Virus record (IMG/VR): IMGVR_UViG_3300050821_000482
Location: 1 to 41,676 of that record
Origin: a virus
Length of the DNA stretch: 41,676 nucleotides
Strand: one strand, 5' to 3'
Part shown: one piece after another, positions 1 through 41,676 of the stretch
How the letters are laid out: every line of letters starts with the position of its first letter
Position numbering within the stretch: position 1 is the stretch's first letter
Notes under the pieces: generated by a model
What the model was told of the DNA's origin: nothing
The model's database searches: none
Seen by the model: only the letters and a program-made list of their open reading frames with translations
Program-made: the position numbers and the translations under genes

Positions 1-1
1 T

Positions 2-274
2 AATGATAATGCAGGAACACAAGGAGCTAGACTCTATTATGCTCGTATGAGAGTTAATCTTGGACAGATTGGAGGAAATAACCAATTAGCTCTCAATTCC
101 CGAGTATACGCTTTTGAGACAATGGCAGAGAAGCAGCTTTATGGAGATTGTACAGAAGAGTACGGAAATCTTAGATCTTTAGAGCTTCTCTATACGACTA
201 GAAATGATGCTAGGATTCCAGCCGTTAACGGCTTCGGCAATGGCTGTCGTCTCCCTAATGGCTCATGGATTTGA
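2..274 (+). CDS. C-terminal end of an unknown early protein (partial)
   Basis: The reading frame is open from the first bases of the window to the stop at 274, so about 90 residues of a protein that begins outside the window are visible. The first ATG in view (47) has no ribosome binding site, so it is probably internal. The visible part is of mixed polarity, with no signal peptide, membrane segment or motif I recognise. A GAGGAG Shine-Dalgarno for the next gene lies just after its stop, so it is the upstream member of a tight plus-strand operon. Function unknown. Confidence 0.6.
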   Translation, partial: NDNAGTQGARLYYARMRVNLGQIGGNNQLALNSRVYAFETMAEKQLYGDCTEEYGNLRSLELLYTTRNDARIPAVNGFGNGCRLPNGSWI

Positions 275-280
275 GGAGAA

Positions 281-460
281 ATGAAAAAAGAACAACTAAA
301 AGATCCAACCATTTCTAGAAATAAACTGCTTAGTCAACGTCAAACTCTACTCGATTATCTAGAGATGAAAGTTGAAGTTGAGGATTTTCATGCCGTGGCA
401 GATGCAGCTATGGATTTGCGTGAATTGGATGTAAGGTTGAGGATTTTGGAGGACGAATGA
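281..460 (+). CDS. Small helical protein, unknown
   Basis: A 59-residue open frame preceded by a strong GAGGAG ribosome binding site six to eight bases upstream of the ATG. The product is charged and predicted all-helical, with heptad-like leucines in its second half that suggest a short coiled coil. Its TGA overlaps the ATG of the next gene (ATGA), which implies translational coupling. It resembles the small accessory proteins common in phage early operons; no family is recognised. Confidence 0.6.
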   Translation: MKKEQLKDPTISRNKLLSQRQTLLDYLEMKVEVEDFHAVADAAMDLRELDVRLRILEDE

Positions 461-633
461 ATACTGTCGACTTTTTAAGAATGTTCAAGAATAGATTAAT
501 TACAAAGATTAACTCCAGAACTAATTGGGCAAGAGCTGAAGTGTCAGCAGAGATAATTGATATCTATAATAGAGTGCTTGAAGAAATGATTGACCCGAAA
601 AATGATGGGGAGGAAGAGAAGGATGATTTCTAG
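457..633 (+). CDS. Small unknown early protein
   Basis: A 58-residue frame starting in the ATGA overlap with the gene before. A GGAGGA ribosome binding site lies inside the end of that gene. The product is basic and helical at the N-terminus and ends in a very acidic tail (DGEEEKDDF). It overlaps the start of the next small gene by 11 bases. No domain is recognised. Confidence 0.6.
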   Translation: MNTVDFLRMFKNRLITKINSRTNWARAEVSAEIIDIYNRVLEEMIDPKNDGEEEKDDF

Positions 634-727
634 ATTCTTAAGATCCATATTATATTATTGGTATTTTTACCGGAAGGATGAATACGTGTCTGTGAAATGG
701 CTAGAAGAGAGTAGGAGAGAACACTAA
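623..727 (+). CDS. Very small aromatic-rich protein
   Basis: A 34-residue frame whose ATG lies inside the end of the preceding gene, eight bases after a GGAAGAGAAGG purine tract that can serve as Shine-Dalgarno. Residues 5-16 are rich in aromatic and aliphatic side chains (LRSILYYWYFYR) and could associate with a membrane. The rest is charged. Its stop is directly followed by the next start codon. Function unknown. The tight packing supports it as a gene, but the short length leaves some doubt. Confidence 0.45.
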   Translation: MISRFLRSILYYWYFYRKDEYVSVKWLEESRREH

Positions 728-940
728 ATGCTTACAAAAAGAGAAATAGAAGAGATGGAAATAATTACAACAGCGATACTAGAAAGAAAATCTGAAGCAG
801 ATCCAAGTATTAATTATACTTATGAAGAAATTAAAGATTTTATTTTTAATTTGACAGATAAAGAACTTTATATGCTTGAGTCTATTTGTGCTGTTTATTC
901 ATACAAATTCGATTTGTATAAAGAACAACAAAAGAATTAA
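728..940 (+). CDS. Small acidic helical protein, last gene of the early operon
   Basis: A 70-residue frame with a GTAGGAGAG ribosome binding site. The protein is helical and acidic, without a recognisable motif. It is the last plus-strand gene before the late operon: its TAA (938-940) overlaps the TAA of the 1236-residue late gene on the other strand (937-939). No terminator hairpin fits between the two convergent genes. Confidence 0.65.
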   Translation: MLTKREIEEMEIITTAILERKSEADPSINYTYEEIKDFIFNLTDKELYMLESICAVYSYKFDLYKEQQKN

Positions 941-3900
941 CGCCCAAGCTTCATAGAACCTAATCTAAGCCTGGAGCTTTTCTTTTCTTTGTAATTTTGT
1001 GACATTCCGGCTAGGCTAGCGGCTCCCATTACTGTATTAAGACCAACATTCTCAGACCAATCAGGTTCATTCTTCATCAGATCTTCTAAATCTTGAATAA
1101 AGATTGGAGTGAATCTCTTTCCTATCTCGCCCTGAATATTAGTCTTTTCTCCATATTGAGTAGTGAAGTTTCCGGCCGTTGCTGGGTCATCGCTCTTTCC
1201 AGTAAACTTCTTAGCCGTTAGCAACGTATGAGCCAGAGAAGCTACTGGACTCTCTTTATTAGCTAAAAACCTTCCTGCTATGTCTAATCTACTCGTCGGC
1301 ATATTGCTGTCAGTCTTTCCCGCTAAGAACCGAGCGGCTCCAACTACATATTGCTGAAAACCACCCCAAGGATCAATCAGTTTAGTGCCAAAACGGCTCT
1401 TTCCAAAATCAGTTGATAGAATGTTTGTTGATACTTTAGCTCCTCCATAAGCTCCTAATGTATCAATAGCCGTTCCGAGTGCAGCAATTCCAAACAAGCT
1501 CTTTAATCCTTCTAGTCTCATTCCTTTAGGCAAATCCATATAAATCTTTGGATTAGCTAGCATATTTATTCTAGAACTAATCATTCTTGGAGACCACAAT
1601 AAGACATTCAATTCGTTAGTTAGCTTGTTTAATCCTCCAGGTAAATCTCCTCTTCCAGTAGCATTATTGATATATCTGGCAATAGCCTTAGTTTCTTTAC
1701 TTGGAACTACTTGATCTCCAACTGTTGTAGCCGTTTCATGCCCCAATGCCTTAGCTTGTTTAATCATGCTGTCGAATGTGTCAGATCTTAGTTTATTTAG
1801 GAAGCCTGTATATCCTCTTTGTGAGGCTCCAACAACCTGTCTAATTCCTGGCATCATTCCGACGTAGGAGTTTAGGAACTCCTCTTCTGAGTTCATTAAA
1901 CTACTAGGTTTAGCAGTGAATAACCCGGCTTCACGGCTCAACATGTAATTTGGTCTCTTTTCTAAAGCATCCATCGCAGCATTAAAATACTCAGGTTTAG
2001 CGAAGTATTTAAACATCTCAGCAAAAGCAGGACCAAATTCTTTGCGCGCTACTAATCCTATTCCATGTCGGAGCGGAGCGGCTAATGAGAGGCTATTCTG
2101 TAGAGATTTCATAGTATTAGCAACTTTAGAGATTTTTAATCCCACAGCACCTAATCCACCGTGCATCTCTGTTATTCGGCTTGCAAAGTTATTACCAAAT
2201 ACATGATCAAGGATTGCTAACTCATTTCTTTGCGGAACAGACTCTCCATTCATCAACTTGAAGAGTGCTGTATAACCTCTAGCCTTCTCGCCTTCTGTAA
2301 TTCGTGCTTGTTTAACTGCTGTGAATAGTTGATCAGTTTCTTGTGGTTCTAATTGTAATTTACCATAAAGTGGTTCTATCTTCTCATATTGACCTTTTAG
2401 CTTGCTTAGGCTCTTTGCGGCTCCGGCAACTCCTTCTTCTTTAACTCCTGCGAATGCAGCAAATCTTCTTGCTTGTTCTTTCTTATACATCTGTGACTGA
2501 GCTTCGCTCAAACCTTTTGATTCCTCAAGAGAACTAAATAGTTTGTCTAATACTGGTCCGTGCGGTCCGGTTGATGGTTGTTTAGGAGTTTCTCCTCCAA
2601 TGCTTCCAAGACCTCCATGCATTTGTGTCACTTCGCCTTGCGGCTCAGTGGCAGGAGCTTTCAGCTTATTAATTGCATTCTCTGAATCACTAAAACTCAA
2701 AGGAGTTCCAGCCTCATTAACTAACTTAACTGGAGCATCCTTAAATCTCAAATCTTTAAGAGCTTCAATTCTATGTCTTCCTTCTGATAGCCTTGTTGGC
2801 TTCCCAGAATCATCAACAACGACTCTAATAGGCTGGATAATTCCTTCTTTATTAATTGATTCTTTTAGCTTATCTGCTGCAACTCTGCTCTCCGGAGAAT
2901 CAAACTTTTGAACTGGATCGTCTTTTAGTTCTCCAAATGCCTTTTGTAGCTTATCTAGATGTTCTACATCCATCCAATTGCCGTGAGGAGTCTGTTTCGG
3001 AATATCTCTCAAATCACGTAATGGAGCTTTAATATCAACAGCTTTAGACATTCTATCTTTCATTTTAGACAAGAAATTCTGAGCATCACTACTTGTAGTT
3101 CCAGATGATTCAGTAGCACCTAGTTCATTAAGTTTATCTCCAATAGCTTTCATTGCTCTACCAGTTAGTAATCCTTTATTTTTATCAGCAGCAATATCCT
3201 GTATCATATTCTTACCATCAGGCCCAGTAACTATCTTAGTGGCCGCAATGGGCTCACCTTTTTGATTTCTATAGACTACATGCCTGAATCCTTCTTTATC
3301 TTCTATTTTTAGTCCAGCATCTCCATTACCAGCATCGCTCAAAACTTTTGAGACGTAATCAGCACTCTCAGGATGTCCAGAACCACCAAATCCTTTAGTT
3401 AAATCTTCTTCGCTAGTTCTCTCTTCAGGCTTAAAGTAATCAGGTGCTTTCCACGCTCCGCGTGATTGAGGTTTTACAGCTTCAGCAGTCTTTTCAGGAA
3501 TTTCAATTCCTTCTTTTCGTAATGTATCTGCTCCAACACTACTACCGTGTAATCTTCCACCTTCTATTTGATATTGTTCTGGTCCTTGTGTTTCAGTAGC
3601 CATATCAGGCCAATCATACATGTATTTAGCCGTTGGCTGCTTAACTTGAGATTCTTCAGGCTTTGCAGTCTTATCAAATGGATTAAAAGTCTTAGATTTC
3701 TGAGTTAATTCTTCATCACTCAACGGCTGAGCCATTCCTTGCTTCTTATCGTAGGCTTCTAGCTCTGGAGATAGCTCAGTAGGAGTTTTAATGGCCGCTT
3801 TGACCGTCTGTTTTATTGGAATTTCTGATGTCTTAGCGGCTTCTGGAGATTGTTTTATATCTTTTATGAACTTCTCAACATCAGCCATCTTAGCATCTGG

Positions 3901-4647
3901 ATTCTTCTTTATATAATCTCCTACATTATCAGCCTTTAATGGAATATCAGTAGGTTTAGGTTGTTCTATGATTGATTTTTCACCACTCTTATTTACATAA
4001 TCTAATGGTCTAGGGCTACGAACGGCCGATTCTCGTCCTGATTCAATAGTTCTAGGAACTCTAGATTTCATTCCTAGAGCACCAGTTCCGGCTTCTAATG
4101 CCCCAGATAATCCTTCAACCCAATCTTTATCTTTAATTCCTTTATATACATGTTTAGCTCCTTCAGCCGCAACGGGTGCTGATAATACTCTAGCACCAGT
4201 ATGTAATCCTTCTGCTATTTCTTCAGAACCAGCCTTTTCTGCCATTGAACTACCACCAGTTAATGCAGCTAATCCTAGATTGACTGGTGATGTTAGTCCA
4301 GATACAGCATGTCCTAATCCTTCAACAAATGCAGATCCAATGCCTCTAGCTCCTTTAGTTCCGCCTTCAGGATTAATATATCTAGATAACCTTTCTGCTA
4401 CACGAGTAGGAGCATCAGTTAATGGTTCAGATGCTTTACTCCAATCTTCTTTAACATCTCTTACAAAGTCACTAGCAGCCTTAGATGCTCTAGCTTTAAA
4501 TTCAGATGGTTTTTTTGTTTCTTTTTCAGGAGTGAAATAATCAGGTGCTTTCCAAGCCGAGGAATCAGATGATGATTCTGGTTTAAAATAATCTGGTGCT
4601 TCCCAGCCTTCTTCATCTGATGAGACTGGTTGTCTAAATGGAGGCAT
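937..4647 (-). CDS. Large polyvalent virion protein with ParB-like domain
   Basis: A 1236-residue protein, last in the late operon. Residues 1-50 hold two copies of a W(K/E)APDYF(K/T)PE peptide, with a third at 398-408. Residues about 578-650 match the ParB/Srx-like fold, including a SEGRHRIEAL segment like the ParB box. A second short repeat, MHGGLGxxG, occurs after the ParB region and again near residue 815. The C-terminal third is Ala/Gly/Leu-rich and helical, as in the large polyvalent proteins that phages inject with their DNA. It starts in a TAATG overlap with the 35-residue gene upstream. I infer an ejected internal virion protein acting on DNA in the new host. The ParB-like part could be a nuclease or a DNA-binding module; nucleotide-binding residues were not checked structurally. 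Confidence 0.8.
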   Translation of the reverse strand: MPPFRQPVSSDEEGWEAPDYFKPESSSDSSAWKAPDYFTPEKETKKPSEFKARASKAASDFVRDVKEDWSKASEPLTDAPTRVAERLSRYINPEGGTKGARGIGSAFVEGLGHAVSGLTSPVNLGLAALTGGSSMAEKAGSEEIAEGLHTGARVLSAPVAAEGAKHVYKGIKDKDWVEGLSGALEAGTGALGMKSRVPRTIESGRESAVRSPRPLDYVNKSGEKSIIEQPKPTDIPLKADNVGDYIKKNPDAKMADVEKFIKDIKQSPEAAKTSEIPIKQTVKAAIKTPTELSPELEAYDKKQGMAQPLSDEELTQKSKTFNPFDKTAKPEESQVKQPTAKYMYDWPDMATETQGPEQYQIEGGRLHGSSVGADTLRKEGIEIPEKTAEAVKPQSRGAWKAPDYFKPEERTSEEDLTKGFGGSGHPESADYVSKVLSDAGNGDAGLKIEDKEGFRHVVYRNQKGEPIAATKIVTGPDGKNMIQDIAADKNKGLLTGRAMKAIGDKLNELGATESSGTTSSDAQNFLSKMKDRMSKAVDIKAPLRDLRDIPKQTPHGNWMDVEHLDKLQKAFGELKDDPVQKFDSPESRVAADKLKESINKEGIIQPIRVVVDDSGKPTRLSEGRHRIEALKDLRFKDAPVKLVNEAGTPLSFSDSENAINKLKAPATEPQGEVTQMHGGLGSIGGETPKQPSTGPHGPVLDKLFSSLEESKGLSEAQSQMYKKEQARRFAAFAGVKEEGVAGAAKSLSKLKGQYEKIEPLYGKLQLEPQETDQLFTAVKQARITEGEKARGYTALFKLMNGESVPQRNELAILDHVFGNNFASRITEMHGGLGAVGLKISKVANTMKSLQNSLSLAAPLRHGIGLVARKEFGPAFAEMFKYFAKPEYFNAAMDALEKRPNYMLSREAGLFTAKPSSLMNSEEEFLNSYVGMMPGIRQVVGASQRGYTGFLNKLRSDTFDSMIKQAKALGHETATTVGDQVVPSKETKAIARYINNATGRGDLPGGLNKLTNELNVLLWSPRMISSRINMLANPKIYMDLPKGMRLEGLKSLFGIAALGTAIDTLGAYGGAKVSTNILSTDFGKSRFGTKLIDPWGGFQQYVVGAARFLAGKTDSNMPTSRLDIAGRFLANKESPVASLAHTLLTAKKFTGKSDDPATAGNFTTQYGEKTNIQGEIGKRFTPIFIQDLEDLMKNEPDWSENVGLNTVMGAASLAGMSQNYKEKKSSRLRLGSMKLGR

Positions 4648-4754
4648 TATTTATTCCTATCAAAGCAGCCCTTACAAATCCATCCATATAGTAACTTTAT
4701 TGCGGTGTTAGAACTAATAGGTTTAGCACATAAACTGCAATAAACTAATATCAT
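4647..4754 (-). CDS. Mini zinc-ribbon protein
   Basis: A 35-residue frame filling the gap between the deoxyhypusine-synthase-like gene and the 1236-residue gene. It contains two CxxC knuckles (CSLC and CKGC) about 20 residues apart, the layout of a single zinc ribbon. A GGAGAG ribosome binding site precedes the ATG, and its TAA overlaps the next ATG (TAATG). Position and coupling support a real gene. Its role is unknown, perhaps nucleic-acid or protein binding. Confidence 0.6.
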   Translation of the reverse strand: MILVYCSLCAKPISSNTAIKLLYGWICKGCFDRNK

Positions 4755-4755
4755 T

Positions 4756-5751
4756 TCACTCTCCAAGAATCTGAGCGAAGATTAATGGAACATTAATACT
4801 TGCATCACCTTTAACTACAAATGATGGTGTCTTCTTCGATATCTTATCCCATGTTATCTTTTCATTAGGCTCAGCACCACTATATCCACCTTCTTCAACA
4901 ATAGCATTAGTGCATTGACAGAAATAAGCCCAATGTTTGATTTTATCACCTAAATGACAATCTTGACGCAAAAAAGGAACAACACAAATTGCAAAATCAC
5001 CTGCGATGCCGCCGCCGATTTGAAAGAAACCTTTATCCGCTTTAGTTTTCAAATACCAGTCAGCCAAATAGTTCATGGCTTCTATTCCAGTCTTTAAGAT
5101 TGATAAATCGACTTCACCCTCTCGAACCAAAGCCGTAAAGACGTTTCCAAGTGTAGAATCCTCCCATCCAGGAGTTACAATTGGAATGTCCTTTTCAGCA
5201 GCCGCTAGCAGCCAAGATTCATCAGATGGGACTTGATAATATTTCTGTAATTTACCGGATAGTAGAATTTCAGTTAAAAACTCATGCGGAAACTTCCGTT
5301 CTTGAGAACTCTTCCAGTCTTCAATGATAATGTCTTCAACTTCTTTCATCGCAGCGGCCGGTATTGCGGCATCGGTTACTCTATTGAGCTTCTTTTTAGC
5401 TAGTTGTTCATCTTGATCTGGAGTTAAATCCTTATATTTAGGAATCTGTACATATTCATCATGTGCGACGAGGTTAAAAACATCCTCTTCCAGATTAGCC
5501 CCAGTGACACTAATTCCAGAAACATATCCCTTTCTAATCATCTTAGCTAGTGAAATTCCTAGCCGTCCAGTGCTCATTGCGCCTGCCATAGATACGAACA
5601 TTTTACCATTATTGTCTAATAGATGCTGATATGCCATAGTAGCATTCTTTAAGCTCTGAGCACTAAAATTATGAAAATTCTCTCTGACAAACTTAGCCGT
5701 TGAGCCACTAAGTTTTACAGAGACTTGAGGTTTCATTTCTCTCGGTAACAT
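4756..5751 (-). CDS. Deoxyhypusine synthase family protein
   Basis: A 331-residue protein close to full family length (bacterial members are about 320-350). Family landmarks are clear: TGANLEED (83-90) in the NAD-binding part, PGWEDSTLG (194-202), GGGIAGDF (246-253) and SGAEPNEKITW (291-301). True deoxyhypusine synthase uses NAD and spermidine to modify a lysine of eIF5A. Its catalytic lysine lies in the GGGVVKHH motif, and that position is Gly here. From memory, the bacterial subfamily of unclear function has the same GGGIAGDF form, so this phage copy looks like an intact bacterial-type homologue rather than a decayed enzyme. It starts in a TAATG overlap with the coiled-coil virion gene and lies in the virion module. 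Substrate unknown; polyamine chemistry is the best guess. Confidence 0.88.
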   Translation of the reverse strand: MLPREMKPQVSVKLSGSTAKFVRENFHNFSAQSLKNATMAYQHLLDNNGKMFVSMAGAMSTGRLGISLAKMIRKGYVSGISVTGANLEEDVFNLVAHDEYVQIPKYKDLTPDQDEQLAKKKLNRVTDAAIPAAAMKEVEDIIIEDWKSSQERKFPHEFLTEILLSGKLQKYYQVPSDESWLLAAAEKDIPIVTPGWEDSTLGNVFTALVREGEVDLSILKTGIEAMNYLADWYLKTKADKGFFQIGGGIAGDFAICVVPFLRQDCHLGDKIKHWAYFCQCTNAIVEEGGYSGAEPNEKITWDKISKKTPSFVVKGDASINVPLIFAQILGE

Positions 5752-6701
5752 TATCGTCCATTCTCGCTGCTATCATTCTCTTGCTCGTCATCTGGGCTTT
5801 GCTGACCAGCTTGCGGCCCAGCTAATGCAGGAGGTGGAAGATGTGGAGAGTTAGGATGTGAATAATTAGCATTAAAATCATCTAGTTTAGATACTGGAAT
5901 AGTTCCAAATGTTCCATCTTTCATTTGAACTCGAATTGTCTTATTCGCATCGCCAGTAGTCGTTTTAACTGTTTTAGAAGTTCCATCTGGATTAAGTGTA
6001 GTTGTGACTGATTTATTTCCAGCGTCTAATTTCGCTTTCATTGTTTTCAACGCATCTTCATGATCAGCTTGCGCTCTCTCAAACTTTAACTTCATTTGAG
6101 CAACTTCAGCATCATGAAATGCTTTAGTATTAGTCATTATATCTTGATGGAGTTTTAGTTGTTCATCAGCACTCTTAGTCTTATCAGACAAGGCTTTAGT
6201 TGCTAAATCTAACTTTCCTTTTGCATCAGTCTGTTTAGCAATCAGTTCATCAATCTTCTGTTGATGAATTTGATCACTCTTCTGCTGATTGAGTTTTTCT
6301 TGTGCACTCTTAGTGTCAATAGCTTCCTGTCCAAGCTGTTTCTGCTGGTCTAATTTCTGTTTATCTAAATTCAATCCTTGCTGTCTCATATCATTATTAG
6401 CTTTTTGATCTCCAGTCATTGCATTAGGATCTCTAACCTGAGAAACCTGTGGCCCTTGCTGCATCTGCTGATTTCTTTGATCTTGTGATTGTTGTGAAGC
6501 AGGGTCATATAAATTCATCAATCTATTCTGCTTAACACTTAAATCAGACATGAATCCAGCTTTATCTTTAAAGTCCCGCATTTCGCGGTCTTTAATTTGG
6601 TTCATTATCGCTAATTCATTTGCCTGGTCAGGCGGTTTTTGACTATTATAAATACCACTACCACCACTAGGATTCGCTGCTAAACTGGACATAAAGGTCA
6701 T
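5751..6701 (-). CDS. Gln-rich coiled-coil protein, probable internal virion protein
   Basis: About 316 residues, extremely rich in Gln, Lys, Asp and Asn, with a long central stretch (about 100-225) of predicted coiled coil and a Pro-rich acidic C-terminus. An in-frame TTG at 6707 overlaps the upstream stop; the ATG at 6701 is the more likely start. The composition and the position between another Asn/Gln/Ala-rich gene and the polyvalent protein fit the internal core or ejection proteins of podoviruses. No enzymatic motif is visible. The assignment rests on composition and context only. Confidence 0.65.
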   Translation of the reverse strand: MTFMSSLAANPSGGSGIYNSQKPPDQANELAIMNQIKDREMRDFKDKAGFMSDLSVKQNRLMNLYDPASQQSQDQRNQQMQQGPQVSQVRDPNAMTGDQKANNDMRQQGLNLDKQKLDQQKQLGQEAIDTKSAQEKLNQQKSDQIHQQKIDELIAKQTDAKGKLDLATKALSDKTKSADEQLKLHQDIMTNTKAFHDAEVAQMKLKFERAQADHEDALKTMKAKLDAGNKSVTTTLNPDGTSKTVKTTTGDANKTIRVQMKDGTFGTIPVSKLDDFNANYSHPNSPHLPPPALAGPQAGQQSPDDEQENDSSENGR

Positions 6702-6703
6702 AA

Positions 6704-7477
6704 TCAATACCCGAATAGTGCTCTGCGTTGAGTGTTGTCAATGTTCTGCTGATTTTGCCCAGAATTAGCTGCCTGCATAACCTGTGAACCAAAAGTCGAA
6801 GTTAGTGCTGGCGTAGTACCGTAGAGATTAGTCTTTCCCTGAATAGCCCCAGTAAGCTGGTTGCGGCCGAATATCTGAGCTTCTAGGTTTCGATTAGCGT
6901 TGGCTTGATCAACGCCAGTTCGTTGTGCATTAATGCCTGTAGCTTCACTTCCATAAGCTCCACTCGCAGCTAGCTGATTTGTAGCAACATTCTGAGCTAT
7001 TCCGGCATTTGCGTTAGTATTAATATCAGATATTTGACTGCTTTCATCTCTAGCCATTGATGCTTGCGTAGCATTAGCATTTGGAGAATAGCCACCGCCT
7101 AATGCTCTAGACCTATCAACATTCTGCTGTGCGTTAGCATAGATTGAACGTGTAGGAGAAATGTCTCTAGCTCTAATATCAGCCTTATTCTGGTCTGAGT
7201 AACCACCTGTAGTTGCTAGATTTGATAGATCAGAAAGTGAATTAGTTACATCCTGAGATTGTGTAAATCCGGGAGTTTGAGCTGTCATAGGATTAGCTTT
7301 AGCCCCATTAATAACATCATTATAATTCTGCATTATAGTATCATAATCACTAGCTTGTGTCTGGGCTCCTGCTGTAAATGAACTTGGGTCCCCAAATGAT
7401 TGAAAACTAGGAGCTATTGGTGGAGGTTGTTGTCCAGGTTGAATAGCGCCTCTATTAGCTAGTACTCCTCCAGGCAT
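6704..7477 (-). CDS. Ala/Asn/Gln-rich structural protein
   Basis: 257 residues of low-complexity, Ala/Asn/Gln/Ser-rich sequence with scattered NANA and QNV repeats and few charged residues. Such sequence is typical of phage internal virion or ejection proteins lying next to tail genes. Its TGA overlaps the possible TTG start of the next gene. No known fold is recognised. A tail or core role is inferred from neighbours. Confidence 0.65.
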   Translation of the reverse strand: MPGGVLANRGAIQPGQQPPPIAPSFQSFGDPSSFTAGAQTQASDYDTIMQNYNDVINGAKANPMTAQTPGFTQSQDVTNSLSDLSNLATTGGYSDQNKADIRARDISPTRSIYANAQQNVDRSRALGGGYSPNANATQASMARDESSQISDINTNANAGIAQNVATNQLAASGAYGSEATGINAQRTGVDQANANRNLEAQIFGRNQLTGAIQGKTNLYGTTPALTSTFGSQVMQAANSGQNQQNIDNTQRRALFGY

Positions 7478-7499
7478 TAGGATTCTCCATTAAAATTAA

Positions 7500-7874
7500 T
7501 CATACCAAACCAACCTCTCCTTCTGCCTCTAGAGTTAATGCAGTAGCCGTTGCAGAACCGCCCACAAGGAAATCAGCAGCATCTAATCTTAGATTACCAT
7601 ACCAATCAATATAAGCATTAGCAGGAACTACAGTAGCAATTCCCATAAATTCAGTTCCAGCTACGTTGCCACCTGTAGCACCAATCCACAGACTAAATGT
7701 AGCCGCACTGGCCGTTTTGTTCACTATTCTTATGTGCCTAATTAGAAGATAAGGCTGAGTCTGTGTATATCCAACTGGACCAGCTAGAGAGGTGATATTA
7801 CAATTAATGATATTTGTAGTTAATGTATTTGTCAATGCAATCGGGCCGAATCGAATAACCTTGTTTTGTGCCAT
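7500..7874 (-). CDS. Small beta-rich structural protein
   Basis: 124 residues with alternating hydrophobic/polar patterning (many Thr, Val, Ile, Gly), suggesting a beta-sandwich. There is no Cys and no signal peptide. It resembles in style other small late proteins here (28667-29020 and 17689-18027), which I take as particle surface or tail accessory proteins. It lies between virion genes in the same operon. Function unknown. Confidence 0.65.
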   Translation of the reverse strand: MAQNKVIRFGPIALTNTLTTNIINCNITSLAGPVGYTQTQPYLLIRHIRIVNKTASAATFSLWIGATGGNVAGTEFMGIATVVPANAYIDWYGNLRLDAADFLVGGSATATALTLEAEGEVGLV

Positions 7875-7897
7875 CTTTTAATCTTTCTAAACTAATT

Positions 7898-8185
7898 CTA
7901 CGAAGGAGTTCCAGAAACAGTTCCTGCTGGGATCTTTCCGGCCGCAATGAGCTGTAAAAGAATATTTTTGTATAATGAATTAGTTGTGAAGTTAGCCGTA
8001 TTAAGAGCTGTCATTAATGCGGTTGCTTGCGGCCCAGTCCACTGATTAAATACTTCTATTCCATCTGAACCCATCAAATAGACTTGAATAACCTGAGCAG
8101 ACCAATCTAAAATTAATCTCTCAACAATATAAGTTGTTCTAGTTGGCTGAGTAATTGGAGTTGTCAACGTGAAGATTTCAGCCAT
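7898..8185 (-). CDS. Small structural protein, unknown
   Basis: 95 residues, beta-rich in the N-terminal half (a VERLILDWSAQVIQVYLMGSDG segment with regularly alternating residues) and helical in the second half. It sits directly downstream of an endonuclease VII-like gene that separates it from the collagen-like fibre gene. A tail-fibre accessory or chaperone role is possible from position, but nothing in the sequence proves it. Confidence 0.6.
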   Translation of the reverse strand: MAEIFTLTTPITQPTRTTYIVERLILDWSAQVIQVYLMGSDGIEVFNQWTGPQATALMTALNTANFTTNSLYKNILLQLIAAGKIPAGTVSGTPS

Positions 8186-8195
8186 GATGTTCTCA

Positions 8196-8582
8196 TTATG
8201 CTACATTTTCTTTACCATATACATTAACAACTAAAATAAACTTCTTTTTCTTCAGGTAGCTAATTGCATTTAAAAGATTATTTATATTATCTTTAAAATG
8301 CCCCAAACCTACATTACAGCTATAACATAAAACTCCACGTATTTCATTATTGATATGATTATGGTCTAAATGACCACCAGTTTTACCACTAAGGATTGTC
8401 AGCTCATTACAGATAGCACATTTACCACCTTGATTTATTAATATTTGTTCAGCTTCTTCAGGAGTAACACCATGATTCTTTAAGTAGTTCTTTTTACGCA
8501 TATAATAGGTAGCACGTCCCGGATGATTCTCTCTCCACCTTTTTGTTGATTTAATGCGTTTATTTTTTGTCATCCAACCCAC
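8196..8582 (-). CDS. Endonuclease VII-like (HNH) homing-type nuclease
   Basis: 128 residues with the recombination endonuclease VII layout: CAIC (55-58), LDHNH (72-76) and CYSC (86-89), giving four zinc-binding cysteines around the HNH metal site, then the GLGHFKDNINNLLNAISYL helix typical of the family. The start is GTG, preceded by a good GAGGTG Shine-Dalgarno. The sequence is Lys-rich with different composition from its structural neighbours. It is a paralogue of the nuclease at 15045-15497. In this setting it is most likely a free-standing selfish nuclease inserted between the fibre gene and the next late gene, although cleavage of DNA junctions is the known activity of T4 endonuclease VII. 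Confidence 0.88.
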   Translation of the reverse strand: MGWMTKNKRIKSTKRWRENHPGRATYYMRKKNYLKNHGVTPEEAEQILINQGGKCAICNELTILSGKTGGHLDHNHINNEIRGVLCYSCNVGLGHFKDNINNLLNAISYLKKKKFILVVNVYGKENVA

Positions 8583-8594
8583 GTTTTCACCTCT

Positions 8595-9905
8595 CTATCC
8601 AGCAGGAAACCATGAAGTAGAACTAGACTGATAAATAAATCTAAATATGGAGTCTATAGCCGCTGAGGTTGGGGAAGATATGACTGTAACACCAGCAGGA
8701 GCATTAAAAGTCAACGATGTAATTGCTTGTGTGAATGAAACTTTAGCTAATTGACCGTTAACTGGCGATGCTGGCAATGTTACTGTCAAAACGGCTAATG
8801 TTCCTGCTGGATTAATAATTAGTCGTTGCGTTCCAGCTCCCATCACTACAGTTCCAAGAGTTACTGGAACAGCAATAATAAATGAAGTATCAATTTCAGT
8901 TCCAGACGTGGAGATATTTAATGCTGAGATTGAAGCATCACCAGTAGCTGCCCTAGTTCTTATCTGAAGAAGAGAATCAGTAGTGAAATTAAAACTGATA
9001 CCACTCGAAGCAGCTGAGTTAGTCCAAAGTAATTGACCATCAGTAGATGATAATACACGAGTTCCGGCTCCATTAGCCCAACGTAATGCTGTACCACTAG
9101 GAATAATAACATTTGAACCAATATTAAGATTTCCACCAATTGTAGCTCCACCTGGAGCTTGAATTGATCCAGTACTACCAAAAGTAAAACTTTGACCACC
9201 TGTTATAGATTGAAGTAGTAATCCGCTAGTAGGAGTAGCGGCTGAAATAGGTATGACTGTTAATTCCCATCTATCTACTTGACTAGCAACACTAGTAGTA
9301 TTCCATACTGTTCCAGATAAACGTAAAGATGGTGAAACTTGAATTGGCACACCAGCAGTTGAAGCAGTAGTATTTTGAATAATTAATCCATCTTTCAGAG
9401 TAACTGCTAATCCATCACTCTCCTGAGTTATTACTCCTGTAAATAAAGGAGATTGTGGAAGAGGAAAATCAATAGGATAGTTATCAAAGCTATCTCCATC
9501 TAATCCTGGAACCCCTTGTAATCCTTGAATGCCTTGAACTCCAGCAGCTCCTTGCGGCCCAGGAATATAACTATCCTCTCCATTAATCCCATCTTCACCT
9601 TGAATGCCTTGTAATCCTTGTAATCCAATTGCTCCAACATTTCCAGGAATGATCATTCCACCAAAGAAATCATCGCTTCCATCTCCGTCTAGAGGACTTA
9701 GAAATTGTGTTATTTTAGAGCCATTTGATGAGCTTGGTGTTGAAGATGGAGAAATACTAGTAAGAAGAGTAGTAACTTGCTTATTAACAGATACAAGAGT
9801 TGCAATCAAATCATGTATCATTTGATAAAGAGGTTGGTCTTTATTTTGCAGACCAGTATTCATCAAGATTGCATATAGCCGAGCAGGATCAATCGTCGTT
9901 GCCAT
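8595..9905 (-). CDS. Collagen-like tail fibre/spike protein
   Basis: 436 residues. The N-terminal 55 residues are helical, followed by a Ser-rich linker. Residues about 91-138 hold Gly-X-Y collagen-like repeats (GLQGLQGIQGEDG and GPQGAAGVQGIQG) with one short break. A long Thr/Ser/Ile beta-rich C-terminal half follows. This is the architecture of trimeric phage fibres: an anchor, a collagen triple helix and a beta-structured tip for receptor contact. Collagen-like stretches are well known in phage fibres. It sits downstream of tail genes, as expected for host recognition. Confidence 0.85.
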   Translation of the reverse strand: MATTIDPARLYAILMNTGLQNKDQPLYQMIHDLIATLVSVNKQVTTLLTSISPSSTPSSSNGSKITQFLSPLDGDGSDDFFGGMIIPGNVGAIGLQGLQGIQGEDGINGEDSYIPGPQGAAGVQGIQGLQGVPGLDGDSFDNYPIDFPLPQSPLFTGVITQESDGLAVTLKDGLIIQNTTASTAGVPIQVSPSLRLSGTVWNTTSVASQVDRWELTVIPISAATPTSGLLLQSITGGQSFTFGSTGSIQAPGGATIGGNLNIGSNVIIPSGTALRWANGAGTRVLSSTDGQLLWTNSAASSGISFNFTTDSLLQIRTRAATGDASISALNISTSGTEIDTSFIIAVPVTLGTVVMGAGTQRLIINPAGTLAVLTVTLPASPVNGQLAKVSFTQAITSLTFNAPAGVTVISSPTSAAIDSIFRFIYQSSSTSWFPAG

Positions 9906-10211
9906 TTACGTCGTTTCAGGGAATGATTTTGCTACTGGCTTAACAAATACTATAATCTTAGAGATTTGAAATGTTTCATATATATTAAATGTTCTAATCA
10001 TCAATTTAGCTCTCTGTTGTGTGAAGTTAGACAAACGGTTAGGTTCTACTGCTGTCGTCGCTTGCAGAGGAATTGGAACTAATATTGTTGACAAACTCTC
10101 ATCAAAACTAAAGAGCGATAGTTGCAATTGAGCAGAGCCGTTGACACGTAGACGAACGGCTCCATAATGATTAACTGTTTGTTCGTCGAGAGTCGAGTTC
10201 TTTCTAGCCAT
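9906..10211 (-). CDS. Small structural protein, unknown
   Basis: 101 residues immediately upstream of the collagen-like fibre. It contains a VNHYGAVRLRVNGSAQLQLSLFSFDE region with beta-strand alternation and a hydrophobic C-terminal strand. Gene order suggests a tail protein or a fibre-attachment factor. It has a one-base overlap with its upstream neighbour at 10211, so translation is likely coupled. Confidence 0.6.
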   Translation of the reverse strand: MARKNSTLDEQTVNHYGAVRLRVNGSAQLQLSLFSFDESLSTILVPIPLQATTAVEPNRLSNFTQQRAKLMIRTFNIYETFQISKIIVFVKPVAKSFPETT

Positions 10212-11137
10212 TATGGAAGAAACGCCGTTTTGATGAATGGATCAGGGAATTTCACATCAGCTGTGTTATTGTTAACCGGAGTATTAATATACATAGTGTC
10301 TGCTAAAGCTCCTGGAGCTATTACATAAATACCAGAACCATTAACTATTGTAATCGTAACAAATGCTACTGGGACACTGCCTGAGAATGGAGGTCCTACA
10401 ACAATTATTGGTTGAGTAGGATCAACATTAGGTAGGAACGGCATTATTGGGTTATTTGGATCTAATGGTATCGTAGTAGGAGTTAAGCCTACAGGAGTAT
10501 ACGTAACACCTAATGGAGATCCTTGAGATGGAACTACAGTAATAGGATCATTAAAATCTAATGGAATTGTAGGAGGATAGCCACCTGTATCCGGAACTCC
10601 ATTAACTGTCCAATGAGTCAACAGTTTGTATGTTCCAGAAATTTGAAGAAACTCTAATACAGGGTTGTTTCCGGCCGCTGCTGTCCTAGTATATGTGAAG
10701 CCAAATCCATTAAGAACAAGGCTTAAAATATTAGGGGGTTGAGTTGGATATTTAAATGCAAATTGGGATATTGCATCTCCTCCAGCATCTATAAAGTTAG
10801 ATGATATTGTAGCCGGATCGAAATAAACTTGAAATGAATCACCAGCACTATTAACTCCACTAAAATTAAAATCTACTTGAGCGCTCATAGCAATAAAACT
10901 AACTGGAAGAGCAGTATAAGATTTTGCTACTCCATCAACAATTATATTAGTTGAATCACCATAAAAAGATACAAAACACGTTCCGGCTCCAGCTCCAGAA
11001 GCTCTTACAGTTATATGATTTCCATCATCATTCACTTTAACACAAGTAATCAGAGTTCCAGCAGAAGGAGTTAATAAGGTTCCTCCACTATTACCCTGAG
11101 AAGTTATACCGTAAGCTTGAATAATAAAAGTGCCCAT
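10211..11137 (-). CDS. Beta-rich tail or surface protein
   Basis: 308 residues dominated by Thr, Val, Gly, Pro and Asn in strand-length alternation, with three Pro-rich spacers of the type PL(D/N)xNxPI in the middle (two PLDPNNPI/PLDFNDPI-like copies). These may link Ig-like domains. There is no catalytic motif. It lies between the long tail/stabilisation-type gene and fibre genes, so a tail or fibre component is the best guess. Confidence 0.65.
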   Translation of the reverse strand: MGTFIIQAYGITSQGNSGGTLLTPSAGTLITCVKVNDDGNHITVRASGAGAGTCFVSFYGDSTNIIVDGVAKSYTALPVSFIAMSAQVDFNFSGVNSAGDSFQVYFDPATISSNFIDAGGDAISQFAFKYPTQPPNILSLVLNGFGFTYTRTAAAGNNPVLEFLQISGTYKLLTHWTVNGVPDTGGYPPTIPLDFNDPITVVPSQGSPLGVTYTPVGLTPTTIPLDPNNPIMPFLPNVDPTQPIIVVGPPFSGSVPVAFVTITIVNGSGIYVIAPGALADTMYINTPVNNNTADVKFPDPFIKTAFLP

Positions 11138-13030
11138 TTACGTGAGATTCACTCCGAGAATGATGTCACTGATATTCTGAATAGCAACAGAGTTGACTGG
11201 CATCGAGAATGTCCAAGGACACCATCTGATATTCTTCCAGTCCATTCCATTCGCATAGTTTCCAACTAGCATATTTCTAGTCGGCAAAACAAGATAGATA
11301 CATTTTTGAATTGGAGCGTTGATTATCTGTATAATATCAAATAAAGTTCGATCCATAGTCTTCCAAAATGCTTCAATTTTCCATGAAAGTTCAGGAGTTA
11401 CATATTTCCCATTAAACTGACTAATTCCTTGATATGTACAAATGATCAAATAATCAATCGAAGACGAGCCAGAGTCTAGAACTGTAGCAATTCCGTGAAC
11501 GCATGTTCCTAAAGCATTGTCTATAACTGTCATCGGCCAACTGCTAGAATCTCCGCCATTATCAGCATATGCTATAGTTCTAGCTCTTTTAAATACATAT
11601 AGAACATCTCTCATTTCTTGAGCATTAGTAATTGGATTACCATCTAATGGAGCAACAATAAGACCAGTAATCTGATTAATAGCTTCTGGTTCTCCTGGCT
11701 GAGAAACAAGCATCAATGAGATGTCTGTAGCAGTAGCCGCAACGATTAACCGTTCGTGATATAGGCTAAGAACGGCTCCGGCTGGAATTGCAGTATAATT
11801 GTTAAACAATCCAGTCGCATCAGCCAACAAATCAGCATCATAGAACGAGATATTATTCAGAAATGTCGAAGTGTTATCATTAATGACTGCATTTGGAACG
11901 AAAAACAACTCATATCCAGTTAAATCTGGACTAGCAGCAAATATCGTTGGATCAATAGCCTTTGAAGCAACTAACAAGCGTTTAACAACTGTTGTGCTTC
12001 CACTTGTAGGAATGCTTCCAAAATTAACTGCATTTAGAGCTAATGTCGTTAATGTTGTTAGAGCACCAGGAGGGGAATTATAACCAGAAATAGTCTGTGT
12101 GACAATTCCAAATATATGCAATCCAGGATCTGTATAACCAATTCCGCCAACGGCTGCTGTCATTGTTCCAGTTAATGCTCCGCCAGCAGCAGGACGAGCA
12201 GCCGTTCCATCACCAGCATAAATGTATAAGAACTGGCCGCTAAGCCCTATATCAATCAAATTAGTTCCAACCATAGCTGTATTAATAGTTGGAGAATTAG
12301 CTCCAAGTCCGGCATCAGGTGTATTATCTGTATATGTCGTAGCTGTGTTATTATTTATTGTTGTTAAAAGCTGTAATATCTCAACTCCTTGAGAGCTAAT
12401 TGTAAATGTATTAGCAGGTGATCTCCACAGTCTCCTTTTTGTAACAGTAGAATCAGTACTAATGGCAATAGAAGTTAGATTAACTTGTAAATTTCCTCCA
12501 GCCGTTGTAATAGCCGTAATAGGCGATAAAGTTGTCTCCCCAGCGGCATTCTCGAATGTTACTCCGTAATGGTGAGTTCCGGCCGTTACCCCTACACCAA
12601 CGGCGAGTGTTGCTGTTAATGCTGGCGGTGCGGCGACTAACGGCTTAGCTTGGTGAAATGGACTGATGAATGCTCTACCAGCATATGGAACGAAAGCAAA
12701 ATCAGACATTCCAATGATTGTTAATACAAGATATGTTAGAGTTGGACTCACTACGTGATAGATCTTTCCAGTAGTTCCATCCCAAGTTAATACTAGAAGA
12801 GTGTTAGCAGACTGTGTAGGATAGTTATAGATTCTCTTAATGTTATAGAGCGGAACGGCTACGTTTTGTGAAATAGTTATTCCATCTCGAGTTTTGAATG
12901 AATTTCCTAGAAATTGTATGTTGTTTGCGTCAGAAAAATGGTCGATAGGTACTGTATCAATGTCACCACGGTTCCAGTAACCATTAAAGGTTGCTAGTGT
13001 TATTCCGGTATGATCACGCACTGGAGACAT
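11138..13030 (-). CDS. Large beta-rich tail/stabilisation-type protein
   Basis: 630 residues of almost pure beta-type sequence. The N-terminus (FNGYWNRGDIDTVPIDHFSD) resembles tail accessory proteins that open with a description of sites on a beta-propeller. The middle has a fibronectin-like GTHHYGVTFENAAGETTLSP segment and a second TISGYNSPPG copy; the C-terminus returns to propeller-like strands. It directly follows the adaptor-like gene, as P22 gp10-type stabilisation proteins follow the gp4-type adaptor. I assign a tail-hub or stabilisation role by order and style; the exact family is not certain. Confidence 0.72.
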   Translation of the reverse strand: MSPVRDHTGITLATFNGYWNRGDIDTVPIDHFSDANNIQFLGNSFKTRDGITISQNVAVPLYNIKRIYNYPTQSANTLLVLTWDGTTGKIYHVVSPTLTYLVLTIIGMSDFAFVPYAGRAFISPFHQAKPLVAAPPALTATLAVGVGVTAGTHHYGVTFENAAGETTLSPITAITTAGGNLQVNLTSIAISTDSTVTKRRLWRSPANTFTISSQGVEILQLLTTINNNTATTYTDNTPDAGLGANSPTINTAMVGTNLIDIGLSGQFLYIYAGDGTAARPAAGGALTGTMTAAVGGIGYTDPGLHIFGIVTQTISGYNSPPGALTTLTTLALNAVNFGSIPTSGSTTVVKRLLVASKAIDPTIFAASPDLTGYELFFVPNAVINDNTSTFLNNISFYDADLLADATGLFNNYTAIPAGAVLSLYHERLIVAATATDISLMLVSQPGEPEAINQITGLIVAPLDGNPITNAQEMRDVLYVFKRARTIAYADNGGDSSSWPMTVIDNALGTCVHGIATVLDSGSSSIDYLIICTYQGISQFNGKYVTPELSWKIEAFWKTMDRTLFDIIQIINAPIQKCIYLVLPTRNMLVGNYANGMDWKNIRWCPWTFSMPVNSVAIQNISDIILGVNLT

Positions 13031-13032
13031 GA

Positions 13033-13746
13033 CTAATAGCTCACACCTCTGTGTTTAAAACTATGACGAAACGGCCTTCTACGAGTAATTACACTTTGCA
13101 TAGCCTTGATCGGAATCCCAAGAGCCCTATTCAATGCAGTGCCTGCAAGACTATCTAATGCCTGCGCTCTAGTCTCATTTTCAGCAATGAACAAAGCACA
13201 CAACGCAGTTGTTTTGTACTCAAGATATGTTTTTATATTCGTAAATGGCAGATTCACAGCAATATCTTTTATTTGAATAGGAGTATTGAAGATGCTAGCA
13301 GTATAATCAATCTTAATATCATTATTCTGATTAGCTGTAACCACTTTGATTCGTCCATGCTCCCATGCCCAAATCAAAAACTGAGAGATTTGCGTTCCAT
13401 CTTTTAGATAGTTAGGAATAAACTCCTTCTTAACCATCTCAGTCCATTTATTTAATCCAGTTGGTGATTCCCATAGATCTTGGATTTCTATCAAATCAGA
13501 TGGAAGAGCAGGAACTGTATCAAATCCTATATCTGTTATTATCTTAGTGTTAGCACTCGATGATAATATGGTGATTGCGGCACTAGTCTCGTTGGTGATT
13601 GGCAATCCATTCTGCTCATAAATCTCTTGTAATTCATCCAATGCTAGATTCAGAAATGGCAAACAAACAGCATTCGTGTAAAGTGTTTGTGCACTATCAT
13701 TCATGAGTCCTGATACGGTCGTAATGATGTCACTAGGTCTTGGCAT
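13033..13746 (-). CDS. Head-to-tail adaptor-like protein
   Basis: 237 residues, mainly helical at both ends. The N-terminal segment LNLALDELQEIYEQNGLP, followed by a strand pair and ALPSDLIEIQDLWE, matches the pattern of podovirus adaptor or tail-tubular proteins that form a ring beneath the portal. The C-terminus is basic (ITRRRPFRHSFKHRG), suiting contact with DNA or the portal. The start overlaps the 78-residue gene upstream by 14 bases. Position before the long tail protein supports this call. Confidence 0.7.
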   Translation of the reverse strand: MPRPSDIITTVSGLMNDSAQTLYTNAVCLPFLNLALDELQEIYEQNGLPITNETSAAITILSSSANTKIITDIGFDTVPALPSDLIEIQDLWESPTGLNKWTEMVKKEFIPNYLKDGTQISQFLIWAWEHGRIKVVTANQNNDIKIDYTASIFNTPIQIKDIAVNLPFTNIKTYLEYKTTALCALFIAENETRAQALDSLAGTALNRALGIPIKAMQSVITRRRPFRHSFKHRGVSY

Positions 13747-13969
13747 GAGCTTCTATCTCTCTTCGTATCAGTTCTAAATCTTTCTGTCTCACAAATGCTA
13801 AACAGATACTATTATTATCAGTACCTCTCAACTCATATACATATCTGCCATCACAAATATATAATTCTAGCTTCTTCATCTCTCCACCATCAAGATTCTC
13901 AGCAAGATAAAATTCTATGTTTTCTTCCTTATGCTTCTGCAATGCCTCTAGTAAATCTAGAATTAACAT
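13733..13969 (-). CDS. Small acidic protein, unknown
   Basis: 78 residues. The LEALQKHKEENIEFYLAENL start is helical, followed by a strand-rich middle (ELYICDGRYVYELRG) and a helical end. It overlaps the adaptor gene by 14 bases and lies one base from its upstream neighbour. It might be a small assembly factor; no family is recognised. Confidence 0.6.
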   Translation of the reverse strand: MLILDLLEALQKHKEENIEFYLAENLDGGEMKKLELYICDGRYVYELRGTDNNSICLAFVRQKDLELIRREIEAHAKT

Positions 13970-13970
13970 T

Positions 13971-14327
13971 TTACGTCCAAATCAATCGAACTCCAACTAC
14001 AGCAACAGTAACTGTTAATACTAAACTAACAAATGTAGAATCTAGAGCTATCGAGGTAGGATCAGTTTTATGCAATGGAACTCCAGTATCTCCAGTTACT
14101 CCCTTGAGTATTATCAAATTGACATTACCTGGTGGCGGTATTATTGTAAGACCTGAAATAGTCAATCCGGATACAACTGGCGCAGTGATTGTGTTAGCTC
14201 CAATTGTTAGAGTATCTGTATCTGTTTCTCCGAATGCTGTTGTATTGTCTAATGCAGAATTAATTATCTGAGAACTCATGTCTCCACTGTATTGGATTTG
14301 GACTGTCCGAGATGCTGTTATGCTCAT
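13971..14327 (-). CDS. Beta-rich small protein with hydrophobic C-terminus
   Basis: 118 residues, Thr/Ile/Val-rich and beta-patterned, ending in a very hydrophobic stretch (STFVSLVLTVTVAVVGVRLIW) that could be a membrane segment or a buried strand. The ATGA overlap with the preceding gene (14324-14327) implies coupling. It lies between a zinc-ribbon structural gene and the adaptor operon part. Role unknown. Confidence 0.6.
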   Translation of the reverse strand: MSITASRTVQIQYSGDMSSQIINSALDNTTAFGETDTDTLTIGANTITAPVVSGLTISGLTIIPPPGNVNLIILKGVTGDTGVPLHKTDPTSIALDSTFVSLVLTVTVAVVGVRLIWT

Positions 14328-15043
14328 ACAGCAAACTTTATCTCTTTTGCGAGTGGGTGTGATTGATCAATAGCTTTACAAGCTGGACAAATAGGATAAT
14401 CAGGATTACGCAAACCACCACAAAACTTGCATTTAACAAGCATTGGAGCTTGGAAATCCTGTAGCCAAGGTTTAGAATTATTGTTTAATGCTCTTGCCGC
14501 AAGACGCATTTCATCACAAATAACTAGTGGATTCCCATTTGATCTAGCCCACAAGCTGTCAGCCAATCTCACTAGAAGCCGATACCAATTATTCTGTTTT
14601 TCATTAGCTTTATCTAACTCTGTCTTGTATTTAGTCTTAATATCTATTACCGTTACGGCTCCCATAACAAAGAATAAACCAGGCATCAAATCGGCCATAT
14701 TACAGCCTAACATTCCAGTGCAATAATCATTAATAACTGAATTAGCTACCTGAATACTACTCACAGGTATTTCCAGCATAGGCTGATCTATATCAATATC
14801 TTTCCACCATGACGACGAACCAACCGTCAAAACGGCCGGACTCTCTATTGAACCAGCAGGAACTACGAAATGACCTGGCTCTATTGTGTGTTTAATTTCA
14901 AGAATCTCTTTAGGGAATATGCTGACAATCGTAGACTTATCCATTGGATTCTTAACACTTCGAATTAGTCTTCGATTGTTAAGCAAACCAAACTCAGGTT
15001 GAGTCTTATTTAATACGATTGGACTTCCTACTTCGTTTGGCAT
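14324..15043 (-). CDS. Conserved-looking virion-module protein with C-terminal zinc ribbon
   Basis: 239 residues from the ATG at 15043, which has GGA four bases before it and starts one base after the stop of the nuclease gene. A longer frame to 15070 lies within that nuclease gene and is less likely. The C-terminus has CKFCGG and CPACK, a clear zinc ribbon (about residues 210-230). The N-terminal half includes a GHFVVPAGS segment and polar strands. It sits in the head/connector gene order. Function unknown; binding of another head protein or nucleic acid is possible. Confidence 0.65.
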   Translation of the reverse strand: MPNEVGSPIVLNKTQPEFGLLNNRRLIRSVKNPMDKSTIVSIFPKEILEIKHTIEPGHFVVPAGSIESPAVLTVGSSSWWKDIDIDQPMLEIPVSSIQVANSVINDYCTGMLGCNMADLMPGLFFVMGAVTVIDIKTKYKTELDKANEKQNNWYRLLVRLADSLWARSNGNPLVICDEMRLAARALNNNSKPWLQDFQAPMLVKCKFCGGLRNPDYPICPACKAIDQSHPLAKEIKFAV

Positions 15044-15044
15044 C

Positions 15045-15497
15045 TTATCCTGCTTCCTCAATTGGTTCAACGAGATGTGGATATTTATTCTTTTTTAGAT
15101 AATTAATGGCACTATAAAGATTATTTATATTATCTTTAAAACTACCAAGTCCATGATTGCAGTTTATACATAAAATACCTCTAACTTCATTTGTCGTATG
15201 ATCGTGATCAGTGTGAGCACCACCAATACTTCCATCAAAAGTTATCTGACTATCGCATATAGCACATTTGTTATTTTGACCTTTCAACATTAATTCAGCA
15301 TCCTCTCTAGTAATCCCATATTTATACAAATATTTACTTTTACGAGCAGTAGTCTTATATTTCTCAGACATAGCGCCACGATTTTTATCATACCAACCAC
15401 GATTTCTAGTAGCAAATGCATCTTTATTAGCAAGATAATACTCAGCCCTCTTAGCTTTCTTTTGAATTTCCGTGAGTGGTTTCCATCTTACTTTCAT
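15045..15497 (-). CDS. Endonuclease VII-like (HNH) homing-type nuclease
   Basis: 150 residues with CAIC (78-81), TDHDH (96-100), CINC (110-113) and the GLGSFKDNINNLYSAINYL helix: the zinc-bound HNH core of recombination endonuclease VII. The first 75 residues are highly basic. A good AAAGGTG ribosome binding site precedes it. Clear paralogy with 8196-8582 covers the whole catalytic core. It is wedged between two structural genes with one base to the downstream start, as expected of a neat homing insertion. Confidence 0.88.
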   Translation of the reverse strand: MKVRWKPLTEIQKKAKRAEYYLANKDAFATRNRGWYDKNRGAMSEKYKTTARKSKYLYKYGITREDAELMLKGQNNKCAICDSQITFDGSIGGAHTDHDHTTNEVRGILCINCNHGLGSFKDNINNLYSAINYLKKNKYPHLVEPIEEAG

Positions 15498-15507
15498 TTT
15501 TCACCTT

Positions 15508-16041
15508 TTAGTGAGTGAAGTTATTAGGTACAACTACACCACTTCCGTAACAGAGGGCGTCTGTAACGTCAGTCTCATTGCCAAAAAGTTCATCCTGCAT
15601 TTTTTGGACTTCAGCTAAATAGTGCTCTTCATCCATAGTATCTTTGTATTTTGTATAATAATTTTTAGCTCCAAGATTCATAAGAATATTCTCAACTATA
15701 AATTTACATGCTTCAAACCAAGGAGGAAGATATTTTCCTTTTTTATCCTGGAATGTCCATACAACTTCATATGCTATCTTATCTACAAGATCAGTCTCTC
15801 CGACAATAGGAGTTAGCCGCTCCAAGACGTATCTATGTTGAATATATTGTTTGTATTTCGGCAATAATCTCACTTCAGGATGAATTAATTCATCACCAAA
15901 GTGTGTATGTGTAGTTATTCTCTTCTCAAATTGATCGTCACTCCAAACTACACGATAAAACGGCCGTCCGTCGCCTATATCTCTTCCAAATTCATCAGAT
16001 AATCGTTGATTGATGCTTTCAATGGACTCTCTTAGCTCCAT
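15508..16041 (-). CDS. Conserved-looking head/connector region protein
   Basis: 177 residues, mixed alpha/beta, with a charged N-terminal helix, a central IAYEVVWTFQDKKGKYLPPWFEACKFIVE segment and an acidic C-terminal third. It is well folded by composition (many aromatic residues) and unlike the low-complexity neighbours. The position between decoration-like and connector genes suggests a head-completion role. I do not recognise a named family. Confidence 0.65.
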   Translation of the reverse strand: MELRESIESINQRLSDEFGRDIGDGRPFYRVVWSDDQFEKRITTHTHFGDELIHPEVRLLPKYKQYIQHRYVLERLTPIVGETDLVDKIAYEVVWTFQDKKGKYLPPWFEACKFIVENILMNLGAKNYYTKYKDTMDEEHYLAEVQKMQDELFGNETDVTDALCYGSGVVVPNNFTH

Positions 16042-16051
16042 TCAAACCTCA

Positions 16052-16765
16052 CTAGTCAATCAGAGCAGGAATTGTCTGATAGGTTACTTGATAGTTAATC
16101 ACACCAGCAGCCGTTCCAGGATTAGTCGGAGCAATACTAGTAACTAGATTCAAACTATTAGCACCAGTTCCATAGCTAAGATTCGTTGCTGCGAGTGGAA
16201 CCAAGTTAATAATAACGTCGCTTGCGGCCTGAATTAATGTAGTTGTATTAACTAATCCAGTCAATGCGGCACCACCTCCACCAATATTAACCGTAGTATT
16301 TCCACCAGCCGTGTAAGCGGCAGTTAGAAAGTCCATAGCTATTGTAGCACTCAATAAGACGTTTACAGACTTAGCGGCACAAGCAGGAACCATGATAAAT
16401 CCATTAGCATGTCCTAGTCCACCAGCAGTTGTAGCAATAATAGCAGCAGCATTAATCTGTCCAGTAATAGTCTGGATAATACCAGCGTTTATCTGACTTG
16501 ACGTTAACCCCGTTGCGGCTACTGTTTGTCTAGTCCAAACTGGAGATGCTAGAGTTCCAGTATTCTGATACTCAATTCCGTTCAAATAGTCAACTAATCC
16601 AGCACCAGGACCCGCTTGTCCCGCATATGTTCCTGAAGTCCCATTACTAGGAGCACCAGAAATAGTTAGAAATGCAACATTATTGTTCACCATTGCACGA
16701 AGCATAGCGAACATATTTATCGGGGTCCAGCTAGAAACTCCTGGGTCTTGTGTTACGGTGCTCAT
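16052..16765 (-). CDS. Gly/Ala/Thr-rich capsid decoration or fibre-like protein
   Basis: 237 residues rich in Ala, Gly, Thr, Ile and Asn with few charges, and a run of Gly (NIGGGGAALTG). Strand-like alternation runs throughout. It lies near the capsid gene and is separated from it by the glycosyltransferase and another beta-rich small protein. I infer an exposed head or decoration protein. Confidence 0.6.
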   Translation of the reverse strand: MSTVTQDPGVSSWTPINMFAMLRAMVNNNVAFLTISGAPSNGTSGTYAGQAGPGAGLVDYLNGIEYQNTGTLASPVWTRQTVAATGLTSSQINAGIIQTITGQINAAAIIATTAGGLGHANGFIMVPACAAKSVNVLLSATIAMDFLTAAYTAGGNTTVNIGGGGAALTGLVNTTTLIQAASDVIINLVPLAATNLSYGTGANSLNLVTSIAPTNPGTAAGVINYQVTYQTIPALID

Positions 16766-16801
16766 TATTTTCTGCCTTTCTCCCGCCCCTTGGCGATCTC
16801 A

Positions 16802-17545
16802 CTAAACGTGAGACAGAGAATGTTTGCGTGATTTTAGTAGCTCAGCGTCATTCTTTTCTTCTTGTTCTTTAATCTGTGCATCAGTTAATATATTCTGTGC
16901 AATATGAATATTACCATCAGGGTGTTTGTAATTCGTTAACCATACGCCGTTAACTTTTTCCGGCCAAATAGTTAAATTAGTCATATGTCCTACTGGACAG
17001 TCAAGATCACAAAATACTTTAAATCCTGCTTTTTTAACTCGATTAAAGAATCCTACATCATCACACCACTCATCCTGTTCTAATTCTCCAAGCCGAACAT
17101 ACGGACGTTCCATCTTCTCAAATACTTTAGTTGCTATCAAAACACAGCCTAATCCACAATTCACTCCTTCAACTAATCCAGAAAGTTCAGGAGTGAGAGA
17201 CATGAATTTACATTTGCCGTTTTCATACGCTTTATCGAACAATGCAGGTCTGTGAGGAAATGATCTCAAGAGATATAATGCAGACACAACATCTTTATTG
17301 TGTTCTAGAAGCTTCATCAATGTGTCTTGCGGAGGAATCATATCATCATCAAGCAATAGAATATGAGTACAGTCATTCTCTATGGCTCTATCAATTAAAA
17401 GATTTCTAGATTTAGCAGGAGATTGACCATGAACTGTTGCAGTAAAACAATTCTCTGGCCGCTGCAACCCTATGAATGATGGCAGAAACTCAGCTCGTCT
17501 AATGTGTTCACCAGTTGACAAGCCAACTAAAATTTTCTTTTTCAT
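16802..17545 (-). CDS. GT-A fold glycosyltransferase (family 2-like)
   Basis: 247 residues. The N-terminus (MKKKILVGLSTGEHIRR) is the first strand of a GT-A fold. SPAKSRNLLIDRAI then leads to HILLLDDDMIPP (62-72), where DDD (66-68) is the metal/nucleotide-sugar binding motif. DDVGFFNRVKKAGFKVFCD near 165-183 matches the acceptor-side acidic region. No signal or membrane segment, so it is cytoplasmic. It is embedded among capsid genes; likely roles are sugar modification of a capsid or fibre protein, or of host surface precursors. A short coupled frame (17542-17628) overlaps its ATG. Confidence 0.85.
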   Translation of the reverse strand: MKKKILVGLSTGEHIRRAEFLPSFIGLQRPENCFTATVHGQSPAKSRNLLIDRAIENDCTHILLLDDDMIPPQDTLMKLLEHNKDVVSALYLLRSFPHRPALFDKAYENGKCKFMSLTPELSGLVEGVNCGLGCVLIATKVFEKMERPYVRLGELEQDEWCDDVGFFNRVKKAGFKVFCDLDCPVGHMTNLTIWPEKVNGVWLTNYKHPDGNIHIAQNILTDAQIKEQEEKNDAELLKSRKHSLSHV

Positions 17546-17628
17546 TGCATTCTCAATAATGCTAGCTGCCTAACGTGGAAGCCGTTAGAGATATTATCTC
17601 TGGCGATCTTGGATATATGGGTCTTCAT
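17542..17628 (-). CDS. Possible short leader frame before the glycosyltransferase
   Basis: A 28-residue basic frame whose TGA overlaps the ATG of the glycosyltransferase (ATGA). It occupies part of the 143-base gap between that gene and its upstream neighbour. No good ribosome binding site is visible, so translation is uncertain. If used, it would act by coupling translation to the glycosyltransferase. Confidence 0.25.
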   Translation of the reverse strand: MKTHISKIARDNISNGFHVRQLALLRMQ

Positions 17629-17688
17629 GGAGCCGTCACACTACTGTCCCATTATTCCGCACCACTCTCTAGACAGCTAGCAATCATA

Positions 17689-18027
17689 CTAGCTAGTTGT
17701 GCTGCTAACCAACAAATAATGTCCACCAGTTGTAGCAAATCCAGCATCAGTCAATGGATTGAAAATAAACAAGTAAACACGGTTAGCTACTGTCGTTGTG
17801 GCTCCAACGATATTCCCACCAGTTGTAAAACCAGTAGTCGTAGTTGGAACAATAGCTAGCATATGCACTCCAGTTACAGGAGGAGTAATAGTTGATACAG
17901 CAGTATTACCAGTAATGTATGTTAGAAAGTTCTGCGGTGCAATAGTCGCAGCGGCTGTAACTGTGATAGGAGTAGGCTGTAATCCTGATTGAACAGTTGA
18001 AAGGTTCTGAAAGAGTTGGTCACTCAT
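17689..18027 (-). CDS. Small beta-rich capsid-associated protein
   Basis: 112 residues immediately downstream of the major capsid gene, Thr/Val/Ala-rich and beta-patterned, with almost no charged residues. The position and composition fit a head decoration or fibre protein. No specific family is recognised. Confidence 0.65.
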   Translation of the reverse strand: MSDQLFQNLSTVQSGLQPTPITVTAAATIAPQNFLTYITGNTAVSTITPPVTGVHMLAIVPTTTTGFTTGGNIVGATTTVANRVYLFIFNPLTDAGFATTGGHYLLVSSTTS

Positions 18028-18045
18028 TTTTTCTATTCTCCTTTA

Positions 18046-19299
18046 TCAGTATCCGCTTGGAATAGCCAAATTATCAATATACGCACATGCAGCGGGATTC
18101 AAAACAAAAGCCTGGAATCCAACAACCATGTAGAATATGTCTGCGGCAGCCACTCCACCAGAGCTTCCACGGAGTTCAAAGATTCTACGACCATCGGATG
18201 TATAAAATCCGATTGGAAGAATCTCAGCGCGGCCCCAAACAGAACTAACAATAAAATCAATACGTTTCTTAGACCAATTAAAATGCTGCCGGATTGGAGC
18301 ACCAGCAAGCTGCATATTATCACCAAAATAAAGATTCAAAGATTCATCTTTAGGTGCTTTATGGATAATCGAAATTAGCTGTCCAATCTCCTCATAAGCC
18401 TGAGCTTGACAAGGATGTGTCCAAGCCTGAGGATCAAAGTTATTATCAATACCTACCCTATTACCAATCTTATTGATTGCAAGCCTAGGCAACGGCAATG
18501 TTAGAGCTGAAGCATTTCCATTTACTCTATTTGCCCTTATCTCTGGCGTAGTTGCACGGTCATATCCTAGCCAAGTACCAGTTGAGGCATTACTATGATG
18601 ATATGGAACACCATACAATCCAGGGAGTGCAGTAGGATTAGTCAATCCATCTACTATTAGAACATCTGTATTTGTAGAGCCTGTAATTGCTGGAGTGACG
18701 TTAATAGTCTTTCCTTCAACGTCCCACAGCGTTACAACACCCTTTCCTCTAAATGTAGCTAGTGTAGTATCATAAACTTGCACTACCTGATCGTATCTAA
18801 CTAGTCTAGCCCCAAATTCGGCATCCATAACATATGTATCTACTCCACCAGATGTAGTCTGAGTAGTAATAGTTCCTACCTGTCCAGTTCCGGTACCTTG
18901 TAGTTGAGCATCTAGCTGTCTTTTAATTTCAACAGTTGCTCCGGCTGTTAGCCGTCGCACAGCGTTGATTACTGATTTACGTCTATCATCAGTAGACCAT
19001 TGAGTTAGCTTAGTGTATTCAATATTCTCAGATAGAAATACAGGACGCAGAACGGCTTTGTCCCAAGTAGGACCACCACCGCGGCCCATATCTCCACCAT
19101 CAGGATTAAAATATTGAAAACGACCACCAGGACGCAATTCCATTGGTGCTCGCATCTCTCTATAAGAAACTACCTCTACGTCTCTCTTCTTGATATTGCC
19201 AAAAAAAGTATCATCAGATTCGAATACTGTAGTTACCTTCGGCAACACTCTTTCCAGCTCAGTTCCCGCAACAACAGATTCTACTACTTGTCCAGGCAT
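18046..19299 (-). CDS. Major capsid protein
   Basis: 417 residues directly downstream of the acidic scaffold-like gene, with a strong GAGGAAA ribosome binding site. It has an N-terminal arm, a VEVVSYREMRAPMELRPGGRF segment, a long central helix region (STDDRRKSVINAVRRLTAGATVEIKRQL) and a beta-rich second half. The QAQAYEEIGQLISIIHKAPK helix and the FYTSDGRRIFELRG segment are of HK97-fold capsid style. Length and gene order (portal, scaffold, capsid) support the call more than any single motif. Confidence 0.85.
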   Translation of the reverse strand: MPGQVVESVVAGTELERVLPKVTTVFESDDTFFGNIKKRDVEVVSYREMRAPMELRPGGRFQYFNPDGGDMGRGGGPTWDKAVLRPVFLSENIEYTKLTQWSTDDRRKSVINAVRRLTAGATVEIKRQLDAQLQGTGTGQVGTITTQTTSGGVDTYVMDAEFGARLVRYDQVVQVYDTTLATFRGKGVVTLWDVEGKTINVTPAITGSTNTDVLIVDGLTNPTALPGLYGVPYHHSNASTGTWLGYDRATTPEIRANRVNGNASALTLPLPRLAINKIGNRVGIDNNFDPQAWTHPCQAQAYEEIGQLISIIHKAPKDESLNLYFGDNMQLAGAPIRQHFNWSKKRIDFIVSSVWGRAEILPIGFYTSDGRRIFELRGSSGGVAAADIFYMVVGFQAFVLNPAACAYIDNLAIPSGY

Positions 19300-19310
19300 A
19301 GTTTATTTCC

Positions 19311-20561
19311 TCAATCTCGCATAAAGAAATCGGTTACACTCTCCCCCTTATTAGGACCTTTAGATTTACCTGATTGTTGGCTAGGTCTGCCAGTTGCCGG
19401 TTGTCTCCTAATAGTTCTAGGAGTTTCTTCCTCTGTATCATCAGTCTCTTTTGCAACTCTTGGTTGCAGATCTTTTAGTGCCTCAGCACGTGCTTTCAAG
19501 ATAGCGTTTTTAAGGTTTCCCTTAGCCTTAGAAAGATAGAATGACTGAATTTTGCTAAGGGAGTCTTTAGAGAATTTAGTATTGAATGCTGTTCTCCACA
19601 ACGTATCGAGATTTTTAACAACGCTAGAGTCCGACGCAATAGAATTAGATAGAATCCGCATAGCGTCAGCAACAGCATTCTTTTTAACATAGGCTGTCAT
19701 GACGCCTTTAGGATCAATATAATCTGATATAGTCGCCCGAAGAGTGTTATCAACTTTTGTTTGAAGGTCATCACGGGCCGTTTCGAACCGTTCTTTAACA
19801 AAATTCAATCTTTCCTGCTCAACTTCGTCTTTAGCTTCGTCAGTCTTCTTCTCAACTCTAGCCGTCGGAGCAGTAAACTTTGACGTGCCGAATACAAACT
19901 GGTTGACGAGCAGAGCGGCCTGCTTTAGGTCATCATTATTCGTGTCATTAGCTTCTTGTACCATTTCCATAATCAATCTTCGATTCAAATTCCCGACAAC
20001 ATGAAAATAGGCTTCTTTATCTACTTTTGCTAGAGTTGGAAGATAATCATCAACTATCGTATCAAACGCTTTTTTATCCATATCCTTCACTTCGCTCAGG
20101 ATACGCTCAGTCTTGCCGGATAAAAGATCAGACTCAAAGGAGCTAAAAATCTCTGATCTTTCTGCAATTTCTTTTGCATCATCAAAGCTGCCGAAAAGCT
20201 CATTATATTGTCTATCACGATACATCATCTTTTCTAGAAATGGAAACTTCTTAAATATCTCAGGAAACTCTTTTAGAATCTCTTTTTTTCTAGGGGGAGC
20301 TTGAATGTCAACGTCTTCACTGAGATCTAATTTTTCAGTTTCATCTTCATCTGACTCAGATAGTTCTAACTCTTCTTCGTCTTTTTCAGGAAGCTCTTTA
20401 GTTTCTTCATCTCCTTCTTTAGCTCTTTTAGTTTCATCTTTCTTTTCAGTTTTAGAACTAGAGTCTTCATTGTCTATCTCCTTGAAGAGATCATTAATAT
20501 CATCAGCCGTTTTCGGTGATGGAATTTTATTAGAATCAGGAGATAGGACTTCTGTCGGCAC
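19311..20561 (-). CDS. Probable scaffolding protein
   Basis: 416 residues. The first 90 are extremely acidic (many Glu, Asp, Ser, Lys), followed by long helices with predicted coiled coil and a basic Arg/Pro-rich tail ending in a VTDFFMRD peptide. Placement between portal and capsid genes, high charge and helical content are the marks of phage scaffolding proteins, which guide capsid assembly and then leave or are degraded. The start overlaps the end of the portal gene by 26 bases. Confidence 0.78.
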   Translation of the reverse strand: MPTEVLSPDSNKIPSPKTADDINDLFKEIDNEDSSSKTEKKDETKRAKEGDEETKELPEKDEEELELSESDEDETEKLDLSEDVDIQAPPRKKEILKEFPEIFKKFPFLEKMMYRDRQYNELFGSFDDAKEIAERSEIFSSFESDLLSGKTERILSEVKDMDKKAFDTIVDDYLPTLAKVDKEAYFHVVGNLNRRLIMEMVQEANDTNNDDLKQAALLVNQFVFGTSKFTAPTARVEKKTDEAKDEVEQERLNFVKERFETARDDLQTKVDNTLRATISDYIDPKGVMTAYVKKNAVADAMRILSNSIASDSSVVKNLDTLWRTAFNTKFSKDSLSKIQSFYLSKAKGNLKNAILKARAEALKDLQPRVAKETDDTEEETPRTIRRQPATGRPSQQSGKSKGPNKGESVTDFFMRD

Positions 20562-22938
20562 CTTGTGCTCCAGTCTTTATTTTTTCAGGATGCTGTTTAG
20601 GCTTTGCAGACTGAACCTCACCTGAAGGTTGTTTAATCTTTGTTTCGGCTCCAGTAGCTAATTGCATCTGATCTTGATGTAATTGCTGAGCTTGCATCTG
20701 CTGTTGAACAACTTGTAGATGAGCTTTCATGTGTAGCAATACATTTTTATAGCCATTAGGATTCTCTCTTTTAGCTAGTCTTCCAGCTGTAGAAATTAAC
20801 CAAGTCTTACAAATAGCCGCCTCAATCTGATGATTATCTACATCAGGATCTATTTGAACTGAAGGCTGTTCTTGTGGAGGTTGTCCTTGTGGCTGCTGAC
20901 CCTGTTGTGCAGCCATTTGTGCTTGTTGCTGAAACTGTTGAACAGCTTGTGGGTCAGGAGGAATAGGAGTAGCATTTATCAGCTCGTTTATTTCTTCAAA
21001 CTGCTTCTCTCTATCATCCTCACCAGGAATGTGAAACTCTGGAATTTTAACAACTTTAGCAATATAAGGAAGATTCTCAGGATCTAGCATAGCTGCTGTA
21101 AGTTCTTGGTTATTTACTTGAAATAACTGCATAATTATATCAGCCTGCTGTTCATCTGAAATCGGGAGCTTTTCATCTGGTTCGAGTTCGATACTCCCGA
21201 TGCGGCCATCCAACTCTGCTTTTCTAATAAATACATTGATGAAGTTACCCTGTTCGTCTTTTTCTACAACTCTTTCATCTTCGTGTAGATTCTTAATATA
21301 CATTGGTATTACTTTACCAAATATCTTCTTCCACCAGATAGTGACCATTCGCCAGGGAGTCTGTAATCTTTGCAATGCCATTCCTTTAGACATTGCATAC
21401 TCTGATGCCGTTCTAGAACTCCCAGCGGCTTGATTTCCTCCAAATATTGATGGAAGTGCTCCGGAAACGAATTGACCCATCTCTTGAATGATTTTATAGA
21501 ATGCGAAGACTTCCGGTGCTAATGAAGACGCTTTAGTTGAATAGAATGCTTCTCCTACACTTTTTGATGCTGATAGCGGCTTTGTAGGAGTGATAGTACC
21601 TGGCATTGCTTCTATTTGCCGTTGTGCTGCGAAATTAACAACGGCCGGATCGGCCCAAGTTTGACTAATGCCGTGCTCAATAGTTTGCAGTGTCAAGCTA
21701 ATCAAGTCATTAACAATGTCTTGAATGTTCGTCAATAACTCTCCGAGAGGATCATGATTCAGGAAATCACTCATTGGATTCTCTGTTAGGGTCCAATGAT
21801 CATCAAGACTCTCATTCTCATACTCTGCTGGAATATCATTAACCATTACAAAACGGCATCCATCCGGAAATTTCTTCTTTAACTTCTTGTAATCATCTTC
21901 AGGTAAAACGTTAAAAGAAGAAGGACGAAGCCAACAATTTTTAACTGTAACATTCTCTTCGGGGAATTCACCACGAAACTGAGTATTAAGACGACCATAC
22001 TGCTCGTAAGGATCATTAACTCCAATGTTACTCCAACCTCCGTGCGGCATCTTTTCACGCAAATCAGGATAACATTCTAGTGCATTAGAATAATGAGTTT
22101 CATAACTATAAATCAAATAAGGAGTGTCTTCCTGGCATTTAGCCGTATTGCTCACCTTTACGTATAATCCTCCATATACTTCTAAACAAATTCTACTCTT
22201 CGGCTCAGCAGTAACACCAACAAGACGAGGAACAATTAATTTAGTCTTCTGTAAGTCTTTGTCAAGCTGTGCTCCGCATTCAGCACAAATCGGCCCTTCT
22301 TCGAGTGCATTCTTAATGTCTACATCGTCATCATCTGGTTCAAATTCGTTTAACTCTTCTTCGCTGAAAGCTTCATCTGGTTGTCTTGAGCCACATTGCG
22401 GACAGACTCTAGCTTCTATCTCTTCATCTTTATATTTAGGCTTGTCGTATGTTCCAAACTCTTTTTTAGCCTTTGGATATGAATAACAACAGATCATGCC
22501 CTCAGTACAGTAAATGTAAAGTGCGTGTAACCACAAAAACATTACGTCATTATGCTTATAAATTAGCTTAGAAATTTCATCTCCTGCCTTCGCAGTCTGT
22601 AAATCTAATGGGTTATCGGCATCATCCGGAACACAGTTTATAGCAGGGATTTGAATTGAAAGTGCCGCAATAATGGTTTCGAGAAAAGCTTTAAAAATAT
22701 TAACTGGTTTATCGTAATAATCTTGGTCGGTGTCTGTGGCATTAACATCTCTGTTGTATATTCTGTAGTCGTGAGCGACTTCGCTCCAATAAATCTGGCT
22801 GAAGTTGGCCCAATAAAGTTTGAGCCGTCTCCAGTGTCTAATCTGTCTTTCACGAGTCATCCTATCTTCTGCAATGAAGTGATCTGAAACAGTCTTCAGC
22901 AACGAAGAAATTTCATCAAAGTCTCTATCTTTACTCAT
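20536..22938 (-). CDS. Portal protein
   Basis: About 800 residues (ATG at 22938; an in-frame GTG lies two codons upstream). The length and the Gln-rich C-terminus (QQAQMAAQQGQQPQGQPPQEQP) fit the large portal proteins of podoviruses. The helical core includes NDLISLTLQTIEHGISQTWADP and the FYKIIQEMGQFVSGALPSIFGG segment found in portal stems. Uncommon is an inserted zinc-ribbon pair, CPQC and CAEC about 35 residues apart, near residues 180-225, separated by an acidic linker. It overlaps the DUF6527-like gene start-to-stop by eight bases. Confidence 0.88.
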   Translation of the reverse strand: MSKDRDFDEISSLLKTVSDHFIAEDRMTRERQIRHWRRLKLYWANFSQIYWSEVAHDYRIYNRDVNATDTDQDYYDKPVNIFKAFLETIIAALSIQIPAINCVPDDADNPLDLQTAKAGDEISKLIYKHNDVMFLWLHALYIYCTEGMICCYSYPKAKKEFGTYDKPKYKDEEIEARVCPQCGSRQPDEAFSEEELNEFEPDDDDVDIKNALEEGPICAECGAQLDKDLQKTKLIVPRLVGVTAEPKSRICLEVYGGLYVKVSNTAKCQEDTPYLIYSYETHYSNALECYPDLREKMPHGGWSNIGVNDPYEQYGRLNTQFRGEFPEENVTVKNCWLRPSSFNVLPEDDYKKLKKKFPDGCRFVMVNDIPAEYENESLDDHWTLTENPMSDFLNHDPLGELLTNIQDIVNDLISLTLQTIEHGISQTWADPAVVNFAAQRQIEAMPGTITPTKPLSASKSVGEAFYSTKASSLAPEVFAFYKIIQEMGQFVSGALPSIFGGNQAAGSSRTASEYAMSKGMALQRLQTPWRMVTIWWKKIFGKVIPMYIKNLHEDERVVEKDEQGNFINVFIRKAELDGRIGSIELEPDEKLPISDEQQADIIMQLFQVNNQELTAAMLDPENLPYIAKVVKIPEFHIPGEDDREKQFEEINELINATPIPPDPQAVQQFQQQAQMAAQQGQQPQGQPPQEQPSVQIDPDVDNHQIEAAICKTWLISTAGRLAKRENPNGYKNVLLHMKAHLQVVQQQMQAQQLHQDQMQLATGAETKIKQPSGEVQSAKPKQHPEKIKTGAQGADRSPIS

Positions 22939-23230
22939 TGCCACCAGTCCACACGCCGTCAGTTAAGAAGCCATGAAATTTACAGCCATCCATTCTACGA
23001 ATGCTTGGTGTTAGTGTTGGTTTATCTTTATTTTGATTCCAACCCCAACCTCTCTGTCCTGATACATGAACGGCAACAACAGGAAGAGACATTAACTGTT
23101 CACATCCACACGGACAGATATAAATAATATTATTATCATCTTCGAACTTATAAGCTCCGGCTATCTTAGAATCAAAAATATCTTCTACGTAGGTTGCCAT
23201 TACATTTATCATATTTTTAGTTAACTCCAT
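22931..23230 (-). CDS. DUF6527-like zinc-binding protein
   Basis: 99 residues with a YICPCGCEQLMSLPV knuckle, a central W, TLTPSIRR, then GCKFHGFLTDGVW at the C-terminus. This order (CPCGC, TLxPSI, GCxxHGFLxxG) is what I know of the small DUF6527 family, often found beside phage or toxin-like genes. Cys and His residues probably bind zinc. It is overlapped by the portal start. Function of the family is unknown. Confidence 0.75.
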   Translation of the reverse strand: MELTKNMINVMATYVEDIFDSKIAGAYKFEDDNNIIYICPCGCEQLMSLPVVAVHVSGQRGWGWNQNKDKPTLTPSIRRMDGCKFHGFLTDGVWTGGNE

Positions 23231-23232
23231 TT

Positions 23233-23592
23233 CTATCCAAATTGCTTGCGGCTGAACATCTTCTTTCCACTAAATCCAGTAGAGTTCTTCCCGGCAACCT
23301 TTCCCATCATCTTGTCAAACTCTTCGATGCTTGGACTAATTCCTCCACCTTTAGGTGAGACTGAACGTGCAGTATTTCCAATATTCTTAATAACTCCCTT
23401 TCCTTGTTTCTTGAATCGTTTTCCAATCTTTAATGGATTAGCTTGTGTATGTCCTCTCTTAGCTCCAAACATCTTATGTTCGACTAAATGTTGCTTACTT
23501 ATCCTCTCCGTTAAATTTTTCATTAAACCGCCACTATGCCTCATACTATTATGATCAGAGAATGCTAATGATGAGCTATTCCAGGCAGCCAT
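23233..23592 (-). CDS. Basic small protein, unknown
   Basis: 119 residues, very basic (Lys/Arg/His-rich) with a Gly/Ser-rich middle (SPKGGGISPSIEEFD) and FSGKKMFSRKQF at the end. There is no Cys. It could bind DNA or fill a head-interior role given its place between terminase and portal genes. Nothing in the sequence gives a family. Confidence 0.6.
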   Translation of the reverse strand: MAAWNSSSLAFSDHNSMRHSGGLMKNLTERISKQHLVEHKMFGAKRGHTQANPLKIGKRFKKQGKGVIKNIGNTARSVSPKGGGISPSIEEFDKMMGKVAGKNSTGFSGKKMFSRKQFG

Positions 23593-23602
23593 TATTTAAT
23601 CC

Positions 23603-23839
23603 TTACGACATCACAATAGAAACTGGACTGAAATCACCTGCACTAACAGTATACGTCACAGTCCCTAAATCTCCAGCAGAGAAATAGAAACTTCCAGTCT
23701 GATCTACGATATTCACTTGTCCTTTATTAAAATCAAAGGTTACAGAACCAACTGCGTTGAATTGTTTAGCTACGTTATTCCCATTTACGTCGTCCGCAGT
23801 GATTTTCACGTTTGCCAAAATTGCAGGCTGATTAGCCAC
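23603..23839 (-). CDS. Small beta-barrel-like protein, paralogue A
   Basis: 78 residues. It aligns over its second half with the 76-residue protein at 24363-24593: both have F-x-x-V-x-S-(V/I)-x-x-DF, a Ser/Gly turn, then (T/W)(Y/W)TVSAG near the end. Together they look like a tandem duplication now split by a LAGLIDADG-like gene. A small beta-sandwich decoration role is possible. Function unknown. Confidence 0.6.
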   Translation of the reverse strand: MANQPAILANVKITADDVNGNNVAKQFNAVGSVTFDFNKGQVNIVDQTGSFYFSAGDLGTVTYTVSAGDFSPVSIVMS

Positions 23840-23841
23840 TA

Positions 23842-24357
23842 TTAAACCGCTTCCTTTCGCTCGAATGGATTTACGGCTTTGATGCCAGTCTTTACTATAG
23901 GAGGTCGAATCTTTTGACCATTACACCTTCTGCATTGTTTATTTCCAGTAGTATTAATAGAATACTCCCAATGATATTTAATACTATGACCCTTCATAGC
24001 ACAGAAATCTGGACCGAGTTCAAAAAACGGTCTTCGTTCTAGGACTACACTTATAATTTCATCAATTTTATTTTTTCTCCTCTCACACATATATGGATAT
24101 ACTAATCTCATCAACTTTAGAGCATCCCTTCCACCAACGCTAATATAATGATATATTTTCTTACTCGGTAGAACTCTAGACCCAATCCTCAATAAGTTAT
24201 GTCCTATAATATTACATGTTCTCACAACTATATCTAGATCAGTTGATCCAAGTCTAATTTCTGGTGAAGATCCCTTAATTAATTGAAAACAACCTTCACC
24301 ATCTAATATAGCTACCATGAAACCAGTATTAAAGCCAAGCTCAAAATCAGTAGTCAT
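23842..24357 (-). CDS. LAGLIDADG-like homing endonuclease
   Basis: 171 residues. Residues 8-25 (GFNTGFMVAILDGEGCFQL) form the LAGLIDADG helix with the acidic residue in DGEG that binds metal. The following strands (EIRLGSTDLDIVVRTCNIIG) fit the single-motif form of the family, which works as a dimer. The C-terminus carries a CxxC pair (QCRRCNG), perhaps an extra zinc knuckle. It lies between two paralogous small genes with a two-base gap on one side, which points to a mobile insertion. Confidence 0.78.
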   Translation of the reverse strand: MTTDFELGFNTGFMVAILDGEGCFQLIKGSSPEIRLGSTDLDIVVRTCNIIGHNLLRIGSRVLPSKKIYHYISVGGRDALKLMRLVYPYMCERRKNKIDEIISVVLERRPFFELGPDFCAMKGHSIKYHWEYSINTTGNKQCRRCNGQKIRPPIVKTGIKAVNPFERKEAV

Positions 24358-24362
24358 TTATT

Positions 24363-24593
24363 TTAACTAAATGCCAGAGTTGATACTCCAGCAGAGACGG
24401 TCCAGGTGATTGTGGCCGCAGCGTCATACGCGCACACCAATGTAGAGCCAGATCCAGAACGAGTAATCTTCAATAGATTTCTAAGAAAATCAACTTCGAT
24501 AGAATTAACATCTGTAAATTTAACTGAACTCAATGCCTGTCCTGGTCCAGTTGCCAATGATGTCGTCACAGTAGCCGGTGCTGCGTTTGCCAT
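24363..24593 (-). CDS. Small beta-barrel-like protein, paralogue B
   Basis: 76 residues, paralogous to 23603-23839 on the other side of the LAGLIDADG-like gene (shared VDF turn and ITWTVSAG end). Thr/Ala/Ser-rich N-terminus and beta-patterned remainder. It follows the 115-residue coiled-coil gene and precedes the mobile gene in transcription order. Probably a small structural protein. Confidence 0.6.
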   Translation of the reverse strand: MANAAPATVTTSLATGPGQALSSVKFTDVNSIEVDFLRNLLKITRSGSGSTLVCAYDAAATITWTVSAGVSTLAFS

Positions 24594-24941
24594 CTAAGCT
24601 CCCTCTCCTTCTATTCCGAGTTCATGTTCGAGTTTAGTAATATCTTTCAACGAATCATCTGGTTTACCAAGATTAGTTGAGTTCTTTAATATCCTAGCTT
24701 CTTCTCTATCCTTTGCTTCCAAAGCGGCGCGCCTTCTCGAAAATAATGCTGAGCTTGCGGCTATTTGGTTTATTTCCACAGCAGGCTGCTCAACAACTTT
24801 AGGAGATACAATACGAACAAGAGTGTCAGTAAGTCTAAAATTATTCTCTCTTTCATATCTGAGTTGTTCTTTTAGATTCTCACAGCTAGAACAAGGTTCA
24901 AAATCTCTGATTCCAAATAGTCGGAGAATGAATCTAATCAA
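24594..24941 (-). CDS. Coiled-coil protein with CxxC, unknown
   Basis: 115 residues starting with a short hydrophobic helix (MIRFILRLFGI), then CSSC, and a coiled-coil stretch (ENLKEQLRYERENNFRLTDTLVRIV). The acidic C-terminus ends in ELGIEGEG. ATGA overlap with the terminase gene upstream. It could be a small packaging accessory, but no family is recognised. Confidence 0.6.
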   Translation of the reverse strand: MIRFILRLFGIRDFEPCSSCENLKEQLRYERENNFRLTDTLVRIVSPKVVEQPAVEINQIAASSALFSRRRAALEAKDREEARILKNSTNLGKPDDSLKDITKLEHELGIEGEGA

Positions 24942-26593
24942 TGTGTCCTCATTCTAGCAAACCTCGAACGGCGACTAATAGGAATACAATCATTCAACGT
25001 ATGTTGGTCGTGCATTTCTATTGCCTCTAAGCGACGATACATCCTAGTTGTATCATTATCTATTTCATAATCAGATAGGACTTCTTGCTTTTTCTCTACA
25101 AGACTTAGATTACCAATCTCACCAGTTAGAAATCTCTTAGCCGTTTTGCACGCATAACGTAAACAGTCTAATGGGTCATCCCCTTCAAATTCTGCGATGT
25201 CTTCCACCTTCTTCTCGTCGTAAATAGCTAATGGAATAGTGTTTATCAACACTTTACAACTTTCAAAAATTTGCAGTACTGGCAGATTCTCTTCCTCTGG
25301 TTCATCATAAAACTGTTTTTTGTAACCTTCCAGAGCTTTAGGTCCGTAATTACGATAGATCTCTTGAGCATGTTTAAGATCATAATATTCACCTTTAGAT
25401 AGTAAGGGTCTAATCTTTTCCCATCTGAGAAAGTCGTGTATCAACTGTAATCCAGCTATTCTGCTGCCAGCCGTATTCTCTGATGAACTTGGAACTAGAT
25501 TAGAATACCTTTGGAACTCATCTGCAATCAATTCCCCACCACGATTCTGCCATGCTGAGCCGCAAAGCGTTGTTTGCACGAATGACTCATCATTATCATC
25601 ATTAATCAATTTAATTTCATTTGCCCAAAATGATATATCTCTGTTGTACCATGATCGTTCTCGATAAATGTACACTCTTCTGTTAGGTGAAATAGCGAGC
25701 CAGCAGCAATAGCACATAGCTCTACGGCCCCAATCGATACTAATGATTCGCGGCCACCATTGAGGTATGGAGAAACTTGGTATAACATGGAGTGCATTTG
25801 CTGGCTCTCCTGGGAATCGCATTGGTCTGAAAGTCTGGAACACACTTCCTTTGAATGCGTGCCAGTCACCCCAGCGTTTAGCCTTGTACTCACTCTCTGG
25901 GAGAAGTTTAAGTTTTTCTGCATATTGGGGATCATATTCTTGTCCATAGGGGTTGTCTTCAATAAATGCAGGTATAAAAGTTCGCAATAATCCAGTGTTT
26001 GTATCTTTAAGAATTTTATAGCCTTCTTCACAAGGCCGCACGAAACGATCATAAACCCAAGTCTGACCAATACCACCAGGATTACTACCACTTCTAACAA
26101 GTGCGACATTGAAAGATGATGATGGCCTAACACGACTTCCTACAAGATAAAAATAAGAGTGTGCTCCAAAGTGTGTAAGTTCGTCATAAAAAACATAATT
26201 GTATTGGCTACTATCGTATTGACTAACATCTGAATCATGTTGAATATGTCCAAAGTCCATGTATGAATTGTATTCTCTCCATAACCAACTATGTTTCATT
26301 TCATTATATGTTGCCCCTGTGGCTGGATAATAATCCTTACTTAATCTTATATTCTCGCGCTCAAGATCTGGAAATTTTCTTCTTAATATTAATCCCTTGA
26401 AGCCGCTAAACTTATACCATCCTCTAATTATTGGTAATAGTGTTAGAATGAAGGATTTTCCTCCATAAGCCGCTCCGCCAAAAAGAACCTCAAAAATTTC
26501 ATCAGGCAAGGCTAATAGATCTTCCTGCTTTTTGGTAGGACGTATTTCTCGAATGAAATCGTTTCCAGGATCACTAAGCTGTACTTGCGTCAT
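24938..26593 (-). CDS. terL: Terminase large subunit
   Basis: 551 residues from the ATG at 26593; a longer frame runs back into the LAGLIDADG-like gene but that extension looks like nonsense sequence. ATPase motifs: Walker A GGAAYGGKS (39-47) and Walker B YVFYDE (133-138). The RNase H-like nuclease begins with IISIDWGRR (Asp287), followed by an ADEF segment and DDPLDCLRYA near the C-terminus for the other acidic residues. It cuts and pumps phage DNA into the head at the portal. The start overlaps the homing-type gene by about 20 bases, so the mobile gene has kept the terminase start intact. Confidence 0.95.
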   Translation of the reverse strand: MTQVQLSDPGNDFIREIRPTKKQEDLLALPDEIFEVLFGGAAYGGKSFILTLLPIIRGWYKFSGFKGLILRRKFPDLERENIRLSKDYYPATGATYNEMKHSWLWREYNSYMDFGHIQHDSDVSQYDSSQYNYVFYDELTHFGAHSYFYLVGSRVRPSSSFNVALVRSGSNPGGIGQTWVYDRFVRPCEEGYKILKDTNTGLLRTFIPAFIEDNPYGQEYDPQYAEKLKLLPESEYKAKRWGDWHAFKGSVFQTFRPMRFPGEPANALHVIPSFSIPQWWPRIISIDWGRRAMCYCCWLAISPNRRVYIYRERSWYNRDISFWANEIKLINDDNDESFVQTTLCGSAWQNRGGELIADEFQRYSNLVPSSSENTAGSRIAGLQLIHDFLRWEKIRPLLSKGEYYDLKHAQEIYRNYGPKALEGYKKQFYDEPEEENLPVLQIFESCKVLINTIPLAIYDEKKVEDIAEFEGDDPLDCLRYACKTAKRFLTGEIGNLSLVEKKQEVLSDYEIDNDTTRMYRRLEAIEMHDQHTLNDCIPISRRSRFARMRTH

Positions 26594-27077
26594 TCTTCTT
26601 AGCAAATGGGTTAATGAATGGTTGTTTAGGCCAATCTTTAGTAAAGTTATCCCATCTTGCTTTCTTAGCAGCATGTACAGATCCATACTTACGTATATCT
26701 CTACATCTAATTGCATTTTCAGACATACTATAATTATTCTTCTTAGCATTTTTTATCTGTTGAGTCATAACACTTCTAATCTGTTCTTTCTTAATTGGAC
26801 TTAGCCACTTCCAAAGTACACACATTATGTGTTGAACATACTCAGCTCTTGCAGTTTGATATCTCCACATCCATTTAGTATCTCCATGACTATCTTTTCC
26901 ATTCTTATTTAATCCAATAGTACCAAATCCGCCTATAGCTGTCTTAAATCTATCTAAAACAAATCGATCACTCTGACCCATATTAACTGCTGCAACATTA
27001 TACTCACGAAGTATAGAGTTGCCTTCTCCATCAAACAACCCAGCCGCCCAAGCAAGTTCTTCTTTATCGAAAGTCAT
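26574..27077 (-). CDS. LAGLIDADG-like homing endonuclease upstream of terminase
   Basis: 167 residues with LAWAAGLFDGEGNSIL (8-23), a standard LAGLIDADG helix with DGEG, followed by strands and a basic C-terminus (KKARWDNFTKDWPKQ). The single motif suggests a homodimer. It has the strongest ribosome binding site in this part of the operon (AAGGAGG). Its 3' end overlaps the terminase start. This kind of gene is typically a selfish element targeting a nearby conserved gene, here perhaps the terminase of related phages. No intein or intron boundary is seen in the terminase itself. Confidence 0.85.
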   Translation of the reverse strand: MTFDKEELAWAAGLFDGEGNSILREYNVAAVNMGQSDRFVLDRFKTAIGGFGTIGLNKNGKDSHGDTKWMWRYQTARAEYVQHIMCVLWKWLSPIKKEQIRSVMTQQIKNAKKNNYSMSENAIRCRDIRKYGSVHAAKKARWDNFTKDWPKQPFINPFAKKNDASTA

Positions 27078-27102
27078 TTTTCCTCCTTAGAGGAGTTTGC
27101 GA

Positions 27103-27543
27103 TTATCCGTTCGAGAAATAATCACCAATCTTTGTTTGTTCATCAACAGAGTGACCTAATGACTGTAAAAGATATAGAACATTATCTATCCAGTTAGTTT
27201 CCTGTGTATCAGTCCAATGTCTAGCAAATTCACCAAATGTCATCGACAATGTATAAACATGAGAATTGCCGATTTGAATCCGTAGCAATTGATCGTAAAG
27301 ATGATTCCAACCATCTTCATCATTTAGAAATACTGAAATGCCTTCAGTCCCAGTAACAGCACCGTTCCAGTTTGGTATTTTCAGGTCGCCTGGATTATGA
27401 GCTCTTGTAGGAACAGTACCAGGAACACCAAAGCCCTCAGCGTGTGCAATTGCTTTCCCCAAATCAATTACAGTCTGAGGATACTTTGGCATTCGTCTTC
27501 TCGCCTTTCGGCGCTCCTCTCCGCTTCTTATCTCATCACTCAT
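27103..27543 (-). CDS. Lytic-transglycosylase/endolysin-like protein
   Basis: 146 residues from the ATG at 27543 (an upstream start at 27585 overlaps the previous gene). The pattern IAHAEGFGVPGTVPTRAHNPGDL, then GTEGISVFLNDEDGWNHLYDQLLRI and FARHWTDTQETNW, matches phage virion-associated or lytic muramidase-like proteins of the NPGDL/GF type. The Glu in HAEGF is the likely catalytic acid. No signal peptide. It is placed between the membrane/Ig-like genes and the terminase, so it may act in lysis or as a particle-bound wall enzyme at entry. Confidence 0.72.
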   Translation of the reverse strand: MSDEIRSGEERRKARRRMPKYPQTVIDLGKAIAHAEGFGVPGTVPTRAHNPGDLKIPNWNGAVTGTEGISVFLNDEDGWNHLYDQLLRIQIGNSHVYTLSMTFGEFARHWTDTQETNWIDNVLYLLQSLGHSVDEQTKIGDYFSNG

Positions 27544-27556
27544 CGTCGAATCAATT

Positions 27557-28057
27557 TCACGCAGGAGTTCCAAAAGCAATAGCAACCTGGCTGATTCCGG
27601 CTGGTGTTACCTGAATAGTTCCAGTTGCACTCGCTAGAGCTACAGGCGGAGTAGCAGAAGAATTAATCACTACGCTAATAGTGACGCTTCCTGCTTTTCC
27701 TGCGCTAGCGCAAACAGCACTCAGGCCATCAACTGACGGAGTGACTGTAACAACAGTAGGATCAGATGATGTCCAAACTACCAAATCACCATCAGGAATA
27801 GGAACTACATTTCCATTAGAATCCTCTGGAGTGATTGTAGCACTAAGTTTCTGCGTATCCGTCATTACGGCTGCGGCTGGAGTTCCGGGAATTGTTGGCA
27901 TTGATTCGCTCTTTTCTAAAGCTGCTGTTAACGCCTTTTCGACTGGTTTGCTGAATCTAAGGTTAAGTCTATGAATCCATCTATGTTCATGTCGATGAAT
28001 GTTTATCGTAATGTTGTATATGTCCGACAACCTCTTTCTCCAAGAATCAAGGAACAT
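27557..28057 (-). CDS. Ig-like (Big-type) domain protein
   Basis: 166 residues. Residues about 65-150 form one bacterial Ig-like repeat: LSATITPEDSNGNVVPIPDGDLVVWTSSDPTVVTVTPSVDG followed by GSVTISVVI, the usual (V)xWTSSDPxVxTV core of Big_2-type domains. The basic N-terminus before residue 50 is unusual; an internal ATG at 27901 is an alternative start. Such domains in phages decorate particles and bind carbohydrate weakly. It overlaps the FN3-like gene by 11 bases. Confidence 0.75.
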   Translation of the reverse strand: MFLDSWRKRLSDIYNITINIHRHEHRWIHRLNLRFSKPVEKALTAALEKSESMPTIPGTPAAAVMTDTQKLSATITPEDSNGNVVPIPDGDLVVWTSSDPTVVTVTPSVDGLSAVCASAGKAGSVTISVVINSSATPPVALASATGTIQVTPAGISQVAIAFGTPA

Positions 28058-28667
28058 TAATTATTCGGTTAACCGAGCTAGTATCAGCTTTACAACCATT
28101 AACATCAGTTGCAGAAACTACTAATGTATAAGCTCCGCTTGTAGAAGGAGCATTGAAGTTAATTCCTGCTGTCTTCGACAAATCTAACGTCTTGCTGTCA
28201 GCTCCATTGATTGTGGAGATAGCATTGCCGTTGAGAGTTGCAGTAATGTTCACTATCTTATTAACTGATGTGATAGTCCACAATAACTGTCCAAGGCCGT
28301 TAGCAGCTAGCGAAGACGTGAAAGACAAGACTCGAAGCTGAATAACATTATTTCCACCGCTATCTAAACATGGATTAGGTTGCGGCGTCGTGAAAATAAC
28401 CTCTGGAGTCATTCCTGAAAAAGCAGTTGCTGTACGAGCCTGCAAAGCAAAGTAATATTTAGTAGCTGGATTCAAGTTTGGAACTACTACTGAAAGCAAA
28501 GGAGCAGAAACATCTATTGTAGTTGTATAAACTCCAGTTGCTGTTCCATAATATAATCTATAGACAGTAACATTCTCAGCTGGAGGATTAGCTTGCCAAG
28601 AAGCCGTTGCCGTTTGCAGTGTAAGACCAGAAACTAAAGACAAGGAGAATAGAAGGCTAACTAACAT
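28047..28667 (-). CDS. Secreted or surface FN3-like protein
   Basis: 206 residues with a hydrophobic N-terminus (LVSLLFSLSLVSGLTL) that looks like a signal peptide or an anchor. Residues about 22-92 have the fibronectin type III pattern: ASWQANPPAENVTVYRLYYG, VPNLNPATKYYFALQA. A second beta domain follows with one Cys pair. It starts in a TAATG overlap. It could reside on the host surface late in infection or on the particle. Confidence 0.72.
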   Translation of the reverse strand: MLVSLLFSLSLVSGLTLQTATASWQANPPAENVTVYRLYYGTATGVYTTTIDVSAPLLSVVVPNLNPATKYYFALQARTATAFSGMTPEVIFTTPQPNPCLDSGGNNVIQLRVLSFTSSLAANGLGQLLWTITSVNKIVNITATLNGNAISTINGADSKTLDLSKTAGINFNAPSTSGAYTLVVSATDVNGCKADTSSVNRIINVP

Positions 28668-29020
28668 TAGAAACTCTTTCCTCCAATATATGTAACTGTT
28701 ACACTACCACCTGCACCTGTAACACCTGTTACGATTCTAGCTCGAACAAACTGGAATATTCCAGTAGCTTGAATCATTAAATCAGTTGCAGATAGTATCG
28801 TCGTTAATGCCCCAATAACGGCCCATGTTCCAGTATCTAATGTAGGATCAGTTCCAGCTTCTATTTGTATAGTCCCTGTAGTTACTGTTCCTGCTCCAGT
28901 AATTATCCATGTATGGTTTCTCCAACTCATAGGGAGTGCTAAGACTGTTCCATTCCCAGTAGTTGCTGCTACTTGTTGCTGGAATGGCACTCCACTCATT
29001 GCCGCAACGACTGTTGCCAT
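28667..29020 (-). CDS. Small beta-rich protein, unknown
   Basis: 117 residues, Thr/Val/Gly/Ala-rich with strand alternation, no Cys and few charges. It resembles the other small late beta proteins at 7500-7874 and 17689-18027 in style, and is translationally coupled to the FN3-like gene. Possibly a decoration or fibre component. Confidence 0.6.
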   Translation of the reverse strand: MATVVAAMSGVPFQQQVAATTGNGTVLALPMSWRNHTWIITGAGTVTTGTIQIEAGTDPTLDTGTWAVIGALTTILSATDLMIQATGIFQFVRARIVTGVTGAGGSVTVTYIGGKSF

Positions 29021-29037
29021 CAGTTAATCCTCTCTAT

Positions 29038-29181
29038 TCATCCGAATAGACTTGCAGCAACCCAACAAGCTAATCCAGCCGCACAGAGTCTATTCCAATA
29101 TGGTTCAGTTGGAGTGAATGGAATAGCCGCTAATACAAATAATACAAATGCAAACACCAACAAGAGAAGATGCATATTCAT
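29038..29181 (-). CDS. Small two-helix membrane protein
   Basis: A 47-residue frame with a clear AGGAG ribosome binding site. It has a hydrophobic helix at residues 4-20 (LLLLVFAFVLFVLAAI), a short polar TPTEPYWNR turn, and a second helix (LCAAGLACWVAASLF). Two membrane segments in under 50 residues is typical of small phage inner-membrane proteins. A holin-like role is possible because lysis-type genes surround it. Confidence 0.72.
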   Translation of the reverse strand: MNMHLLLLVFAFVLFVLAAIPFTPTEPYWNRLCAAGLACWVAASLFG

Positions 29182-29354
29182 GTTTTTCTCCTAGATCGGA
29201 GGAATTTATTAACATTTACATCAAGAACATGAATTCTACATTCTTGATCTTCTTTCCAACAAATACCACAAAATTCTGAAATCCAAAGGCTATTACATCT
29301 AGAATGTAGAAATTTTATATTACCATTTTTGAGGCGAACTATTTGCCAACTCAT
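29178..29354 (-). CDS. Small Cys-rich protein
   Basis: A 58-residue frame coupled on both sides by ATGA overlaps (29178-29181 and 29351-29354). Four Cys (CNSLW, CGIC, ECR) lie in the middle third and could bind one zinc. The rest is mixed beta and basic. Function unknown; the exact coupling strongly supports a real gene. Confidence 0.65.
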   Translation of the reverse strand: MSWQIVRLKNGNIKFLHSRCNSLWISEFCGICWKEDQECRIHVLDVNVNKFLRSRRKT

Positions 29355-29548
29355 GCAGCCTTTACCTCAACTACATGCGTTGCTGGTGCTACTGCTGCTG
29401 CATGAGCTAATCCTACTTGAACAGCCTTAGCTAGCAATGGAGGATTAGATGCAAACAGATTAAGTAGAGTAGTGAGAAGAGTCTCAGCAAGTTGAGGATT
29501 CTTCTCGAAGACGTTTAAGACTGTCGTTAGAAGTGCTCCCCAGTTCAT
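29351..29548 (-). CDS. Small hydrophobic protein with internal duplication
   Basis: 65 residues, nearly all Leu/Ala/Val/Thr, with an internal repeat: LLTTVLNVFEKNPQLA is followed by LLTTLLNLFASNPPLLA. The two amphipathic helices suggest membrane association or a helical hairpin. It sits next to the two-TM gene and the PAP2 gene in the lysis/membrane cluster, so it may be a holin or antiholin partner. No named family. Confidence 0.65.
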   Translation of the reverse strand: MNWGALLTTVLNVFEKNPQLAETLLTTLLNLFASNPPLLAKAVQVGLAHAAAVAPATHVVEVKAA

Positions 29549-29564
29549 TTCTTCCTTCTTTCGG

Positions 29565-30056
29565 CTAATAGACGATTTCAGGAGGTTGTGTATATTTAAT
29601 TAATCTACTAGTGATTATTCCAGCCGCTAGCCCTGTTAGAACATCAGTCAAGTAATGCTTGTTTGCGGCCATTCGGAGATATCCTGCTGAAGCTCCTAAT
29701 GGAATGCTAACGGCTAAGGATGATCCCATTGCGGCTAATTCGGTATGCTCAGAGAAGAATGATTTGTTATCACTCATATCCGGCCGTTGCCTACTTACTA
29801 AAATCTTAATCAATTCTGTAATGCCTACGTCTAATCCAGTTCGTAGTGCTTGTTTCTCAAATGCCAACCTTCGGTTGCTAGAATGGTAAGACTTAATTGT
29901 ATCTATTGTGATGCTCGCAGCAGTTGGAATATAACTAGCAATATTCGCTGCGTTAGTATTACTCCAGGTTGGATTAGGGGGATCTAATACGGTTGGCTGG
30001 CCTTCGGCCATTAAAGGATAGCTGAGAACGGCCGTTAGGACTAATAGAATCTTCAT
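29565..30056 (-). CDS. PAP2 superfamily phosphatase, exported
   Basis: 163 residues with an N-terminal hydrophobic signal-type segment (ILLVLTAVLSYPLMAEG). The catalytic motifs of the PAP2 family are present: K84-x6-R91-P92 (KILVSRQRP), His104 in FSEHT (equivalent to PSGH), and R128-x5-H134-x3-D138 (RMAANKHYLTD). The family removes phosphate from lipid phosphates such as phosphatidate or undecaprenyl pyrophosphate at the periplasmic face. It is ATGA-coupled to the membrane protein upstream. In a lysis cluster it could interfere with cell-wall lipid carrier recycling; this role is inference. Confidence 0.85.
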   Translation of the reverse strand: MKILLVLTAVLSYPLMAEGQPTVLDPPNPTWSNTNAANIASYIPTAASITIDTIKSYHSSNRRLAFEKQALRTGLDVGITELIKILVSRQRPDMSDNKSFFSEHTELAAMGSSLAVSIPLGASAGYLRMAANKHYLTDVLTGLAAGIITSRLIKYTQPPEIVY

Positions 30057-30430
30057 CGTCCCAGATACATTTCTTGAGGTTTAGGACCAATCCCACCAAT
30101 AGCAGCATGATTAGTGCGTGAGAAATAGAATCCTACAACATTACCACATACAAAAGAAAGAAATGCTGAAACTTCAATTTGCTTCAGCATTGCTATGATA
30201 GCTGCAATCATGGAAACCACAATTACACTAATTGCAATAGTTGCCTGTGTGTATTCCCAGATGAGATTAATTTTACGCTGAGCGGCCGTTGTGATGTCTT
30301 GTTGATCAGTTGTAGTAGGTGGCAATGAAGGATATGCGGCTGGTGGAGTAAGAGGAACATTACTCTCTACTATCTTTACTGGAACTGGATGTGACTGATT
30401 TATAACTTCAACCGGCTGAGCATCTAACAA
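30053..30430 (-). CDS. Two-TM membrane protein, holin candidate
   Basis: 125 residues, starting at TTG (30430) with a GAGGGG ribosome binding site. The first 45 residues are Pro/Thr/Gln-rich and soluble. Then come two hydrophobic stretches: ATIAISVIVVSMIAAIIAML (about 63-82) and AFLSFVCGNVVGFYF (about 88-103), with a short polar turn between. The C-terminal tail ends in PKPQEMYLGR. The layout fits a two-helix holin with a long N-terminal tail, or a spanin-like partner. It is followed by the PAP2 gene. Confidence 0.7.
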   Translation of the reverse strand: MLDAQPVEVINQSHPVPVKIVESNVPLTPPAAYPSLPPTTTDQQDITTAAQRKINLIWEYTQATIAISVIVVSMIAAIIAMLKQIEVSAFLSFVCGNVVGFYFSRTNHAAIGGIGPKPQEMYLGR

Positions 30431-30456
30431 ATAGCACCCCTCTGCTATTACTGCAA

Positions 30457-30945
30457 CTATTGAACCTCGATTACTTCGTAGTCTGTCAATGTCTTTTGCT
30501 CTGGGGTATAGAAGTGATAATGTACTTCTCGATCTTTATTGTTTTTCAATGCTTCGTTACGCTCTCGCCGAATGCTTTCTACGACTTTCGAAGCGGCCAT
30601 TATAGCTGCTGGGAGTTTATCTGGTTTGACTTCGTCAAGTTTATTTGAAAGGCTTGATATGGAACTAGTCAAAAGCTTTAATGCAGTGTCATGAGCTAGT
30701 CCTAAGCTTATTTGAGCTTCATTGTTCTCCAATATCTGATCTAATAGTGGAGCATCTGATTCATCATTCAGCTTCGGTTCTATTCGAGTCGGTTCTATTC
30801 GCAGCTTCGCAGCTTCGGCTTTTGGCGGGATAAAAATGGCCATTGCGGCTTTAGCTTTTGCATTCGTCTTCGATTCTCTCAGACGATTAATAAGATTTAA
30901 TGGACTGTTAAGTCTTTTAGAAGCCTCGTCGTTATTGATTATCAT
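30457..30945 (-). CDS. Helical protein, possible small terminase
   Basis: 162 residues, mostly helical: a basic N-terminal region (RLRESKTNAKAKAAMAIFIPPKAEAAKLR), an acidic linker, then a long helical bundle (about 65-135) and a HYHFYTPEQKTLTDYEVIEV tail. It has a good AGGATTAGGA ribosome binding site. Early position in the late operon and helical, two-faced charge make a small terminase subunit possible, but the large subunit is 4 kb downstream and no DNA-binding helix-turn-helix is obvious. Treated as unknown. Confidence 0.55.
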   Translation of the reverse strand: MIINNDEASKRLNSPLNLINRLRESKTNAKAKAAMAIFIPPKAEAAKLRIEPTRIEPKLNDESDAPLLDQILENNEAQISLGLAHDTALKLLTSSISSLSNKLDEVKPDKLPAAIMAASKVVESIRRERNEALKNNKDREVHYHFYTPEQKTLTDYEVIEVQ

Positions 30946-30957
30946 ATTCCTAATCCT

Positions 30958-31155
30958 CTAATCGGCGGAGCCGTCTCTAATCAAAAGCTTGCAGTCTCCG
31001 CAGAAAGCAATATTATAATGACGACTATTCTTATTCATAATTTTATTTGGATACTGGCAATCACAATAAATCTTAGGAAACGTAACTCTATCGCTGGCTC
31101 TCTTCGCTATCCCGCTTGCGGCTATTAATGCTCGTCTTTCTGATTCTCTACTCAT
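30958..31155 (-). CDS. Zinc-ribbon-like small protein, first gene of the late operon
   Basis: 65 residues from the ATG at 31155 (an in-frame GTG at 31164 is an alternative). Basic helical first third, then CDC, then FCGDCK: four Cys in the layout of a small zinc ribbon. It is the first gene after the near-consensus leftward promoter at 31194-31222, so it would be made first and most in the late transcript. It could be a regulator, but no DNA-binding fold is proven. Confidence 0.62.
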   Translation of the reverse strand: MSRESERRALIAASGIAKRASDRVTFPKIYCDCQYPNKIMNKNSRHYNIAFCGDCKLLIRDGSAD

Positions 31156-31193
31156 TTGATACACTATTCCTGCCTGCTCCGACTATCCAAGCT

Positions 31194-31222
31194 AGTATAG
31201 TGAGTTCAGATTTTCCTGTCAA
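31194..31222 (-). promoter_or_regulatory. Near-consensus leftward sigma-70 promoter of the late operon
   Basis: On the minus strand TTGACA (plus 31217-31222), a 17-base spacer and TATACT (plus 31194-31199). This is a full -35 and a near-perfect -10 with ideal spacing, upstream of the first late gene. The spacer contains a TCTGAA half-site identical to those in the array further upstream, so binding there would block or shape the promoter. Confidence 0.85.
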
Positions 31223-31255
31223 GCCCTCAAAAGTCTAGCAAAAATCGCCGAGGAG

Positions 31256-31306
31256 TCTGAAAAGTTCAGATTTTGTCTGAAGATTTCAGATTCTGATTTT
31301 TTCAGA
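31256..31306. promoter_or_regulatory. Array of three TCTGAA-N3-TTCAGA inverted repeats
   Basis: Three 15-bp inverted repeats: 31256-31270 and 31276-31290 are perfect with AAG and GAT centres, and 31292-31306 has one mismatch (TCTGAT). The first two start 20 bases apart, about two helical turns, and the third follows 16 bases on. A further half-site lies inside the leftward promoter. This is the usual look of an operator series for a dimeric regulator. A weak hairpin plus T-run reading on the third copy (terminator) is an alternative. Confidence 0.65.
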
Positions 31307-31451
31307 ATTTTTATTTTATTTTTTAAACTCCACAGAGTATGTCTTTTTTCATTCAAGTGTGATTTATTATTTCTTTCATTAAAGAGTGATGAATAGTCCG
31401 CACTGTATTGCAAGCCGGAGTCCCAAAATATGGTGGCTCCTGGGTAGGGTC

Positions 31452-31467
31452 TGGCACAGTATTTGCT
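31452..31467 (+). promoter_or_regulatory. Sigma-54-like promoter motif, rightward
   Basis: TGGCAC at 31452-31457 followed after five bases by TTGCT at 31463-31467. GG and GC are exactly 12 bases apart, as in the sigma-54 consensus TGGCAC-N5-TTGCA. One match can occur by chance, and no such promoter is needed to explain the early genes. It stays a candidate. Confidence 0.35.
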
Positions 31468-31574
31468 ATTAGCTATACTATAACTAGAAATACCATTCCA
31501 GGAAGACTAAAGTTCGCTAATCCGCAGCGGCATAAACCGTGCCTTCGGCACGTATATACAAGATGTAGTATGTT

Positions 31575-31630
31575 GCGGCCGTTGTCATACCAGATGTTGT
31601 GTATGAACGGCCGTTAGCGACCTGGTATGA
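31575..31630 (+). other. Possible pseudoknot before the first rightward gene
   Basis: Two interleaved helices: CGGCCGTT (31576-31583) with AACGGCCG (31606-31613), and TCATACCAG (31585-31593) with CTGGTATGA (31622-31630). The order 5'A-5'B-3'A-3'B makes an H-type pseudoknot if both form. The second helix would bury the ATG at 31627. The short loop of one base between helices may strain it, so the two helices might instead be alternatives. A small hairpin (GTGCC-TTC-GGCAC, 31539-31551) precedes it. Confidence 0.4.
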
Positions 31631-31818
31631 GCTATGCTTTATATACTGTCATGAAGCCTCTCACGGTCAACCAAGCACTAAACAAAGGACTGACAAGCGA
31701 ACAGATTAGACTTGAAATAGAACACTGGGAGCAAGTCAAAATGGATGCTCACTTCCGACTGTTCTGGCTTGGTTTGCTAGGCCACAAAAAGGTAGGTGAA
31801 AAGGAAGAAAACTCTTGA
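31627..31818 (+). CDS. Small helical protein, first early gene
   Basis: 63 residues with no clear ribosome binding site at the ATG at 31627 (buried in a predicted helix); an ATG at codon 9 is an alternative start. The sequence is helical (VNQALNKGLTSEQIRLEIEHWEQVK) followed by a short hydrophobic patch FRLFWLGLLG and a charged tail. It overlaps the next promoter by four bases at its end. Unknown function. Confidence 0.5.
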   Translation: MSYALYTVMKPLTVNQALNKGLTSEQIRLEIEHWEQVKMDAHFRLFWLGLLGHKKVGEKEENS

Positions 31819-31843
31819 CACCGACTCGAAAACGTGAGACAAT
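31815..31843 (+). promoter_or_regulatory. Rightward sigma-70 promoter P1
   Basis: TTGACA at 31815-31820, a 17-base spacer and GACAAT at 31838-31843. Perfect -35, good spacing and a -10 with one main deviation. Transcription would begin near 31850, exactly where a stem-loop starts, and lead into the 160-residue gene at 31901. Confidence 0.8.
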
Positions 31844-31850
31844 CTCTCTA

Positions 31851-31884
31851 GTCGCTTCAACCGGGAATTAACCTGGCAAGCGAC
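31851..31884 (+). promoter_or_regulatory. 5'-terminal mRNA stem-loop
   Basis: GTCGCTT (31851-31857) pairs with AAGCGAC (31878-31884), and within it CCGGG (31861-31865) pairs with CCTGG (31872-31876) around an AATTAA loop with one G-T pair. It begins at the predicted start of the P1 transcript and ends before the ribosome binding site (GGAAAAG). Such hairpins at the 5' end usually protect mRNA from decay; that role is inferred. Confidence 0.6.
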
Positions 31885-31900
31885 AACAAAGGAAAAGAAA

Positions 31901-32383
31901 ATGACTACAGTAGCACTCAGCAAGGCAGACGAAAAGGCAGAAGCGAAGGCAGCGCGTGAAGCGAGACAGGCAGAAATTGATGCGAAGGAATTGGTTTTGA
32001 ATAAGGACCGTTCAGGAAAGGGAACGCGAGTTGCAATTGGTTTGACTCGCGGTCGTAATCCGCAAATGGTTCAATACGAGGCGTTTGACGAAACTCAGCC
32101 TGATACGCTTCCAAAGACGATTAGTGAGTTTATGGATTTGACTCACGTATCTGATGAACCCACAATTATGGGTTATTTGATTGACGGATTCAATTCTGCC
32201 AATCAGACTGCGGCTAGTGACCCTTCGGCTGAGTTTGTAGATGCAACCTGGCCGGAAGACGTTCAGAAACAGTTCAAAATCGTTGTCAAGAATTACGCTA
32301 ACGCGACTGGCGTTTCAATCGAGGATGCAGTGGCTTTGATTAAGCCGGGAATTGTTGCTTCTCAGTTGAAGGCGGGCAAGTGA
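31901..32383 (+). CDS. Abundant-type early protein, unknown
   Basis: 160 residues. A charged Lys/Ala/Glu helix (residues 8-35) precedes a compact domain: VAIGLTRGRNPQMVQYEAFDE, then SEFMDLTHVSDEPTIMGYLIDGFN and a helical C-terminus. It has its own strong promoter, a 5' hairpin and a GGAAAAG ribosome binding site, and uses more G/C-ending codons than its neighbours, signs of high expression. No family recognised; DNA or nucleoid binding is possible. Confidence 0.75.
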   Translation: MTTVALSKADEKAEAKAAREARQAEIDAKELVLNKDRSGKGTRVAIGLTRGRNPQMVQYEAFDETQPDTLPKTISEFMDLTHVSDEPTIMGYLIDGFNSANQTAASDPSAEFVDATWPEDVQKQFKIVVKNYANATGVSIEDAVALIKPGIVASQLKAGK

Positions 32384-32478
32384 AGAAAGTAAGAATCCAG
32401 AAAAACTGCTTTCTTCTGTCTCTACTCCAAAAGGTGAAGAAAGAGAAAATCTGGTGCAACAATAGTCGTCTCAATTAG
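32380..32478 (+). CDS. Very small basic protein, GTG start
   Basis: A 32-residue frame starting at GTG that overlaps the upstream TGA (GTGA), with GAAGGCGGG as ribosome binding site. Basic and amphipathic (KKVRIQKNCFLLSLLQKVKKEK). Its coupling suggests that it could be translated, but the size makes it uncertain. Confidence 0.4.
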   Translation: MKKVRIQKNCFLLSLLQKVKKEKIWCNNSRLN

Positions 32479-32493
32479 CTAGATAATACTCGA

Positions 32494-32542
32494 AACGGCC
32501 GTTTATTATGAGTGAACGGCCGTCTTACGCAATTAAGCGTAA
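32494..32542 (+). other. Two adjacent hairpins built from an AACGGCCGTT repeat
   Basis: AACGGCCGTT occurs at 32494-32503 and as AACGGCCGTC at 32515-32524. The copies pair over nine bases with an 11-base loop. Next to them TTACGC (32525-32530) and GCGTAA (32537-32542) form a second six-bp hairpin with an AATTAA loop. No T-run follows, so this is not a standard terminator; a processed or protected mRNA end or a protein site is possible. Confidence 0.5.
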
Positions 32543-32563
32543 CTGATGAGAGTTAAAAACAAT

Positions 32564-32686
32564 ATGACTTTACAGGAATTTATCAAGTCTTATCCGTTGA
32601 AGACTGGCCTTTTGACTCCGAAAATGCAGAAAGCAGAATTGTCTGCCTTTTGTATGGCAATTAAACTGTTCAAATTAATGAATTGA
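32564..32686 (+). CDS. Small protein of 40 residues
   Basis: A frame of 40 residues (MTLQEFIKSYPLKTG start). The middle helix (KMQKAELSAFCMAIKLFKLM) is amphipathic. Only a distant GATGAGAG purine tract can act as ribosome binding site. The stop falls directly at the first stem of a structured region. Codon use resembles that of 31901-32383. Uncertain gene. Confidence 0.4.
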   Translation: MTLQEFIKSYPLKTGLLTPKMQKAELSAFCMAIKLFKLMN

Positions 32687-32880
32687 GAGGCGTCTGCCAA
32701 GAATTTTTGCCAAGCGTTTCCGCACGTTTCGGAACGGTGCAAAATTTAAGACAAACGCCTCCGCGTCTCGACTTTCGCCCCGAAACCTGCGAGTTTCGCT
32801 AGGGAATCCGCAGTTTTAGGTGACAACCTTCGCCTCCTTCGCCTCACCCGCTTTCCGAAGTGTGGGTGGTTTCCGGTAGT
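32687..32880 (+). other. Structured intergenic region, possible ncRNA or UTR
   Basis: No frame is convincing here. Nested stems: GAGGCGT (32687-32693) with ACGCCTC (32755-32761), inside it TTTTGC (32705-32710) with GCAAAA (32739-32744), and inside that TTCCG (32718-32722) with CGGAA (32730-32734). Next is CGAAAC (32781-32786) with GTTTCG (32793-32798). Then come two tandem CTTCGCCTC copies and a CACCC/GGGTG hairpin up to about 32870. It is more G+C-rich than flanking DNA. An RNA gene or an origin-like control region are both possible. Confidence 0.45.
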
Positions 32881-32885
32881 CGTGG

Positions 32886-32960
32886 TCGTTCTGTTTATCT
32901 ATATTATATATATACTACTACTTATTTTTCTATATATATTATATAATATAAGAATAAAGG
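32886..32960. other. Very AT-rich tract
   Basis: A stretch composed almost only of A and T with many TATAT steps, directly between the structured region and promoter P2. It could act as an UP-element-like spacer, an easily melted origin segment or merely a spacer. Nothing else was found in it. Confidence 0.4.
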
Positions 32961-32981
32961 ACTGTCCACTTTTAAGGACAC

Positions 32982-33011
32982 TTGACACAAGGCACCCACA
33001 CGTGGTAGGAT
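32982..33011 (+). promoter_or_regulatory. Rightward sigma-70 promoter P2
   Basis: TTGACA at 32982-32987, an 18-base spacer and TAGGAT at 33006-33011. The spacer ends in CCAC-AC-GTGG, an inverted repeat beside the -10 that could be an operator. Upstream is the AT-rich tract. It would drive the 37-residue frame and then the large early operon from 33160. Confidence 0.75.
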
Positions 33012-33037
33012 ACGTCTGTCAGCCAGGATACCTCACA

Positions 33038-33151
33038 ATGACCACTCGCCTTAACTTCAACTGGCTCAGCGACTTACAGCCACTCCTGACCCTGCCGACC
33101 GCCATGAGACGAACCTGGCATGACACGGACCTAAGTGGCAGAAAGCGATAG
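33038..33151 (+). CDS. Possible 37-residue leader peptide
   Basis: A 37-residue frame just after promoter P2 with an AGGA tract about ten bases upstream. Its codons end mostly in C and G, unlike the AT-ending codons of the early operon that follows. The sequence (RLNFNWLSDLQPLL start) is basic at its end (SGRKR). It lies eight bases before the next start. It could be a leader peptide or a recent import; a non-coding 5' UTR is the alternative. Confidence 0.4.
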   Translation: MTTRLNFNWLSDLQPLLTLPTAMRRTWHDTDLSGRKR

Positions 33152-33159
33152 AATCAGAC

Positions 33160-33768
33160 ATGCCAAGCCAGGAAGAGTATAAAAGAATAGTAGCAGATAA
33201 ACAGAAGTGTCCTAAGTGTGGCGGACACTTAGATGATGTTAAGTTTACAACCTGTAGTCATTGCAGACATTCTAGAGTAGAGTCTAAGGAAGAGAGAGCA
33301 TTAAGACAATCTTTAATGTCTACATTTGGAGTGTATAAGGATGAAACTGGTTATCATAAGCTAGAGAATCAAAAACCAGAGACATTAAGAGAGCAAGTAG
33401 AAAGAGAATCAGTTGAATGGTTTAAGAATTTTGAATATACTGGAAGTCTTGAATCAAAAGTCATACCAATAATTGCTGACAAGGAGAATGCTAAAGCAAA
33501 CATTCTTGATTTCTCAGCTGGGACAGTCAGGATTTCTAGGAGTGAAGTAAAGAAATTTAATACAATTCTAGTTCTACCATCTAGTCTATCATCGTTTAAG
33601 AATGTAATTCGTTGCTGTTTGTGTAATAAAGTGATATCATTCAATCAACGTCCAGTGTGGTATCACTCTATTAAATACACAGTAAAGCATTTTCACTATT
33701 TCATTTGTTCAGACAAGCAATCATTAGAAGAGCAGAAGCCATCAACTAGATGCTATCAAAGGGATTAG
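33160..33768 (+). CDS. Two-zinc-knuckle early protein, unknown
   Basis: 202 residues. An N-terminal zinc ribbon CPKCGGH...CSHC (about 17-35) and a second Cys cluster CCLC...FIC near the C-terminus (about 151-181), with a helical and beta middle. The C-terminal Lys/His-rich part includes VWYHSIKYTVKHFHYFIC. It opens the early operon, so it may regulate or bind nucleic acid. No family recognised. No strong ribosome binding site before the ATG. Confidence 0.7.
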   Translation: MPSQEEYKRIVADKQKCPKCGGHLDDVKFTTCSHCRHSRVESKEERALRQSLMSTFGVYKDETGYHKLENQKPETLREQVERESVEWFKNFEYTGSLESKVIPIIADKENAKANILDFSAGTVRISRSEVKKFNTILVLPSSLSSFKNVIRCCLCNKVISFNQRPVWYHSIKYTVKHFHYFICSDKQSLEEQKPSTRCYQRD

Positions 33769-33945
33769 ATGATGAAAGTAAGATACACGTTTACAGTATA
33801 TGCTGACTCTTCAGTAGAGCATGACGGATTTGTTGATTTGTCCAAAGATGAAGCTATTAAGCACATGAAAAAGCTTCTAACAACAAAGTGTGATTTCTCA
33901 GATGTAGATTTTGAGTTGATGTCAACAGAATTTGTAGAAGACTAA
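33769..33945 (+). CDS. Small alpha/beta protein
   Basis: 58 residues beginning directly after the preceding stop (ATGATG). Strand at the start (VRYTFTVYADSSVEHDGFVDL), then a helix (DEAIKHMKKLLTTK) and a strand (DVDFELMS): a beta-alpha-beta ferredoxin-like pattern. It is similar in style to 36977-37150, which also begins with a MKxxxVTxY strand. Role unknown. Confidence 0.6.
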   Translation: MMKVRYTFTVYADSSVEHDGFVDLSKDEAIKHMKKLLTTKCDFSDVDFELMSTEFVED

Positions 33946-33951
33946 CAGCAG

Positions 33952-33975
33952 TTAACCGAACGAAGTGAGGTTAAG
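33952..33975 (+). promoter_or_regulatory. Start-codon hairpin, copy 1
   Basis: TTAACC (33952-33957) pairs with GGTTAA (33969-33974) around the loop GAACGAAGTGA (33958-33968), followed by G and the ATG at 33976. The GTGAGG next to the stem is the likely ribosome binding site, so folding controls its exposure. Copy 2 at 34614-34634 has the same loop and the same spacing to the start with a different paired stem. Confidence 0.75.
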
Positions 33976-34260
33976 ATGAATCAATTCAGGAACAGACCTA
34001 CAATGACAGATGAACATGGTAATACAGTTAGAGTTGTATATGTTCATCAGCCGTTAACCATCGAACATTTTGGTATTCACGCTAAGATTCAAGAAAACGG
34101 AAGGATTCTATTGTCAAGTCCACCTGAGACAGACCCTGAGACAAAGGAAATCTTTATTAACGAAGTAGAAATTCCAGCGTCTCTTGTATTCAAATTGGCT
34201 AATCTATTGAGAGATACTAGAACCACTAAACCTGCTACGATTGACAAAGAAAGAGAATAA
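33976..34260 (+). CDS. Small early protein, unknown
   Basis: 94 residues, mixed strand and helix with an acidic middle (PPETDPETKEIFINEVEIPASLV). It starts seven bases after the G-G of the hairpin. The C-terminal helix is basic and acidic mixed (RDTRTTKPATIDKERE). No motif recognised. Directly followed by a two-base gap to the next gene. Confidence 0.62.
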   Translation: MNQFRNRPTMTDEHGNTVRVVYVHQPLTIEHFGIHAKIQENGRILLSSPPETDPETKEIFINEVEIPASLVFKLANLLRDTRTTKPATIDKERE

Positions 34261-34262
34261 CA

Positions 34263-34469
34263 ATGACACAAGCTGAAGCTATTAAAGAGTTAGAGGCTAT
34301 AACCGGCCGTTCGGTGCATAGGTGGTCCAGTACGAATTGCTCAGGCAACATACAGACTTGTCCGATAGATGAGTGTATGATATGCGGAGTAAGAGACTGT
34401 CCATACAATGAGCCATTACATTATCATCACGATGGATGTCCATGTTGTGACACTCTTCGTTTTCCTTAA
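34263..34469 (+). CDS. Cys/His-rich small protein
   Basis: 68 residues with seven Cys and several His in the last 45: CSGNIQTCPIDECMICGVRDCP and HYHHDGCPCCD. This suggests one or two zinc sites. A GAGAGAATAACA tract leads to the ATG. Its TAA overlaps the next ATG (TAATG), so the two are coupled. Confidence 0.62.
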   Translation: MTQAEAIKELEAITGRSVHRWSSTNCSGNIQTCPIDECMICGVRDCPYNEPLHYHHDGCPCCDTLRFP

Positions 34470-35140
34470 TGTGGATTTGTGAACGATGCCGCAACGAGCT
34501 TGGAGATTACAATGGATTCTGTGTATTCTGCTTTGAAGCAGACGGCATCAAATCCTGGAACCCTGATAAGTATTACATTCGAGAGGTATGTATATATGCA
34601 GTTACACATGGCATCGCCGAACGAAGTGAGGCGAAGATGACTCCACAAGAAGAATTATTCAAAGAACTATTTACAGGCGCTGTGAAGATAGTAGCAGGCA
34701 TGGATGCATTAACTAGACGTGCATATCGAGAAGAGATGCAGAAGATTGCATATGAAGCACGTGTCCACGTGGCAGCTGTAGACAAGATAGACGATGACGA
34801 AAAGAAAGAAAAGCGTCGTTCTCAGCCGTTTGAAAGGTCATTAAATACTGACCAATCAACGACAGATGCTATCAACACTATTAAAGAGAGGCAGAAGAGA
34901 CTAACAAAGCAAGAGAAGATTCAGCAAGGCTTAGAAGATATGTTTAAAAAGTCTGGTATGTCCTTGAGTGAAGCTCAGCGTGAAGCACAACGACTAATGG
35001 GAGCCGGAACGATATTAGCCGTTACTAATCCTGAAAAGGCTAAGATTGTCGAGACAGCAGTTAATGATGTGAAACAGTCTGAGGTAGTGAAGCCTAATAG
35101 TGAGACTTCACACAAGATGTTTAATCCTTTTGCTAAATAG
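34469..35140 (+). CDS. Zinc-ribbon plus helical protein, possible dual start
   Basis: The frame of 223 residues starts in a TAATG overlap. Residues 3-21 hold a zinc ribbon (CERC and CVFC). Inside the frame, at codon 57 (34637), is an ATG preceded by the second copy of the start-codon hairpin, placed exactly as in copy 1. The protein could thus be made long (with zinc ribbon) and short (167 residues, helical MTPQEELFKELF start, Lys/Arg-rich, KKEKRR). The C-terminal half is coiled coil. It ends in NPFAK. Which form dominates is unknown. Confidence 0.68.
   Translation: MWICERCRNELGDYNGFCVFCFEADGIKSWNPDKYYIREVCIYAVTHGIAERSEAKMTPQEELFKELFTGAVKIVAGMDALTRRAYREEMQKIAYEARVHVAAVDKIDDDEKKEKRRSQPFERSLNTDQSTTDAINTIKERQKRLTKQEKIQQGLEDMFKKSGMSLSEAQREAQRLMGAGTILAVTNPEKAKIVETAVNDVKQSEVVKPNSETSHKMFNPFAK
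34614..34636 (+). promoter_or_regulatory. Start-codon hairpin, copy 2
   Basis: TCGCC (34614-34618) pairs with GGCGA (34630-34634) around GAACGAAGTGA (34619-34629), followed by AG and the ATG at 34637. Loop and distance to the start (seven bases from the first G of the 3' arm) equal copy 1, while the stem sequence differs and stays paired. It lies within the reading frame of the longer product. Confidence 0.75.
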
Positions 35141-35149
35141 AATAAGTAT

Positions 35150-36724
35150 ATGGCATTAACACAGATTCTACGTCAATCATGCAAGACTTGCGGCAAGCTT
35201 GCGATGGAAGAGTCTAGAATTAAAATCGGGAAGACTCTAATTATCAAGCTAGCTTGTGGACATATCTTACACAGTGAGATTCTAGCAGCTTCAGAATCGA
35301 CATACGATAGCATAGTGTTTGCTGATGGTTGTAAGCCTAGACCTTATCAGATTGATGCTATTAAGTTTGCTGAAGCCGCTGACTGCCGATGTATTATTGC
35401 AGACGAACAAGGCTTGGGAAAGACTATTGAATCCTTGAGTCTTCTACGTCTTCACCCAGCGCAGTTACTTCCTGCGGTGATCGTGTGTCCATCAACTGTC
35501 AAATTGCAGTGGATGTTTGAAATTCATAGGATATGCGGGAATGGTCCAGAATTTCTTGTTCAGGTAATCCAGAGCGGCAAAGAAAAAGCAATGCCTGGAT
35601 TCAAGATTTACGTTGTCACGTATGACATGCTCAAGAATAAAGACTTATTTGATTATCTTCCACCCAACACGCTGAAGACAATCATTATTGATGAATGTCA
35701 ACGTATTAAGAATCATTTGTCTGATAGAGCAAAGGCCGTTCAGAGGATAGCACGGGATTTGAAGCATGTATTACCAATGTCAGGAAGTCCAATTTACAAT
35801 CATGCAGGAGAGTATTACACAGTTCTAAACTTAGTCTCCCCAACACGGTTTCCACACTATCAACGCTATATTGACACATACTGTGATTCATATAGCAACG
35901 GCTGGGGACAGAAGATTGGTGGATTGAAAGACAAAGATAGATTTCATGAAGAGACTAAAGATATAATCATTCGTAGAACGAAGGCTGAGGTATTACCAGA
36001 CTTGCCGGCTAAAGATAGAAAGTTTCATCATGTAGAATTAGATAGAAAACTCAATAAGGTTTATGATTCCCTCTTGTCAGAATTAGATGATGCTCTCAGC
36101 GGCGATAGTGACGCATTCGGGATGAATGGTTCTGCTATTGCAATCATGTCTAGGATGAGACATATTACAGGCATCAGCAAAGTAGCAGAGTGTATAGACT
36201 TTACAACAGAGTTTCTTCTCTCTACGGATAGAAAGATTACAATCTTCATACATCACCAGGACGTAATGGGGATGTTAGAAAAACAACTCAATACCTGGTT
36301 AGCTGATGGTGGATTTGGTTCTGTCTTAGTGTTACATTCTGGATTAAACGGAGATGACCGTTCAGCATTAGTTAAAGAGTTTAAGGATGATGATACTAAG
36401 AGAGTAATGCTATGTATGTTCACTGAGGGATTAAATCTTCAATTCTGTTCAGATGCAATCATTCTAGAACGTCAATGGACGCCTAAGAAAGAAGAGCAAG
36501 TAGAAGACAGATTTCATCGTTTCGGGCAGTTAAACTCAGTCACTGTTACGTATCTTATCGCATCAGGCACTATTGATGATTTCTTAACTGAACTCGTAGA
36601 AATCAAACGTGCGCGTATTGCAGCCACTATAGACAATGAAGAGATTCAGTGGGACCAACAATCATTAATGAAAGAGTTGGCAGACATGTTAGTTAGTCGC
36701 GGAAGAAAGGCTTGGAGTTTGTAA
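35150..36724 (+). CDS. SNF2-family helicase/translocase
   Basis: 524 residues with an N-terminal Cys cluster (CKTCG, CGH) and a two-lobed SNF2 core. Motif I DEQGLGKT (85-92), motif II DECQ (181-184), motif III SGSP (211-214), then motif IV-V HSGLNGDDR, and motif VI QVEDRFHRFGQ near residue 455. Such proteins use ATP to move along double-stranded DNA and remodel proteins on it. In phage early regions they are common and probably help replication or recombination. Gene neighbours are small early genes; the next start overlaps its TAA (TAATG). Confidence 0.92.
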   Translation: MALTQILRQSCKTCGKLAMEESRIKIGKTLIIKLACGHILHSEILAASESTYDSIVFADGCKPRPYQIDAIKFAEAADCRCIIADEQGLGKTIESLSLLRLHPAQLLPAVIVCPSTVKLQWMFEIHRICGNGPEFLVQVIQSGKEKAMPGFKIYVVTYDMLKNKDLFDYLPPNTLKTIIIDECQRIKNHLSDRAKAVQRIARDLKHVLPMSGSPIYNHAGEYYTVLNLVSPTRFPHYQRYIDTYCDSYSNGWGQKIGGLKDKDRFHEETKDIIIRRTKAEVLPDLPAKDRKFHHVELDRKLNKVYDSLLSELDDALSGDSDAFGMNGSAIAIMSRMRHITGISKVAECIDFTTEFLLSTDRKITIFIHHQDVMGMLEKQLNTWLADGGFGSVLVLHSGLNGDDRSALVKEFKDDDTKRVMLCMFTEGLNLQFCSDAIILERQWTPKKEEQVEDRFHRFGQLNSVTVTYLIASGTIDDFLTELVEIKRARIAATIDNEEIQWDQQSLMKELADMLVSRGRKAWSL

Positions 36725-36837
36725 TGCCTAGCTTAGGTGACATAGTAGGAGCCGTAACGTCATCATTCATGATGGGAGTTATGCTCTTCATGATATACGT
36801 AATATTTGAAGTTCTTAATGAAGGAGAAGATAAATGA
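36724..36837 (+). CDS. Small single-TM protein
   Basis: 37 residues, starting in the TAATG overlap with the SNF2 gene. The FMMGVMLFMIYVIFEVL stretch is a transmembrane helix, with a short polar N-terminus and acidic C-terminus (NEGEDK). Coupling and the ATGA overlap with the next gene support translation. Unknown function. Confidence 0.6.
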   Translation: MPSLGDIVGAVTSSFMMGVMLFMIYVIFEVLNEGEDK

Positions 36838-36980
36838 AACGTTACGAACCTCATCACTATTGTATGATGGAAGTGTATGATGGAAGATATGTTCGATTCG
36901 ATGAAGTTGAAGCATTGTTGTTGAAGATGAAAAAGCAGCTAGAAGAATTGAAAGAGAAGCTAATAAGTGAGGGAGTATGA
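36834..36980 (+). CDS. Small charged helical protein
   Basis: 48 residues starting in an ATGA overlap, with AAGGAG before the start. N-terminal strand (HHYCMMEVYDGRYVRFDE) and a C-terminal coiled-coil helix (LLLKMKKQLEELKEKL). Coupled to the next gene by ATGA. No motif. Confidence 0.6.
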   Translation: MKRYEPHHYCMMEVYDGRYVRFDEVEALLLKMKKQLEELKEKLISEGV

Positions 36981-37150
36981 AGAGTTTTAAGGTCACAATC
37001 TATATTGTCTCAAGATTTGACGATGTAGACGAGTATGATATTAAAGAGAGTATTAGACTAGCTATCCACAATGATAAAGATATTCCAGAAAACGATATCA
37101 AATCATTAGAAGTAGAAGAAACAGAGAATGATCATGACAACACTGAATGA
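36977..37150 (+). CDS. Small alpha/beta acidic protein
   Basis: 57 residues starting in an ATGA overlap. VTIYIVSRFDDVDEYDIKESIRLAI is a strand-helix pattern like that of 33769-33945, and the tail is acidic (EVEETENDHD). Overlaps the next gene, which begins inside its end. Unknown. Confidence 0.6.
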   Translation: MKSFKVTIYIVSRFDDVDEYDIKESIRLAIHNDKDIPENDIKSLEVEETENDHDNTE

Positions 37151-37739
37151 TGTACAAGGAGTAAACAAATACTGTGGTCCTGCTGTTCTCGCAGCACTAA
37201 CAGGAGAGTCTACGGATAGATGTGCGGCTGTTATTAGTAGGATTAGCGGAAAAGACGAAATTAAAGCTGTAAATCGTGAACATTTAAAAGCAGCCCTGAA
37301 AGGGCTGAAATTCGACGTAGAAGAAACTCAATACGGCGGAGCAACTCTCTACGGAACACTATTTAGAATGCACGCAGCAGATGGAAAATACGTCGTGTTT
37401 GTGCCTCATCATGTAGTGGCAGTTGAAGTGAAAGAGAATCAGATATACATATGTGATAATCACACGAAGACTCCGATTGACATTAAACAGTCTGCTAGAT
37501 TATCACAGAGAGTTGAAGCTGTGTGGAGAGTGTTTGCACATCCTCTCCCTGTGTTTGTGAAGACTGAAATTACAGTAAGTAGATTTGATAACACTATTAA
37601 AATCTCAGCGTTTGATAGATATGAGAAAGCTGAAGATGATGTTACGAGACGATTAGGTTCAATTACATGCAAAGATGAAAAAGAGTTAGAGGATTGTATG
37701 TATATAATCCACTCTTACTATGAAGGAGGAAATATTTAA
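37134..37739 (+). CDS. Papain/C39-like protein
   Basis: About 201 residues (ATG at 37134; an in-frame ATG at 37128 is an alternative). NKYCGPAVLAALTGESTDRCAA is the start of a C39/papain-like core with the catalytic Cys. VFVPHHVVAVE holds the candidate His and YICDNHTKTP the candidate Asp/Asn. The C-terminal third is a separate charged strand-helix region (TEITVSRFDNTIKIS) that may bind a partner. A cysteine-protease fold is well supported; whether it cleaves a protein, a host immune factor or nothing is unknown. Confidence 0.72.
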   Translation: MTTLNDVQGVNKYCGPAVLAALTGESTDRCAAVISRISGKDEIKAVNREHLKAALKGLKFDVEETQYGGATLYGTLFRMHAADGKYVVFVPHHVVAVEVKENQIYICDNHTKTPIDIKQSARLSQRVEAVWRVFAHPLPVFVKTEITVSRFDNTIKISAFDRYEKAEDDVTRRLGSITCKDEKELEDCMYIIHSYYEGGNI

Positions 37740-38015
37740 ATGAAAATAATGTTAATAGTACTAAATCTAACATTCGGAGCCGACGCGACGACAACTCATT
37801 ACGCATTGAAACATAATGGAACAGAAGTGATAATTCCATCACAGAATCCATTCGTTGTTGACAGCTTTGTCGGAGCTGAATCATTGTCTACTAGTATTAT
37901 GCTAGTGAAACTAAATAAGAATCATCCAAAAGCAGCGAAGCTGATTGGTTGGAGTATCATCGGAGCTAGAGGATTCGTTGTTTATCATAACATTAATGAA
38001 TTGAGGAAGAATTGA
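37740..38015 (+). CDS. Small membrane-type protein
   Basis: 91 residues following its neighbour's stop directly, with an AAGGAGGAAAT ribosome binding site. MKIMLIVLNLTFG is a hydrophobic N-terminus, then DATTTHYALKHN, and a second hydrophobic helix AAKLIGWSIIGARGFVVYH. Similar small proteins of the ADATTTHYAL type occur in phages, and they look membrane-associated. Function unknown. Confidence 0.65.
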   Translation: MKIMLIVLNLTFGADATTTHYALKHNGTEVIIPSQNPFVVDSFVGAESLSTSIMLVKLNKNHPKAAKLIGWSIIGARGFVVYHNINELRKN

Positions 38016-38488
38016 AGTTTGAGGAAATAACTAAAGAGTGGATATGCAGCATCCCAAAGACTATAAACGAGAATGGATGTTGGATACCACTTAGTGCTCC
38101 AGCTAAAGATGGATATTCATTAAAAATGGTAGATAGAGTTCATTATCGTTTAGCTAGACTAGTAGTATCTGTCTATCATAATTTGAGCTATCATCACCAA
38201 ATTGGCTCTAAGATATGGGAAGCTAGACATAATACAGGATGTGATAAAAGATGCTTTTTTCATGAGCATCTAAGACCAGGAAGTGCATCAGATAATGAGT
38301 ATGATAAGGTAAGAGATGGAACGCATCAGCAAGCTAGTAAAAAGGTATGTCCTAAATGCGGGGGACCATATAAAGTTGAAGTGTCAAGAGGTTGGTGGGG
38401 AAGAACGAGAAGATATTGTCCATCTTGTAGAATAGCAAATTATATTGCTAACAAAGAGAAACGTAGATTGAATGGGGAAAATAGATAA
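38012..38488 (+). CDS. HNH homing-type endonuclease with zinc ribbon
   Basis: 158 residues starting at TTG (38012), overlapping the upstream TGA, after GAGGAAGAA. The nuclease core is WEARHNTGCDKRCFFHEHLRPGSASDNEYDKVRDGTH, where the His residues and the N-D of SDNEYDK fit the HNH_3 type found in phage homing genes. The last 45 residues add a zinc ribbon CPKCGGP...CPSC. The split between an HNH domain and a ribbon is usual for DNA-targeting mobile genes. It lies between conserved early genes. Confidence 0.82.
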   Translation: MKFEEITKEWICSIPKTINENGCWIPLSAPAKDGYSLKMVDRVHYRLARLVVSVYHNLSYHHQIGSKIWEARHNTGCDKRCFFHEHLRPGSASDNEYDKVRDGTHQQASKKVCPKCGGPYKVEVSRGWWGRTRRYCPSCRIANYIANKEKRRLNGENR

Positions 38489-39408
38489 TGGAAATACTAA
38501 AAACAAAGGCAAATATTATATTAGATGCCAGCAAGGTTGACCTTTTTGAGACGTGCCCGAAACGTTACCATTTTAGACATAATTTGAATAGAACTTTGCC
38601 TATAATACACAAGGCTCGTGCGCTTGACATTGGCTCACTTGCACACGAAGGACTCGCAGTTTATTATAGAATGCTAGGAGAGCAAGCTCACTATGATGAT
38701 AGGATGGAATCATGCTTAATGAAGATACGAGAACTAAGTTCTAATCCTGATGAGTCAAACGCTGAGCCAGAAGAGGTTAATAACCTATTAAAGACAATAG
38801 AAGAGTGCTGTGATTTTTGGCGCGCTGATGATGAAAATTCAATAGAAGTATTAGCAGTTGAACAAGCATTCGCATATTCATTATTTGAGGATGATGATAT
38901 AAGGATAATTCTATCTGGTAAAATTGATTTATTGATGAACTATCGTGGAATTGGAGGAAGCGCATCATATTCGAAAATGCCTCTGGATCACAAAACGTTC
39001 AGCCGGGAATCAATGCTCTTGAGAAAGAGTAATCAATTCATTAACTACTGTAATGCAGTTGGTTCTAATTATCTACTCGTGAATAGAATAGGTCTACACA
39101 ATGGCTCCGTTAAATCTCCTAAACCAGCAACAGAGAAATTCAAACGTCTTCCTCTTTCGTACGATCCACAATATATTGAAGACTGGAAGAAGAATCTCAC
39201 TAGTATGATTCTAAATGAATATTTAACATGCGTGGCAACTGGAGACTGGGTAGAGAAACCGACTAGTTGCTATAAGTTCAATAGACTCTGCGAATACTTC
39301 GAAATCTGCGACAGTTCTGGCCAGGATAGTAAGGATAGAAAGCTAGAAGATAATTATGTGACGATAGCTGAGTGGGATGTTACTTCAAAGATGACAGGAG
39401 TTGAATGA
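38488..39408 (+). CDS. RecB/Cas4-like PD-(D/E)XK nuclease
   Basis: 306 residues. Nuclease motifs: DIGSLAHEGL with His53, SGKIDLL with Asp147, PLDHK with Asp167 and Lys169, and QFINY with Gln183 and Tyr187. An iron-sulfur-type set of cysteines is present: Cys23 (ETCPKRY) near the N-terminus and C261-x6-C268-x5-C274 at the C-terminus, as in AddB and Cas4. Such enzymes trim DNA ends. Together with the Sak4-like ATPase 1 kb downstream and the SNF2 protein it would form a DNA recombination/repair set. Starts in a TAATG overlap with the homing gene. Confidence 0.85.
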   Translation: MEILKTKANIILDASKVDLFETCPKRYHFRHNLNRTLPIIHKARALDIGSLAHEGLAVYYRMLGEQAHYDDRMESCLMKIRELSSNPDESNAEPEEVNNLLKTIEECCDFWRADDENSIEVLAVEQAFAYSLFEDDDIRIILSGKIDLLMNYRGIGGSASYSKMPLDHKTFSRESMLLRKSNQFINYCNAVGSNYLLVNRIGLHNGSVKSPKPATEKFKRLPLSYDPQYIEDWKKNLTSMILNEYLTCVATGDWVEKPTSCYKFNRLCEYFEICDSSGQDSKDRKLEDNYVTIAEWDVTSKMTGVE

Positions 39409-39602
39409 TGAAGAAATATTATACAACAATGAGTCCGGATACCGCAAGGCATATTCTATTAGAATACGAAGATGAAGCTATTAGAGAAGCAATAAGAAAA
39501 GTTAAAGATGATGGTAGATCCAGATACGTATGTATGATTCTATATAAAGTAGAGCCTGATACACCACCAGTAAAAGTAACTAAAGCTGATGACATTTATT
39601 AA
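39405..39602 (+). CDS. Small charged protein, unknown
   Basis: 65 residues starting in an ATGA overlap with the nuclease gene (MMKKYYTTMSPDTARHILLEYEDE start). Helical first two thirds and a strand (YVCMILYKVEPD) near the end. Probable small partner of the nuclease operon; no motif. It is the last gene before the structured gap at 39610. Confidence 0.6.
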   Translation: MMKKYYTTMSPDTARHILLEYEDEAIREAIRKVKDDGRSRYVCMILYKVEPDTPPVKVTKADDIY

Positions 39603-39609
39603 CAAGACT

Positions 39610-39744
39610 CCTCTGCTTTGTTAGTCGTAACAAATCTATGAAAGCAGTAGACAGTTACAGTAGTGCTGCTTAGCAGAGGATAGGCCGGTTCTGATTTTGA
39701 TTTACGTAGCCTAATAATGGACTACTAATCAGTCAGAGCCGGCC
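39610..39744 (+). ncRNA. Candidate structured RNA in the early operon
   Basis: A 157-base gap without a gene. Outer stem CCTCTGCT (39610-39617) with AGCAGAGG (39672-39679) encloses TTGTTA-GTCG-TAACAA (39618-39633) and a weaker AGCAG/CTGCT helix, a three-way-junction shape. A second, longer stem follows: GGCCGGTTCTGA (39683-39694) with TCAGAGCCGGCC (39733-39744) through one G-U pair, with TGATT/AATCA and GTAG/CTAC steps inside. No T-loop of a tRNA and no known ribozyme core could be matched. It could be an RNA gene, an operon-processing site or a regulator of the next gene. Confidence 0.6.
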
Positions 39745-39759
39745 GCTTCGAGGATTCAA

Positions 39760-39966
39760 ATGTTTAATACTACAGACGTAATGTTCATCCCACAATATAT
39801 TAAATGTCCTATATGTGGATATAAGTATGCTCCATTCTTTTTGTTAGAGAGACTACTTTTGCCAGAATCATTTTTCATGTGTATAGTCTGTGATTATATA
39901 CTTACTAAAGAATACGTAGGTAGATTCTTCGGAGTTATTAAAGATGTCAGAATGGAGAAGGAGTAA
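39760..39966 (+). CDS. Zinc-knuckle small protein
   Basis: 68 residues with CPICG (about 16-20) and CIVC (about 41-44), separated by a hydrophobic helix (FFLLERLLLPESFF). The ATG lies 15 bases after the structured RNA. Strong coupling to the next gene by TAATG at 39966. Function unknown; a nucleic-acid or protein binding zinc ribbon is likely. Confidence 0.65.
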   Translation: MFNTTDVMFIPQYIKCPICGYKYAPFFLLERLLLPESFFMCIVCDYILTKEYVGRFFGVIKDVRMEKE

Positions 39967-40385
39967 TGGCCGTTAAGTCGTCACATGTTCACAAATTGAA
40001 GAGACTCCGTTACAAATCAGGCAACGAAATTTTCTTCTGCACACTACCTGACTGCACATATAAGACCAACATTGCGCTAGCATTAGGCAAGCGTAGCATT
40101 TGTCATCGATGTGGTTCAGAGTTTTTAATGGACGAATATTCATTAAGGCTAGCAAAGCCGCACTGTCCTCAATGTCACAAACCTAAAAATCAAATGCCAA
40201 CTCTTGATGAGATTATAGTATTTGATGATCAAGCTCAGAGTTTAATGGATGGAAGGCAGCCCTTTCTAGAGAATAGAGAGATTAAACAAGAAGAAATTCC
40301 AGGAGAATTAAGTTTATTTGATAGGCTAAGAGCAACTATTAGTAATGCACAAAAAGCAGTTCAGGAAGCAAATGAGGAAATTTAA
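39966..40385 (+). CDS. Zinc-finger early protein
   Basis: 139 residues. FFCTLPDCTYKT, then ALGKRSICHRCGSEFLMDEYSLRLAKPHCPQCHK: three Cys pairs, enough for one or two zinc sites, in a layout seen in small phage DNA-binding proteins. The tail is helical and acidic (EEIPGELSLFDRLRATISNAQKAVQEANEE). TAATG coupling on both sides. Confidence 0.7.
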   Translation: MAVKSSHVHKLKRLRYKSGNEIFFCTLPDCTYKTNIALALGKRSICHRCGSEFLMDEYSLRLAKPHCPQCHKPKNQMPTLDEIIVFDDQAQSLMDGRQPFLENREIKQEEIPGELSLFDRLRATISNAQKAVQEANEEI

Positions 40386-40546
40386 TGCCAAGATATGTTG
40401 AACAACTAACTATAGAAGAGTTAAAACTTGCATTTAATGAGTTTCTAACTGAAACTTTCACTACCGATTTTATCATAAAAACCAAATTATGGAATAGCTT
40501 TTGGATTAAACTTAAAGATAAATGCTCAATTGTGGAGAGATTTTAA
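40385..40546 (+). CDS. Small helical protein
   Basis: 53 residues starting in a TAATG overlap (MPRYVEQLTIEELKLAFNEF start), all helical with several aromatics (LWNSFWIKL). Its TAA overlaps the ATG of the ATPase. Possibly a coupled partner of the recombination protein. No motif. Confidence 0.6.
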   Translation: MPRYVEQLTIEELKLAFNEFLTETFTTDFIIKTKLWNSFWIKLKDKCSIVERF

Positions 40547-41430
40547 TGCCAAAAGCATCTTCACTAACATACGATAAGAATATATCATTTCTACTCAAGT
40601 CTAGTCCAGGCTTCGGCAAGACATTAGATGCTGCATCATTCGCCGTTGAGGGGCCAGTTTATATTGCATACTTTGACAAAAGTAAACCAATTGAGTTGTT
40701 GACATACTTTACAGAGAAACGATTCGGTTCGTTAGCTGCTAAGATTCTCAACAATATAGAGTATGACACATATGGAGCACACAATGTACATGAATACTTG
40801 AATAAACTCATTAGCTTCACTAAAGACTGTAGATACTTCGCAGTTATTACAGACTCAGTGACTAATTTGACAGCATCGGCCGTTAACTGGTCAATGGGAT
40901 TCAGAGATCCAAATAAGTCAAAGAGAGATAAACTAAATAAAGATGCTCCAATGATGATTCCTGATTTTGACGAATACAAAATCGAGACTTCCTTAGTGTC
41001 TCAGGCGTTAGACATTTCTAAAACACTTCCTTGTCATATATTGTGGTTAGCACATCCCCTTCCATCAATTAAAATAGAAGGAACCGGAAACTCACTGAAA
41101 GTGACTAAAACTAATCCTATCGTGACCTATGGCAGCAAAGTAGCAGGGATGATACCAGGGAATTTCAGTGAAATATATCATTTATCTAAAACAACAGACT
41201 ATTCATCTGGTAAATCCACTATCAAGTATATCGTAAACACGGAAGCAATAGGAGATGACTATGCCAAGAGCCCCTTGTTAGGAGACTATGTGAAAGAATT
41301 CGACGTAACTGATAAGTTATTTTATACTGAGTGGATTAGACTTGTTAATGAGTCTAGAGGAGTTAAAGCAGAACAAACAACCGAAGAGAACAACAACGTC
41401 AAATCCTTCACACCAACTTGGAAAACCTAG
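40546..41430 (+). CDS. Sak4-like recombination ATPase
   Basis: 294 residues from the ATG in the TAATG overlap at 40546 (a frame start at 40522 lies inside the preceding gene). Walker A SSPGFGKT (19-26), Walker B YFAVITDS (97-104 with Asp103), then LPCHILWLAHPLP as a sensor strand, and a QAL segment near 160. The compact RecA-like core without an extra N-terminal domain is what is known of the Sak4-type phage single-strand annealing or recombination ATPases. Next to a PD-(D/E)XK nuclease it likely acts in DNA recombination. The Glu/Thr/Asn-rich tail (EQTTEENNNV) may bind a partner. Confidence 0.82.
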   Translation: MPKASSLTYDKNISFLLKSSPGFGKTLDAASFAVEGPVYIAYFDKSKPIELLTYFTEKRFGSLAAKILNNIEYDTYGAHNVHEYLNKLISFTKDCRYFAVITDSVTNLTASAVNWSMGFRDPNKSKRDKLNKDAPMMIPDFDEYKIETSLVSQALDISKTLPCHILWLAHPLPSIKIEGTGNSLKVTKTNPIVTYGSKVAGMIPGNFSEIYHLSKTTDYSSGKSTIKYIVNTEAIGDDYAKSPLLGDYVKEFDVTDKLFYTEWIRLVNESRGVKAEQTTEENNNVKSFTPTWKT

Positions 41431-41453
41431 CAGAGAAATGGAGACTAGAAAGC

Positions 41454-41636
41454 ATGACAGATAGATATAGAGATGAAGAGAAGCAAGCAACTGATGCAAA
41501 ATATGCTGGTAATCAAGTAGCTATGAGAGCAGAATCTCATATGGTATATGAGCTTAAACAGCAGAGAGAATATCATATTAGAAAGTTGATGGGTATTCAG
41601 AAAGCAATCGACGCCGTTAACCTAGCAACTGATTAA
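41454..41636 (+). CDS. Small charged helical protein
   Basis: 60 residues from the ATG at 41454, with GGAG about ten bases upstream. A longer frame begins at TTG 41418 but has no ribosome binding site. The protein is helical and charged (MTDRYRDEEKQATDAKYAG start), with a basic middle. It overlaps nothing and leads straight into the next frame after one base. Confidence 0.6.
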   Translation: MTDRYRDEEKQATDAKYAGNQVAMRAESHMVYELKQQREYHIRKLMGIQKAIDAVNLATD

Positions 41637-41637
41637 A

Positions 41638-41676
41638 ATGCCACAAGATAGGATGTTGCAGTTCTTTCAATATAAA
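41638..41676 (+). CDS. N-terminus of a small phage protein (partial)
   Basis: Thirteen codons starting at ATG 41638, one base after the preceding stop; the frame is still open at the window's end. The visible sequence (MPQDRMLQFFQYK) resembles the beginnings of small phage proteins that start with a QFFxYxHL helix. Only a gene fragment is seen. Confidence 0.5.
   Translation, partial: MPQDRMLQFFQYK

Follow-up and report, generated by a model that had tools for sequence, protein, structure and literature searches.

The window analysed here, 41,676 bases from an uncultivated phage, spans a complete IMG/VR record that is linear and lacks terminal repeats. At 4756-5751 its minus strand carries a full-length open reading frame of 331 amino acids that encodes a member of the deoxyhypusine synthase (DHS) family. 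From its match to the Pfam profile PF01916 and its predicted fold, we annotate the product as homospermidine-synthase-like and place it in a subfamily recognized by the motif GGGIAGDF.

The gene is co-oriented with a run of virion genes, all on the minus strand. The large terminase (24938-26749; phrog_979, E = 2e-27) and the major head protein (18046-19299; phrog_14242, E = 7e-7) are identified by profile. The portal-like protein (20536-22944), which has no profile match, is assigned from its position between these two, and the head-tail adaptor-like protein (13033-13746) from a weak match to SU10_adaptor (Pfam) that falls below the cut-off. Directly upstream of the DHS gene is a gene for a protein of 318 residues (5751-6707), preceded by one for 257 residues (6704-7477) that matches no PHROG and is recognized by synteny, being kept in relatives. 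The stop codon of the former overlaps the DHS start codon by one base (...GGACGATAATG), in agreement with an earlier reading of the DNA made from the sequence alone (the sequence-only reading), which had described the gene as translationally coupled to virion genes. L109, a divergent phage, has in the place of 5751-6707 a gene that hits phrog_2534, a family annotated as 'released from the phage upon host infection'.

On the other side, an open reading frame of 35 residues with two CxxC pairs (MILVYCSLCAKPISSNTAIKLLYGWICKGCFDRNK; 4647-4754, minus strand) separates the DHS gene from the next large gene; the nearest relatives showed no such frame at the corresponding junction. The slot is bounded on this side by a virion-module protein of 1236 residues with a weak ParB-like stretch (937-4647, minus strand). 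One lineage homologue of this protein has an HATPase domain, which suggests a variable multi-domain (polyvalent) protein.

Several smaller features of the module, likewise on the minus strand, deserve mention. Small HNH-like (CxxC..DHxH) or homing-endonuclease-like genes (8196-8582, 15045-15497, 23842-24357 and 26574-27077) are scattered among the virion genes, and related phages have homologues elsewhere among theirs. A glycosyltransferase-like gene (16802-17545), with a weak Anp1 match below the cut-off, is present in some relatives only, and a tail-fibre-like protein (8595-9905) has collagen-type GxxG repeats. A search for ribosome-binding sites gave a short purine-rich motif for about half of the genes, which is uninformative on the host.

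Family, fold and active site

The protein matches the Pfam DS family (PF01916, Deoxyhypusine synthase) with E = 1.1e-42 over profile positions 10-287 of 288, and its score of 146.8 bits is above the cut-off, which is 27. This is its sole Pfam match, and homology to the HSS dehydrogenase family is thus not indicated. The profile search therefore assigns no other family, and the sequence-only reading of a full-length DHS-family protein is borne out. An AlphaFold2 model, with 17 phage or viral relatives as input, has a pLDDT of 89 and a pTM of 0.88. Its top Foldseek matches are DHS structures (best E 9e-16, TM about 0.75), with 16-22% identity in the structure alignments, so that structure prediction, proposed as a check, came out in favour of the family as regards the fold. 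None of the NCBIfam equivalogs accepts the protein, the best score being 112 bits against a cut-off of 450 for SpeY (NF001980), followed by 91 against 304 for eIF5A-modifying deoxyhypusine synthase (TIGR00321) and 82 against 500 for CdmS (NF002699).

In human DHS the imine forms on Lys329, the catalytic residue, and His288 acts as proton acceptor/donor (PMC7226451). Both profile and multiple alignments place Lys329 (in SWGKI) on Lys303 of the phage protein (in TWDKI; codon 4843-4845, minus strand), and none of the 132 relatives with coverage at this column (52 viral, 80 bacterial) lacks the lysine. Glycine had been read in GGGIAGDF where eIF5A-modifying enzymes have the catalytic lysine; the lysine of that motif is in fact the equivalent of human Lys287, and loss of the catalytic residue can be rejected. 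The actual changes in the active site are Lys287 to Gly251 and His288 to Asp252 (codons 4996-5001, minus strand). The equivalents of human Lys329, Trp327, Glu323, Asp238, Asp342 and Ala343 are kept, and Asp243 and Asp316 are replaced by Asn203 and Tyr290.

Asn203, Gly251, Asp252, Tyr290 and Lys298 mark the subfamily and are common to its phage and bacterial members. At the position of His288 each of the 133 relatives with coverage has Asp, and Asn occurs in a bacterial protein scoring above the SpeY cut-off (L175) and in two other Bacteroidota classes. His was never seen there in the bacterial DHS-like proteins examined; among the enzymes examined, only the human and archaeal ones have it. The pair Lys303 and Asp252 gives the phage protein the SpeY-type combination of a catalytic lysine with a residue other than His at this position. 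As judged from the aligned sequences, a large bacterial subfamily ordinarily carries GGGIAGDF, which is therefore no phage peculiarity. The presence of Asp for His288, together with the loss of Lys287, could alter the chemistry.

Distribution in phages and bacteria

Ten other contigs of the same lineage (L002-L011) have the gene in the same slot, adjoining homologues of 5751-6707. A homologue of 937-4647 lies on the other side wherever the contig continues, and the upstream blocks are kept wherever they are covered. The adaptor protein (13033-13746), used as a query for sister phages whether or not they carry the DHS gene, gave 33 loci. Where the slot is covered, it is filled in eight (L142, L147, L153, L155, L156, L158, L159 and L160) and empty in seven (L145, L148, L149, L151, L154, L157 and L162), with the flanking genes directly joined in the latter. 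Nearly all of the junctions, filled or empty, are overlapping or near-overlapping stop/start arrangements of the TAATG kind.

On a tree of the phages built from three core proteins, the presence and absence of the DHS gene requires three changes. In L008/L142 the adaptor is 97% and the head protein 99% identical to those of the window, but the DHS protein only 79%; it groups with that of L006, and a DHS tree constrained to hold the window and L008 together fails the AU test (p=0.0008). These filled and empty slots and the conflict between the core and DHS trees identify the gene as optional and exchanged. It is under purifying selection, with pairwise dN/dS of 0.04-0.13 in six pairs compared with 0.17-0.49 in the two upstream genes, ratios that are rough because dS is high. 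It has the attributes of an auxiliary metabolic gene: the genome contains a terminase and a head protein, and the gene is found in some relatives and absent from others.

The phylogeny against bacterial DHS-like proteins that had been suggested as a check places the window lineage in one clade of its own (SH-aLRT 93), away from bacteria. Other viral proteins fall in several places on this tree, many of whose deep branches are poorly supported. The concern that the gene might be confined to one contig is removed by the syntenic copies in the ten lineage contigs and by many other viral contigs that carry it.

When viral contigs were sorted by common neighbours, 13 groups had a relative of the gene. 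In several of them annotated virion genes adjoin or surround it. In L109, L026/L133, L012 and L125 its neighbours are comparable to those at the window slot; L012 and L125, like L117, have it downstream of a head-closure protein. Several unrelated IMG/VR phages have it at other positions of the virion module: it follows the terminase and portal (L120) or two tail proteins (L135), has structural proteins on either side (L112), lies upstream of the major head protein (L110/L014/L027) or occupies further slots (L115-L118). In large-genome contigs (L113, L122 and L132; L114, L119 and L121) and in a marine group (L017-L025) its neighbours are not recognisable virion genes, and in some of these contigs phage hallmarks are weak or absent in the part read.

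Three further observations concern individual contigs. In L111 the DHS-like gene (9842-10957) is inverted with respect to its neighbours; the related phage L112 has a co-oriented copy. A separate branch of DHS-like proteins (L017-L025 and L028), 43-45% identical and with the motif GGGIAGDW, is encoded between small genes annotated without function. In IMGVR_UViG_3300021420_000009, a contig of 48,010 bases, one part of the gene stands at each end (L026 and L133), which suggests a circularly closed or permuted genome.

Five tblastn queries against 50,697 phage records gave no match to the DHS gene, PHROGs contains no family matching the enzyme, and BFVD, a library of viral structures, gave no significant fold match. 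Among named phages no relatives of the major head or portal protein were found, and the terminases were only distant. A plasmid search returned archaeal deoxyhypusine synthases alone, which are suitable as an outgroup. Our literature searches, one of them dominated by general virome papers, found no report of a DHS-family gene in a phage, and a BLASTP survey of the virosphere by Li and colleagues in 2023 found neither SpeY nor any homologue of DHS among viruses and phages (PMC9992855). Judged by these sources, the family in phages, its place in a virion operon and the active-site variant are new; the kind of enzyme is known. Homospermidine synthesis encoded by viruses has already been described, through the unrelated HSS enzyme (PMC9992855).

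In bacteria, a genome scan confirmed at least 585 relatives, though its motif counts are biased by partial seeding with the motif GG-I-A/S-GD. We kept 80 of these, 49-54% identical, from Bacteroidota, Verrucomicrobiota, Acidobacteriota, Bdellovibrionota, Planctomycetota and other phyla. In an independent Pfam search, 159 of 198 Bacteroidota genomes had a PF01916 gene, almost always one each, and the scores of these genes fall into three classes, at about 340, 240 and 140 bits. From the class with the lowest scores, four representatives belong to the GGGIAGDF subfamily by profile score. The three classes seem to exclude each other, as though one triamine synthase had taken the place of another; a single gene per genome is what would be expected were the classes interchangeable.

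Among 97 proteins encoded next to the bacterial relatives, from up to 38 loci, the commonest were Orn/Arg decarboxylase (eight) and arginase/agmatinase (four). Porphyromonas-type arginine deiminase, a family including agmatine deiminase, and Hist_deacetyl, which includes acetylpolyamine amidohydrolases, were each seen three times and CN_hydrolase twice; these Pfam names are broad, and the families belong to or overlap polyamine metabolism. Such neighbours are consistent with a homospermidine-type pathway. The 25 neighbour families seen most often do not include EF-P. The bacterial neighbourhood lends support to a putative role of the phage gene in polyamine metabolism. We found no assays of GGGIAGDF-subfamily enzymes in the literature.

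Proposed function and known systems

Since its bacterial members often lie beside polyamine-pathway genes, the likely reaction of the subfamily is NAD-dependent aminobutyl transfer to give homospermidine or a similar triamine. We consider it probable, though well short of certain, that the phage gene specifies a working aminobutyl transferase of this type which makes homospermidine or a related triamine late, aids DNA packaging and does not act on eIF5A. The enzyme, with its DHS fold and NAD, would form an imine on Lys303. Its substrate is presumably host putrescine, possibly agmatine or spermidine, and its product would be homospermidine or a close triamine. Linkage to the putrescine pathway was seen for a share of the bacterial relatives, and no putrescine-forming Orn/Arg decarboxylase was found in 18 phage records; the substrate would therefore have to come from the host, and we reject a phage-encoded supply of putrescine.

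As optional cargo in a virion operon, the gene would be expressed late, so that production of the enzyme coincides with that of the particle proteins. Additional triamine would then most likely help to neutralize and condense the phage DNA during packaging. Such a role in DNA charge is plausible because polyamines can be present in phage particles and the replication of some phages depends on spermidine (PMC7226272, PMC9992855). Late triamine synthesis for charge neutralization is a hypothesis, and the one that we favour. Several sister phages do without the gene, and packaging in this lineage therefore does not depend on it. More tentatively, and with rather more doubt than belief, we suggest that unrelated phage lineages have repeatedly placed a triamine synthase with a Gly-Asp active site in their particle-building operons, as a source of DNA counter-ion made at head filling.

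A different polyamine reaction, serving host take-over rather than packaging, is unlikely but merits attention: a CdmS-like coupling of agmatine, or conversion or drain of spermidine. CdmS, a DHS-family enzyme of Thermus, couples two agmatines (PMC10981699), the bacterial subfamily lies near genes that form and use agmatine, and the positions of Asp243 and Asp316 differ in CdmS too, as they do in the phage protein (Asn203 and Tyr290). The score of 82 bits against a cut-off of 500 for the CdmS-type profile argues against such coupling, and placement in a virion operon suggests a late role.

The sequence-only reading had offered two uses, alteration of polyamine chemistry and modification of a protein. 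The bacterial neighbours favour the first. Aminobutyl modification of a lysine, in a phage virion protein or host EF-P, seems improbable, although eukaryotic DHS modifies eIF5A in this way (PMC7226451), the catalytic lysine is kept and virion proteins are encoded beside the gene. The residues at the positions of His288, Asp243 and Asp316 have changed, and the common neighbours in bacteria do not include EF-P. Moreover, no gene with an EFP_N (eIF5A/EF-P) domain was found in 14 phage records, the window included; we reject a partner encoded by the phage, and a host protein is possible.

Slightly less probable still is that the DHS protein is itself a particle component, packaged and ejected with neighbouring proteins and active as infection begins. 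Its gene lies between those of candidate ejection-type proteins in the window lineage, the upstream gene of L109 matches phrog_2534, and placement in virion modules recurs at several different positions. That these positions vary, from behind the portal or tail proteins to upstream of the head protein, is, however, better explained by expression timing than by one structural contact. The enzymatic residues are moreover strongly constrained, and the fold is that of an ordinary soluble enzyme. Bacterial contamination or an assembly artefact, conceivable for a linear metagenomic record without end repeats, is refuted by the syntenic copies in ten contigs, the exact empty slots of sister phages, GC and GC3 values like those of phage genes and a clade away from bacteria.

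If homospermidine is made late, as in the reading that we prefer, phage control of the cations that neutralize packaged DNA becomes directly testable, since sister phages with and without the gene provide a natural comparison. The DHS family is now seen in several separate phage groups, with many copies inside particle-building modules, and attention is drawn to a widespread bacterial subfamily of polyamine enzymes.

Among characterized enzymes, SpeY (NF001980; Anabaena) belongs to the same family and has the equivalents of the catalytic Lys, Trp, Glu and Asp238 in common with the phage protein. Bacterial relatives of the phage gene occur near putrescine-pathway genes, as is reported for speY (PMC10407285). 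The phage protein differs in its score (112 against 450 bits), in having Gly-Asp for the Lys287-Asn288 of the SpeY class and in the subfamily-specific Lys298, Tyr290 and Asn203. CdmS, the caldomycin synthase of Thermus thermophilus (NF002699), is also a DHS-family enzyme that keeps the catalytic lysine and carries out polyamine coupling; it has Phe/Leu at the positions of Asp243/Asp316, where the phage protein has Asn/Tyr, and the phage protein scores 82 bits against its cut-off of 500. Eukaryotic and archaeal deoxyhypusine synthases resemble the phage protein in fold (TM about 0.75), Lys329 and several NAD-side residues, whereas the phage protein is without His288, Lys287, Asp243 and Asp316 and no eIF5A partner was found in the phage. 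The HSS of Ralstonia phage RSL1, Achromobacter phage Motura and chloroviruses is likewise a virus-encoded NAD enzyme making homospermidine, the function proposed here, but belongs to a non-homologous family of the carboxyspermidine dehydrogenase type (PMC9992855). The speD/AdoMetDC auxiliary genes of phages also encode a polyamine enzyme, although both the enzyme and the reaction differ.
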